From: Streptomyces paradoxus
GTDB lineage: Bacteria; Actinomycetota; Actinomycetes; Streptomycetales; Streptomycetaceae
Assembly (NCBI RefSeq): GCF_014202475.1
Contig: NZ_JACHGV010000001.1
Coordinates: 552,186 to 616,185 of the forward strand
DNA length: 64,000 nucleotides
Reading direction: 5' to 3'
The notes beneath the pieces are model-generated. The model was not told where the DNA came from, did not search any database, and was given only the letters and a program-made list of their open reading frames with translations. Shown piece by piece: positions 1 through 64,000 of this stretch (its first letter is position 1; each line of letters starts with the position of its first letter). Both the position numbers and the translations under genes were made by a program.

Positions 1-394
1 TCCTCGGCACGCCGTGCCGGTCGGCCTGCCGCCACACCGACTCGCTCTGCGGCTCCACCCCGGCCACCGCGTCGAACACGGCCACCGCGCCGTCGAGCAC
101 CCGCAGCGCCCGCTCCACCTCGTCGGCGAAGTCGACGTGCCCCGGGGTGTCGATGAGGTTGAGCCGGTGACCGTCCCAGGCGCAGCTCACCGCCGCGGCG
201 AAGATGGTGATGCCCCGGTCGCGCTCCTGCGGGTCGAAGTCGGTGACGGTGGTGCCGTCGTGGACCTCGCCGCGTTTGTGCGTGGTGCCGGTGGCGAACA
301 GGATCCTTTCGGTGACGGTGGTCTTGCCGGCGTCGACATGGGCGAGGATGCCGAGGTTGCGGACGACGGCGAGCGGGTTGAGGTGGGTGCGCAC
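1..394 (-). CDS. Elongation factor G paralogue, N-terminal part (runs off the left edge)
   Basis: The 131 visible codons are the GTPase start of an EF-G-family translation factor. The G1 P-loop HVDAGKTT lies near residues 19-26, the switch region with RGITI near 60-64, and the G3 motif DTPGHVDF near 82-89. EF-G proteins use GTP on the ribosome for translocation, and close relatives act as ribosome-protection proteins. The GTG start at 394 has GAAAGG nine bases upstream and reads VRTHLNPLA directly into the G domain. The remainder lies beyond position 1, so canonical EF-G, a second EF-G or a Tet(M)-like protector cannot be separated with certainty. The lack of visible ribosomal-protein genes favours a stand-alone paralogue. 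Confidence 0.9.
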
Positions 395-515
395 GGCCCG
401 GGGCCTTTCGGTGCGTTCAGGAAGGGGGCAGCGCGATTCCCGGGCGAAGCGGGCAGACAAGAACTCGAACCCGACGTTGCGTCAGGATCGTCGGGGTGTC
501 AGACGCTCGTCCCGG

Positions 516-614
516 TCAGCCGGTGCCGCCGCGCAGCGGGCACCGGGGCGACGAAGACACGAGGATCACCTCGTAGCGCGGCAGGGAGACGACGGCAGCG
601 GTGTGGTCACGCAT
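516..614 (-). CDS. Possible 32-residue leader peptide ahead of the EF-G paralogue
   Basis: A short ORF opens with ATG at 614 behind GGGAG with six-base spacing and ends with TGA at 516. It encodes 32 residues starting MRDHTAAVVSL and ending CPLRGGTG. It lies 121 bases upstream of the EF-G-like start on the same strand. An 8-bp perfect inverted repeat overlaps its last codons. The position fits a leader ORF that senses ribosome state, as known for ribosomal-protection genes, but that role is inference. I recognise no family. It may be a chance ORF, although the ribosome site is good. Confidence 0.4.
   Translation of the reverse strand: MRDHTAAVVSLPRYEVILVSSSPRCPLRGGTG
520..546 (-). promoter_or_regulatory. 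Hairpin at the end of the leader ORF
   Basis: CCGGTGCC at 520-527 is an exact reverse complement of GGCACCGG at 539-546, with an 11-base loop. On the minus strand it covers the last codons of the small ORF and precedes the EF-G-like gene by about 125 bases. It could act as an attenuator or as a weak terminator. Confidence 0.35.
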
Positions 615-904
615 GGCCGTCTCCCTTCATTCGTCGCGCCGGTGCCCCGGCGCTCGGTAGTGGGCGGCGCCGGGTATGTGCGTGAGTGTAGGGAGGGCGG
701 CGGGGACGGGGCCAGGGGTTTTTGAAGCGGGCGGTTCGGGGCGGTCGGGTCCGTCTTCGTCGCGTCCCGGCCGATGGCGACCTGGCGGTAGTTGCCGGCC
801 GCACCTGCCGAGCCCCGCTGCGCATCTCTGGTCTCCACACACCTCAGGGGTCTCGTCCGGTTCGCGCTCTACTCGCCGGGCCGGTGACTGCGGACGCTGA
901 ACGT

Positions 905-1295
905 ATGGGGGCTGTCGAAGAGGGGCTGCGCCGATTACAGTTCGGCCAGTTGGCTTGTCCGCGCTGCCGGTTGCCGGTTGCCGCAGGATCGTGTGGCGAC
1001 GCTGGAGCAGGACTGGGTTCTGCTGGAGCCGGGGCTGGAGGTGCCGGCGCACCTCGTGCCCGCAGAGCACCGGTGGATCACTCTGTCGGACGGCCGGGTC
1101 ACGGTGTACGGGGTGTGCCCGCCGGACGGCTCGCAGCGCTGCCGGATCGAGCACCGGCTGGCGTGCTCCAAGCAGCCGTTGCCGGATCTCTGGCCGTGGC
1201 TGACGGCCCTGCGGGCGGAGAACGCCCGGGCCGCGCAGCGGCGAACCGACCCGGAACCGCCGCGCCTGCCGCAGGCGTGGCCGGACGCCGGGTAG
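905..1295 (+). pseudogene. DUF6083-like gene broken by a 7-bp tandem duplication
   Basis: From ATG 905 one frame reads MGAVEEGLRRLQFGQLACPRC, and after 978 a different frame carries the rest (VATLEQDWVLLEPG, RWITLSDGRVTVYGVCPP, ending QAWPDAG) to a TAG at 1293-1295. The junction contains TGCCGGT twice in tandem (965-971, 972-978), followed by TGCCG. Removing one 7-mer joins the two frames exactly and gives ACPRCRLPQDRVATLEQD. The product would be about 127 residues with an N-terminal CxxC. The downstream half resembles the actinobacterial DUF6083 family as I remember it. Codon 11 is TTA, the rare bldA-dependent codon. Start choice is uncertain because no strong ribosome site precedes it. Confidence 0.6.
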
Positions 1296-1311
1296 GCGGG
1301 GCTTCCGGCAC

Positions 1312-1899
1312 GCTCTGACCGCATGCGGCAGCAACGACACTGGCAGTGCCTCGGCTTCGAAGACGAAGTCCCCGGCCAGCAAGTCGAAAAAGGCCGACTG
1401 TACGAGCCAGACGCTCGACCAGGCCGAGTGGATGGAGCACTGCGCCGACGATGCCGGCACTGACGCCGACACGGGGGCGAAGTCGGCGGGCTTGAGGTTC
1501 GGCGAGTCGTACACGTGGCCCGACGGGCTGAAGGTGTCGGTCACCGAGGCGAAAAGGTTCACCGACTTCGACGAGGATGTGCTGGAGTCACCTGAGCCGG
1601 GCAGTACTGACTTCCGGGTGACGCTGAAGTTGGAGAACGGAAGCAAGGAGCCGGCCGCCCTGGACGATCTGTCGCTCATCGTCGAAGGGGCCACGAACGG
1701 TGGAGAGGCGTCCTTCACCATGTTCGAGAACGGGTCGCAGCCGCTGGAGGGCCGGCTCGCTCCCGGGGTGAAGACGAGGAAAAACGCCGACCACGTGCTG
1801 GAGACGAAGTACGGCAAGAAGATCGTGGTGACGGTGCAGCGGAACAGCGAGAACTACGACCTGGACTTCCCCGAGTTCAACGGCGAGATCACCGGCTGA
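1312..1899 (+). pseudogene. Lipoprotein (DUF4352-like) gene lacking its signal-peptide start
   Basis: The frame ending at TGA 1899 encodes a small exported-type domain: FGESYTWPDGLKVSVTEAKRF, then a beta-rich stretch with TDFRVTLKLENGS and ENGSQPLEGRLAPGVK. Upstream in the same frame is a perfect lipobox LTAC (cysteine codon 1324-1326) followed by a serine/lysine-rich linker. No ATG, GTG or TTG precedes the lipobox in frame before the end of the previous gene. The first in-frame ATG is 1432, well inside the mature region. The simplest reading is that the first half of the signal peptide was deleted, leaving a remnant fused against the broken neighbour. The family looks like the secreted DUF4352-type lipoproteins common in Streptomyces. 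Confidence 0.55.
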
Positions 1900-1915
1900 C
1901 GCCGGGCACGACGAA

Positions 1916-1952
1916 GCGCCCCACTCCCCGAGTGGCGGCTGGAGCGGGGCGC
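1916..1952 (+). terminator. Hairpin terminator
   Basis: GCGCCCCACTCC at 1916-1927 pairs with GGAGCGGGGCGC at 1941-1952 with one mismatch, 17 bases after the lipoprotein-remnant stop. About 264 bases between here and 2217 hold nothing I can support. Confidence 0.6.
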
Positions 1953-2216
1953 TGTCGTCAGGAATCGCTCCGGAGACTGTGTCGCTGCCGGTACCCCTTC
2001 GTCGCCTTCATTCCAGCAGGCAGGGCCGCGGTTTTCCGGCTCCGGCAACCCGCGCGTGTATGCGTCACGGCGAGCCTTTGGCAGATCGAAGCGCCGTCAG
2101 TTGCTGACGTCGACGGGTGGCGGTGACGCGAGCGAACTGGCCCGATGGCGACAGCGAGAGTGCCGCTCCGCTCGGCAGCCACCTGTCCACAGCGGCAAAA
2201 CCCGCAGGCCGGACCG

Positions 2217-3131
2217 CTACTCCGGCGGGGTCGGGGTGTCGTGGGTGCGGTACATCGCCTGGACGTCCAGCTCCAGTTGGACGGTCGGGCCGACCACGGC
2301 GATGCCCCGGGCCAGCATGGAACGCCAGTTGAGGGTGTAGTCCTCACGGTGCAGTTCCGCCGTCGCCAGGGCCGCGCAGCGCAACTCCTGGTCGTAGCCG
2401 CCGTTCACGGTGCCGAGGTAGGTCGTGTCCAGGGCCACCGAGCGGCTGACGCCGTGCATCGTGAGGGAGCCCTGCAGCGTCCACTTGCTGCCGCCCCGGT
2501 AGGCGAAGCGCGTGCTGGTGAAGTCGATGTGCGGGAAGCGCTCGACGTCGAGGAAGTCGGCGGACCGCAGGTGGTTGTCGCGGGTGCTGTTGCCGGTGGT
2601 GATGCTGGAGGCGTCGATGCGGACGTGCACGCGGGAGTCGGTCATGTCCGGGGCTATCCGGATGCCGCCCTCGAAGCGTTCGAAGCGGCCGTGGACATGG
2701 GCCATGCCGACGTGCTTGGCGATGAACCGGATCGCCGTGTGCGGTGGGTCGAAGAGCCAGGTTCCGGCCGTCGGCAGCTGGAGCGCCTCGGCGGGCTGCA
2801 GCCAGACGCGTTCGGTGGCCGGCGGGGCGCCCGGGCCCGTCTCGATCGTCTCGCGGTGCGGCCGCAGGCCCTGCGCCGAGATGAGCAGGCTGTACCGGCC
2901 GGGCGGCAGGGCCGCGAGGAAGTAGCCGTACGGGTCGGTCGTGCCGCGGGCGGCGACGCGGTGGGTGTCCAGGGCGGTGACGGTGACGTCCGCCGCGGCC
3001 AGCGGCGAGCCCATCGGGTCGACGACCTCGCGGGCTACGGCACCCGCGCCGGCGGGGAGGGGGAGGGCGAGGCCCGCCGCTGCGGCGGGGGTGCTCTTGA
3101 GCCACCGGCGCCGGAGCGTTGCGAGGGCCAT
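2217..3131 (-). CDS. YceI-family lipid-binding protein with N-terminal carboxypeptidase-regulatory-like domain
   Basis: This 304-residue protein starts at ATG 3131, preceded by AAAGGTG; a longer in-frame start at 3197 lacks support. The first 35 residues (LRRRWLKSTP, then an alanine-rich segment) are hydrophobic and may be an export signal or anchor. Residues about 35-110 look like a CarboxypepD-regulatory beta-sandwich (VTVTALDTH, TDPYGYFLAALPPGRYSL). Residues about 120-300 are a YceI beta-barrel (GTWLFDPPHTAIRFIAKH, then SLTMHGVSRSVAL), a fold that binds polyisoprenoids or similar amphiphiles. Its promoter carries a palindrome almost identical to the one before the hydroxyquinol operon, suggesting joint control by the nearby GAF/Fis regulator. 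Confidence 0.85.
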   Translation of the reverse strand: MALATLRRRWLKSTPAAAAGLALPLPAGAGAVAREVVDPMGSPLAAADVTVTALDTHRVAARGTTDPYGYFLAALPPGRYSLLISAQGLRPHRETIETGPGAPPATERVWLQPAEALQLPTAGTWLFDPPHTAIRFIAKHVGMAHVHGRFERFEGGIRIAPDMTDSRVHVRIDASSITTGNSTRDNHLRSADFLDVERFPHIDFTSTRFAYRGGSKWTLQGSLTMHGVSRSVALDTTYLGTVNGGYDQELRCAALATAELHREDYTLNWRSMLARGIAVVGPTVQLELDVQAMYRTHDTPTPPE

Positions 3132-3250
3132 GGTGGTCACCTTTCTTCGGGTGTGCGGCCGTACGGACGGCGCTTCCGCGCACGCCGACGGCCGCACCTT
3201 GCTGCGGTCACACCCCCTTGTCGATCTTGACGGACCGGGCTCCGGTGCGG

Positions 3251-3269
3251 GTGTCTCAATACGAGACAG
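3251..3269. promoter_or_regulatory. Palindromic operator before the yceI-like gene
   Basis: GTGTCTCAATACGAGACAG: arms TGTCTC and GAGACA flank the pentamer AATAC. It lies about 120 bases upstream of the YceI-like start and touches the stop codon of the next gene. Only the central pentamer (AATAC against ATTAC) and outer flanks differ from the site at 8320-8342. Confidence 0.65.
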
Positions 3270-4112
3270 TCAGGGCTGCCCCCTGAAGGCGTCCGCGTGT
3301 TCGGCGGCCCACTGGGCGAACGTGCGCGCCGGGCGGCCGGTGACCTTCTCGACGACGCCGGAGACCGTGCGGCCCACTTCCGGGGTGTCTCCGTACGCCT
3401 TGAGCAGGAAGCCGACGACGTCCTCGGGGAGGCCCGCCGCCCGCCACGTCGCTACGGCCTCCTCCTCGGTCAGTTCAATCAGGGCGATCTCCCGGCCGAC
3501 GGCAGCGGCGATCGTGCTCACCTTGTCGCCGAGGGTCAGCACCTCGGGGCCGGTGATCACGTACTCCTGGCCGTCGTGCCCCTCCTGCGTGAGCGCGACC
3601 GCGGCGACGGCGCCGATGTCGCCCTCGTGCACCATGGCGCTCAGCCGGTCGACGAACGGCTCCCGCACCTCGCCCGCCGCCACGATCCCGTCCGCCCAGT
3701 CCAGGGCGTTGGCCATGAACTCGACCGGCATGAGCACGGTCCAGTCCACGCCGTCGTCGGCGCGCACGGCGTCCTCCAGCGGGGTGGGGCCGCCGCCGTG
3801 CAGCACGGTGACGCGGCGGATCCCGGCGGAGCGGGCGAGTTCCAGGATGCGGGGGCCGGTCTCCAGCGGGCTGAAGGCCGCACCGCCGAAGGTGATCAGA
3901 TGGAGGCCGGTGACACCCTCCATGGCCGGGGCCAGGCCGTCCGGCTCGGTGAGGTCGCCCTCGACGACCTCGACGCCGGCCGGGAAAGAGGCCTTCGCTG
4001 CGTCACGCGTCAGGGCGCGCACCTCGTGGCCCCGGTCGAGCAGTTCGGTGACGACCTGCCGGCCGACGGTTCCGGTGGCACCGGTGACAAGGATCCTCTG
4101 CGTCTGGGTCAT
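3270..4112 (-). CDS. NmrA-like NAD(P)-binding reductase
   Basis: A 280-residue atypical short-chain dehydrogenase. The N-terminus MTQTQRILVTGATGTVGRQVV contains the NmrA-type dinucleotide motif GATGTVG near residues 11-17, followed by LLDRGHEVRALTRD. The C-terminal half (EYVITGPEVLTLGDKVSTI, then PARTFAQWAAEH) matches the family members annotated as NmrA/HSCARG-like or NAD(P)H:quinone oxidoreductase type 2. The length is typical. These proteins act as redox sensors or reduce quinones; the substrate is unknown here. The ATG at 4112 opens the Rossmann fold directly. It is isolated in orientation from the next leftward gene by the 3251 operator. Confidence 0.85.
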   Translation of the reverse strand: MTQTQRILVTGATGTVGRQVVTELLDRGHEVRALTRDAAKASFPAGVEVVEGDLTEPDGLAPAMEGVTGLHLITFGGAAFSPLETGPRILELARSAGIRRVTVLHGGGPTPLEDAVRADDGVDWTVLMPVEFMANALDWADGIVAAGEVREPFVDRLSAMVHEGDIGAVAAVALTQEGHDGQEYVITGPEVLTLGDKVSTIAAAVGREIALIELTEEEAVATWRAAGLPEDVVGFLLKAYGDTPEVGRTVSGVVEKVTGRPARTFAQWAAEHADAFRGQP

Positions 4113-4204
4113 GCCACGACCCTAGGAAGGCTTGCGGTCAGTTTCCGTCCGCAAGGCCGGGGAGAATGACGTGGCTTCCCATACCGGTCCGCAGGGGGTG
4201 GGGC

Positions 4205-4480
4205 ATGGCGGAACGACGGTTCACACGGCAGGACTTGGTTCGCCGCCGACGACGAGGCGGCTTCGTCGGAAGACGCGATGAGATCAGCGCGTTCCGGACC
4301 AATCTCGGCCCACGGCTTCTGGCGGGCGGTGTCAGGCTCATGCGTCCGGTCGACGAGACGGTGGTCGGCAAGTCGCAAGACCGCCACGCCTGGGTCATGA
4401 GACTGGTCAGGTCCGTTCTGCGGCTCATCGCCCGGCATTCCCCGGGTGGGAACACAGCCGTCCCCACGGCAGGGCCGTAG
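4205..4480 (+). pseudogene. Remnant of a large ATP-binding regulatory protein gene
   Basis: From ATG 4205 the frame reads MAERRFTRQDLVRRRRRGGF and then VGRRDEISAFRTNL, closely resembling the first 35 residues of large Streptomyces AAA/STAND proteins (pattern RRLTRQDLIRRRRR.GFVGR..E...FR). In those proteins a P-loop follows soon after. Here the frame continues into unrelated sequence and stops at 4480, so only the tip of the gene remains. The 4113-4492 interval otherwise holds nothing recognisable. Assignment is by recalled family pattern only. Confidence 0.4.
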
Positions 4481-4492
4481 AGCGGCTCCTGA

Positions 4493-5584
4493 CTAGGGGG
4501 CGCTCCCTTGGGTGTGCTCCGGCGGGCCCCCTTCGTACGCCGCCAGCAACACCCCCCGTACCCCTTCCGCCGTCACCTCGCGCGGATTGGCGTACGGCTC
4601 GCCCGCGGCCCGGTCCGCCGCCGGGGCCACGTCGGCTTCCGCGAGGCCCAGTTCGGCCAGGGAGCGCGGGGCGCCGAGGCGGGCGGCCAGGTCCCACAGG
4701 GCGCGGGGGACGTCGTCGGTGCCGAGGGCGCGGCGCAGTACGGTCAACGCCTGCGGAGCGGCGGGGGCGTTGTGGGCGAGGGCGTGGGGCAGGACGACGG
4801 TGTGGGTCTCGGCATGGGGCAGGCCGTAGGTGCCGCCCAGGACGTGGCACAGCTTGTGGTGCAGCCCCATCGTGGTCGTGCCGAGGCACGCGCCGCACAG
4901 CCACGCCGCGTACAGTGCCCGGCCGCGCGCGTCGAGGTCACCCGGGTCGGCGGCAAGCCGCGGAAGCGCCTCGGTCATCGCCCGGACGCCCTCCTCCGCC
5001 ATGACCGTCACCAGCGGTGAGACGTCCGGGGCGTACAGTGCCTCGACGGCGTGGGCGAGCGCGTTGATCCCGCTGGTGACGGTCAGGGGTACGGGCAGGG
5101 AGAGGGTGAGGCGGGGGTCGTAGACGACGCTGCGGGGCTGGACGACCGGGTCGCGGCCGGTGCGTTTGGTGCCGTGCTCCGTCAGGCCCCACACCGGGGT
5201 CATCTCCGAGCCGGAGTAGGTCGACGGCACGGCGATCAGCGGCAGTCCGGTGCGCAGGGCGATCGCCTTGCCGAGCCCGATGGCGGAGCCGCCGCCGACC
5301 GCGACGCAGCCGTCCGCACCGGCCGCGCGTACGGCCGCGACGGCCCGGTCGGCGTCCTCGACGGGCACATGCATGCGGGCCTCGGCGTGCAGGCCCACGC
5401 AGCGGTCGCCGAGGGCGTCCGCCACCGTCCGTGCCACGGACTCGCCCCGGCTTCCGCACACGACGAGCAGCCGCCGCAGGCCCAGTCGGGCCGCCTCCTC
5501 CGGGGTCGCGGTGACGGCCGCGCCGGGCCGGAAGACCACCCGCACGGGCCGGGTCTCGTAGGTGAACTGCTCCTGGAACGTCAT
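4493..5584 (-). CDS. Maleylacetate reductase (iron-alcohol-dehydrogenase fold)
   Basis: A 363-residue enzyme that reduces maleylacetate to 3-oxoadipate with NAD(P)H, the last cytosolic step of the hydroxyquinol branch. The NAD-binding loop GGGSAIGLGKAIAL and the metal-site stretches (GINALAHAVEALY; HHKLCHVLGGTYGLPHAETH) are those of maleylacetate reductases. The ATG at 5584 overlaps the stop of the upstream dioxygenase gene as ATGA, so the two are translationally coupled. A long read-through frame extending to 6301 is ignored because it would run through the dioxygenase gene. Confidence 0.92.
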   Translation of the reverse strand: MTFQEQFTYETRPVRVVFRPGAAVTATPEEAARLGLRRLLVVCGSRGESVARTVADALGDRCVGLHAEARMHVPVEDADRAVAAVRAAGADGCVAVGGGSAIGLGKAIALRTGLPLIAVPSTYSGSEMTPVWGLTEHGTKRTGRDPVVQPRSVVYDPRLTLSLPVPLTVTSGINALAHAVEALYAPDVSPLVTVMAEEGVRAMTEALPRLAADPGDLDARGRALYAAWLCGACLGTTTMGLHHKLCHVLGGTYGLPHAETHTVVLPHALAHNAPAAPQALTVLRRALGTDDVPRALWDLAARLGAPRSLAELGLAEADVAPAADRAAGEPYANPREVTAEGVRGVLLAAYEGGPPEHTQGSAP

Positions 5585-6450
5585 GCGGTCCGCTCCAGGA
5601 CGAGGTCGAAGCGGGCGTGCCGGAAGGGGTTCGCCACGCCGAACTCCCGGGCCAGCGAGGGGTCGTCCGTCTCCGTGAAGTCCTGGACCAGGCTCTGTTT
5701 CACGGCGAACACCGCGTCGGAGTCGAGGTAGTCGCCGCCGGCCACGAAGATGTGCGTGGTGACGGGGGTGTGGCCCTCGGCCTCGGCGATGAAGTGGATG
5801 TGCGCGGGGCGGTAGGGGTGCCGCCCGGTGGCGCGCAGCAGCACGCCCACGGGGCCGTCGGTCGGGATCGGATACGCCGCCGGGACGCAGGTGCGGAACC
5901 AGAAGCGGCCCTCGGCGTCGGCGGTGAACAGCCCGCGTCCGTTGCCCGCGGGCTGGACGCCGGGCTGCTGGACGTCGTAGTAGCCCTTGTCGTCGGCCTG
6001 CCAGACGTCGACGACGGCGCCGGGCAGCGGCGTGCCGTCGGCGGACCGCACCCGGCCGCTCACCACGCACCTCTCGCCGCCGCCCACCAGGTCGATGTCG
6101 TCGCCGAGCGCGCGGACCGGCGAATCCGTCATGTGGAAGGGGCCCAGCACGGTCGACTCGGTCGCGCCCGCCGCGCGATCGCTGTTCAGCGTCTCCACCA
6201 GCATGGACAGGCCCAGGACGTCCGACAGCAGGATGAACTCCTGCCGGGTGTCGGTGCAGGCCTGGCCGGTCGCCGTCAGGAAGGTGATCGCCCGCTCCCA
6301 CTCCTCCTGGGTGAGACGGGTCTCGCGTGCGAAATCGTGCAGGTGGCGGACGAGGCCGGTGAGCAGTTCGCCCAGCCTCGGGTCGGCGGTCCCGCGCAGG
6401 CTGTCGAGGGCCTGCGCGGTGACGCCGGCCCCGGTCGCGTCGGTGGTCAT
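5581..6450 (-). CDS. Hydroxyquinol 1,2-dioxygenase (intradiol)
   Basis: A 289-residue non-haem Fe(III) intradiol dioxygenase cleaving hydroxyquinol (benzene-1,2,4-triol) to maleylacetate. The N-terminal helical dimerisation domain covers residues about 10-100. The catalytic beta-sandwich supplies the four iron ligands: Tyr in DKGYYDVQ, Tyr in PAAYPIP, and two His in RPAHIHF. Placement next to maleylacetate reductase favours hydroxyquinol over catechol as substrate, since a catechol route would have cycloisomerase genes. ATG 6450 is preceded by GAGGAG. Middle gene of a three-gene operon. Confidence 0.9.
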   Translation of the reverse strand: MTTDATGAGVTAQALDSLRGTADPRLGELLTGLVRHLHDFARETRLTQEEWERAITFLTATGQACTDTRQEFILLSDVLGLSMLVETLNSDRAAGATESTVLGPFHMTDSPVRALGDDIDLVGGGERCVVSGRVRSADGTPLPGAVVDVWQADDKGYYDVQQPGVQPAGNGRGLFTADAEGRFWFRTCVPAAYPIPTDGPVGVLLRATGRHPYRPAHIHFIAEAEGHTPVTTHIFVAGGDYLDSDAVFAVKQSLVQDFTETDDPSLAREFGVANPFRHARFDLVLERTA

Positions 6451-6495
6451 CCCGGCTCCTCGTCGTCGACGTCCGCTTCCTCCATGATGGCGCGC

Positions 6496-8244
6496 TCAGG
6501 CGTGCCCGAGGATGCGCCGCAGCGCGTCCGCGAGCAGTTCCCCGGCGTCCGGACGGGCGCCGGCGTGCCGGAAGGCGACGAACCCGTCCGGGCGTACGAG
6601 GAGGGCGCCCGCGTCCGGGATCTCACGCAGCCGCGCCCAGTCGCCGTACGGGTCCTCGTACTGCTGCCCGGGGCCGATCACCACCGTGGCGATCTCCACC
6701 TCCTGCGCCTCGGCCGCCCGCACCCAGTCCTCTCCTCCGATGCCGGTCAGCAGGGTGAAGCGGCCCCGGCCGATCGTGTCGAGGGTGGAGAGCGTGCGGG
6801 TGCCGGAGGTGATCCAGGCGTGCGGGAGCCGGGCGCCCGGGCGGGAGGACGGCTGGTGGTGCAGCTCGGGGTCGCGGGCGAAGCCCGGGTCGGGCGTGCC
6901 GTCGGGGACGATCGCGGCGGAGCTCTCGGCGGAGTAGCGCTGGTTGAGGTCGACGCCGTGCGCGTTGAACTCGTAGACCTTGAAGGCGATCGCCTCGCGC
7001 AGCTTCGCCCGCTGCTTCTCGGCGGCCTCGGTGGCGTCCTTGCGGGCGGCGATGTTCGCCCACAGCTGCTCGGGGGTCTGCGGGGCGAGACCGTCGAGGG
7101 CCTCGAAGACGGGGGCGGTCTCGCGGATGGACCGGTTGGCGCGGGTGACGACCTGGCGGCCGACCGGGGCGCGCTCGGCGGTGTAGCTGTCGAGCAGCCT
7201 CGGGTGGGCGGTGCCGTCGAGGACCAGCCGGAGCTTCCAGGCGAGGTTGTAGGCGTCCTGGATCGAGGTGTTGGAGCCGAGGCCGTTGGACGGCGGATGC
7301 CGGTGCACGGCGTCTCCGGCGCAGAAGACACGGCCGTTCGCGTACGACTGCGCGTACATCTCGTTGACGGTCCACGCCGAGGACGACTTGACGGTCACGG
7401 GGATGTCGTCGTCGCCGACGAGCTGTCGGACGACGGACTCGGCGTACTCGGTGGTCAGGTCCGGCGCGCCGGCGTTCACGTCGTAGCCCCAGACGATGAG
7501 CCACTCGTTCCACGGGCGCACGCAGCGCACCAGGCCGGCGCCGATGCCCCCGACCGTCGCCCCCGGGGCGAGGACCCAGTAGAGGGTGGACGGGCGGTGG
7601 GCGGTGTACTTGCCCAGGTCCGCCTCGAAGACGATGTTGACGCTGCCGGCCACGCCCATCTGACCGCCCATCGGCAGCCCGGCGTCCGCGGCGACCTTCG
7701 ACCGTCCGCCGTCGGCGCCGATGAGGTACTTGGCGCGGATCTCGTACGTGTCCCCGCGCAGCCGGTCGCGGACGGTGGCCGTGACGCCGTCGGCGTCCTG
7801 GGTGTGGGAGAGGTACTCGTTCTGGAAGCGGAGCCGGGTGCCGCGGGCGACGGCCGCGTTCACGAGGACCGGTTCCATCAGGTGCTGCGGCATGTCGCAC
7901 ATGCGGGTGGGGCTGGCCAGTTCGTGCTCGGCCTGCACGAGCGGGTCGTTGCCCCAGGAACGCACCCGGCCCAGCTCCTCGCCCGCCAGGCTCGTGCAGA
8001 ACGTCGTGTTGCCCATCAGATGTTGCGGAGTGGCCTGCGCGACGACCTGCTCCTCCACGCCGAGGTCGCGCAGCACCTCCATGGTGCGCTGGTTGGTGAT
8101 GTGCGCACGGGGGGTGTCGGCGAGGCTCGCGTAGCGGGTCACCACGATGTTGGGCACGCCGTAGGTGCTCAGGGCGAGCGCGGCCGAGGCACCGGCCGGG
8201 CCGCTGCCCACGATCAGGACGTCGGTCTCGACGACGGTGGACAC
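6496..8244 (-). CDS. FAD-dependent aromatic monooxygenase (phenol/resorcinol hydroxylase type)
   Basis: A 582-residue class A flavin hydroxylase. The FAD/NAD(P)H fingerprints are present: DVLIVGSGPAGASAAL near the N-terminus, YLIGADGGRSKVA in the middle (DG motif), and FCAGDAVHRHPPSNGLGSN (GD motif). The C-terminal thioredoxin-like domain of this group ends RPDGFVAFRHAG. Closest recalled relatives are 2,4-dichlorophenol 6-monooxygenase and resorcinol hydroxylase. As first gene of a hydroxyquinol operon it probably makes hydroxyquinol from a phenol such as resorcinol; the exact substrate cannot be read from sequence. GTG 8244 has GGAG six bases upstream. The promoter holds the 8320 palindrome about 76 bases upstream. 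Confidence 0.88.
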   Translation of the reverse strand: MSTVVETDVLIVGSGPAGASAALALSTYGVPNIVVTRYASLADTPRAHITNQRTMEVLRDLGVEEQVVAQATPQHLMGNTTFCTSLAGEELGRVRSWGNDPLVQAEHELASPTRMCDMPQHLMEPVLVNAAVARGTRLRFQNEYLSHTQDADGVTATVRDRLRGDTYEIRAKYLIGADGGRSKVAADAGLPMGGQMGVAGSVNIVFEADLGKYTAHRPSTLYWVLAPGATVGGIGAGLVRCVRPWNEWLIVWGYDVNAGAPDLTTEYAESVVRQLVGDDDIPVTVKSSSAWTVNEMYAQSYANGRVFCAGDAVHRHPPSNGLGSNTSIQDAYNLAWKLRLVLDGTAHPRLLDSYTAERAPVGRQVVTRANRSIRETAPVFEALDGLAPQTPEQLWANIAARKDATEAAEKQRAKLREAIAFKVYEFNAHGVDLNQRYSAESSAAIVPDGTPDPGFARDPELHHQPSSRPGARLPHAWITSGTRTLSTLDTIGRGRFTLLTGIGGEDWVRAAEAQEVEIATVVIGPGQQYEDPYGDWARLREIPDAGALLVRPDGFVAFRHAGARPDAGELLADALRRILGHA

Positions 8245-8319
8245 GGGGGCTCCTGCGGAGGGGTTGGGGCGACGGGGAGTGCCGGACGTCCGTGATCATG
8301 GCGTCCTCCGGCCGGTCGC

Positions 8320-8342
8320 GGGTGTCTCATTACGAGACACCC
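8320..8342. promoter_or_regulatory. Perfect palindromic operator before the hydroxyquinol operon
   Basis: Nine-base arms GGGTGTCTC (8320-8328) and GAGACACCC (8334-8342) flank ATTAC. It lies between the monooxygenase start (8244) and the regulator start (8566), well placed to control both. It matches the site at 3251-3269. Confidence 0.7.
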
Positions 8343-8521
8343 GGTGGGGCGGGCCGTGTCAGGTACGAGCATCCGGTGAGGCGCGCCGTTGCGTGTGCGG
8401 GCACCGGTGAGGCAGGCCGTTGCGTGTGCGGGCACCCGTGAGGCAGGCCGCGCGATGTGCGAGCACCCGGTGAGGCAGGCCGCGCCATGTGCGAGCACCC
8501 GGTGAAGCGGGACGGAACCGG
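8333..8521. repeat. Six-copy degenerate tandem repeat (30-33 bp unit)
   Basis: Copies start at 8333, 8366, 8398, 8429, 8460 and 8492. Each opens CGAGCAC or CGGGCAC, followed by CCGGTGAGGC and a GTGTG or ATGTG tail. The first copy begins with the right arm of the 8320 palindrome (CGAGACACCCGG), so the repeats look like an expansion of the operator flank. The array fills most of the non-coding gap 8245-8565. A further inverted repeat, CGTTC-AACC-GAACG, lies at 8533-8546. Confidence 0.75.
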
Positions 8522-8565
8522 CGATTGTTTCCCGTTCAACCGAACGCGCTACGGTGGTCCGTGCC

Positions 8566-10281
8566 GTGACCACCACAGACTCTTCCCCCGCAGCCACCGC
8601 CCGGCCCTCGCTGCGCGCCGCTCGCGAGCGGTTCCTGGCGGGGCGTCCGCTGCCCCCGGGAGTGCCGGAAGAGGTCGTCGCGGCGTGGCGGCGGGCGCGG
8701 TTCTTCGGTGTGCCGCACGACTTGGAGGAGCCGTCGGCGTGTCCGCCGCTCCCCGGGGAGTCGCCACTGCTCGGTGCCGCCCGGCCGGTGCTCGACCGGG
8801 TCGTCCCCGCACTGAGCGCGGGCGGGTCGCTGCTCGTCCTGACCGACGAGCGGCTGCGCGTGCTGTGGACGGCGGGGAGCTCGCCCGGGTCGCGTGTGTG
8901 CGCCGTCCTGTCGGAGCAGGAGGTCGGCAACAACAGCGCGGCCCTCGCCCTGCGTGCCCGGAGCCGGGCCGAGGTGCACGGGCCCGAGCACTTCCTCGAC
9001 CGATGGCAGGACGTGTCCGCGGTCAGCGTCCCGGTGCTCGGCCCGGAGAGCGGGCAGGTGCTGGGCACGCTGACGGTCGTGTCCCGGCTGTCCGCCGCGG
9101 GCCGGCCGCATCCGCAGGCGGCCCTCGCCGAGGCGACGGTCGCGGCGGTCGAGACCGAACTGCGGACACGGGCCGGGCGGGGCGAACGGGTGCTGCTGGA
9201 CGCCTACGTGCTGGCCGCGCGGGGGCAGGACCGGGCCGTGGCGGCCCTCGACGGCCGCAACCGGCTGGTCAGCGACGCGGCCCAGCGGCTGCTGACGCCC
9301 GAGGTGCTCGGAGTGCTGGAACGTACGGCGGCCGGCGCCTCCGACACGGACGTCACGGGCTTCGCGGAGCTGCCGGAGGGGGCCGGATGCACCGCGCGTG
9401 TCACTCCGGTCCGCCTGGACGGCAGGACCATCGGGATCGTGGCCGCCCTGGAACCCCTCGACGATCCGGCGCCCCCGGCCCCGGCCCCGTCCCCGCCGGT
9501 CGCGCTGACCGGCTCCTCGCTCCCCTGGCGGCACGCCGTCGGCCATGCCGTCGAACTGGCCCGCTCCCGGGAGCCCCTGCTGCTCACCGGTGAGCGCGGC
9601 ACGGGCAAGAGCGCGCTGGCGCGGGAGCTGTTGGGCCCGGATTCCGTACAGGTCGCCGACGCGGCGCTGGACCCCGGCCTCGGCCAGGCTCTGCCCGCAC
9701 GGCACCCCGGCGACCCACTGCTGCTCCGTCACGGTGAGCGCCTCGCGCAGCCCGGCGTGGCGGCACTCAACTCCCTGCTCGACCAGCACCCGGACACCCG
9801 GCTGCTGGTCACTTACACACCCGGCGCACCGGTGGGCCCCTGCCTCCAGCGCCTCCTGGACAAACTGTCCGCCCGCTCGGTGGCCCTGCCGCCGCTCCGC
9901 GAACGCACCGAGGACATCAGGGAACTCCTGCCGGCCCTCGCACCTCGTCCGGCACCCGGGCAACCGCCGCTGACCTGGACCCTGGACGCCCTGCGCGCGC
10001 TCCAGCGGTACCCGTGGCCCGGGAACGTCACCGAGCTGGCCCATGTCGTACGGGCCCTGGCGGAGCAGCGGCGGCCGACCGGGCCGGTGCGCCGGGCGGA
10101 GCTGCCGGACGCCGTCCGGGAAGGACCGGCCGCGCGCCCGCTCAGCCCGATGGAGCACGCCGAACGCGCGGCGATCCTGGAGGCGCTGCGCCGGCACGGC
10201 GGCAACAAGGCACGCGCGGCGGCCGCGCTGGGGATCGGCCGGGCGACGCTGTACCGCAAGCTGCGGGGATACCGGCACTGA
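8566..10281 (+). CDS. GAF-domain/Fis-type transcriptional regulator (AcoR-like, degenerate AAA+)
   Basis: A 571-residue regulator in the AcoR order. Residues about 70-220 form a GAF-like sensor (EQEVGNNSAALAL, then PVLGPESGQVLGTLTV). The central AAA+ domain has a good Walker A (GERGTGKSALA), but LLLRHGERL stands where the Walker B LFLDE is expected. The sigma-54-contacting GAFTGA loop is absent. The C-terminal Fis-type helix-turn-helix reads NKARAAAALGIGRATLYRKL. Since Streptomyces lacks sigma-54, such proteins probably act as ordinary activators or repressors. GTG 8566 was chosen because GGTGG precedes it; GTG 8554 in the same frame is possible. The probable targets are the palindromes at 8320 and 3251. 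Confidence 0.85.
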   Translation: MTTTDSSPAATARPSLRAARERFLAGRPLPPGVPEEVVAAWRRARFFGVPHDLEEPSACPPLPGESPLLGAARPVLDRVVPALSAGGSLLVLTDERLRVLWTAGSSPGSRVCAVLSEQEVGNNSAALALRARSRAEVHGPEHFLDRWQDVSAVSVPVLGPESGQVLGTLTVVSRLSAAGRPHPQAALAEATVAAVETELRTRAGRGERVLLDAYVLAARGQDRAVAALDGRNRLVSDAAQRLLTPEVLGVLERTAAGASDTDVTGFAELPEGAGCTARVTPVRLDGRTIGIVAALEPLDDPAPPAPAPSPPVALTGSSLPWRHAVGHAVELARSREPLLLTGERGTGKSALARELLGPDSVQVADAALDPGLGQALPARHPGDPLLLRHGERLAQPGVAALNSLLDQHPDTRLLVTYTPGAPVGPCLQRLLDKLSARSVALPPLRERTEDIRELLPALAPRPAPGQPPLTWTLDALRALQRYPWPGNVTELAHVVRALAEQRRPTGPVRRAELPDAVREGPAARPLSPMEHAERAAILEALRRHGGNKARAAAALGIGRATLYRKLRGYRH

Positions 10282-10338
10282 GTCACGGGCACGCACGACG
10301 GCCCCTGCGTACGCGCGGCAAGCCGTGACGGCGCACAA

Positions 10339-10380
10339 CAGCTCGGGCGGGTCGAGAAAGATCTCGACCCGCCCGAGCTG
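10339..10380. terminator. Perfect 19-bp hairpin between the regulator and tRNA-Leu
   Basis: The segment 10339-10357 is an exact reverse complement of 10362-10380, with a four-base loop. It sits between converging transcripts (regulator rightward, tRNA leftward) and ends six bases from the tRNA 3' end, so it can serve both. Confidence 0.9.
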
Positions 10381-10385
10381 GTCTG

Positions 10386-10470
10386 TGTCCGAGGGGGGAC
10401 TTGAACCCCCACGCCCGATAAAGGGCACTAGCACCTCAAGCTAGCGCGTCTGCCATTCCGCCACCCGGAC
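10386..10470 (-). tRNA. tRNA-Leu (anticodon GAG)
   Basis: On the minus strand the RNA begins GTCCGGGTGGCGGAATGGCA. The acceptor stem is G1-G7 with CCTCGGAC and discriminator A. The anticodon stem CTAGC/GCTAG has loop TTGAGGT, giving anticodon GAG. It has the long leucine variable arm and GGTTCAAGTCC in the T arm. CCA is not encoded. Confidence 0.97.
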
Positions 10471-10612
10471 CAGGTGTCTGCCGCCTTGCCAGGGGTGTTC
10501 CCCGCGGCGACACGGACAACAATACCAAGGTTTCGGAGTGCCTTTCACCTGCGTTTCCGTCCGCATGGCGGGGGTCCGGGACCTCGCGCTCCGATACCTC
10601 TAGGGTCGCACC

Positions 10613-11944
10613 ATGAGTGACTGGATGGTTACGCAGGGCTCCTCCGCGGGACGCCGCCCGCGGACGCTGTCGCCGCTCAGGGAGCATCTGCGGGACACGT
10701 TCTGGTTCGCCCCGACCGCGGCGATGGTCAGCGTTTTCGTGGTCTGGGTGGGGGCGCAGGCGCTCGACACGGCGATCGTCGACGCGCTCCAGGAGGACCG
10801 GGACTACGAGACGCTCGACGAACTGCTGCGGTTCGCGGAGGACGCGAAGGCCGTGGTGAGCGCGGTCGGGTCGGCGATGATGACCTTCATCGGTGTGGTC
10901 TTCAGCATCTCGCTGGTGGCCGTGCAGATGGCGAGCGGGCAGTTCACCCCGCGCGTGGTGCGGCTCTTCGTCCGGAGCCGGATCACCAAGGCGACCTTCG
11001 CGGTGTTCCTGGCGACGTTCGTACTGACCCTGCTGGTCCTGACGAGCTTCGACAGCGTCGAGGACCCCCGGGCCGTCACCTCGGTGCCCTTGGTGCAGTC
11101 GGTGCTCACCCTCTGCATGGTCGGGCTGAGCCTGCTGCTCTTCGTGCTGTACGTGAACTCCACTCTCAGGCTGATGCGGATCAGCCATGTGATCGCCCGG
11201 ATCGCCTCGGAGTCCTTCCGGGTGGCCGCCTCGGTGCCCGTGCCGGCGGGCGGGCAGGACGACCCCGGCCTGGGCGCCGCGACCGCCTGGGTGCCACACG
11301 AGGGCCGGGCGGGGGTGCTGCGGGATGTACACATCTCGCGGCTGGTGCGGGTGGCGCGCAAGCACGGGGTCGTGCTGCGGCTGATCCCGCGGACCGGGGA
11401 CTTCGTGGTGCCGGGCATGCCCGTGCTGGCGGTCCACGGCGGGCCGGTCCCGCCGCGCCGGGCACTGCGCTACGCGGTCTCCGTGGGGGTGGAGCGGACC
11501 TACCACCAGGATCTCGGTTTCGGGCTGCGGCAACTGGCCGACATCGCGTTGCGCGCCCTGTCGTCCGCGATCAACGATCCGACGACGGCCGTGCAGGCGC
11601 TGGACCGTATCGTCCAGTTCCTGGCCGCGCTGAGCCGACGGCCGTTGGATGCCGCCCTGTACCGGGACCGGGCCGGTGTGCTGCGGCTGGTGCAGCCGGT
11701 GCCCGGCTGGGCCGAGCTGGTGGACCTCGGGTTCACCGAGGTGCGGGGGTGCGCGCCCGGAAATCCGCAGGTGTGCCGGCGCATGCTGGCCGGCCTGGAC
11801 GACCTGCTCCTGCTCGCGCCGCCGGAGCGCCGCGCGCCGCTGCTGCGCCATCGCGAACTGCTCCGCCAGGCGATCGACCTGACTGCACCGAACCCGGCGG
11901 ACCGGGACTTCGCACTGCACCCGGACCGGCAGGGGATCGGCTGA
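10613..11944 (+). CDS. DUF2254 multi-pass membrane protein
   Basis: A 443-residue membrane protein of the DUF2254 family, whose function is unknown. Four membrane segments lie in the first 185 residues (around AAMVSVFVVWVGAQAL, MMTFIGVVFSISLVAVQMA, FAVFLATFVLTLLVL, VQSVLTLCMVGLSLLLFVLYV). The family-typical VQMASGQFTPRVVRLF follows the second. The long soluble C-terminal half contains LRQLADIALRALSSAINDPTTA, a strongly conserved stretch of this family. The gene stands alone between the tRNA and the oxalate block. No cofactor or catalytic motif was recognised. Confidence 0.88.
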   Translation: MSDWMVTQGSSAGRRPRTLSPLREHLRDTFWFAPTAAMVSVFVVWVGAQALDTAIVDALQEDRDYETLDELLRFAEDAKAVVSAVGSAMMTFIGVVFSISLVAVQMASGQFTPRVVRLFVRSRITKATFAVFLATFVLTLLVLTSFDSVEDPRAVTSVPLVQSVLTLCMVGLSLLLFVLYVNSTLRLMRISHVIARIASESFRVAASVPVPAGGQDDPGLGAATAWVPHEGRAGVLRDVHISRLVRVARKHGVVLRLIPRTGDFVVPGMPVLAVHGGPVPPRRALRYAVSVGVERTYHQDLGFGLRQLADIALRALSSAINDPTTAVQALDRIVQFLAALSRRPLDAALYRDRAGVLRLVQPVPGWAELVDLGFTEVRGCAPGNPQVCRRMLAGLDDLLLLAPPERRAPLLRHRELLRQAIDLTAPNPADRDFALHPDRQGIG

Positions 11945-11973
11945 GAGTCCAGGGCCCGAGTGGCGCCGGGCCC

Positions 11974-12040
11974 TGTTCGGCGTCGGGCCGTGTTCGGCGT
12001 CGGGCCTGCCGGACGAACGGATCCTGTTCGGCGTCCGACG
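11974..12040. repeat. Short direct repeats in an intergenic gap
   Basis: TGTTCGGCGTCGGGCC occurs at 11974-11989 and 11991-12006, with a diverged third copy TGTTCGGCGTCCGACG at 12025-12040. They lie in the gap between the convergent DUF2254 and aldehyde dehydrogenase genes. Confidence 0.7.
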
Positions 12041-12096
12041 CCGGCCCCCCGCAGACTGACCGCGTGGCGAACCGGCGCCGGACGCGCCCCCCTTCC

Positions 12097-13638
12097 TCAG
12101 GGCAGCAGCTGGTACTCCGGGAAGTTCCCCGGCAGCCGCTCCCCCTCCGGGCCCCGCGTCACGGCGCGCACCAGCAGGTCACCGCCGACGAACGCGCCGC
12201 GCCAGGACGCGCCGAGCCCGCCGAACAGTTCGTCGCGGTCGCCCCGGGAGCGGGGCGTGCCGTGGCCGACCTTGAACGCGCGGATGTGCGGGGCGAGCCG
12301 GTCGTACGTCGCCCGGTCGTCCGTGGACAGCGTGGCGACCAGCGCGCCGTTGGAGGCGTTCATCGCGGCCAGCAGCTCCGCTTCCGTGTCGACCAGGACG
12401 ATCGTGTCGACCGGCCCGAACGGCTCCGCGTGGTGCAGCGGAGAGGACGAGGGCGGATTGAGGAGCGTGACCGGCTGGACATAGGCGGAGGTGTCCTGGC
12501 CGGGCAGGAAGCGGGCGTCGTCGGGCGTGGCGCGGTGCAGCGGTACGGCGCCGCGCTCGATCGCCTCGGAGACCTGGTCCTGCAGTTCCTTCGCCTTGGC
12601 CGCGTTGATCACCGGCCCGAAGTCCAGCTCCGGGTACGGGTCGTCCGGGTGCTCCACGGCGAGCGGATGCCCGACTCCGAGCGTCCGCACCGCCGGTAGG
12701 TACGCCGCCAGGAACGCGTCGAACAGGTGTCGCTGGACGACGAAGCGCGGGTACGCCGTGCAGCGCTGCTTGCCGTAGTCGAAGAGCTTGGGGATCACCG
12801 CGGTGAGCGTGTCCCAGTCCGAGTAGTTCCAGATGCCCCAGGTGTTGAGCCCTTCCTGTTCGAGTACATGTCGTTTGCCGAGGTCGGCGACGGCCGTGGC
12901 GACGGCGGCTCCGGTGTCACGGCCGCCGACGAAGGAGACGCAGCCGATCTCGGGCGCCCGCACCAGCGCCTGTGACAGCTCGCCTCCGCTGCCGCTGACG
13001 AGGGTCACGGGGATTCCCTCGCGGGCGGCGAGAGCACAGGCCAGGGTCAGACAGGCGACACCGCCGTCGGTCGGGGTCTTGGCGATGACCGCGTTGCCTG
13101 CCAGTGCCTGGACCAGCACTGCGTGAACGAGCACGCTCATCGGGTAGTTCCAGCTGGCGATGTTGGACACGGGGCCGTCCAGCGGGGTGCGCCCGGCGAG
13201 CATCGGTTCGATGCCGTCGACGTACCAGCGGACCCCGTCGACGGCCCGGTCGACGTCCGCCTGGGCGAGCCGCCAGGGCTTGCCGATCTCCCAGACGAGC
13301 AGGAGCGCGAGCAGACCGCGGTGTTCGGCGAGGGCGTCGAGGGTGGCCGCGACCCGGGCCCGGCGCTCCTCCAGGGGGAGGTGCCGCCAGGCACGGCGCT
13401 GGTCCAGTGCGGCGCAGACGGCCCGGTGGGCGGTGGTCCCGTCCAGACGGGGCGGGCCGGCGATCGGGCTGCCGTCGACCGGGCTGACGGCGGGCAGGAC
13501 CCTGCCGTCGGCCTGCCAGGCGCCGTTCCAGAGGTTGAGGACCCGGTCGTCACGGAAGGCCTCGGGGGCGGCGGCGAGGCAGCGCCGCCATGCGTCGGAC
13601 CAGGACGTGCCGGTCTTGAGGGTGAGGGTGGGTGCCAT
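12097..13638 (-). CDS. Aldehyde dehydrogenase-family protein
   Basis: A 513-residue NAD(P)-dependent aldehyde dehydrogenase relative. The catalytic cysteine is Cys293 in GKQRCTAYPR. General-base glutamates lie at 260-262 in VLEQEGLN, a variant of the usual ELGG motif. The nucleotide-binding stretch is SFVGGRDTGAAVATA. ATG 13638 has GGAG seven bases upstream and was preferred over an in-frame ATG at 13662. It is transcribed in the same direction as sucD and sucC, about 120 bases after sucD. Next to oxalate genes it could oxidise glyoxylate, glycolaldehyde or a semialdehyde feeding the CoA ligase, but the substrate is not readable. It differs enough from classical family members to be its own subfamily. 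Confidence 0.8.
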   Translation of the reverse strand: MAPTLTLKTGTSWSDAWRRCLAAAPEAFRDDRVLNLWNGAWQADGRVLPAVSPVDGSPIAGPPRLDGTTAHRAVCAALDQRRAWRHLPLEERRARVAATLDALAEHRGLLALLLVWEIGKPWRLAQADVDRAVDGVRWYVDGIEPMLAGRTPLDGPVSNIASWNYPMSVLVHAVLVQALAGNAVIAKTPTDGGVACLTLACALAAREGIPVTLVSGSGGELSQALVRAPEIGCVSFVGGRDTGAAVATAVADLGKRHVLEQEGLNTWGIWNYSDWDTLTAVIPKLFDYGKQRCTAYPRFVVQRHLFDAFLAAYLPAVRTLGVGHPLAVEHPDDPYPELDFGPVINAAKAKELQDQVSEAIERGAVPLHRATPDDARFLPGQDTSAYVQPVTLLNPPSSSPLHHAEPFGPVDTIVLVDTEAELLAAMNASNGALVATLSTDDRATYDRLAPHIRAFKVGHGTPRSRGDRDELFGGLGASWRGAFVGGDLLVRAVTRGPEGERLPGNFPEYQLLP

Positions 13639-13761
13639 GGGGTTGCTCCGCTCTCGGTGCACAGTCGGGGGCGGGGAATCGGCGTGGGTGGTTCGGTGTC
13701 GGTGGTTCGACGTCGGTGGCCCGGCAATCGGCCTCAGCCGCGCACGAGCACGGTGGCCCGG

Positions 13762-14676
13762 CTACCGCCCTTCCAGCCGCGCGAGCACCAGCTTCGCCGT
13801 CTCTGTCGGGGTGCTGCCCACGCTCACACCGACCGCCTCCAGTGCCTCCTTCTTCGCCTGCGCGGTACCGGAGGAGCCCGACACGATCGCACCCGCGTGG
13901 CCCATGGTCTTGCCCTCGGGCGCGGTGAAACCGGCGATGTAGCCGACGACCGGCTTGGTGACGTGCTCACGGACGTACGCCGCCGCGCGTTCCTCCGCGT
14001 CGCCGCCGATCTCGCCGATGAGGACGATCAGTTCGGTGTCGGGGTCGTCCTGGAAGGCGGCGAGGCAGTCGATGTGCGTGGTGCCGACGACGGGGTCGCC
14101 GCCGATGCCGACGCAGGTGGAGAAGCCGATGTCGCGCAGCTCGTACATGAGCTGGTACGTCAGCGTGCCGGACTTGGACACCAGTCCGATCCGGCCCGGC
14201 TTGGTGATGTCGGCCGGGATGATGCCCGCGTTGGACTGTCCGGGCGTGATGAGGCCCGGGCAGTTGGGGCCGACGATGCGGGTGCCCTTGTCCTTCGCGT
14301 AGGCGGTGAAGGCCACGGAGTCGTGGACCGGGATGCCCTCGGTGATGACGACGGCGAGGGCGATGCCGGCATCGGCGGCCTCGACGACGGCCGCCTTGGC
14401 GAAGGCGGGCGGCACGAAGACCACGGTGACGTCGGCTCCGGTCGCGCGCATGCCGTCGGCGACCGAGCCGAAGACGGGCACGGCCCTGGGGGCACCTCCC
14501 AGGCCCTCAAGGCACTGGGGGACGTCGAAGTCGACGGTGCGGCCCGCCTTGCGCGGGTTGACCCCGCCGACGACGTTCGTGCCGGCCGCGAGCATCCGCC
14601 GCGTGTGCTTCATGCCCTCGCCGCCGGTCATGCCCTGGACGAGGACCTTGCTCTCCTTGGTGAGGTAGATGGCCAT
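13762..14676 (-). CDS. sucD: Succinate-CoA ligase alpha subunit (second-copy type)
   Basis: A 304-residue alpha subunit: CoA-binding Rossmann domain ([19 protein letters not shown], then [15 protein letters not shown]), ligase domain, and the phospho-histidine in [18 protein letters not shown]. With SucC it interconverts succinate, CoA and ATP with succinyl-CoA; the related malate thiokinase cannot be excluded from sequence. Between AGRTVDFD and VPVFGSV there is a 13-residue insert ([13 protein letters not shown]) encoded by a GC-rich repeat element, listed separately. It starts 15 bases after the sucC stop. The genomic position beside oxalate genes rather than the TCA operon suggests a specialised paralogue. 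Confidence 0.9.
14484..14522. repeat. Dispersed GC-rich Streptomyces repeat inside sucD
   Basis: The stretch CCCTGGGGGCACCTCCCAGG continues with CCCTCAAGGCACTGGGGGA. I recognise this partly palindromic sequence as a repeat scattered through Streptomyces genomes. Here it is in frame in sucD and encodes an extra surface segment between CoA-domain strands. Confidence 0.6.
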
Positions 14677-14690
14677 GGCGTTCCCTCTCC

Positions 14691-15821
14691 TCAGGCCGTG
14701 GTGGCGAGTTCGGCGGCACGGGCGGCGGCGCCGTCCATGGTGGTGGCCTGCTGGACCAGCGGATGGGCGTACTCGTCGAGGACGGCCCGGCCCCGGGCCG
14801 CGTTGTTGCCGTCCAGACGGACGACCAGCGGTTTGGTCAGCCGGACGGTCTCCAGGGCCTGCACGATGCCGTCGGCGACCGCGTCACAGGCGGTGATCCC
14901 GCCGAAGACGTTGACGAAGACGGATTTCACGGCCGGGTCGGAGAGGATGACCGACAGCCCGTCCGCCATCACCTGGGCGCTCGCTCCGCCGCCGATGTCG
15001 AGGAAGTTGGCGGGTCGCGCGCCGCAGCCCGCGACCACGTCGAGGGTGGACATGACGAGGCCCGCCCCGTTGCCGATGATGCCGACCTCGCCGTCGAGCT
15101 TGACGTAGTTGAGGCCCTTGGCGGCGGCCGCGGCCTCCAGCGAGTCTTCGTGCTCCACGTCGTCGGCGCCCCACCGGGCCTGTCGGAAGCGGGCGTTGTC
15201 GTCGAGGGTGACCTTGCCGTCCAGGGCGAGGATCTGTCCCTGCCGGGTGCGCACGAGCGGGTTCACCTCGACCAGGAGGGCGTCCTCGCGGACCAGGCCC
15301 TCCCAGAGCCGGATGATGACGTCCACGGTCTGCGGCGGCAGCCCGGCCGCCTCGGCGATCTCACCGGCCTTCGCGGAGGTGACGCCCTCGGCGGGATCGA
15401 CGGGCACGCGGGCCACGGCCTCGGGACGGGTGGCGGCGACGTCCTCGATGTCCATGCCGCCCTCTGCCGAGGCGATCGCGAGGAACCGGCCCGCAGCGCG
15501 GTCGAGTACGTAGGACACGTAGAACTCGGTCTCGATGTCCACGGGCTGGGCCAGCATGACCTTGCCGACCGTGTGGCCCTTGATGTGCATGCCGAGGATC
15601 TGACGGGCGGTGAGCTCGGCGGCGGCGGGGTCGGCGGCGAGCTTCACTCCGCCCGCCTTGCCCCGTCCACCGGTCTTCACCTGGGCCTTCACCACCACCC
15701 GCCCGCCGAGCCCGCGCGCGATGTCGCGTGCCTGCTTGGGCGAGTCGGTGACCTCGGCTCGCGGCACCAAGATGCCGTGTTCTGCGAAGAGTTCCCTTGC
15801 CTGGTGTTCGTACAGGTCCAT
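14691..15821 (-). CDS. sucC: Succinate-CoA ligase beta subunit (second-copy type)
   Basis: A 376-residue beta subunit beginning [17 protein letters not shown], with an ATP-grasp domain ([40 protein letters not shown]) and the C-terminal ligase domain ([36 protein letters not shown]). It partners SucD immediately downstream. ATG 15821 has GGAG upstream, whereas an upstream in-frame start at 15950 lies inside the divergent promoter. Divergent from oxc across a gap holding the 15924 palindrome, so co-regulation with oxalate use is likely. Confidence 0.92.
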
Positions 15822-15923
15822 TCCGGCTCCTGACTGCTGTGTCTTCTGGGGAGCGACCCCCAGTCCCCCGAAAGTGCCGCACGCCCCCTGGACACCACCC
15901 ACCGGATGCGGGATAACAAGCTT

Positions 15924-15947
15924 CATACAGTATTCGTCGACTGTATG
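15924..15947. promoter_or_regulatory. Palindromic operator between sucC and oxc
   Basis: CATACAGT (15924-15931) and ACTGTATG (15940-15947) are perfect 8-bp inverted arms around ATTCGTCG. It lies 50 bases before the oxc start and about 100 before sucC. Its TACAGT/ACTGTA core and neighbouring TTCGTCGAC recur at 46359-46385, and a related core lies at 43634-43655. Confidence 0.65.
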
Positions 15948-15997
15948 CAATGTACTGCGAGCCGCTCCAACCCCCTACGAAGGGACAGGACTTCGCC

Positions 15998-17680
15998 ATG
16001 CCCGACGACACCCAGGACTTGATTTCCGGTGGTCATCTCGTAGCCAAGGCGCTGAAGGCCGAGGGAGTCGACCGCATCTACACGCTGTGCGGCGGCCACA
16101 TCATCGACATCTACGACGGTTGCGTCGACGAGGGCATCGAAGTCGTCGACGTGCGCCACGAGCAGGTCGCCGCCCACGCCGCCGACGGCTATGCGCGGAT
16201 CACCGGCAAGCCCGGCTGCGCGGTGGTCACCGCGGGGCCCGGGACGACCGACGCCGTCACCGGTGTCGCCAACGCCTTCCGCGCCGAGTCCCCGATGCTG
16301 CTGATCGGCGGTCAGGGGGCCCTCACCCAGCACAAGATGGGGTCCCTCCAGGACCTGCCGCACGTCGACATGATGAACCCCATCACCAAGTTCGCGGCGA
16401 CCGTGCCCGACACCGCCCGCGCCGCGGACATGGTGTCCATGGCGTTCCGCGAGTGCTTCCACGGCGCGCCGGGCCCCTCCTTCCTGGAGATCCCGCGCGA
16501 CGTGCTGGACGCCAAGGTGCCGGCCGCCAAGGCGCGCGTGCCGCAGGGCGGCGCCTACCGTGCCTCGACCCGCTCGGCCGGCGATCCCGAGGCGGTCGAG
16601 AAGCTCGCCGACCTGCTGGTGCACGCCGAGAAGCCGGCCATCCTGCTCGGCAGCCAGGTGTGGACCACCCGCGGAACCGAGTCCGCCATCGAACTCGTGC
16701 GGACCCTCAACATCCCGGCCTACATGAACGGCGCGGGACGCGGCACCCTCCCGCCCGGCGACCCGCACCACTTCCAGCTCTCGCGCCGGTACGCCTTCTC
16801 AGGCGCCGACGTCATCGTCATCGTCGGGACGCCCTTCGACTTCCGCATGGGCTACGGCAAGCGGCTGTCGCCGGACGCGACCGTCGTGCAGATCGACCTC
16901 GACTACCGCACCGTCGGCAAGAACCGCGACATCGACCTCGGCATCGTGGGCGATGCCGGGCTGGTGCTGAAGTCGGTGACCGAGGCGGCCTCCGGGCGCA
17001 TCAACGGCGGTGCGTCCAAGCGCAAGGAGTGGCTGGACGAGCTGCGGGCGGCCGAGCAGACCGCTCTGGAGAAGCGGCTGCCGAACCTGAAGTCCGACGC
17101 CTCACCCATCCACCCCTACCGTCTGGTGAGCGAGATCAACGACTTCCTCACCGAGGACTCGGTCTACATCGGCGACGGCGGCGACATCGTCACCTTCTCC
17201 GGGCAGGTCGTGCAGCCCAAGTCGCCCGGGCACTGGATGGACCCGGGGCCCCTCGGCACGCTCGGCGTGGGCGTCCCCTTCGTGCTCGCGGCCAAGCAGG
17301 CGCGGCCCGACAAGGAGGTCGTCGCGCTCTTCGGAGACGGCGCGTTCTCCCTGACCGGCTGGGACTTCGAGACCCTCGTCCGCTACAACCTCCCGTTCGT
17401 CGGCATCGTCGGCAACAACTCCTCCATGAACCAGATCCGGTACGGCCAGGCCGCCAAGTACGGCAAGGACCGCGAGCGGATCGGCAACACCCTCGGCGAC
17501 GTCCGCTACGACGAGTTCGCCCGGATGCTGGGCGGTCACGGCGAGGAGGTCCGCGACCCCGCCGACATCGGCCCGGCCCTGCTGCGCGCCCGCGAGTCCG
17601 GCAAGCCGTCGCTGATCAATGTCTGGGTCGACCCCGACGCGTACGCCCCCGGAACCATGAACCAGACCATGTACAAGTGA
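15998..17680 (+). CDS. oxc: Oxalyl-CoA decarboxylase (thiamine diphosphate enzyme)
   Basis: A 560-residue ThDP-dependent decarboxylase. The Pyr domain has the cofactor-activating glutamate in [17 protein letters not shown]. The central domain has nucleotide-fold motifs ([18 protein letters not shown]). The PP domain has the Mg/ThDP motif [12 protein letters not shown] ending GIVGNNSS. Alone it could pass for an acetolactate-synthase relative, but the next gene is formyl-CoA transferase and the operon ends with an OFA transporter, so oxalyl-CoA to formyl-CoA plus CO2 is the best call. ATG 15998 follows AGGA with seven-base spacing; an in-frame start at 15950 overlaps the operator and is rejected. 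Confidence 0.88.
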
Positions 17681-17690
17681 GGTGCCCCCG

Positions 17691-18932
17691 ATGACTTCTC
17701 CGTCCACCAAGGCCCTCGAAGGCATCCGCGTGCTGGACATGACCCACGTCCAGTCCGGGCCGTCGGCGACCCAGCTGCTCGCCTGGCTCGGCGCGGACGT
17801 CGTCAAGCTGGAGGCGCCGACCGGCGACATCACGCGCAAGCAGCTGCGTGACCTGCCGGACGTCGACTCCCTCTACTTCACGATGCTCAACTGCAACAAG
17901 CGGAGCATCACCCTCAACACCAAGACCGAGCGCGGCAAGGAGATCCTCACCGAGCTGATCCGGCGCTCCGACGTCATGGTCGAGAACTTCGGTCCGGGCG
18001 CGGTGGACCGGATGGGCTTCACCTGGGACCGCATCCAGGAGATCAATCCACGGATCGTCTATGCCTCCATCAAGGGGTTCGGCGAGGGTCCGTACACCAA
18101 CTTCAAGGCGTACGAGGTCGTCGCGCAGGCCATGGGCGGGTCGATGTCGACCACCGGTTTCGAGGACGGACCGCCGCTGGCGACGGGGGCCCAGATCGGG
18201 GACTCTGGGACGGGTGTGCACGCCGTGGCGGGGATTCTCGCGGCGCTGTACCAGCGGGAGAACACCGGGCGCGGGCAGCGGGTCAACGTGGCCATGCAGC
18301 ATGCCGTCCTCAACCTCTGCCGGGTGAAGCTGAGGGATCAGCAGCGGCTGGCACACGGCCCGCTCCGTGAATATCCCAACGAGGACTTCGGCGACGAGGT
18401 TCCCAGGTCCGGAAACGCCTCCGGCGGCGGCCAGCCCGGCTGGGCGGTCAAGTGCGCGCCGGGCGGCCCGAACGACTACGTGTACGTCATCGTGCAACCC
18501 GTCGGCTGGCAGCCGATCAGCGAGCTCATCGGCCGGCCCGAGCTGGCCGACGACCCCGAGTGGGCGACGCCCGAGGCGCGGCTGCCCAAGCTCGGCAAGA
18601 TGTTCCAGCTGATCGAGGAGTGGACCTCGACGCTGCCCAAGTGGGAGGTACTGGAGCGGCTCAACGCGCGCAACATCCCGTGCGGGCCGATCCTGTCCAC
18701 CCGGGAGATCATCGAGGACCGTTCGCTCGCCGCCAACGAGATGGTCGTCACCGTCCCCCACCCCGAGCGCGGCGACTTCGTGACCGTCGGCAGTCCGCTC
18801 AAGCTGTCCGACTCCCCCGTCGAGGTGACCAGCTCCCCGCTGCTCGGGGAGCACAACGAAGAGGTCTACGTCGGCGAACTCGGCCTCGGCGACGAGGAAG
18901 TGCGCCTGCTCAAGTCGAACGGGGTGATCTGA
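17691..18932 (+). CDS. frc: Formyl-CoA:oxalate CoA-transferase
   Basis: A 413-residue class III CoA-transferase that moves CoA from formyl-CoA to oxalate, recycling CoA for Oxc. Resemblance to Oxalobacter Frc as I remember it is strong: [48 protein letters not shown]. The catalytic aspartate is Asp171 in [12 protein letters not shown]. The glycine loop [12 protein letters not shown] that closes over the active site is present. ATG 17691 sits six bases after GAGGTG, and the gene starts ten bases after the oxc stop. Confidence 0.96.
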
Positions 18933-18936
18933 CGTG

Positions 18937-21081
18937 ATGGCGGAAGACCGGGTCCTGCGGGTGCGGTCCCTCCTGGAGGCCGTGCGGGCCGAGGGGCGGA
19001 CCGCGCTGACCGCGCCCGAGGGCAAGGTGATCGCCGACGCGTACGGGATCGCCGTGCCGGGCGAGGAGCTGGCGACGGACGTCGAGGAGGCCGTGGCGTT
19101 CGCGGCGCGTTTCGGCGGGCCCGTCGTGATGAAGATCGTCTCGCCGGACATCCTGCACAAGACCGACGCCGGCGGAGTGATCGTGGGGGTCGAGGGCGCG
19201 ACCGACGTACGGGCCGCCTTCCACACCATCATCGACAACGCGCGCGCCTACGACGCCGCCGCCCGAATCTCGGGCGTGCAGGTGCAGGAACTGCTGCCGA
19301 AGGGGCAGGAGGTCATCGTCGGCGCGGTCACGGACCCGACGTTCGGGAAGGTGGTCGCCTTCGGTCTCGGCGGGGTCCTCGTCGAGGTCCTGAAGGACGT
19401 GACGTTCCGGCTCGCACCGGTGACCGCCGACGAGGCGCTGTCGATGCTGGATTCGATCCGGTCGGCGGAGATCCTGCGCGGGGTGCGCGGCCAGGCGGGC
19501 GTGGACCGGTGGGCCGTCGCCGAGCAGATCCGCCGGGTGTCGCAACTCGTCGCCGACTTCCCCGAGATCGCCGAGGTGGACCTCAATCCGGTGATCGCGA
19601 CGGCGGAGGGGGCCGTCGCGGCCGACATCCGGGTGATCCTCGCCGAGTCGCAGCCCGCGCCGCGCCGGAGGTATGCGCGCGAGGAAATCCTCACCTCGAT
19701 GCGCCGGCTGATGCAGCCGGGCTCGGTCGCCGTGATCGGCGCCTCCAACGAGCAGGGCAAGATCGGCAATTCGGTGATGCGCAACCTCGTCGACGGAGGG
19801 TTCGCCGGGGAGATCCATCCGGTGAATCCCAAGGCCGATGACATTCTGGGCCGCAAGGCGTACAAGAGTGTCACGGACGTTCCCGGAGAGGTGGATGTGG
19901 CGGTCTTCGCGATCCCCGCCAAGTTCGTGGCCTCGGCCCTGGAGGAGGTGGGACGCAAGAAGATCCCGAACGCCGTCCTGATCCCCTCCGGATTCGCGGA
20001 GACCGGCGAGCACGAACTCCAGGCGGAGATCGTGGCGATCGCCGAGCGGCACGGCGTACGGCTGCTGGGGCCGAACATCTACGGCTACTACTCGACCTGG
20101 CAGGACCTGTGCGCCACGTTCTGCACGCCGTACGACGTCAAGGGCGGGGTGGCGCTGACCTCGCAGTCGGGCGGCATCGGCATGGCCATCCTGGGCTTCG
20201 CCCGCACCACCAAGACGGGCGTGTCGGCGATCGTCGGACTCGGCAACAAATCTGACCTGGACGAGGACGACCTGCTGACCTGGTTCGGCGAGGACCCGCA
20301 CACCGACTGCATCGCGATGCACCTGGAGGACCTCAAGGACGGCCGCGCCTTCGTGGAGGCCGCCCGGGCGACCGTGCCGAAGAAGCCGGTGGTCGTGCTG
20401 AAGGCCGGCCGGACGGCGGCGGGAGCCAAGGCGGCCGGTTCGCACACCGGTGCCCTGGCGGGCGACGACGCCGTGTACGACGACATCCTGCGGCAGGCCG
20501 GGGTGATCCGGGCGCCGGGGCTGAACGAGATGCTCGAGTACGCGCGCGCGTTGCCGGTGCTTCCCGCGCCCCAGGGCGACAACGTCGTGATCATCACGGG
20601 CGCCGGCGGCAGTGGTGTGCTGCTCTCCGACGCGGTGACGGACAACGGACTGTCGCTGATGGAGATCCCGCCGGACCTCGACGAGGCGTTCCGGAAGTTC
20701 ATCCCGCCCTTCGGGGCCGCGGGCAACCCGGTGGACATCACCGGGGGCGAGCCGCCGTCGACGTACGAGGCGACGCTCCGGCTGGGCCTGGAGGACCCGC
20801 GCATCCACGCGCTCGTCCTCGGCTACTGGCACACCATCGTCACTCCTCCCATGGTCTTCGCGGAGCTCACCGCGCGCGTGGTGGCCGAGTTCCGGGAGCG
20901 CGGGATCGAGAAGCCCGTGGTGGCGTCGCTCGCTGGGGACGTGGAGGTCGAGGAGGCCTGCCAGTACCTCTTCGAGCGCGGGGTCGTGGCGTACCCGTAC
21001 ACGACCGAGAAGCCGGTGGCCGTGCTCGGCGCGAAGTACCGCTGGGCGCGGGAGGCGGGACTGCTGGGGGGCGGTACATGA
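18937..21081 (+). CDS. ADP-forming acyl-CoA ligase (acetate-CoA ligase family), fused subunits
   Basis: A 714-residue single-chain NDP-forming CoA ligase. An ATP-grasp domain comes first (residues about 10-230: GGPVVMKIVSPDILHKTDAGG). A CoA-binding Rossmann domain follows at about 255-350 (SVAVIGASNEQGKIGNSVMRN). Then come the succinyl-CoA-ligase-like flavodoxin domains with the candidate phospho-histidine in GSHTGALAGDD. ATG 18937 begins four bases after the frc stop. In this operon it could activate oxalate to oxalyl-CoA to prime the cycle, or run the other way and capture the formyl-CoA thioester as ATP. The direction is inference. Family members act on small carboxylates. Confidence 0.82.
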   Translation: MAEDRVLRVRSLLEAVRAEGRTALTAPEGKVIADAYGIAVPGEELATDVEEAVAFAARFGGPVVMKIVSPDILHKTDAGGVIVGVEGATDVRAAFHTIIDNARAYDAAARISGVQVQELLPKGQEVIVGAVTDPTFGKVVAFGLGGVLVEVLKDVTFRLAPVTADEALSMLDSIRSAEILRGVRGQAGVDRWAVAEQIRRVSQLVADFPEIAEVDLNPVIATAEGAVAADIRVILAESQPAPRRRYAREEILTSMRRLMQPGSVAVIGASNEQGKIGNSVMRNLVDGGFAGEIHPVNPKADDILGRKAYKSVTDVPGEVDVAVFAIPAKFVASALEEVGRKKIPNAVLIPSGFAETGEHELQAEIVAIAERHGVRLLGPNIYGYYSTWQDLCATFCTPYDVKGGVALTSQSGGIGMAILGFARTTKTGVSAIVGLGNKSDLDEDDLLTWFGEDPHTDCIAMHLEDLKDGRAFVEAARATVPKKPVVVLKAGRTAAGAKAAGSHTGALAGDDAVYDDILRQAGVIRAPGLNEMLEYARALPVLPAPQGDNVVIITGAGGSGVLLSDAVTDNGLSLMEIPPDLDEAFRKFIPPFGAAGNPVDITGGEPPSTYEATLRLGLEDPRIHALVLGYWHTIVTPPMVFAELTARVVAEFRERGIEKPVVASLAGDVEVEEACQYLFERGVVAYPYTTEKPVAVLGAKYRWAREAGLLGGGT

Positions 21082-21193
21082 GGTGACTGAGCGGGGGGCC
21101 GGCCGACGGTGCGCGTCGGCCGGCCCCGGGACCCGCACGGCATGGGACAGGGGGCGCTGGCCAGATCTTTCGACGCAAGGGGTGCGACACGAC

Positions 21194-22582
21194 ATGACAA
21201 CGACCGATCTGCCCACCACGGTTCCCTACCGGGAGGTCACCGACGCGAACGGTCGCGTCTACCGCCTCGGTGAGACCGACATCGACATCATGGGGCGCAA
21301 ACGCAAGTGGATGGTGATCCTGCCCTGGATCGGCATGATGGGCATCTCCTCCGCCGAGTACGCGTTCGCGTCCGCCGAGGACACCCTGCACACGGCGCAC
21401 AGCTGGAACAGCATGCACATCTTCTGGATGATGACCGTCTGGGTCTTCTTCCAGGCCGCGGTGGCCTTCCCCGCGGGCAAGCTGCGCGAGAGCGGAAAAC
21501 TGCCGGCCCGCTGGGCCATGATGCTCGGCGCCACCGGCACGCTGCTGGGCTACCTGTCGCTCGCCTTCGCGCCGCACGTGGTCTTCGCCTACATCGGCTT
21601 CAGCATGTTCAGCGGCATGGGCGCGGGCATGGTGTACGCCACCTGCGTCAACATGGTCGGCAAGTGGTACCCGGAGCGCAAGGGCGGCAAGACCGGCTTC
21701 GTCAACGGCGGTTTCGCCTACGGCTCGGTGCCCTTCGTCTTCCTCTTCAACGGCTACATGGACCTGACCAACTTCCGCTGGGTGCTGGTCTCGGTGGGTG
21801 TGTTCCTGGCCGGCCTGGTCGCGTTCTCCGGCTACTTCTTCAAGGACCCGCCGAAGAACTGGTGGCCCTCCACGATCGACCCGCTGAACCCGCCGGACGA
21901 CCCGCGCGCGGCCCGCTCGATGCGCATGAACCCGCCGGCGGTGCGCCAGTACTCCCCGAAGGAGGCGTGGAAGACCGGCCGGGTCGCCCTGATGTGGTTC
22001 TGTCTGGCGTGCACGTCCGGCGTGAACATCTTCGGCATCGCCTTCCAGGTGGAGATCGGCGAGGAGGCCGGATTCGCGGGCGGGATCGTCGCCACGGCCA
22101 TGTCCCTGAAGGCCATCGTGAACGGCACCGGCCGCGGTGTCATCGGCTGGCTCTCCGACCTGTACGGCCGCAAGCGGTGCCTGCTCGTCGTCTGCGTGAT
22201 CCTGGGCCTGTCCCAGTACGGCATCCTCTGGTCGGCGAACGCCGAGAACCTTCCCCTGTTCCTGGTCTTCTCCTCGATCTCCGGCTTCGGCGGCGGAGCC
22301 ATCTTCCCGATGTTCGCCGCGCTCACCGCCGACTACTTCGGCGAGAACAACAACGCGTCCAACTACGGCATGGTCTACAGCGCCAAGCTCGTCTCCGGCC
22401 TGGGCGCCGGCATGGGTGCCGTGGTCGTCGGTGCCTGGGGGCACTCCGGTGCCTTCATCCTGGCCGGCTCCATCTCCCTCTTCGCGGGCTGCGTGGCGCT
22501 GTTCCTGACCCCGCCGGGACGCGACAGGGAAACGCGCCGCATCTCCCCCAACCCGCAACCGCTCGGTGAGGACACGACCTGA
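21194..22582 (+). CDS. OFA-family MFS transporter (oxalate/formate antiporter type)
   Basis: A 462-residue, roughly 12-helix MFS carrier of the oxalate/formate antiporter family. Characteristic stretches include GFSMFSGMGAGMVYATCVNMV, KWYPERKGGKTGFVNGGFAYG and the cytoplasmic motif GRGVIGWLSDLYGRKRC. It is the last gene of the oxc-frc-ligase operon. It should import oxalate and may export formate, generating proton-motive force as in Oxalobacter OxlT. ATG 21194 is preceded by AAGGGGTG; an in-frame start at 21083 would add a hydrophilic extension and is unlikely. A strong terminator follows at 22678. Confidence 0.9.
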   Translation: MTTTDLPTTVPYREVTDANGRVYRLGETDIDIMGRKRKWMVILPWIGMMGISSAEYAFASAEDTLHTAHSWNSMHIFWMMTVWVFFQAAVAFPAGKLRESGKLPARWAMMLGATGTLLGYLSLAFAPHVVFAYIGFSMFSGMGAGMVYATCVNMVGKWYPERKGGKTGFVNGGFAYGSVPFVFLFNGYMDLTNFRWVLVSVGVFLAGLVAFSGYFFKDPPKNWWPSTIDPLNPPDDPRAARSMRMNPPAVRQYSPKEAWKTGRVALMWFCLACTSGVNIFGIAFQVEIGEEAGFAGGIVATAMSLKAIVNGTGRGVIGWLSDLYGRKRCLLVVCVILGLSQYGILWSANAENLPLFLVFSSISGFGGGAIFPMFAALTADYFGENNNASNYGMVYSAKLVSGLGAGMGAVVVGAWGHSGAFILAGSISLFAGCVALFLTPPGRDRETRRISPNPQPLGEDTT

Positions 22583-22677
22583 CACGGCGGCCTGACATGG
22601 CGGCGGATCCGACCGCGGCAGCCAGACCGTTCGCACCGTCCGCCGTGCACCGTCCCCCTTCGGGCCGACGCGTCCGG

Positions 22678-22725
22678 AAACGTGAGGAGGCCCTTCCCCG
22701 GTCGGGGAAGGGCCTCCTCACGTTT
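22678..22725. terminator. Perfect 22-bp bidirectional terminator
   Basis: The arm at 22678-22699, beginning AAACGTGAGGAGG, pairs exactly with 22704-22725, ending CCTCCTCACGTTT. The loop is four bases, and A/T runs at both ends suit transcripts from either side. It closes the oxalate operon and the leftward 22735-35275 block. Confidence 0.92.
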
Positions 22726-22734
22726 GCGGGGTCG

Positions 22735-23787
22735 TCAGCACTTCTCCCTCAGGGAGTGCAGGTGCGCGCTGGAGCGGCGCGCGAACGTGAAGGACTCGGC
22801 GGGGTTGTCGTGCTCGGCCTGCCAGTGGTGGGCCATGCGGTGGCCGCGCAGCCGGGTCACCGCGGAGATGAACCGCTGGTAGTCGATGTCGCCGTCGCCG
22901 ACGTCCGTCATGCGGTAGCCGTACGGGTTCGACGGGTCGCTCTCGCCGTCCTTCACGTGGAAGAGGGGGTAGCGGTCGGGCTGCCGCAGGACGTAGTTCA
23001 GCGGCTCGAAGGGCGCGGGCGTGCCGTCGGGCCGCTTGGAGAAGCGGAACTGGCCGACGTACGCCCAGTAGATGTCCATCTCCAGGTACACCAGGTTGGG
23101 GTCGGTCTCCTTGAGCAGGATGTCGTAGAGGCGGACCTTGGGGTTGTCGGTGGCGAAGGAGAACTCCTCGGAGTGGTTGTGCTGGTAGAACTTCATGCCC
23201 CGGGCCTTCGCCGCCGCGCCGTACGTGTTGAAGTCCTCGGCGGCGCGCTTCCAGGCGTCGACGGTCGAGCCGTAGCGGAACGGGCCGGCGGCCGTGCCGA
23301 TGTGCTTGAGGCCGAGGGCCTGGGCGTCGTCGAGGACCTTGGTGAGGTTCTGGGCGAAGGTGTAGGCGTTCGGGTCGGCGGAGTAGTAGCCGACGTGGCT
23401 GCCGATCGGGTTCAGGCCGTGGTTTCGGGCCAGCCGCTTGAGCTGGGCGAGGGTGATGGGGCCCGCTGAGCCCTGGGTGTAACCGGCGAACTCGACCTCG
23501 TCGTAGCCGTATCGCTCCAGTTCGGCGAAGACGGGGCCGAAGCCGAGCGTGGAGACCTTGTCGCGCAGGCTGTACAGCTGGATGCCGAGGCGGCCGGGCG
23601 GCAGGACGGGGCGGCCGCGGCCCTTGGCGCCGGACGCGGGGCCGGTGGATGCCGTCGCGGGAGCGGCGGTCGCGGGGGCCGCGGCGCCGAGCAGGGCGGC
23701 GGCGGTGGCGCCGGCGGCCACGCCGAGCATGCCTCGTCTGCTGAGGCGGTGGCCGAGCTCGGGGTCGGGCTGGGAGAAGCGGCTCAT
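22735..23787 (-). CDS. Tat-exported sugar phosphate isomerase/epimerase-fold protein
   Basis: A 350-residue TIM-barrel protein of the xylose-isomerase-like family with a twin-arginine signal (LSRRGMLGVAAGATAAALLG, alanine-rich to about residue 47). The barrel begins LGIQLYSLRDKVSTLGFGPV and carries family metal-site stretches (GTAAGPFRYGSTVDAW, YQHNHSEEFSF, YLEMDIYWAYVG, PLFHVKDGESDP). Exported members act on secreted or extracellular sugars rather than sugar phosphates; recent work links this fold to 3-keto-glycoside cleavage. It lies 81 bases after the EboF-like gene and may be the last gene of the same transcript. Confidence 0.85.
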   Translation of the reverse strand: MSRFSQPDPELGHRLSRRGMLGVAAGATAAALLGAAAPATAAPATASTGPASGAKGRGRPVLPPGRLGIQLYSLRDKVSTLGFGPVFAELERYGYDEVEFAGYTQGSAGPITLAQLKRLARNHGLNPIGSHVGYYSADPNAYTFAQNLTKVLDDAQALGLKHIGTAAGPFRYGSTVDAWKRAAEDFNTYGAAAKARGMKFYQHNHSEEFSFATDNPKVRLYDILLKETDPNLVYLEMDIYWAYVGQFRFSKRPDGTPAPFEPLNYVLRQPDRYPLFHVKDGESDPSNPYGYRMTDVGDGDIDYQRFISAVTRLRGHRMAHHWQAEHDNPAESFTFARRSSAHLHSLREKC

Positions 23788-23868
23788 GCGTGGAACTCCT
23801 CGTGATCGCGGGGCGTTGTCAGTGGTGAGTGCTTCACTTGTGACCAGTCGGGACCGAGGGCTGTGACC

Positions 23869-25287
23869 TCAGGTCAGACCGGCGAGTCGGAGCAGCAGTG
23901 ACTTCACATCGGTGGCCGCGACGCGGTCTCCGACAGCACGGGGGGTGGAGCAGATGAGGAGCGGACCGTCGTCGTCGCTCTGCGGAAGGCGGCCGTGGCT
24001 GCCGCGAATAGGTGAGGGGTCCAGGGGCACGACCGCCATGCGGTAGCGCATGCCGAGCTTCTTGCGCGCCAGTGCGGTGGCCGCCTTGACCTTGATGTAG
24101 GGGTCGAGGGGATCCATGAAGAGTTCGACCGGGTCGTAGCCGGGTTTGCGGTGGATCTCGACGAGTTGCGCGAAGTCGGGCGCGAGGTCGTCATCGAGCC
24201 AGTAGTAGTACGTGAACCAGGCGTCGGGTTCCGCCACGGCGACGAGTTCGCCCGCGCGCGGATGGTCGAGGTGATGGGTCTTCTTGCCCTCGTCGTCGAG
24301 GAGTTGCTCGATGCCGGGCAGGCCGTCCAGGGCGGCGCGGGTGGCGTCGAGGTCCTCGGGGCGGCGCACGTAGACATGGGCGATCTGATGGTCGGCGACC
24401 GCGAAGGCGCGGGACGCCATCGGGTCGAGGTACTCCATGCCGTCCTGTGTGTGCACCTCCAGCAGGCCGGCGCGGCGCAGGGCGCGGTTGATGTCGACGT
24501 GCCGGTTCACGCGGGTGATGCCGTACTCGGACAGTGCGACGACGGTTCGGCCCTCGGCGCGGGCGTCGTCCAGCAGCGGGGCCAGGGCGGCGTCCAGGTC
24601 GGCGGCCGCCTTCAGGGAGCGCGGGTCGTCGGGGCCGAAGCGCTGCAGGTCGTAGTCGAGATGAGGGAGGTAGCAGAGCGTCAGGTCGGGGCGCCGGGTG
24701 CGCATGATGTGGCGGGTCGCGTCGATGATCCACCGGCTGGAGACGAGGTCGGCTCCGGGACCCCAGAAGTGGAACAGGGGGAACGTACCGAGCTTCCCGG
24801 TGAGTTCGTCGTGCAGTGCGGCCGGCCGGGTGTAGCAGTCGGGTTCCTTGCGGCCGTCGGCGTAGTAGACCGGACGGGGGGTGACGGTGATGTCGGTGTC
24901 GGCGCCCATGGCGTACCACCAGCAGATGTTCGCGACGGTGTAGCCGGGGTGGGCGCGGCGGGCTGCGTCCCAGAGCTTGTCGCCGGCCACGAGGCCGTTG
25001 TGCTGGCGCCACAGGAGGACATCGCCGAGTTCGCGGAAGTACCAGCCGTTGCCGACGATGCCGTGCTCCGAGGGCATGGTGCCGGTGAGGAAGGTGGACT
25101 GGGCGGCGCAGGTGACGGCGGGCAGGACGGTGCCGAGCGCGGCGCGGGAGCCGGACCGGCCGAGGGCCTTGAGGTGGGGCATGTGGTCGAGGAGACGGGG
25201 GGTGAGGCCGACGACGTCGAGGACGAGAAGCGGGGTGGGGCGGTCCGTGGCGGCCGGGTCAGGGCGCTCATGGGTGCCGGTGCTCAT
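23869..25287 (-). CDS. Alkaline-phosphatase-superfamily nucleotide pyrophosphatase/phosphodiesterase (EboF-like)
   Basis: A 472-residue phosphodiesterase of the NPP/AP superfamily. The N-terminus has the first metal aspartate in TPLLVLDVVGLTPRLL and the catalytic nucleophile region in PAVTCAAQSTFLTGTMPSEHG. Further metal-site residues lie in YLPHLDYDLQRFGPDD, VVALSEYG and VADHQIAHVY. No signal peptide or anchor was seen, so it is probably cytoplasmic. It is the last member of the EBO-type cluster, overlapping eboE by ATGA. Its role may be to hydrolyse a phosphodiester or pyrophosphate intermediate of the unknown cluster product. Confidence 0.85.
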   Translation of the reverse strand: MSTGTHERPDPAATDRPTPLLVLDVVGLTPRLLDHMPHLKALGRSGSRAALGTVLPAVTCAAQSTFLTGTMPSEHGIVGNGWYFRELGDVLLWRQHNGLVAGDKLWDAARRAHPGYTVANICWWYAMGADTDITVTPRPVYYADGRKEPDCYTRPAALHDELTGKLGTFPLFHFWGPGADLVSSRWIIDATRHIMRTRRPDLTLCYLPHLDYDLQRFGPDDPRSLKAAADLDAALAPLLDDARAEGRTVVALSEYGITRVNRHVDINRALRRAGLLEVHTQDGMEYLDPMASRAFAVADHQIAHVYVRRPEDLDATRAALDGLPGIEQLLDDEGKKTHHLDHPRAGELVAVAEPDAWFTYYYWLDDDLAPDFAQLVEIHRKPGYDPVELFMDPLDPYIKVKAATALARKKLGMRYRMAVVPLDPSPIRGSHGRLPQSDDDGPLLICSTPRAVGDRVAATDVKSLLLRLAGLT

Positions 25288-26453
25288 GGCAGCTCCTTCA
25301 GGCCGAGGTCGGTCAGCAGGTCGCGGGCGAGGGTGAGTTCGGCGGCGATGCCCTCGGCGAGCTGGGTGCGGCTCTTGGGGCGCGACTCGGGCGGGAGGGC
25401 CTGCCAGGTGTAGGTCTCGACCTCCAGGTGGCGGGTGAGGGGGGCCGGGCCGCCGACGAGCCGGGTCAGTGTGGATTTCAGCACCGGGAGGGTGGAGGTG
25501 AGGGGCGCGGCGGGGGCGGCGTGCAGCGGGACGTGGAAGTGGGCGCGCCAGGGTGAGGCGTCCGGCAGGGCGTGTCCGGCGAGGGCCTCGTCGAGGTCGT
25601 CCGTGGCGCGCAGACCGGCCGCGGTGGCGGTGCGGGTCTGGTGCAGGAAGCGGGGTTCGGCGAAGGCGGCGAGGGCCTCGCGGACCTCGGGGAGATGGGG
25701 GTGTTCGGCGTGCAGGGCGGCGGAGAGCTGGGATTTGACGACGCGGAGGCGGGCCTCGGTGAGGGCGTCGAAGGCGGCGTGCGGATCTTCGAAGGAGGTG
25801 GCGAGATGACAGGTGTCGACGCAGATGCCGATGCGGTCGTGGCCGATCGCGGTGAGCGGGGCGATGGCGTCGCGGGTGGTCTCGACGACGCAGCCGGGTT
25901 CCGGTTCCAGGCCGACGCGGATGGAGCGGCCGGTCAGCTCCTCGATGGCGTCGAGGCGTTCGGCGAGGGTGCGCAGCGCGGTGCGGGCGGTGTCCGCGCG
26001 GTCGTCGTCGTACGCGGTGCGCCAGGCGAGGGGCAACGTGGAGATGGTCCCGTCGGTGACGTCGTCGGGGAGGAGCCCGGCGAGGACGCGGGCCAGGGCG
26101 GTGGTGTGGTCGAGGCGTTCCGGGTCGGCCCAGTCCGGCTTGTAGACGCGGTACTTGACCTCCTCGGCACCGAAGCCCTCATAGGGGAAGCCGTTGAGGG
26201 TGACGACCTCCAGGCCGCGCCGGTCCAGCTCCGTGCGCAGCCCGCGCAGTGCGGAGGGGTCGGTGACGAGGGCCTGGGCGGCGTCCTTCGCCAGCCACAG
26301 CCCGATGCCGAGCCGGTCGCGGCCCAGGCGGCGGCGGACGGGTTCGCAGTGGTCGCGGAGTTGGGCGAGGACGCCCTCGAGGGTTTCGGCGGGGTGGACG
26401 TTGGTGCAGTAGGCGAGGTGGACGGTGGAGCCGTCGGGGTGCCGGAAGCGCAT
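25284..26453 (-). CDS. eboE: Metabolite traffic protein EboE (TIM-barrel)
   Basis: A 389-residue TIM-barrel protein of the AP-endonuclease-2/xylose-isomerase fold. It opens with STVHLAYCTNVHPAETLEGV, the EboE hallmark, followed by LGIGLWLAKDAAQAL, LNGFPYEGFGAEEVKYRVY, VGLEPEPGCVVET and the metal-site DRIGICVDTCHLATSFE. In Nostoc the ebo cluster is needed for moving a scytonemin precursor to the periplasm; the biochemical role of EboE is unknown. The start is three bases after the TatD-like stop, and the stop overlaps the phosphodiesterase start. Confidence 0.9.
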   Translation of the reverse strand: MRFRHPDGSTVHLAYCTNVHPAETLEGVLAQLRDHCEPVRRRLGRDRLGIGLWLAKDAAQALVTDPSALRGLRTELDRRGLEVVTLNGFPYEGFGAEEVKYRVYKPDWADPERLDHTTALARVLAGLLPDDVTDGTISTLPLAWRTAYDDDRADTARTALRTLAERLDAIEELTGRSIRVGLEPEPGCVVETTRDAIAPLTAIGHDRIGICVDTCHLATSFEDPHAAFDALTEARLRVVKSQLSAALHAEHPHLPEVREALAAFAEPRFLHQTRTATAAGLRATDDLDEALAGHALPDASPWRAHFHVPLHAAPAAPLTSTLPVLKSTLTRLVGGPAPLTRHLEVETYTWQALPPESRPKSRTQLAEGIAAELTLARDLLTDLGLKELP

Positions 26454-26456
26454 GGC

Positions 26457-27368
26457 TCACGCCTCCACGGGGGTCACCCGGGCCGGTGTGCCGGGGCCGG
26501 CGTCCGGCTCGTGCGGATCCCGCGGGGCGCCGCGCAGGATGGAGTTCCCCTCGTGGGTGGCGTCCGTGCCGGTGACGTCGAGGTTCAGGCGGCCGCTGAG
26601 CCCGTAGAAAGCGACCGGGTTGCGCCACAGCACCTGGTCGACGGTGTCCTCGTCGAAGCCCTCGGCCAGCATCAGGTCGCCGACCTTGCGGGTCTTGAGC
26701 GGGTCGCTCTTTCCCCAGTCGGCGGCGGAGTTGACCAGGACCTGCTCGGGGCCGTAGGCGCGCAGGATCGCGACCATCCGCTCCTCGTCCATCTTGGTGT
26801 CGGGATAGACGGAGAAGCCCAGCCAGCAGCCGCTGTCCCGGGCCTCTTTGACGGTGGTCTCGTTGAGGTGGTCGACGAGCACGCGGTCCGCGGGCAGGGC
26901 GGACTCCCGGACGGCGTCGAGGGTGCGGCGCAGCCCGGCGAGCTTGTCGCGGTGGGGGGTGTGCACGAGGGCGGGCAGTCCGTGGTCGGCTGCGAGCTGG
27001 AGCTGCGCGGCGAGGGCGGTGTCCTCCGCTGGGGTCATGGAGTCGTAGCCGATCTCCCCGACGGCCACGACGTTGTCCTTGACGAGATAGCGGGGCAGCT
27101 CGTCGAGGACGGGCGTGCAGCGCGGGTCGTTCGCCTCCTTGGGGTTGAGGGCGATCGTGCAGTGGTGGGCGATGCCGTACTGGGCGGCGCGGAAGGGTTC
27201 CCAGCCGAGGAGGGAGTCGAAGTAGTCACGGAAGGAGGCGGGCGAGGTCCTGGGCTGGCCCAGCCAGAAGGAGGGCTCGACGACGGCACGCACACCGGCG
27301 GCGTACATGGCCTCGTAGTCGTCGGTGGTCCGGGACGTCATGTGGATGTGGGGGTCGAAGATGCGCAT
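26457..27368 (-). CDS. TatD-family metal-dependent hydrolase (EboB-like)
   Basis: A 303-residue amidohydrolase-fold enzyme starting MRIFDPHIHMTSRTTDDYEAM, where HIH supplies two metal ligands. Later metal residues lie in AVGEIGYDSM, ALVHTPHRDK and LVDHLNETTV, with the family aspartate in VNSAADWGKSDPLK. ATG 27368 overlaps the eboA stop by one base. In EBO clusters a TatD protein accompanies EboA and EboC. It may remove a carboxylate or amide group from the cluster metabolite rather than act as a DNase. A much longer in-frame extension lies inside eboA and is rejected. Confidence 0.88.
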   Translation of the reverse strand: MRIFDPHIHMTSRTTDDYEAMYAAGVRAVVEPSFWLGQPRTSPASFRDYFDSLLGWEPFRAAQYGIAHHCTIALNPKEANDPRCTPVLDELPRYLVKDNVVAVGEIGYDSMTPAEDTALAAQLQLAADHGLPALVHTPHRDKLAGLRRTLDAVRESALPADRVLVDHLNETTVKEARDSGCWLGFSVYPDTKMDEERMVAILRAYGPEQVLVNSAADWGKSDPLKTRKVGDLMLAEGFDEDTVDQVLWRNPVAFYGLSGRLNLDVTGTDATHEGNSILRGAPRDPHEPDAGPGTPARVTPVEA

Positions 27369-28117
27369 CAGGACTCCTTGCCGTGGGGGTGGTCCGCGCC
27401 GGGGACCGGCGTGGCGGACTCGGTCAGGTCCAGGACGCGGTGCAGGTCCTCGGGGACGGAGCGGCCGGCGGCGGTGCGTTCGGCGGCGTAGTCGGCCAGC
27501 ATGCGGGCGAGTTCGCCGTCGCCGGCGGCGCGCCGGGGCAGGTCCGACACGTGGTCGACGGGGACTCCGGTGAACAGGCACTTCAGCACGGCGTGACGCC
27601 AGGCGTGGGCTGTGAGGTGCCGGGCGGCGTAGGGGCCGACGGCGGCGCTGAGGAGCCGGGTGTCGTTGGTGCGCAGGGCGTCCTCGATCAGCGGGAGAGC
27701 GCCCGGGCCGGACACGAGGTGGGGCAGGGCGTGCAGCACGGCTCGGCGCTCGTCGGCGGTGCCCTGGAAGTACACCCGGGTCAGGGCGTCGGTGCCGGCC
27801 CGGGCCGCGGCGAGGATCAGGACCCGTGCGGCGTCGGCGTGTGCGGGGCCGCAGCGCCGGCCGGCTTCGGCGAGCCGCAGCTCCCAGACGGAGATGGGCC
27901 CGTGGAGGCCGGGGTGGGCGGCGGCCTCGTCCAGGGCGTGGTCGAGCCAGGTGCGGGCTGGTGGGTCCAGGTGGGTGGCGAGGTGGCGGCGGAGATCGGT
28001 GAGTGAGGGGCGGGTGGAGGCGGTGTCAGGGGAGGGTTCGCCGGTGTGGGTTCTGGTGCTCGGGGTGTCCGGGGCGCTCTCGGTTCTCGCCGCTGGTGTG
28101 GTGCGGGGGTGGCTCAT
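27368..28117 (-). CDS. eboA: EboA-domain protein
   Basis: A 249-residue protein whose function is unknown in any organism. After about 40 low-complexity residues rich in threonine and proline, the helical repeat-like EboA domain follows. It carries the family-specific AWRHAVLKCLFTGVPVDHV near residues 190-210 and an ARVLILAAARAGTDALTRVYF stretch earlier. It overlaps the isomerase stop upstream as ATGA and the TatD gene downstream. It is the diagnostic gene of the EBO cluster. Confidence 0.9.
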   Translation of the reverse strand: MSHPRTTPAARTESAPDTPSTRTHTGEPSPDTASTRPSLTDLRRHLATHLDPPARTWLDHALDEAAAHPGLHGPISVWELRLAEAGRRCGPAHADAARVLILAAARAGTDALTRVYFQGTADERRAVLHALPHLVSGPGALPLIEDALRTNDTRLLSAAVGPYAARHLTAHAWRHAVLKCLFTGVPVDHVSDLPRRAAGDGELARMLADYAAERTAAGRSVPEDLHRVLDLTESATPVPGADHPHGKES

Positions 28118-29202
28118 CTGCTGCTCCCTTCAGGGGCGGTGGAGGGAGCGCCGTGGGGTGGCGCGGTCTGCTGGGAGGCCTGAGCGGGGCTGGGCGGCGC
28201 GGTGGCCGCGGTCCGCTCGGCGTGGCGGAGGAACGGCAGGGAGTGCGCGGCGAAGTGCGGGCCGGCGTGCGAGTGACGGGGCAGTTCGACGACGGTCAGG
28301 CCCTGGTATCCGGTGGCGGCGAGGGCCGCGAGGACCGGCGGGAAGTCGATCTCCCCCTCCCCGAACGGGAGGTGCTCGTGGACGCCGCGCCGCATGTCCT
28401 CGATCTGGACGTGCCGCAGCCAGGGGGCGGCGGCCCGCACGCAGTCGGCGGGAGAGAGGGGTTCGAGGCACTGACAGTGGCCGATGTCCAGGGTGAGGCC
28501 GAGAGGGCCGGGGTCGCCGAGGGCCCGGCGGAGGTGGTGGAAGTCGGCCAGGGTGGCGAGGAGGTGGCCCGGCTCGGGTTCGACGGCGAGCGGGATGCCC
28601 GCGGAGGCGGCGGCGTCCAGGACGGGAGCGAGGGAATCGGCGAGGCGCTTCCACGCGGTGTCGGTGCCGGTCCCTTCCGGCACGATCCCGCTGAAGCAGT
28701 GCACCGCGTGGGCGCCGAGGTCGGCGGCGACCCGGACGGCCCGGGCGAGCAGGTCGGTGCGGCGGGCCCGGTCGTCGGGGTCGGGGTCCAGCAGGGACGG
28801 GCCGTGCTTGCGTCGGGGGTCGAGCACATAGCGGGCTCCCGTCTCGACGGTGACGCCCAGCCCGAGCGCGTCCAGCCGCCGCGCGACCCGGCGGGTGCGG
28901 GCGGCGAGATCGGGGGCGAGCGGGTCGAGGTGCATGTGGTCGAGGGTCAGTCCGACGCCGTCGTAGCCCAGGTCGGCGAGGAGCGACAGGGCATCGTCGA
29001 GCCGCAGATCGGCGAGACCGTTGGTGCCGTAGCCGAAGCGGAGGGAAGGGAGGACACCGGGCGGGGTGGCGGTAGTGGCGGTGTGGGGCGAGGCGGCGGT
29101 CCGGACGGTGGGGGCGGTCGGGGCAGTGGACTGCGTGCCGAGGGCGTCCGAGGCCCCGGCCCGGCGGCTCTCCGAAGAAGCCCGGGCAGTTTCGGGGCTC
29201 AT
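28114..29202 (-). CDS. Sugar phosphate isomerase/epimerase-like TIM-barrel protein
   Basis: A 362-residue cytosolic barrel in the middle of the EBO-type cluster. Residues 1-50 are a disordered Ala/Thr/Pro-rich extension. The barrel runs from LRFGYGTNGLADLRL with metal-binding stretches IPLAVEPEPGHLLATL, LGLTLDIGHCQCLEPL and HVQIEDMRRGVHEHLPFGEG. The ATG at 29202 follows AAGGTGAG; a later start cannot be excluded because of the disordered extension. Such an isomerase is often found in actinobacterial EBO clusters. It probably rearranges or cleaves a cyclitol or keto-sugar derived from the inositol phosphate made by the first enzyme (inference). Confidence 0.85.
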   Translation of the reverse strand: MSPETARASSESRRAGASDALGTQSTAPTAPTVRTAASPHTATTATPPGVLPSLRFGYGTNGLADLRLDDALSLLADLGYDGVGLTLDHMHLDPLAPDLAARTRRVARRLDALGLGVTVETGARYVLDPRRKHGPSLLDPDPDDRARRTDLLARAVRVAADLGAHAVHCFSGIVPEGTGTDTAWKRLADSLAPVLDAAASAGIPLAVEPEPGHLLATLADFHHLRRALGDPGPLGLTLDIGHCQCLEPLSPADCVRAAAPWLRHVQIEDMRRGVHEHLPFGEGEIDFPPVLAALAATGYQGLTVVELPRHSHAGPHFAAHSLPFLRHAERTAATAPPSPAQASQQTAPPHGAPSTAPEGSSR

Positions 29203-30287
29203 GTGACGCTCACCTTCTTCGCGAACCTCGCTCCGAGCGGGGCCAGGGCCGCGATGAGGAGGGCAGTGGCCGTGCCCCGGGAGCGGGCGGCCAGGGTGGC
29301 CTGGAGGGGGATGGTGGCGCGGATGCCCGCGCCGACAGCGCGCTGGGTGAGGGGAGGTGAGGGGTTCAGGGCGGCGTGGAAGTAGGGGCGGGCGGCCGTC
29401 GCCGCGTAGGCCGCTCCGAGGGTGGTGGAGAGCAGCGCCGCGCACTCCTGCTCGGGGTGCCGGACTGCCCGGGGGCCCGCCGGCCCGGGGGCCGTCCCCT
29501 GCCGGCGGCCTCGCGTCGGCAGGGCGGTGCGGCGTGTCACCTGGCGGGTCAGCAGGGCCGTCGCCGCGAGGGCCGCCAGGGGGGCCAGGGGTGAGCCGCC
29601 CCGGGCCTCCTGGCGGGAGACCGTGGTGACGGCCAGGGTGTGGGTGCCGAGGAGGGCCGCGGAGGGCAGGGCGGGGCGGGCATGGCCCGTCGTGGCCGCC
29701 GCTCCCAGGAGCAGGTCGAGGCCGCGGGCCGCGCCCATGGCCACGGGCCCGGCGGGCGTGTGCTTCAGGCCGAGGTCGTACGCCCAGACGGTTGCCGCAA
29801 GGGGCGCGGCGACGGCCAGGGCCGGGCGGCCCGCGCGGGCGGCCAGGGCCAGTCCGGCGCCGGTGAGGGCACAGGCCGCCGTGAGTGCTGCGGCGGGCCG
29901 GACGCGGCCGGAGGGCAGGGGGCGGTGCGGGCGCTCGACGGCGTCGACGTCGCGGTCCGCCCAGTCGTTGAGGGCCATGCCGGCTTCGTAGAGACAGAGG
30001 GAGGAACCGATGGCGAGCAGAGTGCGGGAGCCGGGTGGCGAACCGGTGGCGGCCGCGCCGGCCAAGGCGTCTCCGGGGACGCTGAACAGGGCGGGCAGAC
30101 GCAGGAGTTCGACCCAGGCGCGGCGACGCCGCGAGCGGCCTGCACAGGCGCAGGGGGCCGTGCCGTCGGCGGTGCCGCCCTCCGTGCCCTTGGCCGTGCG
30201 ACCGGCTGGGGTGTCGGCGATGCCTGGAGGGGCGGCGTCCCTCGACGCGCCGTCGAGGCATCCGCAGGAGCTCCGGCGCAGCGTCAC
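29199..30287 (-). CDS. eboC: UbiA-like prenyltransferase EboC
   Basis: A 362-residue multi-pass membrane enzyme of the UbiA superfamily. The first aspartate-rich motif is NDWADRDVD at residues 107-115, followed by AVERPHRPLPSGRV as in EboC proteins. The second region is WAYDLGLKHTPAGPVAMGAAR. UbiA enzymes attach prenyl chains to small acceptors in the membrane. The unusual N-terminal 60 residues are hydrophilic with several cysteines. GTG 30287 has GGGGGAGC upstream and overlaps the preceding stop as GTGA. The acceptor may be the cyclitol product of the neighbouring synthase (inference). Confidence 0.9.
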   Translation of the reverse strand: MTLRRSSCGCLDGASRDAAPPGIADTPAGRTAKGTEGGTADGTAPCACAGRSRRRRAWVELLRLPALFSVPGDALAGAAATGSPPGSRTLLAIGSSLCLYEAGMALNDWADRDVDAVERPHRPLPSGRVRPAAALTAACALTGAGLALAARAGRPALAVAAPLAATVWAYDLGLKHTPAGPVAMGAARGLDLLLGAAATTGHARPALPSAALLGTHTLAVTTVSRQEARGGSPLAPLAALAATALLTRQVTRRTALPTRGRRQGTAPGPAGPRAVRHPEQECAALLSTTLGAAYAATAARPYFHAALNPSPPLTQRAVGAGIRATIPLQATLAARSRGTATALLIAALAPLGARFAKKVSVT

Positions 30288-31468
30288 AGTGCTCCCCCCG
30301 TCTCCCCGGTGTCCCCCACCGGCGGCGCGCCACCGCCCTCTGCATCGGGCCGCCCGAGGCTCCGCCCGAACCGGACCAGTTCGTCGTACTGCTCGGACAG
30401 TCCCGCGGGCCCTTCCCCCACCGGGTCCTTGAAGTAGAAGCCGAGGGCGCCGAGCGGGCCGGACACTCCCGCCTCGTGGGCGCGGGCGGTCAGGCGGGCC
30501 AGGTCCAGTACCAGGGGTGCCGCGAGTGCCGAGTCGCAGCCCTGCCAGATGGTCTGGAGGATCATGCGGGTGCCGAGGAAGCCGTCGAAGGCGATGTGGT
30601 CCCAGGCGGTCTTCCAGTCGCCGAGGGACGGGACGTCGTCGATGTGCACCTCGCCCTCGGGGACGGTGCCGAGGGTGTCGGCGAGGACGCGTTCCTTGCC
30701 GGCGTTCTTCGCCGCCGCGGCGGCCGGGTCGGCGAGGGCCGCGCCGTCTCCGCCGCCGAGCAGGTTCGTGCCGGACCAGGACCGGACCCTCAGCGCCCGC
30801 TGCGCGAACATCGGGCCGAGCACGGCCCGCAGCAGCGTCTGCCCGGTCTTGCCGTCCCGGCCGGCGTACGGCAGGCCGCTGTGTCCGGCCTCGCGGGCGG
30901 CGACGGGGTGGTGCATGCCCTCGGAGGGGGTGAAGTTGACGTAGGGGCAGCCGGCGCGCAGGGCCGCCAGCGCGTACAGGGTGCTGGCCGGCAGTGGGGC
31001 GCCGGGCCCCTGGGAGGCGGGTTCGGTGGAGGCGACGTTCACCACCACGGCGCGTTCCAGTGCGTGGCGGTGCACGAAGTCGCGGATGTCGTCGGTGAAG
31101 GCCGTGATCAGTTCGGCTTCGCTCCGGGTGTCTCCCGGTGTGGGGCCGCCGGGTCTGATCTCCCGGTCGGCGGCTTCGAGTTCGGCCGCGACGGCGGTGG
31201 CGACGCCCGGGGGGAGGACACCGCCGGCGGTGAGGGTCTCGGCGCGTTTGGGCAGGGGGCAGTCGAGGGTGTCGTGACCGCCGAAGACGAGGTCGGACAG
31301 CGCGGGCAGGCCGCTGCCGGTGAACGCCGGGGTCTCGGTCACCATGCCGGTGGGCGGGTGCAGTCCCGCGGTGACGGCGGCGCACCCCGTGACGACGGTG
31401 GTGGCGACGGAGCCTCTGGCTCCGATCAGCCACACCCCCACACGCGGTCGGGAGAGGGACGCGGACAT
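30284..31468 (-). CDS. Inositol-3-phosphate synthase family protein
   Basis: A 394-residue NAD-dependent enzyme of the myo-inositol phosphate synthase family. The Rossmann segment is RVGVWLIGARGSVATTVVTG. The substrate/NAD region reads YVNFTPSEGMHHP, GRDGKTGQTLLRAVLGPMF, SWSGTNLLGGGDGAAL and GDWKTAWDHIAFDGFLGTRM. It converts glucose-6-phosphate to inositol-3-phosphate or a similar cyclitol phosphate. It is the first gene of the overlapping EBO set and occupies the place that a dehydroquinate-synthase-like EboD fills in cyanobacteria. ATG 31468 follows AGGAGG. Confidence 0.88.
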   Translation of the reverse strand: MSASLSRPRVGVWLIGARGSVATTVVTGCAAVTAGLHPPTGMVTETPAFTGSGLPALSDLVFGGHDTLDCPLPKRAETLTAGGVLPPGVATAVAAELEAADREIRPGGPTPGDTRSEAELITAFTDDIRDFVHRHALERAVVVNVASTEPASQGPGAPLPASTLYALAALRAGCPYVNFTPSEGMHHPVAAREAGHSGLPYAGRDGKTGQTLLRAVLGPMFAQRALRVRSWSGTNLLGGGDGAALADPAAAAAKNAGKERVLADTLGTVPEGEVHIDDVPSLGDWKTAWDHIAFDGFLGTRMILQTIWQGCDSALAAPLVLDLARLTARAHEAGVSGPLGALGFYFKDPVGEGPAGLSEQYDELVRFGRSLGRPDAEGGGAPPVGDTGETGGAL

Positions 31469-31552
31469 GGGCAGCCTCCTGATCGTGCGCGAGCCCCGGG
31501 GGGAGGTACGGAGACGGCGGGCGGGGGTCCGGCGTCCCCCGCCCGCCGCCGT

Positions 31553-34500
31553 TCACTGGCCCTGGACGGGCAGTTCCTTGAGCTGGATGTTGCGGAAGGA
31601 GACCTTGTCGGCGGCGCCGTGGTTCTGCAGGCCGATGTAGCCGTCGGTCAGGCTCCGCTGGGGGTCCTTGTTGGTGAAGTCGTTGATCTTGACTCCGTTG
31701 AGGAACACCTGGAGGCGTTCGCCCTGGACCTTGATCTCGTAGGAGTTCCACTGGCCGGGCGGCCGCAGAACCTGGTCACGGGCCTTGATGTCGGCCGACT
31801 TGAAGGAGTAGACGGAGCCCGTGGTGCGGTCGGCCGCGTCCGTGGCGTCGATCTGGATCTCGTAGCCCTTGTTCACCGCGGACCAGGGGTCGTCGGAGGC
31901 GGGGAAGCCCACGAAGATCCCGGAGTTGTCGTCGCCCCGCATCTTCCAGTCGAGCTTGAGCGAGTACGACTTCAGCTCCTTGGCCTGGTACCAGAGCAGG
32001 CCCATGCCGCCCTCGGACTCCATCACGCCGTCCTTGACGGTGAACTTGCCGGGGCCGGCCTGCTTCCAGCCGTCCAGGGTCTGGCCGTTGAAGATCTTCC
32101 GGTAGTCCTTGCCCGGCTTGCAGTCCGCCTTGACCTGGCCGGTGGCGTACTGGAGGCCGCCGAGCAGGTGGGCGCGGAAGGCCTCTTCGGCGTAGGACTC
32201 CTTGGTGTGGCCGCCGCCGGTGTAGAAGGAGCGGCCGCCGCCGTAGCTCTGGCACCAGGCGATCGGGTGGTCGCCCTTCATGCTGCCGCCCTGGTAGGTG
32301 GTCTCGTCCAGGGTGGCGAGGACCTTGGCCTGCTCACGGGGGTTGGTGCGGTAGTTGTACCACTCGTCGGTGCGCTCCCAGGCGTCGCCGAGGTGCCCGG
32401 TGGACGGGTGGTCGTGGTCCTCGACGCGGACGGTGGCCTTCTGGATGGCCGGGTGCGAGTCGAAGTAGGCGCCGACGAGGCCGCCGTAGAACTCCCAGTC
32501 GTACTCGGTGTCGGCTGCGGCGTGGATGCCCATGTAACCGCCGCCACCCGCGACGTAGTTCTCGAACGCCTTCTGCTGCTCGGCGTTCAGCACGTCGCCG
32601 GTCGTGGACAGGAAGGCCACCGCGTCGTACTTGGCGAGGTTGGCCGTGGTGAACTGCCTGGCCTCCTCGGTGGCGTCGACCGTGATGCCGGCCGGGCCGC
32701 CGAGTTCCTTCAGCGCGGCGATGCCGGCGGGGATGGAGTCGTGGCGGAAGCCCGCGGTCTTGGAGAAGACCAGGACCTTCTTGCCGCCCTTGAACGGCTG
32801 CTTGGAGAACTCGAAGTCGTCCACGTCGAACAGCGCGCCCTCGCCGCCCTTGAAGACGAGGTAGATGTCCGTGGTCTTCTTCGGCAGCGACCGCAGGGGC
32901 ACGTCGACGTTCTGGAACGTCTCCCAGCCGCCGGTCGGCGGGATGTAGGCCGAGCCGTGCAGCGGCCCGTCGGGCGAGCCGGTGCGCAGCTCTACGAAGC
33001 CGCCCGCGCCGCCGGAGGAGGCCCGCACGGTCATCTTCTTCTGCCCGTCGAACCGGTAGGGAGTGAAGGAGATCCAGTCGCCGTCGTTGATGTCGCCGAC
33101 GGTCTTGCCGCCGTTGGCGCCGGTCTTGGTGATGATCGACACGCCCGACTGGGTGGTGAAGTGCTCGCCCTGGCGGTGCAGCGGCTGGAGGACGGTGCGG
33201 GCGGTGCCGGTCAGGGCCTCCTGGCCGTTGGCTCCGCCGTCGGTGTAGCCGGCGCCGACGACGCCGTAGATGTTGGCGTTGGGGTCGTGGCCGCCGTCAC
33301 CGGGGGGCGGTGTCAGGGTGCCCTCGCAGCCCATCTCGCTGGTCAGCTCGTGGGCGTGGGAGTCGTGGCCGAGGCTGTAGGTGACCTTGACCTTGGAGCA
33401 GTCGACGGTCTCCTCGGGGTCGGTGACGGTCACCTTGAACGGGACGGGCTTGCCGAACTCGGCCAGCGCGCCGTTGCCCGGGATGTCGATCCTCACCTTG
33501 GGCTCGGTGTTGCCGACCACGATCCGGATGCTGGCGTTGCCGGTGTTGCCCTCGGGGTCCTTGGCGGTGACGGTGGCACTGTAGGTGCCGACCTTCTTGT
33601 AGCGGTGGGTGGGGTTGAGGCCCTCGCCCTTGGTGCCGTCGCCGAAGTCCCAGCTGTAGGTGAGGTTCGTGGAGTCGGCGTCCTTGGCGGAGGCGGTGAA
33701 CTTCACCTTCAGGCCGGCCGCGCCGGAGGTCTTGTCGGCGCTCACCTCGGCGATCGGCGAGAAGCCGTCCTCGGCGTTCTCGATCCGGTAGAGGGCGGAG
33801 TTCTCGTCGCCCTGGAACCAGGAGACGCCGTAGTCGAGGACGTAGAGGGCGCCGTCGGGGCCGAACTCCATGTCCATGATCTGGGTGCCGGTCCACGGGA
33901 AGTCGTTGATCTTCGCGACGGAGCCGTCCGCGTTCTGCTTGATGCGCTTGATCCAGCGGCGGCCGAACTCACCGGCGAAGAAGTCACCGTCGTAGGCCTC
34001 GGGGAACTTCACGCTGGAGTCGAGGCCGGGGTCGTAGCGGTAGACCGGGCCGGCCATCGGTGACTCGGAGCCGCTGCCGAACTCGGGCAGGGATCCGCCG
34101 TCGTACGGGATCCAGGCGGCCTGGGCGGGCGGCAGGTCGGTGAGGCCCGTGTTGTACGGCGAGGTGTTCTTCGGGGCGGCGCAGTCGAACGGCTCGCCGG
34201 ACTCCTTGGTGGCGAAGTCGTAGTCGACGTAGGCGTCGTTGTCACCGGTGCAGAAGGGCCAGCCGAAGTTGGCGGGCTTGGTCACCTTGGCGAACTCGAC
34301 CTGCCCTCCGGGGCCGCGCTTGGGGTCGGCGGCGCCGGCGTCCGGGCCGTAGTCGCCGACGTAGAGGGTGCCCGTCTTGTCGTCGACGCTCATCCGGAAC
34401 GGGTTGCGGAAGCCCATCGCGTAGATCTCGGGGCGGGTCTTCTCGGTGCCGGGGGCGAAGAGGTTGCCCTCCGGGACCGTGTACGAGCCGTCCTCGGCGA

Positions 34501-35275
34501 CCCTGATGCGCAGGATCTTGCCGCGCAGGTCGTTGGTGTTGGCGGAGCTGCGGCGGGCGTCGAAGGCCGGGTTGCGGTTCGGCCGGTCGTCGATCGGCGT
34601 GAAGCCGTCGGACGCGAAGGGGTTGGTGTCGTCGCCGGTCGACAGGTAGAGGTTGCCGTCCGCGTCGAAGTCGATGTCGCCGCCGACGTGGCAGCAGATG
34701 CCCCGGGAGGCCGCGACGTCCAGGACCTTCTTCTCGCTGGCCATGTTCAGCGTGCCGTTGGCGTTGAGCACGAAGCGGGAGAGGCGGTTGACGCCGTCGA
34801 ACTTCTTGAAGTCCTCGGCGGTGCCGGTGTCCGGGGCGTCGCCCGCGGGGGTGTCGAGCGGCGGGGCGTAGTAGAGGTAGATCGCCCGGTTGTTCTTGAA
34901 GTCCGGGTCGATGCCGACGCCCTGGAGGCCTTCCTCGTCGTGGCTGTAGACGGGGATCTTGCCGGCGACCTTGGTGACGCCGCCCTGGTCGGTGAGGCGC
35001 AGCGTGCCGTCGCGCGAGGTGTGCAGCACGCTGCGGTCCGGGAGCACGGCGAGCGACATCGGCTCGCCCGTCTCGGGCTCGCCCTTGGCGAGCGGCACCT
35101 GCTGGAACTGGCCCTCGGCGGCTGCCGGTTCGTCGTGCTCCGGGTGGCCGGGGTGGGCGCCGGCGACGGTGGCCGGGGTGCCCACGGCGAGGAGCAGGCC
35201 GGTGAACAGGGCGACGGTGGTGCGGAGCCTGGGCCGTCTGGGGGTGCGGGCGCTTGTGGGTCTGGTTCTGTGCAC
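31553..35275 (-). CDS. Secreted multidomain protein: sugar dehydrogenase propeller, PKD, CBM6, ThuA, DUF1080
   Basis: A 1240-residue secreted protein. The signal peptide is residues 1-41 (LRTTVALFTGLLLAVGTPATVAGA). Residues about 60-495 are a glucose/sorbosone dehydrogenase-type propeller (GLQGVGIDPDF, GNLYLSTGDDTNP, MGFRNPFRMSVD, GALYVLDYG). Residues about 505-585 are a PKD domain (TYSWDFGDGT). Residues about 665-825 are CBM6-like (GDWISFTPYRFDG). Residues about 830-1045 are a ThuA domain (VLVFSKTAGFRHDSIP, GYMGIHAAADTEYDW). Residues about 1055-1240 are a DUF1080 3-keto-disaccharide-hydrolase-type domain (KIFNGQTLDGWK, YIGLQNHG). GTG 35275 lies six bases after GGAGG. Inferred role: oxidation and cleavage of extracellular sugars. 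Confidence 0.9.
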   Translation of the reverse strand: MHRTRPTSARTPRRPRLRTTVALFTGLLLAVGTPATVAGAHPGHPEHDEPAAAEGQFQQVPLAKGEPETGEPMSLAVLPDRSVLHTSRDGTLRLTDQGGVTKVAGKIPVYSHDEEGLQGVGIDPDFKNNRAIYLYYAPPLDTPAGDAPDTGTAEDFKKFDGVNRLSRFVLNANGTLNMASEKKVLDVAASRGICCHVGGDIDFDADGNLYLSTGDDTNPFASDGFTPIDDRPNRNPAFDARRSSANTNDLRGKILRIRVAEDGSYTVPEGNLFAPGTEKTRPEIYAMGFRNPFRMSVDDKTGTLYVGDYGPDAGAADPKRGPGGQVEFAKVTKPANFGWPFCTGDNDAYVDYDFATKESGEPFDCAAPKNTSPYNTGLTDLPPAQAAWIPYDGGSLPEFGSGSESPMAGPVYRYDPGLDSSVKFPEAYDGDFFAGEFGRRWIKRIKQNADGSVAKINDFPWTGTQIMDMEFGPDGALYVLDYGVSWFQGDENSALYRIENAEDGFSPIAEVSADKTSGAAGLKVKFTASAKDADSTNLTYSWDFGDGTKGEGLNPTHRYKKVGTYSATVTAKDPEGNTGNASIRIVVGNTEPKVRIDIPGNGALAEFGKPVPFKVTVTDPEETVDCSKVKVTYSLGHDSHAHELTSEMGCEGTLTPPPGDGGHDPNANIYGVVGAGYTDGGANGQEALTGTARTVLQPLHRQGEHFTTQSGVSIITKTGANGGKTVGDINDGDWISFTPYRFDGQKKMTVRASSGGAGGFVELRTGSPDGPLHGSAYIPPTGGWETFQNVDVPLRSLPKKTTDIYLVFKGGEGALFDVDDFEFSKQPFKGGKKVLVFSKTAGFRHDSIPAGIAALKELGGPAGITVDATEEARQFTTANLAKYDAVAFLSTTGDVLNAEQQKAFENYVAGGGGYMGIHAAADTEYDWEFYGGLVGAYFDSHPAIQKATVRVEDHDHPSTGHLGDAWERTDEWYNYRTNPREQAKVLATLDETTYQGGSMKGDHPIAWCQSYGGGRSFYTGGGHTKESYAEEAFRAHLLGGLQYATGQVKADCKPGKDYRKIFNGQTLDGWKQAGPGKFTVKDGVMESEGGMGLLWYQAKELKSYSLKLDWKMRGDDNSGIFVGFPASDDPWSAVNKGYEIQIDATDAADRTTGSVYSFKSADIKARDQVLRPPGQWNSYEIKVQGERLQVFLNGVKINDFTNKDPQRSLTDGYIGLQNHGAADKVSFRNIQLKELPVQGQ

Positions 35276-35472
35276 GAAGTCCCTCCGGGAACGGGGTGGG
35301 CCGTACGGGTGGGTGCGAAGACGTGCGGTGCGGGCGCCGGGGTGCGCCGTCACCCCGGAGGTGCGTGTGTCCTGAACACATCAAGGACGGTAACCGCGTC
35401 CGTCCGGGGCGAACACCCCTTGCGACAGACTCGGCCGGACTTTCTCCCTGCACGGGACAAAGCGGGATCCGT

Positions 35473-35523
35473 GCAGGTCGGAGGGGGGACCGGCGGTGCT
35501 GCCGGTCCCCGTCCCCGACCTGC
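35473..35523. terminator. Hairpin terminator
   Basis: GCAGGTCGGAGGGGGGACCGGC (first 20 bases GCAGGTCGGAGGGGGGACCG) at 35473-35494 pairs with 35501-35523 ending CCCCGACCTGC, with small mismatches. It lies just past the isomerase stop and ends the leftward ABC-transporter transcript. The gap 35276-35537 is otherwise the promoter region of the large secreted protein. Confidence 0.7.
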
Positions 35524-35537
35524 GCCGGGTGCGTGGT

Positions 35538-36536
35538 TCAGCTGTTGAACGCGGCGTCGAAGGACGCGCTGGGCGGCTCGAAGTCAAAGGCCTTCAGCCG
35601 GGTCAGTGCCTCGGGCGCCCCCTGCAGCCGGTCCATGCCGGCGTCCTCCCACTCGACGGAGACCGGGCCCTGGTAGCCGATGGAGCGCAGCATCCGGAAG
35701 ACGTCCTCCCACGGGACGTCGCCGTGCCCGGCGGAGACGAAGTCCCAGCCGCGCCGCGGGTCGCCCCAGGGCAGGTGGGAACCGAGCCGGCCGTTGCGCC
35801 CGTCGAGGCGTTTGCGGGCCTCCTTGCAGTCGACGTGGTAGATCCGGTCACGGAAGTCCCAGAGGAAGCCGACCGGGTCGAGGTCCTGCCACACGAAGTG
35901 CGAAGGGTCGAAGTTCAGCCCGAAGGCGGGCCGGTGGCCGACCGCTTCCAGCGCGCGCTGGGTCGTCCAGTAGTCGTAGGCGATCTCGCTGGGGTGCACC
36001 TCGTGCGCGAACCGCACGCCCTCGGCGTCGAAGACGTCCAGGATCGGGTTCCAGCGGTCGGCGAAGTCCTGGTAGCCCCGCTCGATCATCGCCTCGGGGG
36101 CGGGCGGGAACATGGCGACCAGGTGCCAGATGGCGGAGCCGGTGAAGCCGATGACGGTGTCGACACCGAAGGCGGCAGCGGCCCGGGCGGTGTCCTTCAT
36201 GCGGTCCGCCGCCCGCTGCCGGACACCTTCCGGGTCTCCGTCGCCCCACACCGGCCCCGGCAGGATGGCCCGGTGGCGTTCGTCGATGATGGCGTCGCAG
36301 ACGGCCTGGCCGACCAGATGGTTCGAGATCGCCCAGCACTTCAGGCCGTACTTGTCGAGAAGGGCGTGCCGGCCGTCGAGGTACCCCGGGTCGGAAAGCG
36401 CCTTGTCGACCTCGAAGTGGTCACCCCAGCAGGCGAGTTCGAGACCGTCGTAGCCGAAGTCGCGGGCCAGGCGGCAGACCTCCTCCAGGGGCAGGTCCGC
36501 CCACTGGCCGGTGAAGAGCGTGAAAGTGCGCGGCAT
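35538..36536 (-). CDS. Sugar phosphate isomerase/epimerase (TIM-barrel)
   Basis: A 332-residue TIM-barrel protein starting [20 protein letters not shown]. Metal-site stretches include [62 protein letters not shown] and [14 protein letters not shown]. Such proteins, paired with Gfo/Idh oxidoreductases, isomerise or cleave keto-sugars and cyclitols. It begins 15 bases after the oxidoreductase gene. ATG 36536 follows GGAGG. Confidence 0.88.
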
Positions 36537-36550
36537 CGAAAGGGGCCTCC

Positions 36551-37762
36551 TCAGACCGCGATGGGCGTGTAGACGGAGTTCTTCTCGGCGCTCTCCTCCA
36601 CCGCCGCGAGCACGCGCTGCACCTGCAGCCCGTCGGCGAAGGAGGGTTCGGGGCGGCGGCCCTCGGCGATGGCGTGGACGAGGTCGCGGGCCTGGTGGAC
36701 GAAGGTGTGCTCGTAGCCGAGGCCGTGGCCCGGCGGCCACCAGGCGTCCAGGTAGGGGTGGTCGGGTTCGGTGACGAGGATGCGGCGGAAGCCGGCCTCG
36801 GCGCCGGGCTCGGTGCCGTCGTGGAAGGACAGCTCGTTGAGCCGCTCAAGATCGAAGGCGAGCGAGCCGCGCTCGCCGTTGAGTTCGATGCGCAGGGCGT
36901 TCTTGCGGCCGGTGGCGTAGCGGGTGGCCTCGAAGGAGGCCAGGGCGCCGGAGGGGAAGCGGGCCGTGAACAGGGCCGCGTCGTCCACGGTGACCTGGCC
37001 GGTGCCGGCCGACGTGACGGCGGACAGCCCGCTGGTCGCGCCGGTGGGCAGGGGCCTCTCCCGTACGAAGGTCTCGGTCAGCGCGGAGACGCCCGCCAGC
37101 GGCTCCCCCACCAAGTACTGGGCGAGGTCCACGATGTGCGCGCCCAGGTCGCCCAGCGAGCCCGAGCCGGCCTGCTCCCTGCGCAGCCGCCAGGTCAGCG
37201 GGAACGCGGGGTCGACCAGCCAGTCCTGGAGGTACGTCACCCGCACGTGCCGCAGCCTGCCCAGGCGGCCCTCGGCGACCATGCGGCGGGCCTGGGCGGT
37301 GGCGGGCACCCGGCGGTAGTTGAAGCCGACCATCGCCACCTGGCCGCGTGCGTGCGCCTCCTCGGCCGCCAGCACCATCGAGGTGGCTTCCTCGACGGTG
37401 TTGGCGAGGGGCTTCTCGCACAGCACGTGCTTGCCCGCGGCCAGGGCAGCCAGGGCGATCTCGGCGTGGCTGTCGCCAGGAGTGCAGATGTCGACGAGGT
37501 CGACGTCGTCCCGTTCGACGAGGGCGCGCCAGTCGGTCTCGGTGGAGGCCCAGCCGTGCCGGTCGGCCGCCGCGCGGACGGCGGCGGCGTCCCGGCCGCA
37601 GATCACGGCCTGCACGGGGTTCAGCGGCAGGTCGAAGACGCGGCCCGCGGTGCGCCAGCCCTGGGAGTGGGCGGCGCCCATGAAGGCGTAGCCCACCATC
37701 CCCACGCGCAGGGGTGGCTTGCCTGCCTCGGTCCCCTCCGGCTGCTCCTGCGGCTGTCCCAT
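36551..37762 (-). CDS. Gfo/Idh/MocA-family oxidoreductase
   Basis: A 403-residue NAD(P)-dependent sugar or cyclitol dehydrogenase. After a hydrophilic 17-residue tail the Rossmann fold begins [19 protein letters not shown]. The family catalytic lysine motif is [15 protein letters not shown]. The C-terminal domain has [20 protein letters not shown]. It oxidises a hydroxyl of a sugar, inositol or glycoside to a ketone, which the partner isomerase can process. ATG 37762 follows GAGGAGGAC. It stands between the isomerase and the binding-protein gene. Confidence 0.9.
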
Positions 37763-37817
37763 ACGGGTGTCCTCCTCGTCCTGGTCGGGGTGGCGCACGT
37801 GGGGGGTGCGGGGCGGC

Positions 37818-38864
37818 TCACTTGAAGCCGGTGGACATGTACTGGTCGACGTTGGTCTTGTCGACGACGGCCGAGTAGAGCGTGAGCGACGACGGGATCT
37901 CGAACTCGGCGAGGCCTCCGATGCCCTTGCTCTGGCCGAGGGCACGGGCGAGGTCGATCGCGGAGGCGGCCATGGTCGGCGGGTACAGCACGGTCGCCTT
38001 GAGCACGCCGTCGTCCTGCTTGATGGCCTGGAACGCGGAGAGCGCACCGGCGCCGCCGACCATCAGGAAGTCGTCGCGCCCGGCCTGCTCGATGGCGCGC
38101 AGCGCGCCCACGCCCTGGTCGTCGTCGTGGTTCCACAGCGCGTCGAACTTCGACTGGGCCTGGAGCAGTTGGGCCATCTTGGCCTGCCCGGACTCGACGG
38201 TGAACTCGGCGGCCTGCCGGGCGACCTTCTTGATGTTCGGGTAGTTCTTCAGGGCGTCGTCGAAGCCCTGGGTGCGCTGCTTGGTGAGCTCCAGGTTGTC
38301 CAGGCCCGCCAGTTCGATGACGCGGGCGCCGGACTTGCCCTTGAGCTTCTCGCCGATGTAGTGCCCGGCGTTGAGGCCCATGCCGTAGTTGTCGCCGCCG
38401 ATCCAGCAGCGGTAGGCCTGCGGGGTGTTGAAGATCCGGTCGAGGTTGACGACCGGGATACCGGCGCGCATCGCCTTCAGGCCGACCTGGGTGAGGGCCT
38501 TGCCGTCGGCGGGCAGCACGACCAGGACGTCGACCTTCTTGTTGATGAGGGTCTCGATCTGGCCGATCTGCTGGGCGGTGTCGTTGGAGCCCTCGGTGAT
38601 CTCCAGGGTGACGTCGGAGTACTTCTCGGCGCGGCTCTTGGCGTTGTCGTTGATGGCGTTGAGCCAGCCGTGGTCGGCCTGCGGTCCGGCGAAGCCGATG
38701 GTGACCTGCTTGCCGGGCTTGTCGTCGGCCACCGGCTGGTCCTTGCCGGCCGGTTCGTCCCCGGAGTCGGACGGTTCGTTGCTCGTGCACCCCGTGAGGA
38801 GGGCACCGGCGGAGACGGCGGCGGCCCCGAAGAGCAGCCCTCTGCGGCTCGTGATCTCTGGCAT
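37818..38864 (-). CDS. ABC transporter sugar-binding lipoprotein (ribose type)
   Basis: A 348-residue periplasmic-binding-protein fold (RbsB class) with a lipoprotein signal: SRRGLLFGAAAVSAGALLTGC, where the cysteine is lipidated and the Arg-Arg suggests Tat export. The mature protein starts with an Asp/Glu-rich linker, then TIGFAGPQADHGWLNAINDN. Typical family segments: INKKVDVLVVLPADGKALT, GIPVVNLDRIF, ALWNHDDDQGVGALRAIE. It delivers a monosaccharide or cyclitol to the permease encoded next. Confidence 0.92.
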   Translation of the reverse strand: MPEITSRRGLLFGAAAVSAGALLTGCTSNEPSDSGDEPAGKDQPVADDKPGKQVTIGFAGPQADHGWLNAINDNAKSRAEKYSDVTLEITEGSNDTAQQIGQIETLINKKVDVLVVLPADGKALTQVGLKAMRAGIPVVNLDRIFNTPQAYRCWIGGDNYGMGLNAGHYIGEKLKGKSGARVIELAGLDNLELTKQRTQGFDDALKNYPNIKKVARQAAEFTVESGQAKMAQLLQAQSKFDALWNHDDDQGVGALRAIEQAGRDDFLMVGGAGALSAFQAIKQDDGVLKATVLYPPTMAASAIDLARALGQSKGIGGLAEFEIPSSLTLYSAVVDKTNVDQYMSTGFK

Positions 38865-38881
38865 GGCGGGGAACCCTTTCC

Positions 38882-39901
38882 TCAGGTCGTGCTCGCGGTA
38901 CGGCGCTGGACCAGCACGGCGGCGACGATGATCGCGCCCTTGGCGATCTGCTGGACGTCGCTCTGCAGGTTGTTCAGGGCGAAGATGTTGGTGATCGTGG
39001 TGAAGATCAGGACGCCGAGGACCGAGCCGACGATGGTGCCCCGGCCGCCGGTGAGCAGGGTGCCGCCGATGATCGCGGCGGCGATGGCGTCGAGTTCGTA
39101 GAGGTTGCCGTTGGTGTTCTGGCCGGAGCCGGCCAGGACGATCAGCAGGAAGGCCGCGATGCCGCAGCACAGCCCGGACAGCAGGTAGAGGTAGAGCCGC
39201 TGGCGGCGGACGTCGATGCCGGCGAGCCGGGCGGCCTCCGGGTTGCCGCCGACGGCGACGGTACGGCGTCCGAAGGTGGTGCGGTTGAGCACCAGCCAGC
39301 CGATGACCGTGACGACGGCGAACACCATGACCAGCGGCGGGACGCCGAGGACGTAGGCGTCGCGCTCCCCCAGGTCGAGGACGGACGGCACGGTGACGAT
39401 CTGCGTCTTGCCGTCGGTGATCTGCAGGGCGAGGCCGCGGGCCGAGGCCAGCATGGCGAGGGTGGCGATGAACGGCACCATCGCGCCGTAGGCGATGAGC
39501 ACCCCGTTGACCAGGCCGCAGCCGACTCCGACGATCACCGCCGTGAAGAGGATGCCGGCGAAGCCGTACTCCTGGGTGGCGACGGTGGTGGCCCACACGG
39601 AGGCGAGGGCGACGATCGCGCCGACCGACAGGTCGATGCCGCCGGAGATGATGACGAAGGTCATGCCGACGGTGACGACGCCGATGACGGACGCCTGGGT
39701 GAGGACGAGTTGCAGGTTGCGGCTGTCGAGGAACTCGTCGGGCTTGGTGATGCCGCCGATGAGGATCAGCGCGGCGAGTACGCCGAGCAGGGACAGCGTG
39801 CGGACGTCGGCGCGGGCCGGCAGGCCGCGCCAGGCGGGGGGCCGGGCCTGGGGCACCTTGTCGGTGCTGCTGTCCCGGGGCGGGGAGACGGGCTGCGTCA
39901 T
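38882..39901 (-). CDS. ABC transporter permease (ribose type)
   Basis: A 339-residue permease of the RbsC class with 8-10 predicted membrane helices. The family signature GIDLSVGAIVALASVWATT is near residue 90, and GGNPEAARLAGIDVRRQRLY lies in the EAA-like cytoplasmic loop contacting the ATPase. AAAIIGGTLLTGGRGTIVGSVLG is typical of the C-terminal half. Start ATG 39901 overlaps the ATPase stop. Confidence 0.93.
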   Translation of the reverse strand: MTQPVSPPRDSSTDKVPQARPPAWRGLPARADVRTLSLLGVLAALILIGGITKPDEFLDSRNLQLVLTQASVIGVVTVGMTFVIISGGIDLSVGAIVALASVWATTVATQEYGFAGILFTAVIVGVGCGLVNGVLIAYGAMVPFIATLAMLASARGLALQITDGKTQIVTVPSVLDLGERDAYVLGVPPLVMVFAVVTVIGWLVLNRTTFGRRTVAVGGNPEAARLAGIDVRRQRLYLYLLSGLCCGIAAFLLIVLAGSGQNTNGNLYELDAIAAAIIGGTLLTGGRGTIVGSVLGVLIFTTITNIFALNNLQSDVQQIAKGAIIVAAVLVQRRTASTT

Positions 39902-41415
39902 GACGCCGGGCTTCCTTCCATGACCAGGTCGAGTACGCGGTGTTCGTCGAGTTCGCGCGCGGGTGCCGTGTGGACGACACGGCCCTCGCGCAGCACCAGG
40001 ACGCGGTCGGCGAGGCCGAGCACCTCGGGCACCTCGCTGGAGACCAGCAGCACGGCGAGGCCCTCGTCGGCGAGCCGGCGGATGACCGCGTAGAGCTCGG
40101 CGCGGGCTCCGACGTCGACGCCGCGGGTGGGTTCGTCGAGCAGCAGCACCTTGCAGCCGCGCAGCAGCCAGCGGGCGAGGACCGCCTTCTGCTGGTTGCC
40201 GCCGGACAGGGTGCGCACGGGCACGGACGGGTTGTCGGGCCGCAGCGACAGCTCGCGGGTCGCGGCCCGGGCGGCGCCGAGTTCGGCGCCCCGGTCGATC
40301 CAGCCGGCGCGGGAGAAGCGGGACATGGAGGAGACCGACACGTTGCGGGTGACGGACTCCAGCATCAGCAGTCCCTGCGCCTTGCGTTCCTCGGGGGCGA
40401 GCCCGAGTCCGGCCCGGACGGCGGCCCGTACGCTGCCGGGCTTCAGGGCCTTGCCGCCGACCCGCACCTGACCGGTCGTCGGTTTGCGGGCGCCGTAGAC
40501 GGTCTCCAGGATCTCGGAGCGGCCCGAGCCGACGAGTCCGGCCAGGCCGACGATCTCGCCCGGCCGGACGTCGAGGTCGAACGGCTCGAACTCCCCTTGC
40601 CGGGACAGTCCCCGCACCGTCAGGACGGGTTCGCCGGGCGGCGGGGAGACGGGCCGGCCGGGGAAGACGTACTCGACGTTGCGGCCGGTCATCAGGGCGA
40701 CGACCTCGCGGGTCGGGGTGGACTTCGCCGGGAGCCCGTTCGCGACGGCCCGGCCGTCCTTCAGCACCGTCACCCGGTCGCCGATGCGGCGGATCTCCTC
40801 CAGGCGGTGCGAGATGTAGACGACGGCGACTCCGGCGGCGGTGAGGTCGCCGACGATGCGGAAGAGGTTGTCGACCTCGTCCGGGTCGAGGGCCGCGGAC
40901 GGCTCGTCCATCACGATGAGCCGCACGTCGTGGGAGAGCGCCCGCGCCATGGACACGATCTGCTGCTGCGCCGCCGACAGTTCGCCGACAAGCCGGGCCG
41001 GGTCGATCTCCGCATGCCCGAGTCGCTTGAGCAGAGCGGCCGTTGACGCCTTGGCCGCCTTGCCGCGTACGACGAACCCGGCCGCGGTCGGCTCATGTCC
41101 CAGGTGGACGTTCTCGGCGACCGACAGGTGCTCCACCAGGTCGAGTTCCTGGTAGATGGTGGCGATGCCGAGGCGCATGGCGGCGATCGGCGAGCGGAGC
41201 GTCACCTCCTCGCCCCGCCAGCGGATGGTTCCCGTGTCGGGCTGGTGGGCGCCGGCGAGGACCTTGATGAGCGTGGACTTGCCGGCCCCGTTCTGGCCGA
41301 GCAGGCAGTGCACCTCACCGGCCTGGACGTCGAGGTCGACGCCGTCGAGGGCCCGGACTCCGGGGAACGACTTGGTGATGCCGGACATGCTGAGCAGCGG
41401 TGGTTCTGGTGCCAT
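39898..41415 (-). CDS. ABC transporter duplicated ATPase (ribose type)
   Basis: A 505-residue RbsA-class protein with two fused nucleotide-binding domains. The first has Walker A GQNGAGKSTLIKVL, a signature LSAAQQQIVSMARAL and Walker B RLIVMDEPSAALDP. The second has the degenerate Walker A GLVGSGRSEI, signature LSGGNQQKAVLARWL and Walker B VLLLDEPTRGVDV. It energises uptake of a monosaccharide, inositol or similar. It lies 85 bases downstream of the ROK regulator gene, in the same direction. Confidence 0.94.
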   Translation of the reverse strand: MAPEPPLLSMSGITKSFPGVRALDGVDLDVQAGEVHCLLGQNGAGKSTLIKVLAGAHQPDTGTIRWRGEEVTLRSPIAAMRLGIATIYQELDLVEHLSVAENVHLGHEPTAAGFVVRGKAAKASTAALLKRLGHAEIDPARLVGELSAAQQQIVSMARALSHDVRLIVMDEPSAALDPDEVDNLFRIVGDLTAAGVAVVYISHRLEEIRRIGDRVTVLKDGRAVANGLPAKSTPTREVVALMTGRNVEYVFPGRPVSPPPGEPVLTVRGLSRQGEFEPFDLDVRPGEIVGLAGLVGSGRSEILETVYGARKPTTGQVRVGGKALKPGSVRAAVRAGLGLAPEERKAQGLLMLESVTRNVSVSSMSRFSRAGWIDRGAELGAARAATRELSLRPDNPSVPVRTLSGGNQQKAVLARWLLRGCKVLLLDEPTRGVDVGARAELYAVIRRLADEGLAVLLVSSEVPEVLGLADRVLVLREGRVVHTAPARELDEHRVLDLVMEGSPAS

Positions 41416-41500
41416 GAGGTCCCCTTGGCGGGCGTGCGGGCCGGTTTCAGGGCAGGGCGAAGCAGAGCGCGGTGCTGGTACGCGGTACTGAACTCAGTGA

Positions 41501-42691
41501 CTACGCAGGTGAGAAGAGATGGTCGCTGATCAGCCGGGCCCCGCCGATGACGCCGGCGGTGGGGCCCAGCTCGCCCAGGACGATGGGCAGGTTGCCGGTC
41601 GCCAGGGGCAGCGACTGGCGGTAGACCTGGGTGCGGATCGCGGCGAGCAGGGTGTGGCCGAGGCCGGTCACCCCGCCGCCGATCACCACCAGGCCCGGGT
41701 TGAAGAAGCTGACCAGGCCGGCGATGACCTGGCCGGTGCGGTTGCCGCCCTCGCGGATCAGGTCGAGGGCCGTGGCGTCACCGGCGGAGGCCGCGGCGGC
41801 GACATCGACGGCGGTGAGGCCGCCGTTCGTCTCCAGCCGCGAGGCCAGTTCGGCCGAGAGCCCCTGCTGGGCGGCTTCCACGGCGTCGCGGGCCAGGGCG
41901 GCCCCGCTGAAGTGGGCCTCCAGGCAGCCCCGGTTGCCGCAGGCGCACGGGCGGCCGTCGGGGACGGCCTGGATGTGCCCGATGTCGCCGGCGCTGCCCG
42001 TCGTACCGCGGTAGACCTCACCGCCGACGACGATGCCGCAGCCGATGCCGGTGCCGATCTTGACGCAGAGGAAGTCGGCGACGGTGCGGGCGACGCCCGC
42101 GTGCTGCTCCCCCATCGCCATGAGGTTCACGTCGTTGTCGACCATGACCGGACAGCCGAGTTCCTGGCTGAGCGCCTCCCGCACGGGGAAGCCGTCCCAG
42201 CCGGGCATGATCGGCGGTGCCACCGGGATGCCCTCGGGGAAGCGGACCGGGCCCGGGACGCCGATGCCGGCGCCGTCGAACCCTTCCGCGAGCCCGGAGG
42301 CCCTCAGTTTCGCGGCCATGGCGAGGACCTGCTCGAAGACCGCGACGGGGCCTTCGCGCACGTCCATGGGCTGGTTGAGGTGCCCGAGGGTCTCCAGCTC
42401 GGCGTTGGTGACGGCGACGTCGACCGAGGTCGCGCCGATGTCGACGCCGAGGAAGCGCAGCTCGGGGTTGAGCCGGATGTTGTGGGAACGGCGGCCACCG
42501 CGCGAGGCGGCGAGTCCGTCGGCCACGACCAGCCCCGTCTCCGGCAGCCGGTCCACCTCCACGGCCAGCTTGGACCGCGAGAGGTCGACCTGGTCGCCCA
42601 GCTGGGCGCGGGAGTTGGGGCCGCCGTCGCGCAACAGCGTGAGCAGCCGGGCCTGGTGGGCGTTCGCGGGTCGTGCGGTCATGCGTCTCAC
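41501..42691 (-). CDS. ROK-family transcriptional repressor (XylR-type)
   Basis: A 396-residue regulator: N-terminal winged helix (HQARLLTLLRDGGPNSRAQL, DLSRSKLAVEVDRL) and a sugar-kinase-like domain starting FLGVDIGATSVDVAVT. The zinc motif CACGNRGCLEAHFSG and kinase-fold motifs VMVDNDVNLMAMGEQ and GNRTGQVIAGLVSFFNPG follow. It probably represses the downstream transporter and enzymes until a sugar binds. GTG 42691 is favoured because GGAGG lies five bases upstream; the in-frame ATG at 42682 would be 14 bases away. A 9-bp inverted repeat lies in its promoter. Confidence 0.9.
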   Translation of the reverse strand: MRRMTARPANAHQARLLTLLRDGGPNSRAQLGDQVDLSRSKLAVEVDRLPETGLVVADGLAASRGGRRSHNIRLNPELRFLGVDIGATSVDVAVTNAELETLGHLNQPMDVREGPVAVFEQVLAMAAKLRASGLAEGFDGAGIGVPGPVRFPEGIPVAPPIMPGWDGFPVREALSQELGCPVMVDNDVNLMAMGEQHAGVARTVADFLCVKIGTGIGCGIVVGGEVYRGTTGSAGDIGHIQAVPDGRPCACGNRGCLEAHFSGAALARDAVEAAQQGLSAELASRLETNGGLTAVDVAAAASAGDATALDLIREGGNRTGQVIAGLVSFFNPGLVVIGGGVTGLGHTLLAAIRTQVYRQSLPLATGNLPIVLGELGPTAGVIGGARLISDHLFSPA

Positions 42692-42806
42692 GAGCCCCTC
42701 CCCGCCTCGATCGGCCTCTGCGCGCCGGTTTTCCGCCACCTCGGTGGCGTGCTTTCGGAGGGAACGTAGCAGCGGCTGCCGGAGGTGGGAAGAAGTCGCG
42801 CAGGAA

Positions 42807-42837
42807 TTGCCCTCTACTTTTTCCACTCAGAGGACAA
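42807..42837. promoter_or_regulatory. Candidate ROK operator
   Basis: TTGCCCTCT (42807-42815) and AGAGGACAA (42829-42837) form inverted arms matching at eight of nine positions with 13 bases between, 115 bases upstream of the ROK start. Autoregulation is inferred. Confidence 0.45.
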
Positions 42838-42883
42838 AGAAGCAGTGAGGGGTGTCTCGCGCCGCGAGACGGGTGTGGGGGCG

Positions 42884-43561
42884 CTACGAGCGCGAACGCG
42901 CGTGGTACGACCGGCGCGTGTGCTCCGTGTGGTCGCGCATCAGCCGGGTGGCGCGCTGTTCGTCCCGGTCGGCGACCGCGGCGATCAGTTCGCGGTGCTC
43001 GATCCAGGACTGATGGCCGCGCTGCCGGGCCACCGGCGTGTAGTACCAGCGCACGCGCCGGTCGACCTGGGCGGCGAGTTCGGCGAGGACCGCGTTGCCG
43101 GCAAGCTCCATGATCTTGGCGTGGAAGCGGGCGTTCATGGCGACGGCCCCGTCCACGTCGTCGGCCTCGACGGCCTTCTCGCCCTCCGCGCACAGCGCTT
43201 CCAGGGCGGCGATGCCCGCACTGTTCGCGCCCGCCGCCGCGAGCCGGGCCGCCTCGGCCTCCAGGAGCGTACGGACCGTGAGGAGCTGGTCGGCCTCCTC
43301 CTCCGTCGGTTCGTGCACGAACGCGCCCTGGGCGGGCCGCAGATCGACCCACCCCTCGGTGTTGAGCCGCTGCAGCGCCTCGCGCACCGGCTGCCGGGAG
43401 ACCCCGAGATGCCCGGCCAGTTCGCTCTCGACGAGATGCTGGCCGGGCTGCAGCGCACGGGTGGTGATGAGTTCGAGCAGTGCCTCGTAGACACGGTCGC
43501 GCAGCGGACCCGGGCGTTCCAGCTTGGGTACCGCCCCCTGGGGCAGGCCTGTCGACAGCAT
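42884..43561 (-). CDS. GntR-family regulator with FCD domain
   Basis: A 225-residue FadR-subfamily regulator. The winged helix covers residues about 15-80 (LRDRVYEALLELITTRALQPG, ESELAGHLGVSRQPVREALQRL, GAFVHEPT). The helical FCD ligand domain follows, with metal/carboxylate-binding histidine and asparagine positions in NARFHAKIMELAGNA and the terminal MRDHTEHTRRSYH. FCD regulators commonly sense small organic acids. Its position beside oxalate and formate genes, and the related sequences near its own promoter, near oxc/sucC and near the formate operon, make it the likely oxalate/formate regulator. ATG 43561 follows GGAGG. Confidence 0.9.
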   Translation of the reverse strand: MLSTGLPQGAVPKLERPGPLRDRVYEALLELITTRALQPGQHLVESELAGHLGVSRQPVREALQRLNTEGWVDLRPAQGAFVHEPTEEEADQLLTVRTLLEAEAARLAAAGANSAGIAALEALCAEGEKAVEADDVDGAVAMNARFHAKIMELAGNAVLAELAAQVDRRVRWYYTPVARQRGHQSWIEHRELIAAVADRDEQRATRLMRDHTEHTRRSYHARSRS

Positions 43562-43633
43562 CGCGGTCCCCCTCCTCGGCAGGGCCGTGCACAGCGCGGC
43601 GCGAGCCGGTGTCGCCGCAGAGTCAGTATCGAT

Positions 43634-43655
43634 TGTCTTTCGTCTACAGTCTACG
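43634..43655. promoter_or_regulatory. Candidate operator at the gntR promoter
   Basis: TTGTCTTTCGTCTACAGTCTAC, 22 bases (core GTCTACAGT at 43642-43650), lies about 75 bases upstream of the GntR gene start. The nonamer GTCTACAGT also occurs, reversed, at 46359-46385; the TACAGT core also occurs at 15924-15947. Confidence 0.4.
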
Positions 43656-43708
43656 GCGCACAAGAGCCAGCGTTTCGGGGAGTTGACCGCGTCACACCGC
43701 CTCGCCGC

Positions 43709-44647
43709 TCAGGGGCAGCGCACGACCTGCCCCGCGTACGACAGGTTCCCGCCGAAGCCGAACAGCAGCACCGGGTCGCCCGTGGCGACCGCTCCCTGCT
43801 CGATGAGCTTCGAGAAGGCCAGCGGGATGCTCGCGGCCGAGGTGTTGCCGGACTCGGTGACATCGCGCGCGACGACGGCGTTGACGGCGCCGATCTTCTC
43901 CGCGAGGGGTTCGATGATGCGCAGGTTCGCCTGGTGCAGCACGACTCCGGCGAGGTCGGCCGGCTCCAGACCGGCCCGCTCGCAGGCCCGGCGCGCTATC
44001 GGCGGCAGCTGCGTGGTGGCCCAGCGGTAGACGCTCTGCCCCTCCTGGGCGAAGCGCGGCGGGGTGCCCTCGATGCGCACCGCGTTGCCCATCTCGGGCA
44101 CCGAGCCCCACAGCACCGGCCCGATGGCCGGCTCGTCGGCGGCCTCCACCACCGCGGCGCCCGCCCCGTCGCCGACGAGCACGCATGTGGTGCGGTCGCT
44201 CCAGTCGGCCACCTCGGACATCTTGTCGGCCCCGATGACCAGCACCCGGCTCGCGCCCCCCGCGCGGACGGCGTGGTCGGCGGTGGCCAGGGCGTGGGTG
44301 AAGCCGGCGCACACGACGTTGAGGTCCATGGTGGCGGCCTGCGGGATGCCCAGGCGGGCCGCGACCCGGGCGGCCATGTTGGGCGAGCGGTCGACGGCGG
44401 TGGAGGTGGCGACCAGCACCAGGTCGATGTCGGCCGGGCTCAGACCGGCGGCGGCCAGGGCCTTGGCGGCGGCGTGGGCGGCCAGTTCGTCGACCGGTTC
44501 GTCGGGGCCCGCGATGTGGCGCGTGCGGATGCCCACCCGGCTCCTGATCCACTCGTCACTGGTGTCCACCAGGCCCGCCAGGTCCTCGTTGGTGAGCACC
44601 TTGGCGGGCTGGTAGTGGCCGACGGCGGCGATGCGCGAGCCGTTCAT
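43709..44647 (-). CDS. 3-oxoacyl-ACP synthase III-like enzyme (KAS III)
   Basis: A 312-residue thiolase-fold condensing enzyme of the FabH type. The catalytic triad is visible: Cys in LNVVCAGFTHAL, His in GVVLHQANLRIIEPL and Asn in VTESGNTSAASIPLA. FabH-specific GHYQPAKVLTNEDLAG and the C-terminal GFGGNLSYAGQVVR are present. It condenses an acyl-CoA starter with malonyl-ACP. The housekeeping fab genes are elsewhere, so this is a paralogue with unknown starter. ATG 44647 follows GAGGGGGG; an in-frame start at 44767 is unsupported. An 8-bp inverted repeat (GTGGATCC 44651-44658; GGATCCAC 44679-44686) brackets the ribosome site. Confidence 0.9.
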   Translation of the reverse strand: MNGSRIAAVGHYQPAKVLTNEDLAGLVDTSDEWIRSRVGIRTRHIAGPDEPVDELAAHAAAKALAAAGLSPADIDLVLVATSTAVDRSPNMAARVAARLGIPQAATMDLNVVCAGFTHALATADHAVRAGGASRVLVIGADKMSEVADWSDRTTCVLVGDGAGAAVVEAADEPAIGPVLWGSVPEMGNAVRIEGTPPRFAQEGQSVYRWATTQLPPIARRACERAGLEPADLAGVVLHQANLRIIEPLAEKIGAVNAVVARDVTESGNTSAASIPLAFSKLIEQGAVATGDPVLLFGFGGNLSYAGQVVRCP

Positions 44648-44794
44648 TGGGTGGATCCCCCTCGTTGCCTTGGGTAGCGGATCCACCAGTCTGATCAGTG
44701 ACTCACGGGTACGGCGGCATCCGAGGCGACAGGAAACGGGCGCCGGGGTTGTAGCTTCTGTCAGCACCTCGGACGTCGTGGCACCTGTCGACCC

Positions 44795-44935
44795 TTACCC
44801 GGTGAACAGTTGCGTCGCCTTTCGCACCAGTTCGTACAGCCCGTAGGCGAGCGGTACGCCGACCCACACCCAGGCGAGGGCGATCAGCCACCGCCGGTCC
44901 GGGCTAGGCGGACTCTGACTGCTGTCGCTCGACAC
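44795..44935 (-). CDS. MFS transporter small subunit (46 residues)
   Basis: Reading leftward from GTG 44935 to TAA 44795: the N-terminus VSSDSSQSPPSPDRRW leads into one hydrophobic helix LIALAWVWVGVPLAYGLY and ends ELVRKATQLFTG. This matches the short proteins annotated as MFS transporter small subunit that accompany OFA-family carriers in actinobacteria. It overlaps the 3' end of the transporter gene by 32 bases in another frame, indicating coupled translation. The single helix probably packs against the carrier. It is below the size most gene callers keep. Confidence 0.8.
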   Translation of the reverse strand: MSSDSSQSPPSPDRRWLIALAWVWVGVPLAYGLYELVRKATQLFTG

Positions 44936-46238
44936 GGGCGGCCTCCTTCGGGGCGGGGACGTGATGGCGGGGGTCGACGGGCCGGATCAGTTCGTTGGCG
45001 ACGAAGCCGACGACGAGCAGCCCGATCATGATGACGAAGGACAGCCCGTACAGGGACGCGCCGTGCCGGCCCGCCTCCTCCTGCCGGTCGGCGATCCAGT
45101 TCACGATCAGCGGGCCGAGCACCCCGGCCGTGGACCAGGCGGTGAGCAGCCGCCCGTGGATGGCGCCGACCTGGTACGTACCGAACAAATCCTTCAGATA
45201 GGCCGGAACCGTGGCGAAACCCCCGCCGTAGAAGGAGAGGATGACCAGTGCGCACAGGACGAACAGCGGCTTGGAGGAGTCGCCCAAGAGGGCGATGAGG
45301 GCATACATCAGCGCGCCGACACCCAGGTAGACGCGGTAGATGTTCTTGCGGCCGATGAGGTCGGACGTCGAGGACCAGCCGATGCGTCCGGCCATGTTCG
45401 CCGCGGACAGCAGCGCGACGAAGCCGGCGGCGGCCGTCACCGACACCGGAGTGGAGGTGTCCGCGAAGAAGTCCGTGATCATCGGCGCGGCCTTCTCCAG
45501 GATGCCGATGCCGGCGGTGACGTTCATACAGAGCACGATCCACAGGCACCAGAACTGCGGGGTGCGCAGGGCCTGGTTGGCGGAGACCTGCGGGCCGGTG
45601 GGGGCTTGTCGCGCAGTTCCCCGCGCGCCTGGGGCATGACGCGGAACCCGGACCAACAGCACACCCAGCAGCATGAAGACCGCGTACGACAGCCCGTGCA
45701 CGAGGAAGGCGAGCGCGATGCCGGAGCTGTCGCCGCCGAACGACTCCAGCATCTGGGCCGACCACGGCGAGGCGATGAGCGCGCCGCCGCCGAAGCCCAT
45801 GATGGCGATGCCGGTGGCCATGCCGGGCCGGTCCGGGAACCACTTGATCAGCGTGGAGACGGGCGAGATGTAGCCGATGCCGAGACCGATGCCGCCGACG
45901 AAGCCGTAGCCGAACACGATGAGCCAGTACTGGTCCAGGGACGCGCCCAGCGCGGAGAGCAGGAAGCCGGAGGAGAAGCAGATCAGGGCGACGGTCATCG
46001 CCCAGCGCGGGCCCTTGCGCTCCACGAGCGTGCCGCCGAACGCGGCGGACAGGCCCAGCATGACGATGCCCAGCTGGAAGGGCAGCGCGCTCTGGGTGCC
46101 GCTGAGGCCGAGCGCGGACTCCAGGGGCGGTTTGAACACGCTCCAGGCGTAGGCCTGGCCGATGGAGAGATGGACGGAGAGAGCGGCGGGCGGAACGAGC
46201 CAGCGGCTCCAGCCCGGGGGCGCGACTGGGGGACTCAT
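44904..46238 (-). CDS. Second OFA-family MFS transporter (oxalate/formate/lactate type)
   Basis: A 444-residue, 12-helix MFS carrier. OFA features: LSIGQAYAWSVFKPPLESALG near the N-terminus, GGIGLGIGYISPVSTLIKWFPD, then RTPQFWCLWIVLCMNVTAGIG after the central loop, and FATVPAYLKDLFGTYQVGAIHG. The central loop between the halves holds HAPGARGTARQAPTG, encoded by a dispersed Streptomyces repeat (listed separately). It is divergent from the PanE-formate dehydrogenase operon across a shared promoter. ATG 46238 has only a weak ribosome site. Substrate is likely oxalate, formate or a related carboxylate; the ORF extends upstream to 46388 but through the promoter. Confidence 0.88.
   Translation of the reverse strand: MSPPVAPPGWSRWLVPPAALSVHLSIGQAYAWSVFKPPLESALGLSGTQSALPFQLGIVMLGLSAAFGGTLVERKGPRWAMTVALICFSSGFLLSALGASLDQYWLIVFGYGFVGGIGLGIGYISPVSTLIKWFPDRPGMATGIAIMGFGGGALIASPWSAQMLESFGGDSSGIALAFLVHGLSYAVFMLLGVLLVRVPRHAPGARGTARQAPTGPQVSANQALRTPQFWCLWIVLCMNVTAGIGILEKAAPMITDFFADTSTPVSVTAAAGFVALLSAANMAGRIGWSSTSDLIGRKNIYRVYLGVGALMYALIALLGDSSKPLFVLCALVILSFYGGGFATVPAYLKDLFGTYQVGAIHGRLLTAWSTAGVLGPLIVNWIADRQEEAGRHGASLYGLSFVIMIGLLVVGFVANELIRPVDPRHHVPAPKEAARVERQQSESA
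45600..45633. repeat. Dispersed Streptomyces repeat inside the transporter gene
   Basis: GGGGGCTTGTCGCGCAGTTC followed by CCCGCGCGCCTGGG. I recognise the TTGTCGCGCAGTTCCCCGCG core as a repeat that is very common between Streptomyces genes. Here it is in frame in the central cytoplasmic loop of the OFA transporter. Confidence 0.65.
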
Positions 46239-46358
46239 GAACCCCGGACGGTAGGGATCCGCGGGGGAGTTGAGAAGACGCGGCGTCGACCGTATGCGGT
46301 GAACGGTATCCGGCATGCGCCGAACGGTCGGCGCACGGCCCCTTGCCCACCCAACCTC

Positions 46359-46385
46359 CATACTGTAGACAATATTTCGTCGACA
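46359..46385. promoter_or_regulatory. Candidate operator before the formate operon
   Basis: CATACTGTAGACAATAT followed by TTCGTCGACA lies in the 236-base divergent promoter between the OFA transporter (46238) and the PanE-like gene (46475). ATACTGT/ACAATAT is an imperfect palindrome. It shares the ACTGTA core and TTCGTCGAC with the 15924 site. Confidence 0.5.
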
Positions 46386-46474
46386 CAAGCCGTCCGCGAG
46401 CCATGACGCGACCCGTCGGGCGGCCGGACGGCAGCCACCTCCGCGGTATCCCTCGAACCGAACGGAGTGTTCCC

Positions 46475-47446
46475 GTGAAAGTCGCAGTTCTCGGCGCCGG
46501 TGCCATCGGCGCCTACGTCGGCGCCGCGCTCCACCGCGCGGGCGCCGAGGTGCATCTCATCGCGCGTGGACCGCACCTGGCGGCCATGAGGCAGCACGGA
46601 GTCCGGGTGCGCAGCCCACGCGGCGACTTCACCGCGCGCCCCCACGCCACCGACGACCCGGCCGAGGTCGGCCCGGTCGACCATGTCTTCCTGGGCCTGA
46701 AGGCCAACGCGTACGCGGCATGCGGGCCGCTGATCGCGCCCCTGCTGCACGAGACGACCTCGGTCGTCGCGGCCCAGAACGGCATCCCCTGGTGGTACTT
46801 CCACCGGCACGGCGGCCCGTACGACGGCCACCGTGTCGAGAGTGTCGACCCGGACGGCGCGGTCAGTGCGGTGCTCGCGCCCGAACGGGCCGTCGGCTGT
46901 GTCGTCTACGCGGCGACCGAACTCGAAGGGCCGGGCGTCGTACGCCACTTGGAGGGCACGAGATTCTCCATCGGCGAGCCCGACCGCAGCCGCTCCGCGC
47001 GCTGCCTCGCGTTCAGCGAGGCCATGCAGGCGGGCGGGCTGAAGTGCCCGGTCGAACCGGACCTGCGCAGCGACATCTGGGTCAAGCTGCTCGGCAACAT
47101 CTCCTTCAACCCGATCAGCGCCCTGGCCCGCGCGACCATGCGCCAGATGTGCCTGCACGGCGGCACCCGCAAGGTCATCGAGATCATGATGACCGAGACG
47201 CTGGCGGTCGCCGAGGCCCTCGGCTGCGAGGTCGGGGTCTCCATCGAGCGCCGGCTCGCGGGTGCCGAGCGGGTCGGCGACCACCGCACCTCCACGCTCC
47301 AGGACCTGGAGCGCGGCAAGCCGCTCGAACTCGACGTGCTGCTCGCGGCGGTCGTCGAGCTGGCGGAGATCACCGGCGTGGCGGTGCCCACCCTGCGCAC
47401 CGTGCACGCCCTCTCGGACCTGCTCGCGCTGAGGAGCGCCGCATGA
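46475..47446 (+). CDS. PanE-like 2-dehydropantoate 2-reductase family protein
   Basis: A 323-residue NADPH-dependent reductase. The Rossmann start VKVAVLGAGAIGAYVGAALH gives GAGAIG. The PanE catalytic lysine lies in IWVKLLGNISFNPISALARA, with the conserved asparagine and the later GDHRTSTLQDLERGKPLELD (serine/asp substrate site). GTG 46475 has GGAG seven bases upstream. It overlaps the formate dehydrogenase gene by ATGA, so it is firmly in that operon. It may supply pantothenate for the CoA needed in oxalate use, or reduce another 2-oxo acid such as glyoxylate or tartronate semialdehyde; both ideas are inference. Confidence 0.87.
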   Translation: MKVAVLGAGAIGAYVGAALHRAGAEVHLIARGPHLAAMRQHGVRVRSPRGDFTARPHATDDPAEVGPVDHVFLGLKANAYAACGPLIAPLLHETTSVVAAQNGIPWWYFHRHGGPYDGHRVESVDPDGAVSAVLAPERAVGCVVYAATELEGPGVVRHLEGTRFSIGEPDRSRSARCLAFSEAMQAGGLKCPVEPDLRSDIWVKLLGNISFNPISALARATMRQMCLHGGTRKVIEIMMTETLAVAEALGCEVGVSIERRLAGAERVGDHRTSTLQDLERGKPLELDVLLAAVVELAEITGVAVPTLRTVHALSDLLALRSAA

Positions 47447-49362
47447 GGAAACGGCAACCGAAGACCTACACCCGGCTGACGCACCCGCTCGTCCGGGACT
47501 CCCGCGACGAGCCCTTCCGGCAGGCGACCTGGGAGGAGGCCCTGGACCGGGCGGCCCGGGGCATCCAGGCGGCGCGCGGCGCGTTCGGGATGTTCTCCTG
47601 TGCTCGCGCCACCAACGAGATGAACTACGTGGCGCAGAAGTTCGCCCGGGTCGTCATGGGCACCAACAACGTCGACTCCTGCAACCGCACCTGTCACGCC
47701 CCGAGCGTGGCGGGCCTGTCGGCGGCGTTCGGCTCGGGCGGCGGCACGTCGTCGTACGAGGAGATCGAGCACACCGACGTCATCGTGATGTGGGGCTCCA
47801 ACGCCCGGTTCGCGCACCCGATCTTCTTCCAGCACGTGCTGAAGGGGATCAGGAACGGCGCCCGGATGTACGCGGTCGACCCACGCCGCACATCGACCGC
47901 CGAGTGGGCGGAGAGCTGGATGGGGCTCAACGTCGGCACGGACATCCCGATGGCGCACGCGATCGGCCGCGAGATCATCCACGCGGGGCTCGCCAACGAG
48001 GCGTTCATCGAGCGGGCGACCAGCGGCTTCGAGGAGTACAGGGCCCTGGTCGAGCCGTGGACACCGTCGCTCGCCGAGAAGGTGACGGGCGTACCGGCGG
48101 CGGCGATCCGCGAACTGGCGCACGCCTACGCCCGGGCCGAACGGGCCCAGTTGTGCTGGACCCTCGGCATCACCGAGCACCACAACGGCACCGACAACGT
48201 CCGCGCCCTGATCAACCTGTCCCTGCTCACCGGGCACGTCGGCCGCTACGGCTCGGGCCTGCAGCCCCTGCGCGGGCAGAACAACGTGCAGGGCGGCGGC
48301 GACATGGGCGCGATCCCCAACCGGCTGCCCGGGTTCCAGGACATCCTGGACGCGAGCGTCCGGCTGAAGTTCGAGTCCGCCTGGGACACGGTGCTCCAGC
48401 CGCACTACGGCCTGAACCTCACGGAGATGTTCGAGGCGATGGAGGACGGCTCGCTGAGGGCCGTGTACTGCATCGGCGAGAACCCGGCCCAGTCCGAGGC
48501 CGACAGCGAGCAGGCCGTACGGCGGCTCCGGTCGCTGGACTTCCTGGTCGTGCAGGACATCTTCCTGACGAAGACCGCCGGACTCGCGGACGTCGTCCTG
48601 CCGGCCACCGCCGGCTGGGCGGAGACCGACGGCACGACCACCAACAGCGAGCGGCGGGTCCAGCGCGTCCGCAAGGCCGTCACCCCGCCCGGCGAGGCCC
48701 GCGAGGACATCGACATCATCTGCGACCTCGCCTCCCGCCTCGGCCACGACTGGAAGTACGCCGACGCGGAGACCGTGTGGAACGAGCTGCGCTCCGTCTC
48801 GCCCGACCACTACGGCATGACGTACGAGCGCCTGGAGGAGCACCAGGGCATCCAGTGGCCCTGCCCGAGCACGGACGCGATCGAACCGACCTATCTGCAC
48901 GGCCGGTTGTGGGAGACCGACCCCTCCCGGCGCGGCCCGCTCGCGCCCTTCGGCCTCGTGCAGCACGACCCGCCCGTGGACCTCACCGACGACCGGTACC
49001 CGATCCGGCTCACCACGGGGCGGCGGCTCGACTCGTACAACACCGGTGTGCAGAGCGGCGGTTACGCCTCGCCGCTCAGGCGCGGCGAGTTCATCGAGCT
49101 GAGCCCGGAGGACGCAGAGCGCTACGGGGTCGTGGTCGGCGAGCACGTCCAGGTGACCTCACGGCGCGGATCGGTGACCGCGCCCGTGTGGGTGGACACC
49201 GCGCTGCGCCCCGGACTCGCCTTCATGACCATGCACTTCCCGGACGAGGTGGACACCAACGCCCTGACCATCGAGGCGAACTGCCCGATCGCGGGGACGT
49301 CGGAGTTCAAGGCGTCGGCGATCCGGATCGAGAAGCTGCCCATCGCGACCATCGTGGGGTGA
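47443..49362 (+). CDS. Formate dehydrogenase catalytic chain, molybdopterin domains only
   Basis: A 639-residue molybdopterin (bis-MGD) oxidoreductase chain. The molybdenum-ligand cysteine is Cys84 in SCNRTCHAPSV, next to the catalytic His85, so this is a cysteine, not selenocysteine, enzyme. Family segments follow: VIVMWGSNARFAHPIFFQH, TLGITEHHNGTDNVRALINL, GLQPLRGQNNVQGGGDMG and DVVLPATAGWAETDGTTTNSERRV. The chain starts abruptly at RLTHPLVRDS, the point that follows the N-terminal [4Fe-4S] domain in normal proteins; that domain is encoded separately at 51189. Stop-start overlap with the PanE-like gene. Confidence 0.92.
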   Translation: MRKRQPKTYTRLTHPLVRDSRDEPFRQATWEEALDRAARGIQAARGAFGMFSCARATNEMNYVAQKFARVVMGTNNVDSCNRTCHAPSVAGLSAAFGSGGGTSSYEEIEHTDVIVMWGSNARFAHPIFFQHVLKGIRNGARMYAVDPRRTSTAEWAESWMGLNVGTDIPMAHAIGREIIHAGLANEAFIERATSGFEEYRALVEPWTPSLAEKVTGVPAAAIRELAHAYARAERAQLCWTLGITEHHNGTDNVRALINLSLLTGHVGRYGSGLQPLRGQNNVQGGGDMGAIPNRLPGFQDILDASVRLKFESAWDTVLQPHYGLNLTEMFEAMEDGSLRAVYCIGENPAQSEADSEQAVRRLRSLDFLVVQDIFLTKTAGLADVVLPATAGWAETDGTTTNSERRVQRVRKAVTPPGEAREDIDIICDLASRLGHDWKYADAETVWNELRSVSPDHYGMTYERLEEHQGIQWPCPSTDAIEPTYLHGRLWETDPSRRGPLAPFGLVQHDPPVDLTDDRYPIRLTTGRRLDSYNTGVQSGGYASPLRRGEFIELSPEDAERYGVVVGEHVQVTSRRGSVTAPVWVDTALRPGLAFMTMHFPDEVDTNALTIEANCPIAGTSEFKASAIRIEKLPIATIVG

Positions 49363-49368
49363 CGCACT

Positions 49369-51192
49369 GTGGACCTGCACTTCGGTGACAGCAAACCGAC
49401 GGACGAGGAGCGGGCGGCCGTCGACGGCCTGCTCGGGCCTCCGGAGTCCTCCTGGGAGGGCGCCGACCGCTCCGACGCGGATCTCAGGTGGGCCCGTGGC
49501 GGACGCGAGGCCCGGGACCGCCGCGACCTGCTGCTGCCGGGGCTGCATGCGATCAACGACCGGATCGGCTGGATCAGCGAGGGCGCCCTGGACTACCTGT
49601 GCCGGCGGCTGACGGTGCCGCCGGCGGAGGCGTACGGGGTCGCCACCTTCTATGCCATGTTCTCTCTCAAGCCCCGCCCGGCGACCGTGCTGCACGTGTG
49701 CACGGACCTGGCGTGCGCGGCCGCCGGGGCGCCGGAACTGTGCGCCGGGGTCGAGGAGCGGCTGGGCCTCGGCAGCGGGGTGAGCGTCGAGCGCAGCCCG
49801 TGCCTGGGTCTGTGCGAAAGGGCCCCGGCCGCGCTCGCGATCAAGGCCGGGGATCCCGTCCGTACGGCGGTCTCGGCGCCGGCGACCGTCCAGGACGCCG
49901 TGCTCGCCGCGAGCTCGCCGGACTCCGCGCCCGAGGAGCCACCGGCCGCGCTGGCGGTGCCCCAGGCCGGGCAGGACGGTCTGATGCTGCTGCACCGCGT
50001 CGGCGCGGTCGACCCGTCGTCCCTCGACGACTACCGCGCCCACGGGGGTTACACCGCCCTGCGCCGGGCCTTCGAACTGGGACCCGCCGGGGTGATCCGC
50101 GAGGTCACCGACTCGGGTCTGGTCGGGCGCGGCGGCGCCGCCTTCCCCACCGGCCGCAAGTGGCAGGCCACGGCGTCCCAGCCCGACCGTCCGCACTACC
50201 TCGTCTGCAACGCCGACGAATCGGAGCCGGGCACCTTCAAGGACCGGGTGCTCATGGAGGGCGACCCGTACGCACTCGTCGAGGCGATGACGATCGCCGG
50301 GTACGCGACCGGCGCGCACCGGGGCTACCTGTATCTGCGCGGCGAGTACCCGCGTGCCCTGCGCCTGCTGGAGCACGCGGTCGGGCAGGCCCGTGCGCGC
50401 GGACTGCTCGGCGACGACGTGCTCGGGCAGGGCTACGCCTTCGACATCGAGATCCGGCGCGGCGCGGGCGCCTACATCTGCGGTGAGGAGACGGCCCTGT
50501 TCAACTCCATCGAGGGCTACCGCGGCGAGCCGCGCTCGAAGCCGCCGTTCCCGGTGGAGAAGGGCCTGTTCGGCAAGCCGACGGTCGAGAACAACGTGGA
50601 GACGCTGGTCAACGTCCTGCCGGTGCTGACCATGGGCGCCCCGGCGTACGCGAAGATCGGCACCGGGCGCTCCACCGGCCCGAAGCTGTTCTGCGTGTCC
50701 GGCAGCGTGCAGCGGCCCGGTGTCTACGAGGTGCCGTTCGGCGCGACGCTGGGCGACGTGCTCACGCTGGCCGGGGTGCGGGACGGGCTGCGGGCGGTAC
50801 TGCTCGGCGGGGCGGCGGGCGGTTTCGTCCGGGCCGACGAGCTGGACATCCCGCTCACCTTCGAGGGCACGCGCGAAGCCGGCACGACCTTGGGCTCCGG
50901 ACTCGTCATGGCCTTCGACGACAGCGTGCCCCTGCCCCGGCTGCTGCTGCGCATCGCGGAGTTCTTCCGGGACGAGTCGTGCGGGCAGTGCGTACCGTGC
51001 CGGGTCGGGACGGTACGGCAGGAGGAGGCACTGCACCGCATCGTGGAGCGCACGGGCGCCGACGCCGCCGGTGACATCGCGCTGCTGCGGGAGGTCGGCC
51101 GCGCCATGCGGGACGCCTCGATCTGCGGTCTCGGGCAGACCGCGTGGAACGCCGTGGAATCCGCCATCGACCGTCTGGGGGCGTACGAATGA
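49369..51192 (+). CDS. Formate dehydrogenase NAD-linking chain (NuoE-NuoF fusion)
   Basis: A 607-residue fusion. Residues about 50-185 are a NuoE/FdsG-type thioredoxin-like [2Fe-2S] domain (GVATFYAMFSLKPRPATVLHV, CTDLAC, SPCLGLCERAP). Residues about 205-600 are a NuoF/FdsB flavoprotein: FMN/NADH loop GRGGAAFPTGRKW, CNADESEPGTFKDR, GAGAYICGEETALFNSIEG, and the [4Fe-4S] motif DESCGQCVPCRVGT with a later cysteine in SICGLGQ. It passes electrons from the iron-sulphur chain through FMN to NAD+. GTG 49369 begins seven bases after the catalytic gene stop. Confidence 0.92.
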   Translation: MDLHFGDSKPTDEERAAVDGLLGPPESSWEGADRSDADLRWARGGREARDRRDLLLPGLHAINDRIGWISEGALDYLCRRLTVPPAEAYGVATFYAMFSLKPRPATVLHVCTDLACAAAGAPELCAGVEERLGLGSGVSVERSPCLGLCERAPAALAIKAGDPVRTAVSAPATVQDAVLAASSPDSAPEEPPAALAVPQAGQDGLMLLHRVGAVDPSSLDDYRAHGGYTALRRAFELGPAGVIREVTDSGLVGRGGAAFPTGRKWQATASQPDRPHYLVCNADESEPGTFKDRVLMEGDPYALVEAMTIAGYATGAHRGYLYLRGEYPRALRLLEHAVGQARARGLLGDDVLGQGYAFDIEIRRGAGAYICGEETALFNSIEGYRGEPRSKPPFPVEKGLFGKPTVENNVETLVNVLPVLTMGAPAYAKIGTGRSTGPKLFCVSGSVQRPGVYEVPFGATLGDVLTLAGVRDGLRAVLLGGAAGGFVRADELDIPLTFEGTREAGTTLGSGLVMAFDDSVPLPRLLLRIAEFFRDESCGQCVPCRVGTVRQEEALHRIVERTGADAAGDIALLREVGRAMRDASICGLGQTAWNAVESAIDRLGAYE

Positions 51193-52049
51193 CCGTCACA
51201 CCGCTGGGGATCCCACGCCGCATGCTGGAGTTCACCCTCGACGGCGAGGAGGCCCGGGTACCCGAGGGCTCCACCATCCTGGACGCCTGCCGGGCGGCCG
51301 GGAAGGACGTCCCGACCCTGTGCGAGGGCGACACGCTGCGCCCGAAGAACGCCTGCCGGGTCTGTGTCGTCGAGGTCGAGGGGGCCAGGACGCTCGTCCC
51401 GGCCTGCTCGCGCAAGGCGGAGCCGGGCATGGAGGTCCGCACGGACACCGAGCGTGCCCGGCACAGCCGCAAGGTCGTCCTGGAACTGCTCGCATCCTCG
51501 GTCGACCTGTCGACGACACCGAAGGTCGCCGGGTGGCTCCAGGAGTACGAGGCGAAACCGGACCGCTTCGGCCCGGACGCGGCCCGGCTGAACGAGGAGC
51601 CGAAGATCGACAACGACCTGTATGTGCGCGACTACGACAAGTGCATCCTCTGCTACAAGTGCGTCGACGCCTGCGGCGACCAGTGGCAGAACTCCTTCGC
51701 GATCTCCGTCGCGGGGCGCGGCTTCGACGCCCGGATCGCCGTGGAGCACGACGCGCCGCTCACCGACTCGGCGTGCGTGTACTGCGGCAACTGCATCGAG
51801 GTGTGCCCGACGGGCGCGCTGTCGTTCAAGTCCGAGTTCGACATGCGGGCGGCGGGTACGTGGGACGAGTCCGCCCAGACGGAGACGACCACGGTGTGCG
51901 CGTACTGCGGAGTGGGCTGCAACCTGACGCTGCACGTGCAGGACAATGAGATCGTGAAGGTCACCTCGCCGCACGACAACCCGGTGACCCACGGCAACCT
52001 CTGCATCAAGGGCCGCTTCGGCTACCAGCACGTACAGAACCGGGACTGA
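51189..52049 (+). CDS. Formate dehydrogenase N-terminal iron-sulphur chain (split-off part of the alpha subunit)
   Basis: A 286-residue protein equal to the N-terminal third of FdsA/FdhA proteins. [2Fe-2S] cysteines 45, 56, 59 and 73; two [4Fe-4S] motifs at 152-162 (CILCYKCVDAC) and 196-206 (CVYCGNCIEVC); then the molybdopterin-adjacent cluster Cys237, 240, 244 and 272 (CAYCGVGC, CIKGRFGY). It ends QHVQNRD, exactly where the catalytic gene product at 47443 begins RLTHPLVRD. The His-Cys3 cluster usual between the first two sites is missing (ARHSRKVVLELLASSVDLST lacks the cysteines). ATG 51189 overlaps the NuoEF stop. Confidence 0.93.
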   Translation: MTVTPLGIPRRMLEFTLDGEEARVPEGSTILDACRAAGKDVPTLCEGDTLRPKNACRVCVVEVEGARTLVPACSRKAEPGMEVRTDTERARHSRKVVLELLASSVDLSTTPKVAGWLQEYEAKPDRFGPDAARLNEEPKIDNDLYVRDYDKCILCYKCVDACGDQWQNSFAISVAGRGFDARIAVEHDAPLTDSACVYCGNCIEVCPTGALSFKSEFDMRAAGTWDESAQTETTTVCAYCGVGCNLTLHVQDNEIVKVTSPHDNPVTHGNLCIKGRFGYQHVQNRD

Positions 52050-52056
52050 TCAGGAC

Positions 52057-52905
52057 ATGGGACGAGTCACGGAACGACGCAAGGTGATCCGCATCCGCGA
52101 CGGGGTGGTCTCCAGCCGCCCGGACACGCTCGTCGCCGAGGAACCCCTGGAGATCCGGCTCAACGGCAAGCCGCTGGCGATCACCATGCGCACCCCGGGC
52201 GACGACTTCGCCCTCGCGGCGGGTTTCCTGGTGAGCGAGGGTGTGCTGGGCGCGCAGTCGGACCTGCGGAACATCGTCTACTGCGCGGGCGCCACGGCCG
52301 ACGGGTCGAACACGTACAACGTGGTCGACGTGCAGACGGCCCCGGAGGTGGTGGTCCCGGACATCACGCTGGAGCGCAACGTCTACACGACGTCGTCCTG
52401 CGGGCTGTGCGGCAAGGCGTCGCTGGACGCGGTGCGCACCACGGCCCGCTTCCCCATCGCCGACGCTCCCCCGGTCCGGGTCTCCCCCGACCTGCTCGCG
52501 AGCCTGCCCGACCGGCTGCGCGCGGCCCAGCGGGTCTTCGACCGGACGGGCGGCCTGCACGCCGCGGCCCTCTTCTCGGAGGAGGGCGAGCTGCTGGACG
52601 CCCGGGAGGACGTGGGCCGGCACAACGCGGTCGACAAGCTGGTCGGCCGTGCCCTGCAGAACGGGGAGCTGCCGCTGTCCCGGGCGATCCTGCTCGTCTC
52701 GGGCCGGGCCTCCTTCGAGCTGGCGCAGAAGGCCGTGATGGCCGGCATGCCGGTCCTGGCGGCCGTGTCGGCGCCGTCCTCGCTGGCGGTGGACCTGGCG
52801 GCCGAGACGGGCCTGACGCTGGTGGGCTTCCTGCGGGGCAGTTCCATGAACGTGTACGCGGGTGAGGACCGGATCGCCCTGCGGGCCGCGGCCGCCCAGG
52901 GCTGA
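52057..52905 (+). CDS. fdhD: Formate dehydrogenase sulphur carrier FdhD
   Basis: A 282-residue FdhD protein that transfers sulphur to the molybdenum cofactor of formate dehydrogenase. The essential CxxC loop is TTSSCGLCGKASLDAV. Other hallmarks: EEPLEIRLNGKPLAITMRTPGDD, REDVGRHNAVDKLVGRAL and LVSGRASFELAQKAVMAGMPVL. It starts eight bases after the iron-sulphur chain gene, the last gene of the operon, with a GC-rich hairpin downstream. Confidence 0.95.
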   Translation: MGRVTERRKVIRIRDGVVSSRPDTLVAEEPLEIRLNGKPLAITMRTPGDDFALAAGFLVSEGVLGAQSDLRNIVYCAGATADGSNTYNVVDVQTAPEVVVPDITLERNVYTTSSCGLCGKASLDAVRTTARFPIADAPPVRVSPDLLASLPDRLRAAQRVFDRTGGLHAAALFSEEGELLDAREDVGRHNAVDKLVGRALQNGELPLSRAILLVSGRASFELAQKAVMAGMPVLAAVSAPSSLAVDLAAETGLTLVGFLRGSSMNVYAGEDRIALRAAAAQG

Positions 52906-52929
52906 ACAGGTTGCCCCGCGACACGGCGG

Positions 52930-52976
52930 CGGGGCCCCGACCGGCGGGGAGCGCCCCCTGCGCCGCAGGGGCCCCG
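52930..52976. terminator. GC-rich compound hairpin
   Basis: CGGGGCCCC (52930-52938) pairs with GGGGCCCCG (52968-52976), enclosing an inner stem CCCCTGCG/CGCAGGGG. It lies between the convergent fdhD and marR-like genes. Confidence 0.6.
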
Positions 52977-53001
52977 TCTCGGCCTGCCCAGGGCGTCCCG
53001 C

Positions 53002-53439
53002 CTAGTCGGCCGTGCCGGATATCCGGAGCAGCATCGCCGTGAACTGCTCCCGCTCGGCCGCCGACAGCGGTGCGAGCAGTTCGTCGTTGGCCGCGCGGGC
53101 CGCCACCTCGCAGCGCTTCAGCAGCCGGTCTCCCCGCGCGGTGAGGGACACCGCGTTCTTGCGGCGGTCCCGCGGGTCCGGCTCGCGTACCACGAGGCCC
53201 GCCGCCTGGAGGTCGTTGAGGACGCCGACCAGGTCTTTCGGGTCCAGCCGGACCCCGCGGCCTAGGTCGGCCTGGGCGACGGGCCCGAGGTCGCGGACGG
53301 CGGACAGCACCACGTGGTGCCACATCCGCATGTCCTCCTCGGCCAGGGCCGCGGCCACCAGGGCCCGGCCGCGGGCGGCGGCGCGGCCGAGCAGCCAGCT
53401 GGGCAGGGAGCGGATGGCGGGGAGGGGTGCTTCCGACAT
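53002..53439 (-). CDS. MarR-family transcriptional regulator
   Basis: A 145-residue winged-helix repressor. Helices HHVVLSAVRDLGPVAQADLG, DPKDLVGVLNDLQAAGLVVRE and the wing PDPRDRRKNAVSLTARG are typical of MarR; DxRD contacts the DNA backbone. It is divergent from a quinone-oxidoreductase-like gene, and two palindromes lie between them. This is the usual layout for a ligand-released repressor controlling a detoxifying reductase. Confidence 0.92.
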   Translation of the reverse strand: MSEAPLPAIRSLPSWLLGRAAARGRALVAAALAEEDMRMWHHVVLSAVRDLGPVAQADLGRGVRLDPKDLVGVLNDLQAAGLVVREPDPRDRRKNAVSLTARGDRLLKRCEVAARAANDELLAPLSAAEREQFTAMLLRISGTAD

Positions 53440-53450
53440 GGCCGCAGCCT

Positions 53451-53508
53451 AACCAAGAAATCGTTGGTTCTTCCTATGATCATCCTCTACCGTTGGTGGC
53501 CCCAACGG
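53451..53508. promoter_or_regulatory. Two candidate MarR operators
   Basis: AACCAA-GAAATCG-TTGGTT at 53451-53469 and CCGTTGG-TGGCC-CAACGG at 53490-53508 are inverted repeats sharing a TTGG/CCAA core. They fill the 103-base divergent promoter between the repressor and the reductase. Confidence 0.6.
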
Positions 53509-53542
53509 ATCCATGGGGACCACCAACGACCCCGGAGGTGCG

Positions 53543-54460
53543 ATGCGCCGCGTCCGCTACGAATCCAGAGGCGGCCCCCTGTTCATGGAGGAGGCGCCCC
53601 TCCCCGAGCCGGGCCCCGGGGAGCTGCTCGTGCGCGCGGAGGCGATCGGCGTCACGCTCCCGGTCGTCCGCAAGGTCACCGAGGCGGCCGAGCCCGGCCC
53701 GCTCGGCGGTGAGATCGCCGGGGAGGTCGCGGCCGTCGGCGAGGGCGTCACCCGCTTCGGCACCGGCGACCGGGTGACGGGCCTGTGCTTCGGCCACGGC
53801 TACGCCGACTTCGCGGTGCTGCACGAAGCCATGACCTCCCCGGTCCCGGGGGACGCGAGCGCCGTCGACGCGGTCGCCCTGGTCCGCAGCGGCCTGGTCG
53901 CCCTCGGCGCCCTGGAGGCGGCCCGCCCCCAGCCGGGCGAGGCGGCCCTGGTCACCGCGGCCGCGAGCGGCGTCGGCCACCTGGCCGTGCAGCTGGCCAG
54001 GACGCGCGGCGCCGGACGGGTCGTGGGAGCCGTCTCCGACCCGGCCAAGGCCGGCTTCGTCCGGGGCCTCGGCGCCGACCACGTCATCACGTACGGCGAC
54101 AACGGCTGGGGCACACCGGTCGACTACGTCCTGGACGCGGTCGGCGGTGAGCTGCTCACCCCGGCCCTGCACGCGCTCGTCCCCGAGGGGCGGCTGGTGG
54201 CGTACAGCTCGGGCGGCGGCACCATCCAGGCGTACGACCTGCTCGTGGACGCCAAGTCGGTGATCGGGTTCCAGATGGCCCGTATCGCCCGCGGGAAGCC
54301 GGAGTTGTACGAGCAGTGGCGCGAGGAGCTGTGGCGGCTGTTCGCTGCGGGAGAGCTCAGGCCCGTCGTGCACGGGGAGTTCGCCCTGGAGGACGCGGCG
54401 AAGGCGCACGGGGAGATCGAGGGGCGGTCCAACCTGGGCAAGGTCGTCCTGATCCCCTGA
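53543..54460 (+). CDS. Zinc-free MDR-type NADPH:quinone oxidoreductase
   Basis: A 305-residue medium-chain reductase. The N-terminal GroES-like fold contains GPGELLVRAEAIGVTLP and GGEIAGEVAAVGEGVTRFGTGDRV; structural zinc cysteines are absent. The cofactor motif is AASGVGHLAVQLART. The C-terminus has EFALEDAAKAHGEIEGRSNLGKVVL, typical of quinone oxidoreductases. ATG 53543 follows GGAGG closely. Probably induced by quinones or electrophiles through the divergent MarR protein. Confidence 0.9.
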   Translation: MRRVRYESRGGPLFMEEAPLPEPGPGELLVRAEAIGVTLPVVRKVTEAAEPGPLGGEIAGEVAAVGEGVTRFGTGDRVTGLCFGHGYADFAVLHEAMTSPVPGDASAVDAVALVRSGLVALGALEAARPQPGEAALVTAAASGVGHLAVQLARTRGAGRVVGAVSDPAKAGFVRGLGADHVITYGDNGWGTPVDYVLDAVGGELLTPALHALVPEGRLVAYSSGGGTIQAYDLLVDAKSVIGFQMARIARGKPELYEQWREELWRLFAAGELRPVVHGEFALEDAAKAHGEIEGRSNLGKVVLIP

Positions 54461-54516
54461 CGCACGCTTCTTGTGGGGGGTCTGTGAACCCAAGTACCGT
54501 CTGTGACCCACACATT

Positions 54517-54531
54517 GGACATGGGATGTCC
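54517..54531. promoter_or_regulatory. Palindrome before the sialidase gene
   Basis: GGACATGGGATGTCC has perfect 6-bp arms and lies 70 bases upstream of the sialidase start. A second GGATGTC half-site follows at 54541. It is a plausible repressor site for a secreted glycosidase gene. Confidence 0.5.
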
Positions 54532-54600
54532 GGATGACCGGATGTCTGTTCCCATGCCCGGGTGGTCCGGCCGACAGACGCATGAAGGGCAGGTCGCACC

Positions 54601-56472
54601 ATGCCGTCAAGTCTTCGCGCACGTCTGAGATCCACCCTGACAGCCGCTCTCGCCACCGGCGCGCTGCTCGCACCCACCGCCCCGGCTCACGGCCAATCCA
54701 CCGCGGCCGCACCGGAGTTCGAACAGCAGGTGCTCTTCAAGGCGTCCCAGGACCCGGGCTACGCCTGCTTCCGGATCCCGGCGATCGTCCGCACCACCAG
54801 CGGCACGCTGCTCGCCTTCGCCGAAGGCCGCGTCCTCAACTGCGGGGACGCCGCCGACATCGACATCGTCGTCAAGCGCTCCACCGACGGCGGCCGCACC
54901 TGGGGGCCGCTCCAGGTCGTCACCGAGGGCGCGGGTGACACGCACGGCAACCCGGCCCCGGTCGTGGACCGCGGAACCGGCCGGATCCTGCTGGCCGAGA
55001 CGTTCAACACCGGCCGTACAGACGCGGGCAACTGCACCGTCCCCTGCGACCGCACCCCGCACCTGCAGTACAGCGACGACGACGGCCGCACCTGGTCCGA
55101 GCCACGCGATCTGAGCGACCAGATCCTGCCCGGGCACTGGAACTCCTGGTACGCGACCGGGCCGGTGCACGGCATCCAGCTGACCCGCGGCAAGCACGCC
55201 GGGCGGCTCGTGTTCGGCGTCAACACCGAGACGTGGAACGGCAGCCGGGTCTCCGCCAACCACGCCGCGCTCATCGTCAGCGACGACGGCGGCGACTCCT
55301 GGCGGATCGGCGCCACGGACACCTGGCCCATAGGGCAGGACGGCATGTTCCGGCAGAAGCCGTCCGAGGTGACGCTCACCGAACGCACCGACGGCGCACT
55401 CCTCGTCAGCGGCCGGGAGCAGGACGGCACCGACCTGGGCCACCGCTCCCAGACCCTCAGCCGGGACGGCGGCGACAGCTTCGCCACACCCTTCCGCGAC
55501 CTCCCGGACCTGTACACCCCGCAGGTGCAGGGCGCGACCCTGCGCCTCGGCGGCCGGATGCTGCTGTCCGCTCCGGCCGACCCCGACCGCCGCCGGACGA
55601 TGATGGTCCGCTCCTCCTACGACGGCGGACGGACCTGGGAGAGCGTGGACCGGGGCACGGTCGTCACCACGGACTGGTCCGGCTACTCCGACATGGTGGC
55701 CGTGGGCGGCGGGGCGGTGGGCCTGCTGTACGAGGGCGGCGCGGTCGACGCCCGCGACGAGATCCGCTTCGCCCGCTTCACCGAGGACTGGCTGAAACCC
55801 CGCAGGGGCGCCGACCCGACCACGCGCGACGCGGCGGCGGGCGCCAGACCCGCGGCCGTGCTCGGCGGTGCCGCGCGGACGACCGGTGTCCGCGGCGGTG
55901 CGCTGTCGTTCGACGGCACCGACGACGCCGTCCGGCTGCCCTTCCGGTCCCGGCTCCCGCTCGGGGAAGGGGACTTCACGGCTTCGCTGCACTTCCGCTA
56001 CACGGCCACGACCGGCGAGCAGCCATTCCTGTGGATGGGCGGCATCGGCACCAACCAGCCGCAGATCTGGCTGCGGGGCGAACCGGCGAGCGACCGGGTC
56101 CGAGGGCTGATCACCACCCGGTCCGGCGCGACGACCGTCAGGTCCGCCTCGGTGTCGACCGACGGCGCCCACAACGACGGCCGCTGGCACCATCTGGCCC
56201 TGCGCCGCGGCGGAGGGCAGTTGACGCTCTTCCTCGACGGCGAGGCGCTCGGCACGGCGGACGTGCCGGGCTCGGTCAGCCGCAACTCCCCGTTCGGCGT
56301 GCACATCGGCCAGCGCATGGACAGCCGGGCGTACCTGACCGGGGCGGTCGACGACGTCCGGGTGTGGGACCGGGCGCTGAGCGAGGAGGAGCTGGCCGCC
56401 GGCGCCTCGGGCGCGGCCTCGCGGGGCACGGTGCTGTGGCTGCCCATGGACCAGGGGAGCGGCAGCAACTAA
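54601..56472 (+). CDS. Secreted exo-alpha-sialidase with C-terminal LamG domain
   Basis: A 623-residue secreted glycoside hydrolase (GH33 type). The signal peptide covers residues 1-34 (LRSTLTAALATGALLAPTAPA). The arginine motif FRIPAIVRTTSGTLLAFAEGR and repeated Asp-boxes (STDGGRTWG, SDDDGRTWS, SDDGGDSWR, SRDGGDSFA, SYDGGRTWE) define the six-bladed sialidase propeller, residues about 45-400. Residues about 415-620 are a LamG/concanavalin-type domain (GALSFDGTDDAVRLP, WHHLALRRGGGQLTLFLDGEALG, VDDVRVWDRALSEEEL). It releases terminal sialic acids from glycoconjugates outside the cell. ATG 54601 starts the signal peptide. Confidence 0.93.
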   Translation: MPSSLRARLRSTLTAALATGALLAPTAPAHGQSTAAAPEFEQQVLFKASQDPGYACFRIPAIVRTTSGTLLAFAEGRVLNCGDAADIDIVVKRSTDGGRTWGPLQVVTEGAGDTHGNPAPVVDRGTGRILLAETFNTGRTDAGNCTVPCDRTPHLQYSDDDGRTWSEPRDLSDQILPGHWNSWYATGPVHGIQLTRGKHAGRLVFGVNTETWNGSRVSANHAALIVSDDGGDSWRIGATDTWPIGQDGMFRQKPSEVTLTERTDGALLVSGREQDGTDLGHRSQTLSRDGGDSFATPFRDLPDLYTPQVQGATLRLGGRMLLSAPADPDRRRTMMVRSSYDGGRTWESVDRGTVVTTDWSGYSDMVAVGGGAVGLLYEGGAVDARDEIRFARFTEDWLKPRRGADPTTRDAAAGARPAAVLGGAARTTGVRGGALSFDGTDDAVRLPFRSRLPLGEGDFTASLHFRYTATTGEQPFLWMGGIGTNQPQIWLRGEPASDRVRGLITTRSGATTVRSASVSTDGAHNDGRWHHLALRRGGGQLTLFLDGEALGTADVPGSVSRNSPFGVHIGQRMDSRAYLTGAVDDVRVWDRALSEEELAAGASGAASRGTVLWLPMDQGSGSN

Positions 56473-56483
56473 CGTCACACAGC

Positions 56484-57719
56484 GTGCCCGACGACTCAGG
56501 AGCATTACGAGCACGACAGCGCACCGGAACCGGGATCGGCCTGCTGCTGGTCCTGGTTCTCGGTGCCGCACTGCTCATCGCCCTGCCCGGCGACGACGGT
56601 CCGGACGACGACGCCTGCCGGGCGCTGACGGTCGGCCCCTGGAAGGCGGACGACGGCCTCACCGCCGAGTTCGCCCGCTACGGCGACGACCCGGGCCGCA
56701 CGGACGACTGGACCGGCGGCGACGGCACCCACTCGGTGCGGCTGCCGGACGGCCGCGTGCTGTGGCTGTTCTCGGACACCTACCTGGGGCCGGTGCACGG
56801 ACCGCCCAACCCGCACGGCGAGTCCTACGCCTGGCGGGACGCCACCACGCCGCTGGTGCGCAACTCCGCGGTGCTCATGCGCGACGGCCGCCTCGCATCC
56901 ACCCTGCCCGCCCCGCTGTTCGCCGACCCGGCGCCGGACCAGTGGCGCTGGCCGGTCGCCGCCCGCGTCGAACCCCGCTCCCCCGGTTCCTCGGAGCAGG
57001 TCGTCCGGGTGCTGCTGTGGGTGCGCACGGCCGGACAGTCCCCCTGGATCTACGGCGTGCCCACCGCGACCGAGGTCGCCACCCTGTCACTGCCCGGGCT
57101 GCGCCTGGAGTCGATCACCGAGGTGCTCGACCAGCGGCCGGTCGCCGACCCTTCCCGGCGGGTGCTGTTCGGCACCACGCTGGTCGAGGAGGGCGGCTGG
57201 ACCTATGTGTTCGGCGGCGACGACGGCCGGCCCGCCGCCCGCCCCGTCTCGCACGCATACGCGGCCCGGGTCCCCGAGGGCGCGCTCGCGGACCCCGCGG
57301 CGTGGCAGTACTGGAGCGGCTCGGCGTGGGTGCCCCGCGCCCGGCCCCGGCCGGTGCTCGGGGACGGGCGGCGCAAGGGCGTGGGCAGCGCCTTCTCGGT
57401 CGTCCGGGACGGCGGCACGTACGTGCTGTTCACCATGGCCGCCGGACCGAAGGGTCTGACCACCGTGGCGTCCTACTGGGCCTGCTCCCCCGCCGGGCCG
57501 TGGCACGGTCCGGCGAAGGAGTTCAGTCCGCCACTGCCGCCGGGGCAGGTGGCCGCCTACAACCCGCAGGCGCATCCGGTGCTGAGCGGTGAGGGACGGC
57601 TCGTCCTGAGCTACGACGTCAACTGGCTGGAGATGACGGGCGCCGCCGCCCAGCTCAGCCGGAACGTGTCCCTGTACCGACCGCGGTTCGTGTCGCTGCG
57701 GCTGGCTGCGGCGCGCTGA
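56484..57719 (+). CDS. Membrane-anchored DUF4185/DUF5005-like protein
   Basis: A 411-residue protein with one N-terminal membrane segment (GIGLLLVLVLGAALLIALPG). The extracellular domain resembles the five-bladed DUF4185/DUF5005 group, seen in GDGTHSVRLPDGRVLWLFSDTYLGPV and AYNPQAHPVLSGEGRLVLSYDVNWL. Catalytic activity is unknown in this family, although relatives are carbohydrate-linked. It starts 12 bases after the sialidase stop, so the two are probably co-transcribed and both act on surface glycans. GTG 56484 is the first start before the hydrophobic segment; no clear ribosome site supports it, which fits reinitiation. Confidence 0.75.
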   Translation: MPDDSGALRARQRTGTGIGLLLVLVLGAALLIALPGDDGPDDDACRALTVGPWKADDGLTAEFARYGDDPGRTDDWTGGDGTHSVRLPDGRVLWLFSDTYLGPVHGPPNPHGESYAWRDATTPLVRNSAVLMRDGRLASTLPAPLFADPAPDQWRWPVAARVEPRSPGSSEQVVRVLLWVRTAGQSPWIYGVPTATEVATLSLPGLRLESITEVLDQRPVADPSRRVLFGTTLVEEGGWTYVFGGDDGRPAARPVSHAYAARVPEGALADPAAWQYWSGSAWVPRARPRPVLGDGRRKGVGSAFSVVRDGGTYVLFTMAAGPKGLTTVASYWACSPAGPWHGPAKEFSPPLPPGQVAAYNPQAHPVLSGEGRLVLSYDVNWLEMTGAAAQLSRNVSLYRPRFVSLRLAAAR

Positions 57720-58695
57720 CCTCCGCCGCCCCTTCCCGCGCGCGCCGCTTGGCGATCACCGCGCACACGATGAGCTGCATCTGGTGGAAGAGCATCAGCG
57801 GCAGCACGGCGAGCGCGGCCTGCGCGCCGAACAGGACGCTCGCCATGGGCAGTCCGGCGGCCAGTGACTTCTTCGACCCGGCGAACTGGATCGCGATCCG
57901 GTCCGCCCGGCCGAAGCGCAGCGCCTTGCCGCCGTACCAGGTGAGGAGCAGCATCACGGCGAGGATGACCGCCTCGACGACGACCAGGCCGCCCAGCCGC
58001 GCGGGGCTGACCTGGTGCCAGATGCCCTGGACCACGCCCACGCTGAACGCGGTGTAGACGACGAGCAGGATCGAGCCGCGGTCCACGAGCCCGAGGACCC
58101 GCTTGCGGCGGGTGACGAAGCCGCCGATCCAGCGCCGCAGCAGCTGGCCGGCGAGGAAGGGGACCAGCAGTTGCAGCACGATCTTCAGCAGCGAGTCGGC
58201 GGAGAACCCGCCCCCGCTGCCGCCGAGCAGCGAGGCGGCCAGCAGGGGGGTGGCGACGATGCCGACGAGGGAGGAGAAGGAGCCCGCGCAGATCGCGGCG
58301 GGCACGTTGCCGCGGGCCATCGAGGTGAAGGCGATCGACGACTGGACGGTCGACGGGACCAGCGTGAGGAAGAGCAGGCCCTGGTAGAGCGGGTGCGTAA
58401 GGATCACCGGCACCAGCCCGCGGGCCGCCAGCCCGAGCAGCGGGAAGACGAGGAAGGTGCAGGCCAGGACGGTGACGTGGAGACGCCAGTGGCGCAGCCC
58501 GTCGAGCGCCTCACGGGTGGACAGCCGGGCGCCGTACAGGAAGAAGAGCAGGGCGACCGCGGCCGTGGAGGCACCGGAGGCGACGTCCGCGGCCGACCCG
58601 CGTGCCGGGAACAGTGCGGCGAGGCCCACCGTCCCGAGGAGAAGCAGGATGTAGGGGTCGATCGGCATCCAGCTCGGCCAGCGCAGGCGTTTCAC
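57655..58695 (-). CDS. Bile-acid:sodium symporter-like (BASS) transporter
   Basis: A 346-residue protein with about ten membrane helices of the SBF-like family. Segments include PYILLLLGTVGLAALFP, GASTAAVALLFFLYGARLS, LVPSTVQSSIAFTSMARGN (family signature), and IQFAGSKKSLAAGLPMASVLF. It transports an organic anion with sodium or protons. GTG 58695 follows GGAG; longer starts lack support. Its last 65 bases overlap, tail to tail, the end of the preceding gene. It is divergent from a LysR regulator, which probably controls it. Confidence 0.9.
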   Translation of the reverse strand: MKRLRWPSWMPIDPYILLLLGTVGLAALFPARGSAADVASGASTAAVALLFFLYGARLSTREALDGLRHWRLHVTVLACTFLVFPLLGLAARGLVPVILTHPLYQGLLFLTLVPSTVQSSIAFTSMARGNVPAAICAGSFSSLVGIVATPLLAASLLGGSGGGFSADSLLKIVLQLLVPFLAGQLLRRWIGGFVTRRKRVLGLVDRGSILLVVYTAFSVGVVQGIWHQVSPARLGGLVVVEAVILAVMLLLTWYGGKALRFGRADRIAIQFAGSKKSLAAGLPMASVLFGAQAALAVLPLMLFHQMQLIVCAVIAKRRAREGAAEVSAPQPAAATRTAVGTGTRSG

Positions 58696-58802
58696 GGTGC
58701 TCCACTTGCTTGGTGCTTCGGTCGGTCCGGGGCCGCACCGGCCCCCTTCCATCCTGCTCCCCAGCCCGGCGATCGGGAATCCCGCATACGGCACTGACTG
58801 TC

Positions 58803-58817
58803 ATCGCGTTCCGCGAT
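58803..58817. promoter_or_regulatory. LysR-type operator candidate
   Basis: ATCGCG-TTC-CGCGAT is a perfect 6-bp palindrome located 13 bases before the LysR start and 108 bases before the divergent transporter start. It fits the T-N11-A pattern of LysR sites. Confidence 0.6.
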
Positions 58818-58829
58818 AACGTGGGGCTC

Positions 58830-59708
58830 ATGTACGACCCGTCCCATCTGCGCACGTTCCTGTCGGTGGCGCAGACGCTGAGCTTCACGCAGGCCGCGCG
58901 GCGGCTCGGACTGCGCCAGTCGACGGTCAGCCAGCACGTGCGGCGGCTGGAGGACGCCGCCGGGCGGACGCTGTTCACGCGGGACACGCACTCGGTGGAG
59001 CTGACGGAGGACGGCGAGGCCATGCTCGGCTTCGCGCGCCGGATCCTGGAGGTGCACGACCAGGCGGCGGCCTTCTTCGCGGGCACCCGGCTGCGCGGCC
59101 GGCTGCGCTTCGGCGCCTCGGAGGACTTCGTGCTGACCCGGCTGCCGGAGATCCTTGAGGGCTTCCGGCACGAGCATCCGGAGGTCGACCTGGAGCTGAC
59201 GGTCGAGCTGTCGGGCACGCTGCACGAGCAGCTGGCCGCCGGGAAGCTGGACCTCGTCCTGGCCAAGAGGCGGCCCGAGGATCCGCGGGGCGAGCTGGTC
59301 CGGCACGACCGGCTGGTGTGGATCGGCGCGGAAGGCCTCCGGCTCGACCCGGACCGCCCGGTGCCGCTCATCGTGTACCCGCCGCCGGGCATCACCCGCG
59401 CGCTCGCCCTGGAGGCCCTGGAACGGCAGGGCCGCCAGTGGCGGGTGGTGTGCACCAGCGGCAGCCTCAACGGCCTCGTCGCGGCGGCCCGGGCCGGTCT
59501 CGGCGTGATGGCCCACTCCCGCGGCCTCATCCCGCCGGGGCTGGTCCGGGTCCCGGACCGGGCGGGGCTGCCGGAGCTGGGGCAGGTCGACTTCGTGCTC
59601 GTCCACGGCCGCCGGCGGCCCTCAGCCCGGGGCGCGGCGGACGCCCTCGCGGCGGCGGTCCTGGCGGGCGGGGACCGGTTGCACCGCAGCGAGCGCAAGG
59701 GGCTGTGA
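58830..59708 (+). CDS. LysR-family transcriptional regulator
   Basis: A 292-residue regulator. The N-terminal winged helix reads HLRTFLSVAQTLSFTQAARRL, GLRQSTVSQHVRRLEDAAGR, and the effector domain starts RGRLRFGASEDFVLTRLPEIL with ELSGTLHEQLAAGKLDLVLAK and SGSLNGLVAAARAGLGVMAHS. The layout with the divergent BASS transporter is the classical LysR arrangement. ATG 58830 is used; GTG 58821 in the same frame is possible. Confidence 0.92.
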   Translation: MYDPSHLRTFLSVAQTLSFTQAARRLGLRQSTVSQHVRRLEDAAGRTLFTRDTHSVELTEDGEAMLGFARRILEVHDQAAAFFAGTRLRGRLRFGASEDFVLTRLPEILEGFRHEHPEVDLELTVELSGTLHEQLAAGKLDLVLAKRRPEDPRGELVRHDRLVWIGAEGLRLDPDRPVPLIVYPPPGITRALALEALERQGRQWRVVCTSGSLNGLVAAARAGLGVMAHSRGLIPPGLVRVPDRAGLPELGQVDFVLVHGRRRPSARGAADALAAAVLAGGDRLHRSERKGL

Positions 59709-60019
59709 CGAACCGGAGTGACACAATCCGCCGCTGTCCCGCTGACGGAGGAGGGACGGAAGAGAGCCCGTTCCGCGGACCGTCGCAGCGCAGTCGTACT
59801 CGTACAGATTCGGTGGAGATTACGGCACCGAAACTTACTCAACCGTCAGTTTTGTGTCCGACCCTTCCCCATGTGAGCGCTTTTTCCCTCGCTGACCAGC
59901 GTGGACCAGAGTGATGCCCGCCTTCGCACCCCCTCCCGCCCCCTGTCCGGGTGGGGTAGCTTTCACGGCGCTGTGCGGGGCGTCACTCGACAGGAGCGCT
60001 GAGGAGCGGGGAGCGGGGT
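59709..60019. other. Non-coding interval upstream of the acyl-CoA ligase
   Basis: About 310 bases with no supported gene. It holds an imperfect palindrome-like CTTACTCAACCGTCAGT at 59834-59850, which resembles the TetR-type fatty-acid operators (TTACTC...GGTAA) only weakly, and the inverted pair CGGTG/CACCG around 59811-59830. The AT-richer stretch 59830-59880 probably contains the promoter. Confidence 0.35.
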
Positions 60020-61846
60020 TTGCGCGAGTTCACCAACCCTCCGTTGGCGTTGGCACCTCCGGTGGGCGGTCTGGCCGACGTGGTCTTCGAGCATGCCCAG
60101 GAGGACCCGCTGCACATCGCGCTGGGCCGCAAGGACGACTCCGGCCAGTGGCGTGACGTCACCAGCGCCGAGTTCCGCGACGAGGTGCTCGCGCTGGCCA
60201 AAGGCCTGCTGGCGAGCGGCATCCGGTTCGGTGACCGGGTCGCGATCATGTCCCGCACGCGCTACGAGTGGACCCTGTTCGACTACGCGCTGTGGACGAT
60301 CGGCGCCCAGGTCGTTCCGGTCTACCCGACGTCCTCGGCCGAGCAGTGCTTCTGGATGCTGTACGACGCCGAGGTGACGGCCGCGGTCGTGGAGCACGAG
60401 GACCACGCGATGACGATCGCCACCGTCATCGACCGGCTGCCCCAGCTGCGCCGGCTGTGGCAGCTCGACTCCGGCGCGGTGCACGAGCTGTACGACGCGG
60501 GCGCGCACCTCGACGACGAGATGGTGCACCGCCACCGGCAGGCCGTCACACCCGACTCGGTCGCCACGATCATCTACACCTCGGGCACCACCGGCCGCCC
60601 CAAGGGCTGTGTCATCACGCACGGCAACTTCATGTACGAGGCGGACACCGTCATCGAGCGCTGGGAGCCGGTGTTCCACTCCAAGCGCGGCGACGAGGCC
60701 GCGACCCTGCTGTTCCTGCCGCTCGCGCACGTCTTCGGGCGGATGGTCCAGGTCGCGGGGATCCGCGGCAAGGTGAAGTTCGGCCATCAGCCGCAGCTGA
60801 ACGCGACGGCCCTGCTGCCCGACCTGGCCGCGTTCAAGCCGACGTTCTTCCTGGCCGTGCCGTACATCTTCGAGAAGGTCTTCAACGCGGCCCGCCGCAA
60901 GGCCGAGAAGGAGGGCCGCTCCGGCCCCTTCGAGAAGGCCGTCGACATCGCCATCAAGTACGCCGACGCGATGGAGGCCAAGGCCTGGGGCACCGGCCCC
61001 GGCCCCTCGGCGGGCCTGCGCATGCAGCACCAGCTGTTCGACAAGCTGGTCTACGGCAAGATCCGCGCCGCGATGGGCGGCCGGATCAAGCACGCCATGT
61101 CCGGCGGCTCGGCGATGGACCGACGGCTCGGGCTGTTCTTCGCCGGCGCGGGCGTGCACATCTACGAGGGCTACGGCCTGACGGAGTCCACGGCCGCCGC
61201 GACCGCCAATCCGCCCGGGCGCACCCGCTTCGGCACGGTAGGGCAGCCCATTCCCGGTATGACCGTGCACATCGCGGACGACGGCGAGATCTGGCTGCAC
61301 GGCGAGAACGTGTTCCAGGGGTACCTCAACAACCAGAAGGCCACGGACGCCACCCTGCACGACGGCTGGCTCGCCACCGGCGACCTCGGCGCGCTGGACG
61401 AGGACGGCTTCCTCACCATCACCGGCCGCAAGAAGGAGATCCTGGTCACATCGGGTGGCAAGAGCGTTTCGCCCGGGGTGCTGGAGGAACGCGTCCGGGA
61501 CCATCCGCTGGTCAACCAGTGCATCGTCGTGGGCAACGACCGCCCGTACATCGCCGCCCTGGTCACCCTCGACCAGGAGGCCGTGGAGCACTGGCTGGCC
61601 ATGCGGGCCAAGCCGCAGATGTCCCCGGCGGAGCTGGTGCGCGACGCGGATCTGGAGACGGAGGTGCGCCGCGCGGTGGTCGCCGCCAACACCCTCGTCT
61701 CGCAGGCCGAGTCGATCCGCACCTTCCGCATACTCGCCCAGCCGTTCACGGAGGAGCACGGGCTGCTGACCCCGTCGCTGAAGCTGAAGCGGAAGGCGAT
61801 CGAGAAGGCCTACGAGAACGAGGTCGAGGCGCTCTACCGGGCGTGA
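60020..61846 (+). CDS. Long-chain fatty-acid-CoA ligase (AMP-forming)
   Basis: A 608-residue adenylate-forming enzyme of the FadD15 type that activates long-chain fatty acids to acyl-CoA. The P-loop-like A3 motif IIYTSGTTGRPKGCVITHGNF lies near residues 188-208, LPLAHVFGRMVQ follows, then A5 EGYGLTESTAAATANP, A7 WLATGDLGALDEDGFL and A8 TGRKKEILVTSGGKSVSPG. The TTG start at 60020 is used because GGAG lies six bases upstream and it immediately opens REFTNPPLALAPPVGG. No partner genes; the upstream interval may hold a fatty-acid-responsive site. Confidence 0.93.
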   Translation: MREFTNPPLALAPPVGGLADVVFEHAQEDPLHIALGRKDDSGQWRDVTSAEFRDEVLALAKGLLASGIRFGDRVAIMSRTRYEWTLFDYALWTIGAQVVPVYPTSSAEQCFWMLYDAEVTAAVVEHEDHAMTIATVIDRLPQLRRLWQLDSGAVHELYDAGAHLDDEMVHRHRQAVTPDSVATIIYTSGTTGRPKGCVITHGNFMYEADTVIERWEPVFHSKRGDEAATLLFLPLAHVFGRMVQVAGIRGKVKFGHQPQLNATALLPDLAAFKPTFFLAVPYIFEKVFNAARRKAEKEGRSGPFEKAVDIAIKYADAMEAKAWGTGPGPSAGLRMQHQLFDKLVYGKIRAAMGGRIKHAMSGGSAMDRRLGLFFAGAGVHIYEGYGLTESTAAATANPPGRTRFGTVGQPIPGMTVHIADDGEIWLHGENVFQGYLNNQKATDATLHDGWLATGDLGALDEDGFLTITGRKKEILVTSGGKSVSPGVLEERVRDHPLVNQCIVVGNDRPYIAALVTLDQEAVEHWLAMRAKPQMSPAELVRDADLETEVRRAVVAANTLVSQAESIRTFRILAQPFTEEHGLLTPSLKLKRKAIEKAYENEVEALYRA

Positions 61847-61961
61847 CGAGCACCTCGCGGGGCAGGTGTGGCTTCGGAATTCTCCCGTCAGGAATGCATC
61901 ACCGCCCGTGATCGTTGACGATGGGAGTACACCTGACCACTTACCGAAGGATCGAGAGCTC

Positions 61962-62795
61962 GTGAGCAAGGTCCCCCCGATCATCCTGAACAACGGCGTC
62001 GAGATGCCCCAACTGGGCTTCGGCGTCTGGCAGGTGCCGGACGACGAGGCCGAGACGGCCGTCGCGGCGGCGCTGGAGGCCGGGTACCGCAGCATCGACA
62101 CAGCGGCGATCTACGGCAACGAGGAGGGCACCGGCAAGGCCATCGCCGCCGCCGGTCTGCCCCGCGAGGAGCTCTTCGTCACCACGAAGCTCTGGAACGC
62201 CGACCAGGGGTACGACTCCACGCTGCGCGCCTTCGACACGTCGCTGGAAAAGCTCGGCCTGGACTACGTCGACCTGTACCTGATCCACTGGCCGACGCCG
62301 GAGCGGGGTCTGTACGTCGACACCTACAAGGCGTTCGAGAAGCTGCACGCCGACGGCCGGATCCGTGCCATCGGCGTCTCCAACTTCCTTCCCGAGCACC
62401 TTCAGAAGCTGATCGGTGAGACGTCGGTCGTCCCGGCGGTGAACCAGATCGAGCTGCACCCGCACCTGCAGCAGGGCGCCTCCCGCGCGTACCACGCGGA
62501 GCAGGGCATCGCCACGGAGGCCTGGTCGCCGCTCGGCCAGGGCAAGGGCCTGCTGGAGGTCCCGGCGATCGTGGCCATCGCCCGCAAGCACGAGCGCACC
62601 CCGGCCCAGGTCGTGCTGCGCTGGCACCTCCAGCTGGGCAACGTGGTGATCCCGAAGTCCGTGACCCCGTCGCGGATCAAGGAGAACATCGACGTGTTCG
62701 ACTTCAGCCTCGACGACGAGGACCTCGCGGCGATCAGCGCCCTGAACGAGGACCGCCGCATCGGCCCGGACCCGGCGGAGTTCAACGGCGCCTGA
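61962..62795 (+). CDS. Aldo/keto reductase
   Basis: A 277-residue NADPH-dependent (beta/alpha)8 reductase. The catalytic tetrad is visible: Asp and Tyr in SIDTAAIYGNEEG, Lys in LFVTTKLWNADQGY, His in VDLYLIHWPTPERG. The cofactor-binding stretch VIPKSVTPSRIKENIDVFDF ends the barrel. It closely resembles the 2,5-diketo-gluconate reductase-type enzymes; the natural substrate is unknown. GTG 61962 follows a GAAGGATCGAGAG stretch; the frame is open further upstream to 61866 but without a ribosome site. Confidence 0.92.
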   Translation: MSKVPPIILNNGVEMPQLGFGVWQVPDDEAETAVAAALEAGYRSIDTAAIYGNEEGTGKAIAAAGLPREELFVTTKLWNADQGYDSTLRAFDTSLEKLGLDYVDLYLIHWPTPERGLYVDTYKAFEKLHADGRIRAIGVSNFLPEHLQKLIGETSVVPAVNQIELHPHLQQGASRAYHAEQGIATEAWSPLGQGKGLLEVPAIVAIARKHERTPAQVVLRWHLQLGNVVIPKSVTPSRIKENIDVFDFSLDDEDLAAISALNEDRRIGPDPAEFNGA

Positions 62796-62808
62796 GCCGC
62801 ACCGGCAG

Positions 62809-62848
62809 CGCCCCGGCCCGGAGCCCTCGCGGGCCCGGGACGGGGCGT
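62809..62848. terminator. Hairpin terminator between convergent genes
   Basis: CGCCCCGGCCCGG pairs with CCGGGACGGGGCG with one bulge, between the aldo/keto reductase and the convergent SDR gene. Confidence 0.7.
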
Positions 62849-62864
62849 CGTCGTTTCCGCCTTC

Positions 62865-63566
62865 TCAGACCGGCTGCCCCACCGGCCGTACGACCACCGT
62901 GTTGACGTCGACCCCGTCCGGCTGCCTCATCGCCCAGACGATCGAGTCGGCGATCTGGCCTGCGGTGAGGAGGTGGCCGGGCGGAAGGCTGCCGTAGGAG
63001 TCCCAGAAGGGCGTTTCCGTCCGGCCCGGCGCGACCAGGGTGACGCCCACGCCCCACTCGGTGACCTGCCGCCGGGTGTTCTCGGCGAGTCCGGTCACGG
63101 CCCACTTCGTCGCCCCGTAGATATTGCCCGGCCCGTGGACGAACCCGGCGACGCTGCCGACCAGCACGATCCGGCCGCGTGTCTCCTTCAGCGCGTCGAT
63201 GGAAGCCCGGATCAGCAGGGCCGGGCCGAGGACGTTGGTGAGCACCATGTCGGTCCAGCCGGCCGGGTCGCCCTCCGCGACCGTGTCGTGGGTGGCGAAA
63301 CCGGCGTTGGCGACGACGGTGTCGAGCCGGCCGAAGGTCTTCACGGTGGTGTCGACCGCCGCCCGGACGTCCTCGTACACAGCGGTGTCACCGACGAGCG
63401 TCAGCAGCCCGTCGGGCCGCCCCAGTTCCTCGGCGAACGAGCGCAGCCGCTCCTCCCCCCGCCCGGTGACGGCCACCCGGTGCCCGGCGTCCAGCAGTTG
63501 CCGTGCGACGGCGGCGCCGATGCCGCTGCCCCCGCCGGTGATGAGCGCGACCTGAGAGTCGGACAT
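62865..63566 (-). CDS. Short-chain dehydrogenase/reductase
   Basis: A 233-residue classical SDR. The cofactor loop is ITGGGSGIGAAVARQLL, the NAG motif VVANAGFAT, the catalytic Ser in IVLVGSVAGFVHG and the YxxxK pair in IYGATKWAVTGLAEN. A basic residue after the second strand (VTGRGEERLRS) suggests NADP. ATG 63566 follows GGGGGA. The substrate is not readable. Confidence 0.92.
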   Translation of the reverse strand: MSDSQVALITGGGSGIGAAVARQLLDAGHRVAVTGRGEERLRSFAEELGRPDGLLTLVGDTAVYEDVRAAVDTTVKTFGRLDTVVANAGFATHDTVAEGDPAGWTDMVLTNVLGPALLIRASIDALKETRGRIVLVGSVAGFVHGPGNIYGATKWAVTGLAENTRRQVTEWGVGVTLVAPGRTETPFWDSYGSLPPGHLLTAGQIADSIVWAMRQPDGVDVNTVVVRPVGQPV

Positions 63567-63652
63567 GCATTCCCCCTGTGGTGTGGGCCGGTGTGCGATG
63601 CCGGGGAGTCCATCAGTTGGAGCACTCTCGAAGTCAAGGGCTGCCGCCGTCG

Positions 63653-64000
63653 CTATGCGGGCCGGACCGCCGTGTGGACCGTGTGGGCCTCCAGGACGAA
63701 CACGTCCGGGCGGTGGTGCAGGCTCGCCTCGTCGTCCGGGTCGAGCAGGCGGTCGACGGTCGCCAGGTCCTCGGCGTCGAGCCCCTCGGCGAGCTTGTCG
63801 CGCATGTGCGACAGGGACGCCACGACATAGGCACGGGCCCGGTCCGAGGCGGGCGCCGGGAGGTCGAGCAGGAAGCTGTGCGTCCGCGTGTGCTTCAGAC
63901 CCGCGGCGGCCAGCAGGGCCGGCCAGTTCTCGGTCTCGGCCACGTGCCCGGGGAGCTCGGTGCGCATCCGGGTGAACCACTCCGCCTCCACCGCGTCGAT
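63653..64000 (-). CDS. SAM-dependent methyltransferase, C-terminal part (runs off the right edge)
   Basis: The last 115 codons are present, beginning in frame at the window edge (IDAVEAEWFTRMRTEL) and stopping with TAG at 63653. The segment AETENWPALLAAAGLKHTRTH, FLLDLPAPASDRARAYVVASL and DLATVDRLLDPDDEASLHHRP matches the C-terminal cap of Streptomyces class I methyltransferases of the UbiE/Methyltransf_25 group. The SAM-binding part lies outside the window, so this is by resemblance only. Confidence 0.65.
   Translation of the reverse strand: MDAVEAEWFTRMRTELPGHVAETENWPALLAAAGLKHTRTHSFLLDLPAPASDRARAYVVASLSHMRDKLAEGLDAEDLATVDRLLDPDDEASLHHRPDVFVLEAHTVHTAVRPA

Follow-up and report, generated by a model that had tools for sequence, protein, structure and literature searches.

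An ebo operon of Streptomyces paradoxus with a MIPS homologue and a TIM barrel protein in place of EboD, and its predicted prenylated cyclitol product

The window examined in the present study, a 64,000-nucleotide stretch of the Streptomyces paradoxus genome, contains an ebo operon of seven genes, with a homologue of inositol-phosphate synthase (MIPS) and a xylose-isomerase-like TIM barrel protein (TIM3) standing in for EboD. The operon is predicted to produce a prenylated cyclitol lipid, likely aiding the exit of metabolites from the cytoplasm, a reading to which we assign a probability of roughly 45%. A MIPS homologue in the EboD slot is the rule in Actinomycetota, being present in the operon of 85 of 88 genomes of the phylum after clusters cut by contig ends were left out, and the tree shows EboD and MIPS plus TIM3 to have changed places at least twice. 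The classical ebo operon, eboA-F, has been described from Bacteroidota, Cyanobacteria and eustigmatophyte plastids (PMC5133447), and an ebo region has been shown in the actinobacterium Saccharomonospora (PMC9235831). Papers of 2016 and 2018 put forward an isoprenoid-cyclitol product and a lipid carrier of cyclitol type (PMC5133447, PMC6282210), so that the prenyl-cyclitol idea itself is already published; the evidence for the exchange, the pairing with TIM3 and the link to ScyE are new. We found no paper joining ebo with inositol in the open-licence literature, and the word "inositol" has no occurrence in the main texts of PMC5133447, PMC6282210, PMC6092422 and PMC9235831.

Organisation of the operon and assignment of its proteins

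The seven ebo genes form an uninterrupted leftward run from 31468 to 23869 on the reverse strand (Table 1), with junctions of -4, -4, -4, -1, +3 and -4 bases from MIPS to EboF in gene order. Another TIM barrel protein, Tat-exported (Tat-TIM) and recurring at many, though not all, ebo loci, is encoded 81 bases downstream of EboF. The inverted repeat beyond it received no call from a scan for T-run terminators, and a promoter scan returned nothing. A multidomain protein with GSDH and ThuA domains lies 84 bases before MIPS, and upstream on the same strand are genes for GntR and ROK proteins, an ABC ATPase and permease, a Gfo/Idh protein and a TIM barrel. These coordinates, junctions and families bear out the sequence-only reading, which had described seven packed leftward genes followed by a Tat-exported isomerase, with an inositol-phosphate synthase in the EboD position. 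The genes that it called nucleotide-pyrophosphatase-like and TatD are present, corrected here to EboF and EboB, both classical ebo members.

Table 1 Features of the ebo operon and its flanks in the window
Feature	Coordinates	Strand	Basis
Likely operon transcription terminator, perfect 22-bp inverted repeat, loop 4	22678..22725	.	Read from sequence
Tat-exported xylose-isomerase-like TIM barrel (Tat-TIM)	22735..23787	-	PF01261 57 bits; SRRGML
EboF, type I phosphodiesterase family	23869..25287	-	PF01663 237 bits (cut-off 23)
EboE	25284..26453	-	NF035939 431 bits (cut-off 250)
EboB, TatD-like hydrolase	26457..27368	-	PF01026 50 bits (cut-off 27); position and conservation
EboA domain protein	27368..28117	-	NF035938 164 bits (cut-off 50)
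TIM3, xylose-isomerase-like TIM barrel	28114..29202	-	PF01261 150 bits; proposed second half of EboD replacement
SCO3242-family UbiA prenyltransferase, EboC counterpart	29199..30287	-	GTG start; NF045897 394 bits (cut-off 260)
MIPS homologue (archaeal-type), EboD slot	30284..31468	-	PF07994 124 bits, PF01658 101 bits; AfMIPS 1u1i best solved relative
Upstream multidomain protein, probably exported judging by its N-terminus	31553..35353	-	GSDH propeller, PKD, CBM6, ThuA, 3-keto-disaccharide hydrolase

Both Pfam domains of MIPS are present in the homologue, which scores 198 bits with AfMIPS (1u1i) and 44 bits with 6k96, a five-membered-cyclitol-phosphate synthase that we take to be Ari2. Nine active-site positions of AfMIPS (N255, D225, K227, D261, K274, K278, K306, D332 and K367), chosen and named partly from mutants, are invariant in all 83 sequences of an alignment that includes the window and is composed in its majority of Streptomyces. 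A lysine network has been described for MIPS catalysis (PMC11348189). Ari2, from aristeromycin biosynthesis, is likewise a Streptomyces MIPS relative, albeit distant in sequence, and converts fructose 6-phosphate into a five-membered cyclitol phosphate (PMC11188666). A divergent cyclase forming such a ring, with TIM3 supplying the ketose phosphate, would also suit the matches of TIM3 to 3-epimerases of sugars and sugar phosphates; the difference in score between AfMIPS and 6k96, and the retention of all nine positions in the comparison with AfMIPS, make this distinctly unlikely. The best match of the TIM3 family profile is the L-ribulose-5-phosphate 3-epimerase UlaE (71 bits).

The operon MIPS is not the housekeeping Ino1 of this genome, which is a separate gene on contig C4 (734 bits); against the mycothiol Ino1 model TIGR03450 the operon protein reaches 32.4 bits (cut-off 638). 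For PF01761, the family used to look for EboD, the S. paradoxus genome has matches on contig C6 (148.9 bits) and at C1:352397 (21.6 bits), both outside the operon, and no EboD was found encoded beside it, nor at the EboE loci of the two genome samples described below, G381 excepted.

The sequence-only reading had named a "UbiA-like EboC", which holds as regards the position in the operon; the protein belongs to the SCO3242 family and falls below the cut-off of the EboC equivalog model NF035940 (138 bits, cut-off 250). The UbiA proteins of EboD-type loci in Deinococcus and G381 also fall below it, and we therefore consider the EboC model to be narrow. Residues of the ND..D...D motif are invariant across 13 UbiA proteins from both ebo types. 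Among solved proteins the family profile comes closest to DGGGP synthase (6m31), an enzyme whose prenyl acceptor is a polyol phosphate. With this enzyme and with archaeal MIPS, to which the operon synthase is closest among solved proteins, the operon shares the logic of polyol phosphate plus prenyl transfer; here, by contrast, the two types are encoded together with Ebo proteins in a single bacterial operon, and the lipid is a predicted one.

The predicted model of EboA is all-helical (mean pLDDT 88.7), and a fold search against the PDB gave nothing past the all-helical fold (best match E 0.23). EboB is 41% and 39% identical to EboB of two EboD-type loci (L101 and L185, respectively), with no ebo-specific EboB model among the matches of its family scans. 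EboF shares 43-82% identity with 12 further EboF proteins, drawn from EboD-type and MIPS-type operons alike; a phosphatase step by this protein is doubtful, since several of what we take to be the zinc ligands of its family are absent. Compared with the classical operon (as presented in PMC5133447), the window has EboA, EboB, UbiA, EboE and EboF in common, likewise in one packed operon, but has MIPS and TIM3 instead of EboD, another gene order and a UbiA protein fitting the SCO3242 model.

Distribution in Actinomycetota and exchange with EboD

EboE scored above cut-off in 18 of 396 genomes of a phylum-wide sample, 17 of which have MIPS on the same strand within about 6 kb. The remaining genome, G381, lacks any PF07994 match and carries a gene of the DHQ-synthase family at about 2 kb from EboE. 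A class-level sample yielded EboE above cut-off in 90 of 394 genomes, 78 of them new to the test, and among the matches listed MIPS lies <10 kb from EboE in 67 of the 78; G583, one of the other 11, proved on inspection to have it also. Setting aside three clusters cut at contig ends (G458, G575 and G667) and five solitary EboE genes (G428, G452, G537, G614 and G653), MIPS is present in 68 of 70. The three exceptions among the 88 genomes are thus G381, with EboD instead, and two with MIPS elsewhere in the genome: G419, in which MIPS and TIM3 lie about 4 kb apart on another contig than the remaining ebo genes, and G549, with a MIPS remnant (residues 1-108) at the locus and an intact copy elsewhere. 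Around the 81 EboE copies of the 78 class-sample genomes, the nearest PF01761 match on the same contig is 60 kb off. Second ebo copies with no MIPS nearby occur in some Streptomyces (L087, L173, L177, L179-L183 and the second copy of G659); in all six tested genomes with such a copy a PF07994 MIPS is encoded elsewhere, which permits its being shared by the second copy.

The sequence-only reading had suggested comparing cluster content across actinobacteria, where synthase and isomerase might have been absent from most loci. Centred on EboE rather than EboA, this comparison left the synthase in place, while the isomerase, looked at in the fetched loci, accompanies MIPS in all 16 of those from the phylum sample with MIPS and EboE. 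These 16 loci and the window have an identical seven-gene order on one strand, and the grouping is therefore not a matter of chance. Although MIPS could serve the inositol pools of mycothiol or phospholipids, it is extremely improbable that it is a chance neighbour feeding them, given the separately encoded Ino1, the constant gene order, and a PF07994 match, which does not detect Ino1, in none of three tested same-genus genomes (12 listed) lacking EboE.

Among ten non-actinobacterial plasmid clusters opened, nine have EboD. The tenth, from Gemmatirosa, has adjacent MIPS and TIM3, and its EboB, EboE and EboF are placed among EboD-type sequences on the tree. Descent of all MIPS-type operons from a single clade was rejected by an AU test (p 3.5e-53), for which the clade was named after the first tree and in which one EboD sequence, L198, sits on a long branch. 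Because Gemmatirosa has both genes and falls among the EboD-type sequences, the unit swapped with EboD seems to be MIPS plus TIM3, not MIPS alone. We counted G419, Gemmatirosa and G279, in which MIPS and TIM3 are adjacent on a different contig from the other ebo genes, as support for the pairing. Replacement of EboD by one cyclising enzyme, as the sequence-only reading suggested, is right as to the MIPS in the slot but incomplete, the swap looking like MIPS plus TIM3, once outside the phylum too.

Proposed product and its link to export

In the proposed pathway the substrate of MIPS would be a hexose 6-phosphate, with glucose 6-phosphate as the most likely one, and the product an inositol phosphate. 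TIM3 would isomerise or epimerise that product or its keto form, and the two routes would thereby converge on a single cyclitol. UbiA would then prenylate a hydroxyl group, as DGGGP synthase prenylates a polyol phosphate, with EboA, EboB, EboE and EboF in putative tailoring or scaffold roles. The lipid may help small metabolites, many of them aromatic, to pass the membrane and reach oxidases outside the cytoplasm. Uptake or breakdown of a sugar or cyclitol, as opposed to lipid synthesis, is quite improbable as the function of the operon. Such a role would fit the upstream same-strand GntR, ROK, ABC, Gfo/Idh and TIM barrel genes and the ThuA and 3-keto-disaccharide hydrolase domains, as well as the recurrence of TIM barrel, ThuA-type and Tat genes near ebo in other families, two of them in Gemmatirosa; these three gene types were, however, not found at several MIPS-type loci, including L084, L085, L175, L184, L190, L193, L194 and L236, and both MIPS and the UbiA prenyltransferase are of kinds used in biosynthesis.

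ScyE-family genes above cut-off lie beside or near the MIPS-type operon in G599, G712, G651, L193, L194, L136 and L141, and by annotation near that of L200. A single ScyE match >80 bits is present in 27 of the 78 genomes, and in three of the 27 it is within 8 kb of EboE, where chance would place about 0.07 within 10 kb; adjacency is nonetheless a minority condition (3 of 78 genomes; 2 of 80 named loci by BLAST with one ScyE pair). The Nostoc ebo genes are reported to be needed for metabolite export (PMC6282210), and secreted ScyD/ScyE-family neighbours are as expected if MIPS-type operons work like this system. The likeness to the ebo and scytonemin genes of Nostoc punctiforme, as given in PMC6282210, consists in the ScyD/ScyE-family gene adjoining some MIPS-type operons; unlike there, no scytonemin genes were noted, and the protein upstream of MIPS in the window is not a ScyE member (20.6 bits, cut-off 80). 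In the deletions reported from the Nostoc study, eboD itself does not figure. Pseudomonas insertions in homologues of eboA, eboD or eboE are described as giving one common phenotype (PMC6282210). The Pseudomonas EDB cluster is, by the description in that paper, a full ebo cluster with an eboD homologue, whose mutants are eaten by nematodes (PMC6282210).

Genes for an aromatic prenyltransferase and for a multicopper oxidase lie in the vicinity of some MIPS-type operons. These neighbours would also suit prenylation by UbiA of the exported aromatic metabolite itself, with the cyclitol as a separate co-substrate or tag, which we regard as unlikely: the nearest solved relative of the UbiA family prenylates a polyol phosphate, and the cyclitol-forming enzyme type is retained across the exchange of EboD and MIPS. 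Ubi-297, a relative of EboC, is described as farnesylating 8-hydroxyquinoline-2-carboxylic acid and quinaldic acid in vitro (PMC9235831), whereas the Nostoc work reported no lipid-conjugated monomer (PMC6282210). Extending the prenylated cyclitol lipid reading, we suggest with considerable reservation that this lipid might be a third kind of bacterial lipid carrier, taking small aromatics over the membrane, its head group formed by the unrelated cyclases EboD or MIPS with TIM3, feeding secreted ScyE-type oxidases in actinomycete antibiotic and pigment pathways.

Overall, the sequence-only interpretation is partly supported. One transcriptome paper counts SCO3242 and SCO3243 among the CDA antibiotic cluster genes (PMC3610822); their names and families suggest an ebo role instead. 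For an operon named in 2016, the exchange of unrelated enzymes, with at least two changes and TIM3 as partner, is independent evidence for a cyclitol core of its product. The ebo question also moves into Streptomyces, where gene deletion is easy and glucose 6-phosphate, as the proposed substrate, costs little; the EboD and MIPS-TIM3 routes are predicted to cross-complement.

Operon content and the cyclase position in Actinomycetota

The ebo operon of the window comprises seven minus-strand genes in the order MIPS (an inositol-phosphate synthase homologue in the slot of the classical cyclase EboD), UbiA (SCO3242 family, the EboC counterpart), TIM3 (a xylose-isomerase-like TIM barrel, PF01261), EboA, EboB, EboE and EboF, with successive junctions of -4, -4, -4, -1, +3 and -4 bases. 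A Tat-signal TIM barrel lies 81 bases downstream of EboF, followed by a perfect 22-bp inverted repeat. These junctions and family assignments bear out the sequence-only reading, which had described seven packed leftward genes followed by a Tat-exported isomerase. Among the best 120 of 7919 protein search matches, the nearest MIPS relatives are from Streptomyces (≤94% identity). The upstream genes possibly encode a sugar or cyclitol importer linked to the operon (see table).

Coordinates of ebo loci and associated features
Feature	Record	Coordinates	Strand	Content
ebo operon	Window	31468 to 23869	-	Seven genes
EboF	Window	23869-25287	-	
Upstream genes	Window	35538-43561	-	GntR, ROK, ABC ATPase and permease, Gfo/Idh, TIM barrel
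Oxalate-breakdown set	Window	15950-22582	+	Decarboxylase-like, CoA-transferase-like, CoA-ligase-like and MFS carrier genes; read by eye from translations, profile scan covering the MFS gene only
MIPS-less second copy	L087	12912-15808		
TIM3-EboA fusion	L099	7959-9632		Single frame
Single EboE	L192	11995-13173		Within a type II polyketide cluster, Streptomyces plasmid
Complete MIPS-type operon	L189	4425-18926		Downstream of FAD oxygenase genes
FMN_dh-family protein	L101	8991-10079		After the EboD-type cluster of G381; by eye like type 2 isopentenyl diphosphate isomerase

Of 396 genomes in the phylum sample, 18 have EboE above the family cut-off; in 17 of these, MIPS is encoded on the strand of EboE and no more than about 6 kb from it. 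The sampled genome G381 has a DHQ-synthase-family gene in the MIPS place and returned 0 matches to PF07994, the MIPS profile. Gene order from MIPS to EboF was kept in the window and in all 16 fetched loci with both MIPS and EboE. The class sample yielded EboE above the cut-off in 90 of 394 genomes; 12 had been tested earlier, leaving 78 genomes with 81 EboE copies, and MIPS lay within 10 kb of EboE in at least 67 of these genomes (at least 69 copies). The 11 remaining genomes were inspected one by one: MIPS is present in G583, three clusters end at contig ends, five EboE genes are solitary, other ebo genes being absent around them, the MIPS and TIM3 genes of G419 sit on a different contig from EboE, and G549 retains a MIPS remnant at the ebo locus with a complete copy elsewhere. 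This inspection gives MIPS within the cluster in 68 of 70 genomes, contig-end cuts and solitary EboE set aside. Pooling both samples gives 85 of 88, a count of genomes that leaves the MIPS-less second copies of G128 and G659 outside. MIPS in the ebo cluster is thus general in these Actinomycetota samples; it occupies the EboD position as earlier proposed, and the synthase, with loci centred on EboE, is present rather than missing from most of them. No PF01761 (EboD family) match was found beside EboE; across the contigs that hold the 81 copies, the shortest distance from EboE to such a match is 60 kb.

Cyclase exchange across phyla

Ten of 16 non-actinobacterial plasmid records with EboE were examined. 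Nine have an annotated 3-dehydroquinate synthase inside the cluster (two each from Deinococcus and Salipiger, and one each from Mycetohabitans, Ketogulonicigenium, Roseivivax, Azospirillum and Aureibacter). The tenth, Gemmatirosa, has consecutive UbiA, MIPS and TIM3 genes, with EboF and EboB, and no PF01761 match on its 1.04-Mb plasmid. PF01761 matched 7/7 EboD-type and 0/6 MIPS-type records (L190 being outside the search). Seven of 32 actinobacterial plasmid records with EboE were examined, and six have MIPS in the cluster; the seventh, L192, is a solitary EboE.

A tree of EboB, EboE and EboF was built from 52 chosen loci, of which a coverage filter dropped seven; removal of nine near-duplicate or same-genus rows from the other 45 left 36. 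One branch (support 100/100) sets the actinobacterial rows apart, and Gemmatirosa groups with G381 and Deinococcus (100/100). The tree implies at least two changes between EboD and MIPS, in either direction, with Roseivivax (unlabelled by the filter) scored EboD-type from annotation, and L087, L173, L232 and L233 (no MIPS in the locus) scored on the actinobacterial side; L098 has MIPS yet was missed by the filter, and L198 is a long branch. A single group of all MIPS-type rows was rejected (p-AU 3.5e-53, LG+G4), the tested clade having been defined after the first tree.

Predicted chemistry of MIPS, TIM3, UbiA and EboF

The best solved relative of the window MIPS is AfMIPS (198 bits), against 44 bits for 6k96, a five-membered-cyclitol-phosphate synthase, and 35 bits for 1gr0, an inositol-3-phosphate synthase. 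Equivalents of AfMIPS N255, D225, K227, D261, K274, K278, K306, D332 and K367 are invariant in 83/83 coverage-filtered sequences, mainly from Streptomyces and including the window. MIPS catalysis is described as the work of a lysine network (PMC11348189). Ari2, a Streptomyces relative making a five-membered cyclitol phosphate, warns for caution over the predicted product (PMC11188666).

MIPS and TIM3 adjoin in G279, on a different contig from the other ebo genes (its EboE frame is broken), are neighbours in Gemmatirosa, and lie about 4 kb apart in G419, away from the contig of the other ebo genes. TIM3 is fused to EboA in G150 and G703 (L099, L242); a fusion of EboA with a xylose-isomerase-like domain was already reported from Actinobacteria (PMC5133447). 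No TIM3 was found between ebo genes in the EboD-type loci examined; in EboD-type Ketogulonicigenium, a sugar phosphate isomerase/epimerase gene adjoins the cluster. We infer that MIPS and TIM3 jointly do the job of EboD.

When 13 UbiA proteins, drawn from EboD-type and MIPS-type operons alike, were combined into a profile, its closest match of solved structure was a DGGGP synthase (78 bits). This enzyme joins a prenyl chain by an ether bond to a polyol phosphate; by this analogy inositol phosphate would suit as candidate acceptor. Against it, Ubi-297 farnesylates quinolines (PMC9235831, which also figures a Saccharomonospora ebo region).

EboF retains the family threonine and aspartate in alignment. 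V26, Q215, E254 and Y255, which all 13 EboF proteins compared share whether EboD-type or MIPS-type, align with four positions that we take to be the zinc-ligand sites of nucleotide pyrophosphatases, and EboF may be other than an ordinary two-zinc phosphodiesterase.

Other gene contexts and the link to export

Eight Streptomyces loci (L087, L173, L177 and L179-L183) hold a second ebo copy type with MIPS missing nearby; all six tested genomes with such copies have a PF07994 MIPS elsewhere. Copies in L087, L179 and L183 come after an FAD oxidoreductase-like gene, with an inositol-monophosphatase-like gene, by eye, also upstream. Solitary EboE-like proteins occur in L225-L229 and L239, five at 30-33% identity, L239 being of a shorter type (profile 1-242). 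The L189 operon is followed by 4Fe-4S, amidase, glutamine-synthetase-like and purB-like genes, a neighbourhood that presumably resembles diazofluorene (kinamycin-type) clusters.

A need for the ebo cluster in metabolite export has been reported for Nostoc, in a study where eboD lies outside the genes analysed (PMC6282210). ScyD/ScyE, the secreted family of the Nostoc scytonemin system, exceeded its 80-bit cut-off in genes beside or near the MIPS-type operons of G599 and G712 (a tandem pair in each), G651, Streptomyces plasmids L193 and L194, and L136 and L141 (about 1.5 kb past EboF); annotation places it near the L200 MIPS-type operon. In L193, L194 and L200 the roughly 10 kb past EboF also encode a multicopper oxidase together with an aromatic prenyltransferase; L194 and L200 resemble one another. 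Among the 78 class-sample genomes, 27 have single ScyE matches above 80 bits, 33 matches in total (summing split matches raises the genome count to 33), and three of the 27 have ScyE within 8 kb of EboE; chance would predict about 0.07 loci within 10 kb (Poisson P 6e-5, for an assumed mean genome size of 7.3 Mb). ScyE is missing from the majority of ebo loci examined. The adjacency supports a working principle shared with the Nostoc export system; it gives no family membership to the window's upstream protein (20.6 bits).

No paper joining ebo with inositol was found in the open-licence literature, supplements aside. Earlier papers had already proposed an isoprenoid-cyclitol product (PMC5133447) and a cyclitol lipid carrier (PMC6282210); the new evidence is the exchange of cyclase, EboD versus MIPS, in the ebo operon.
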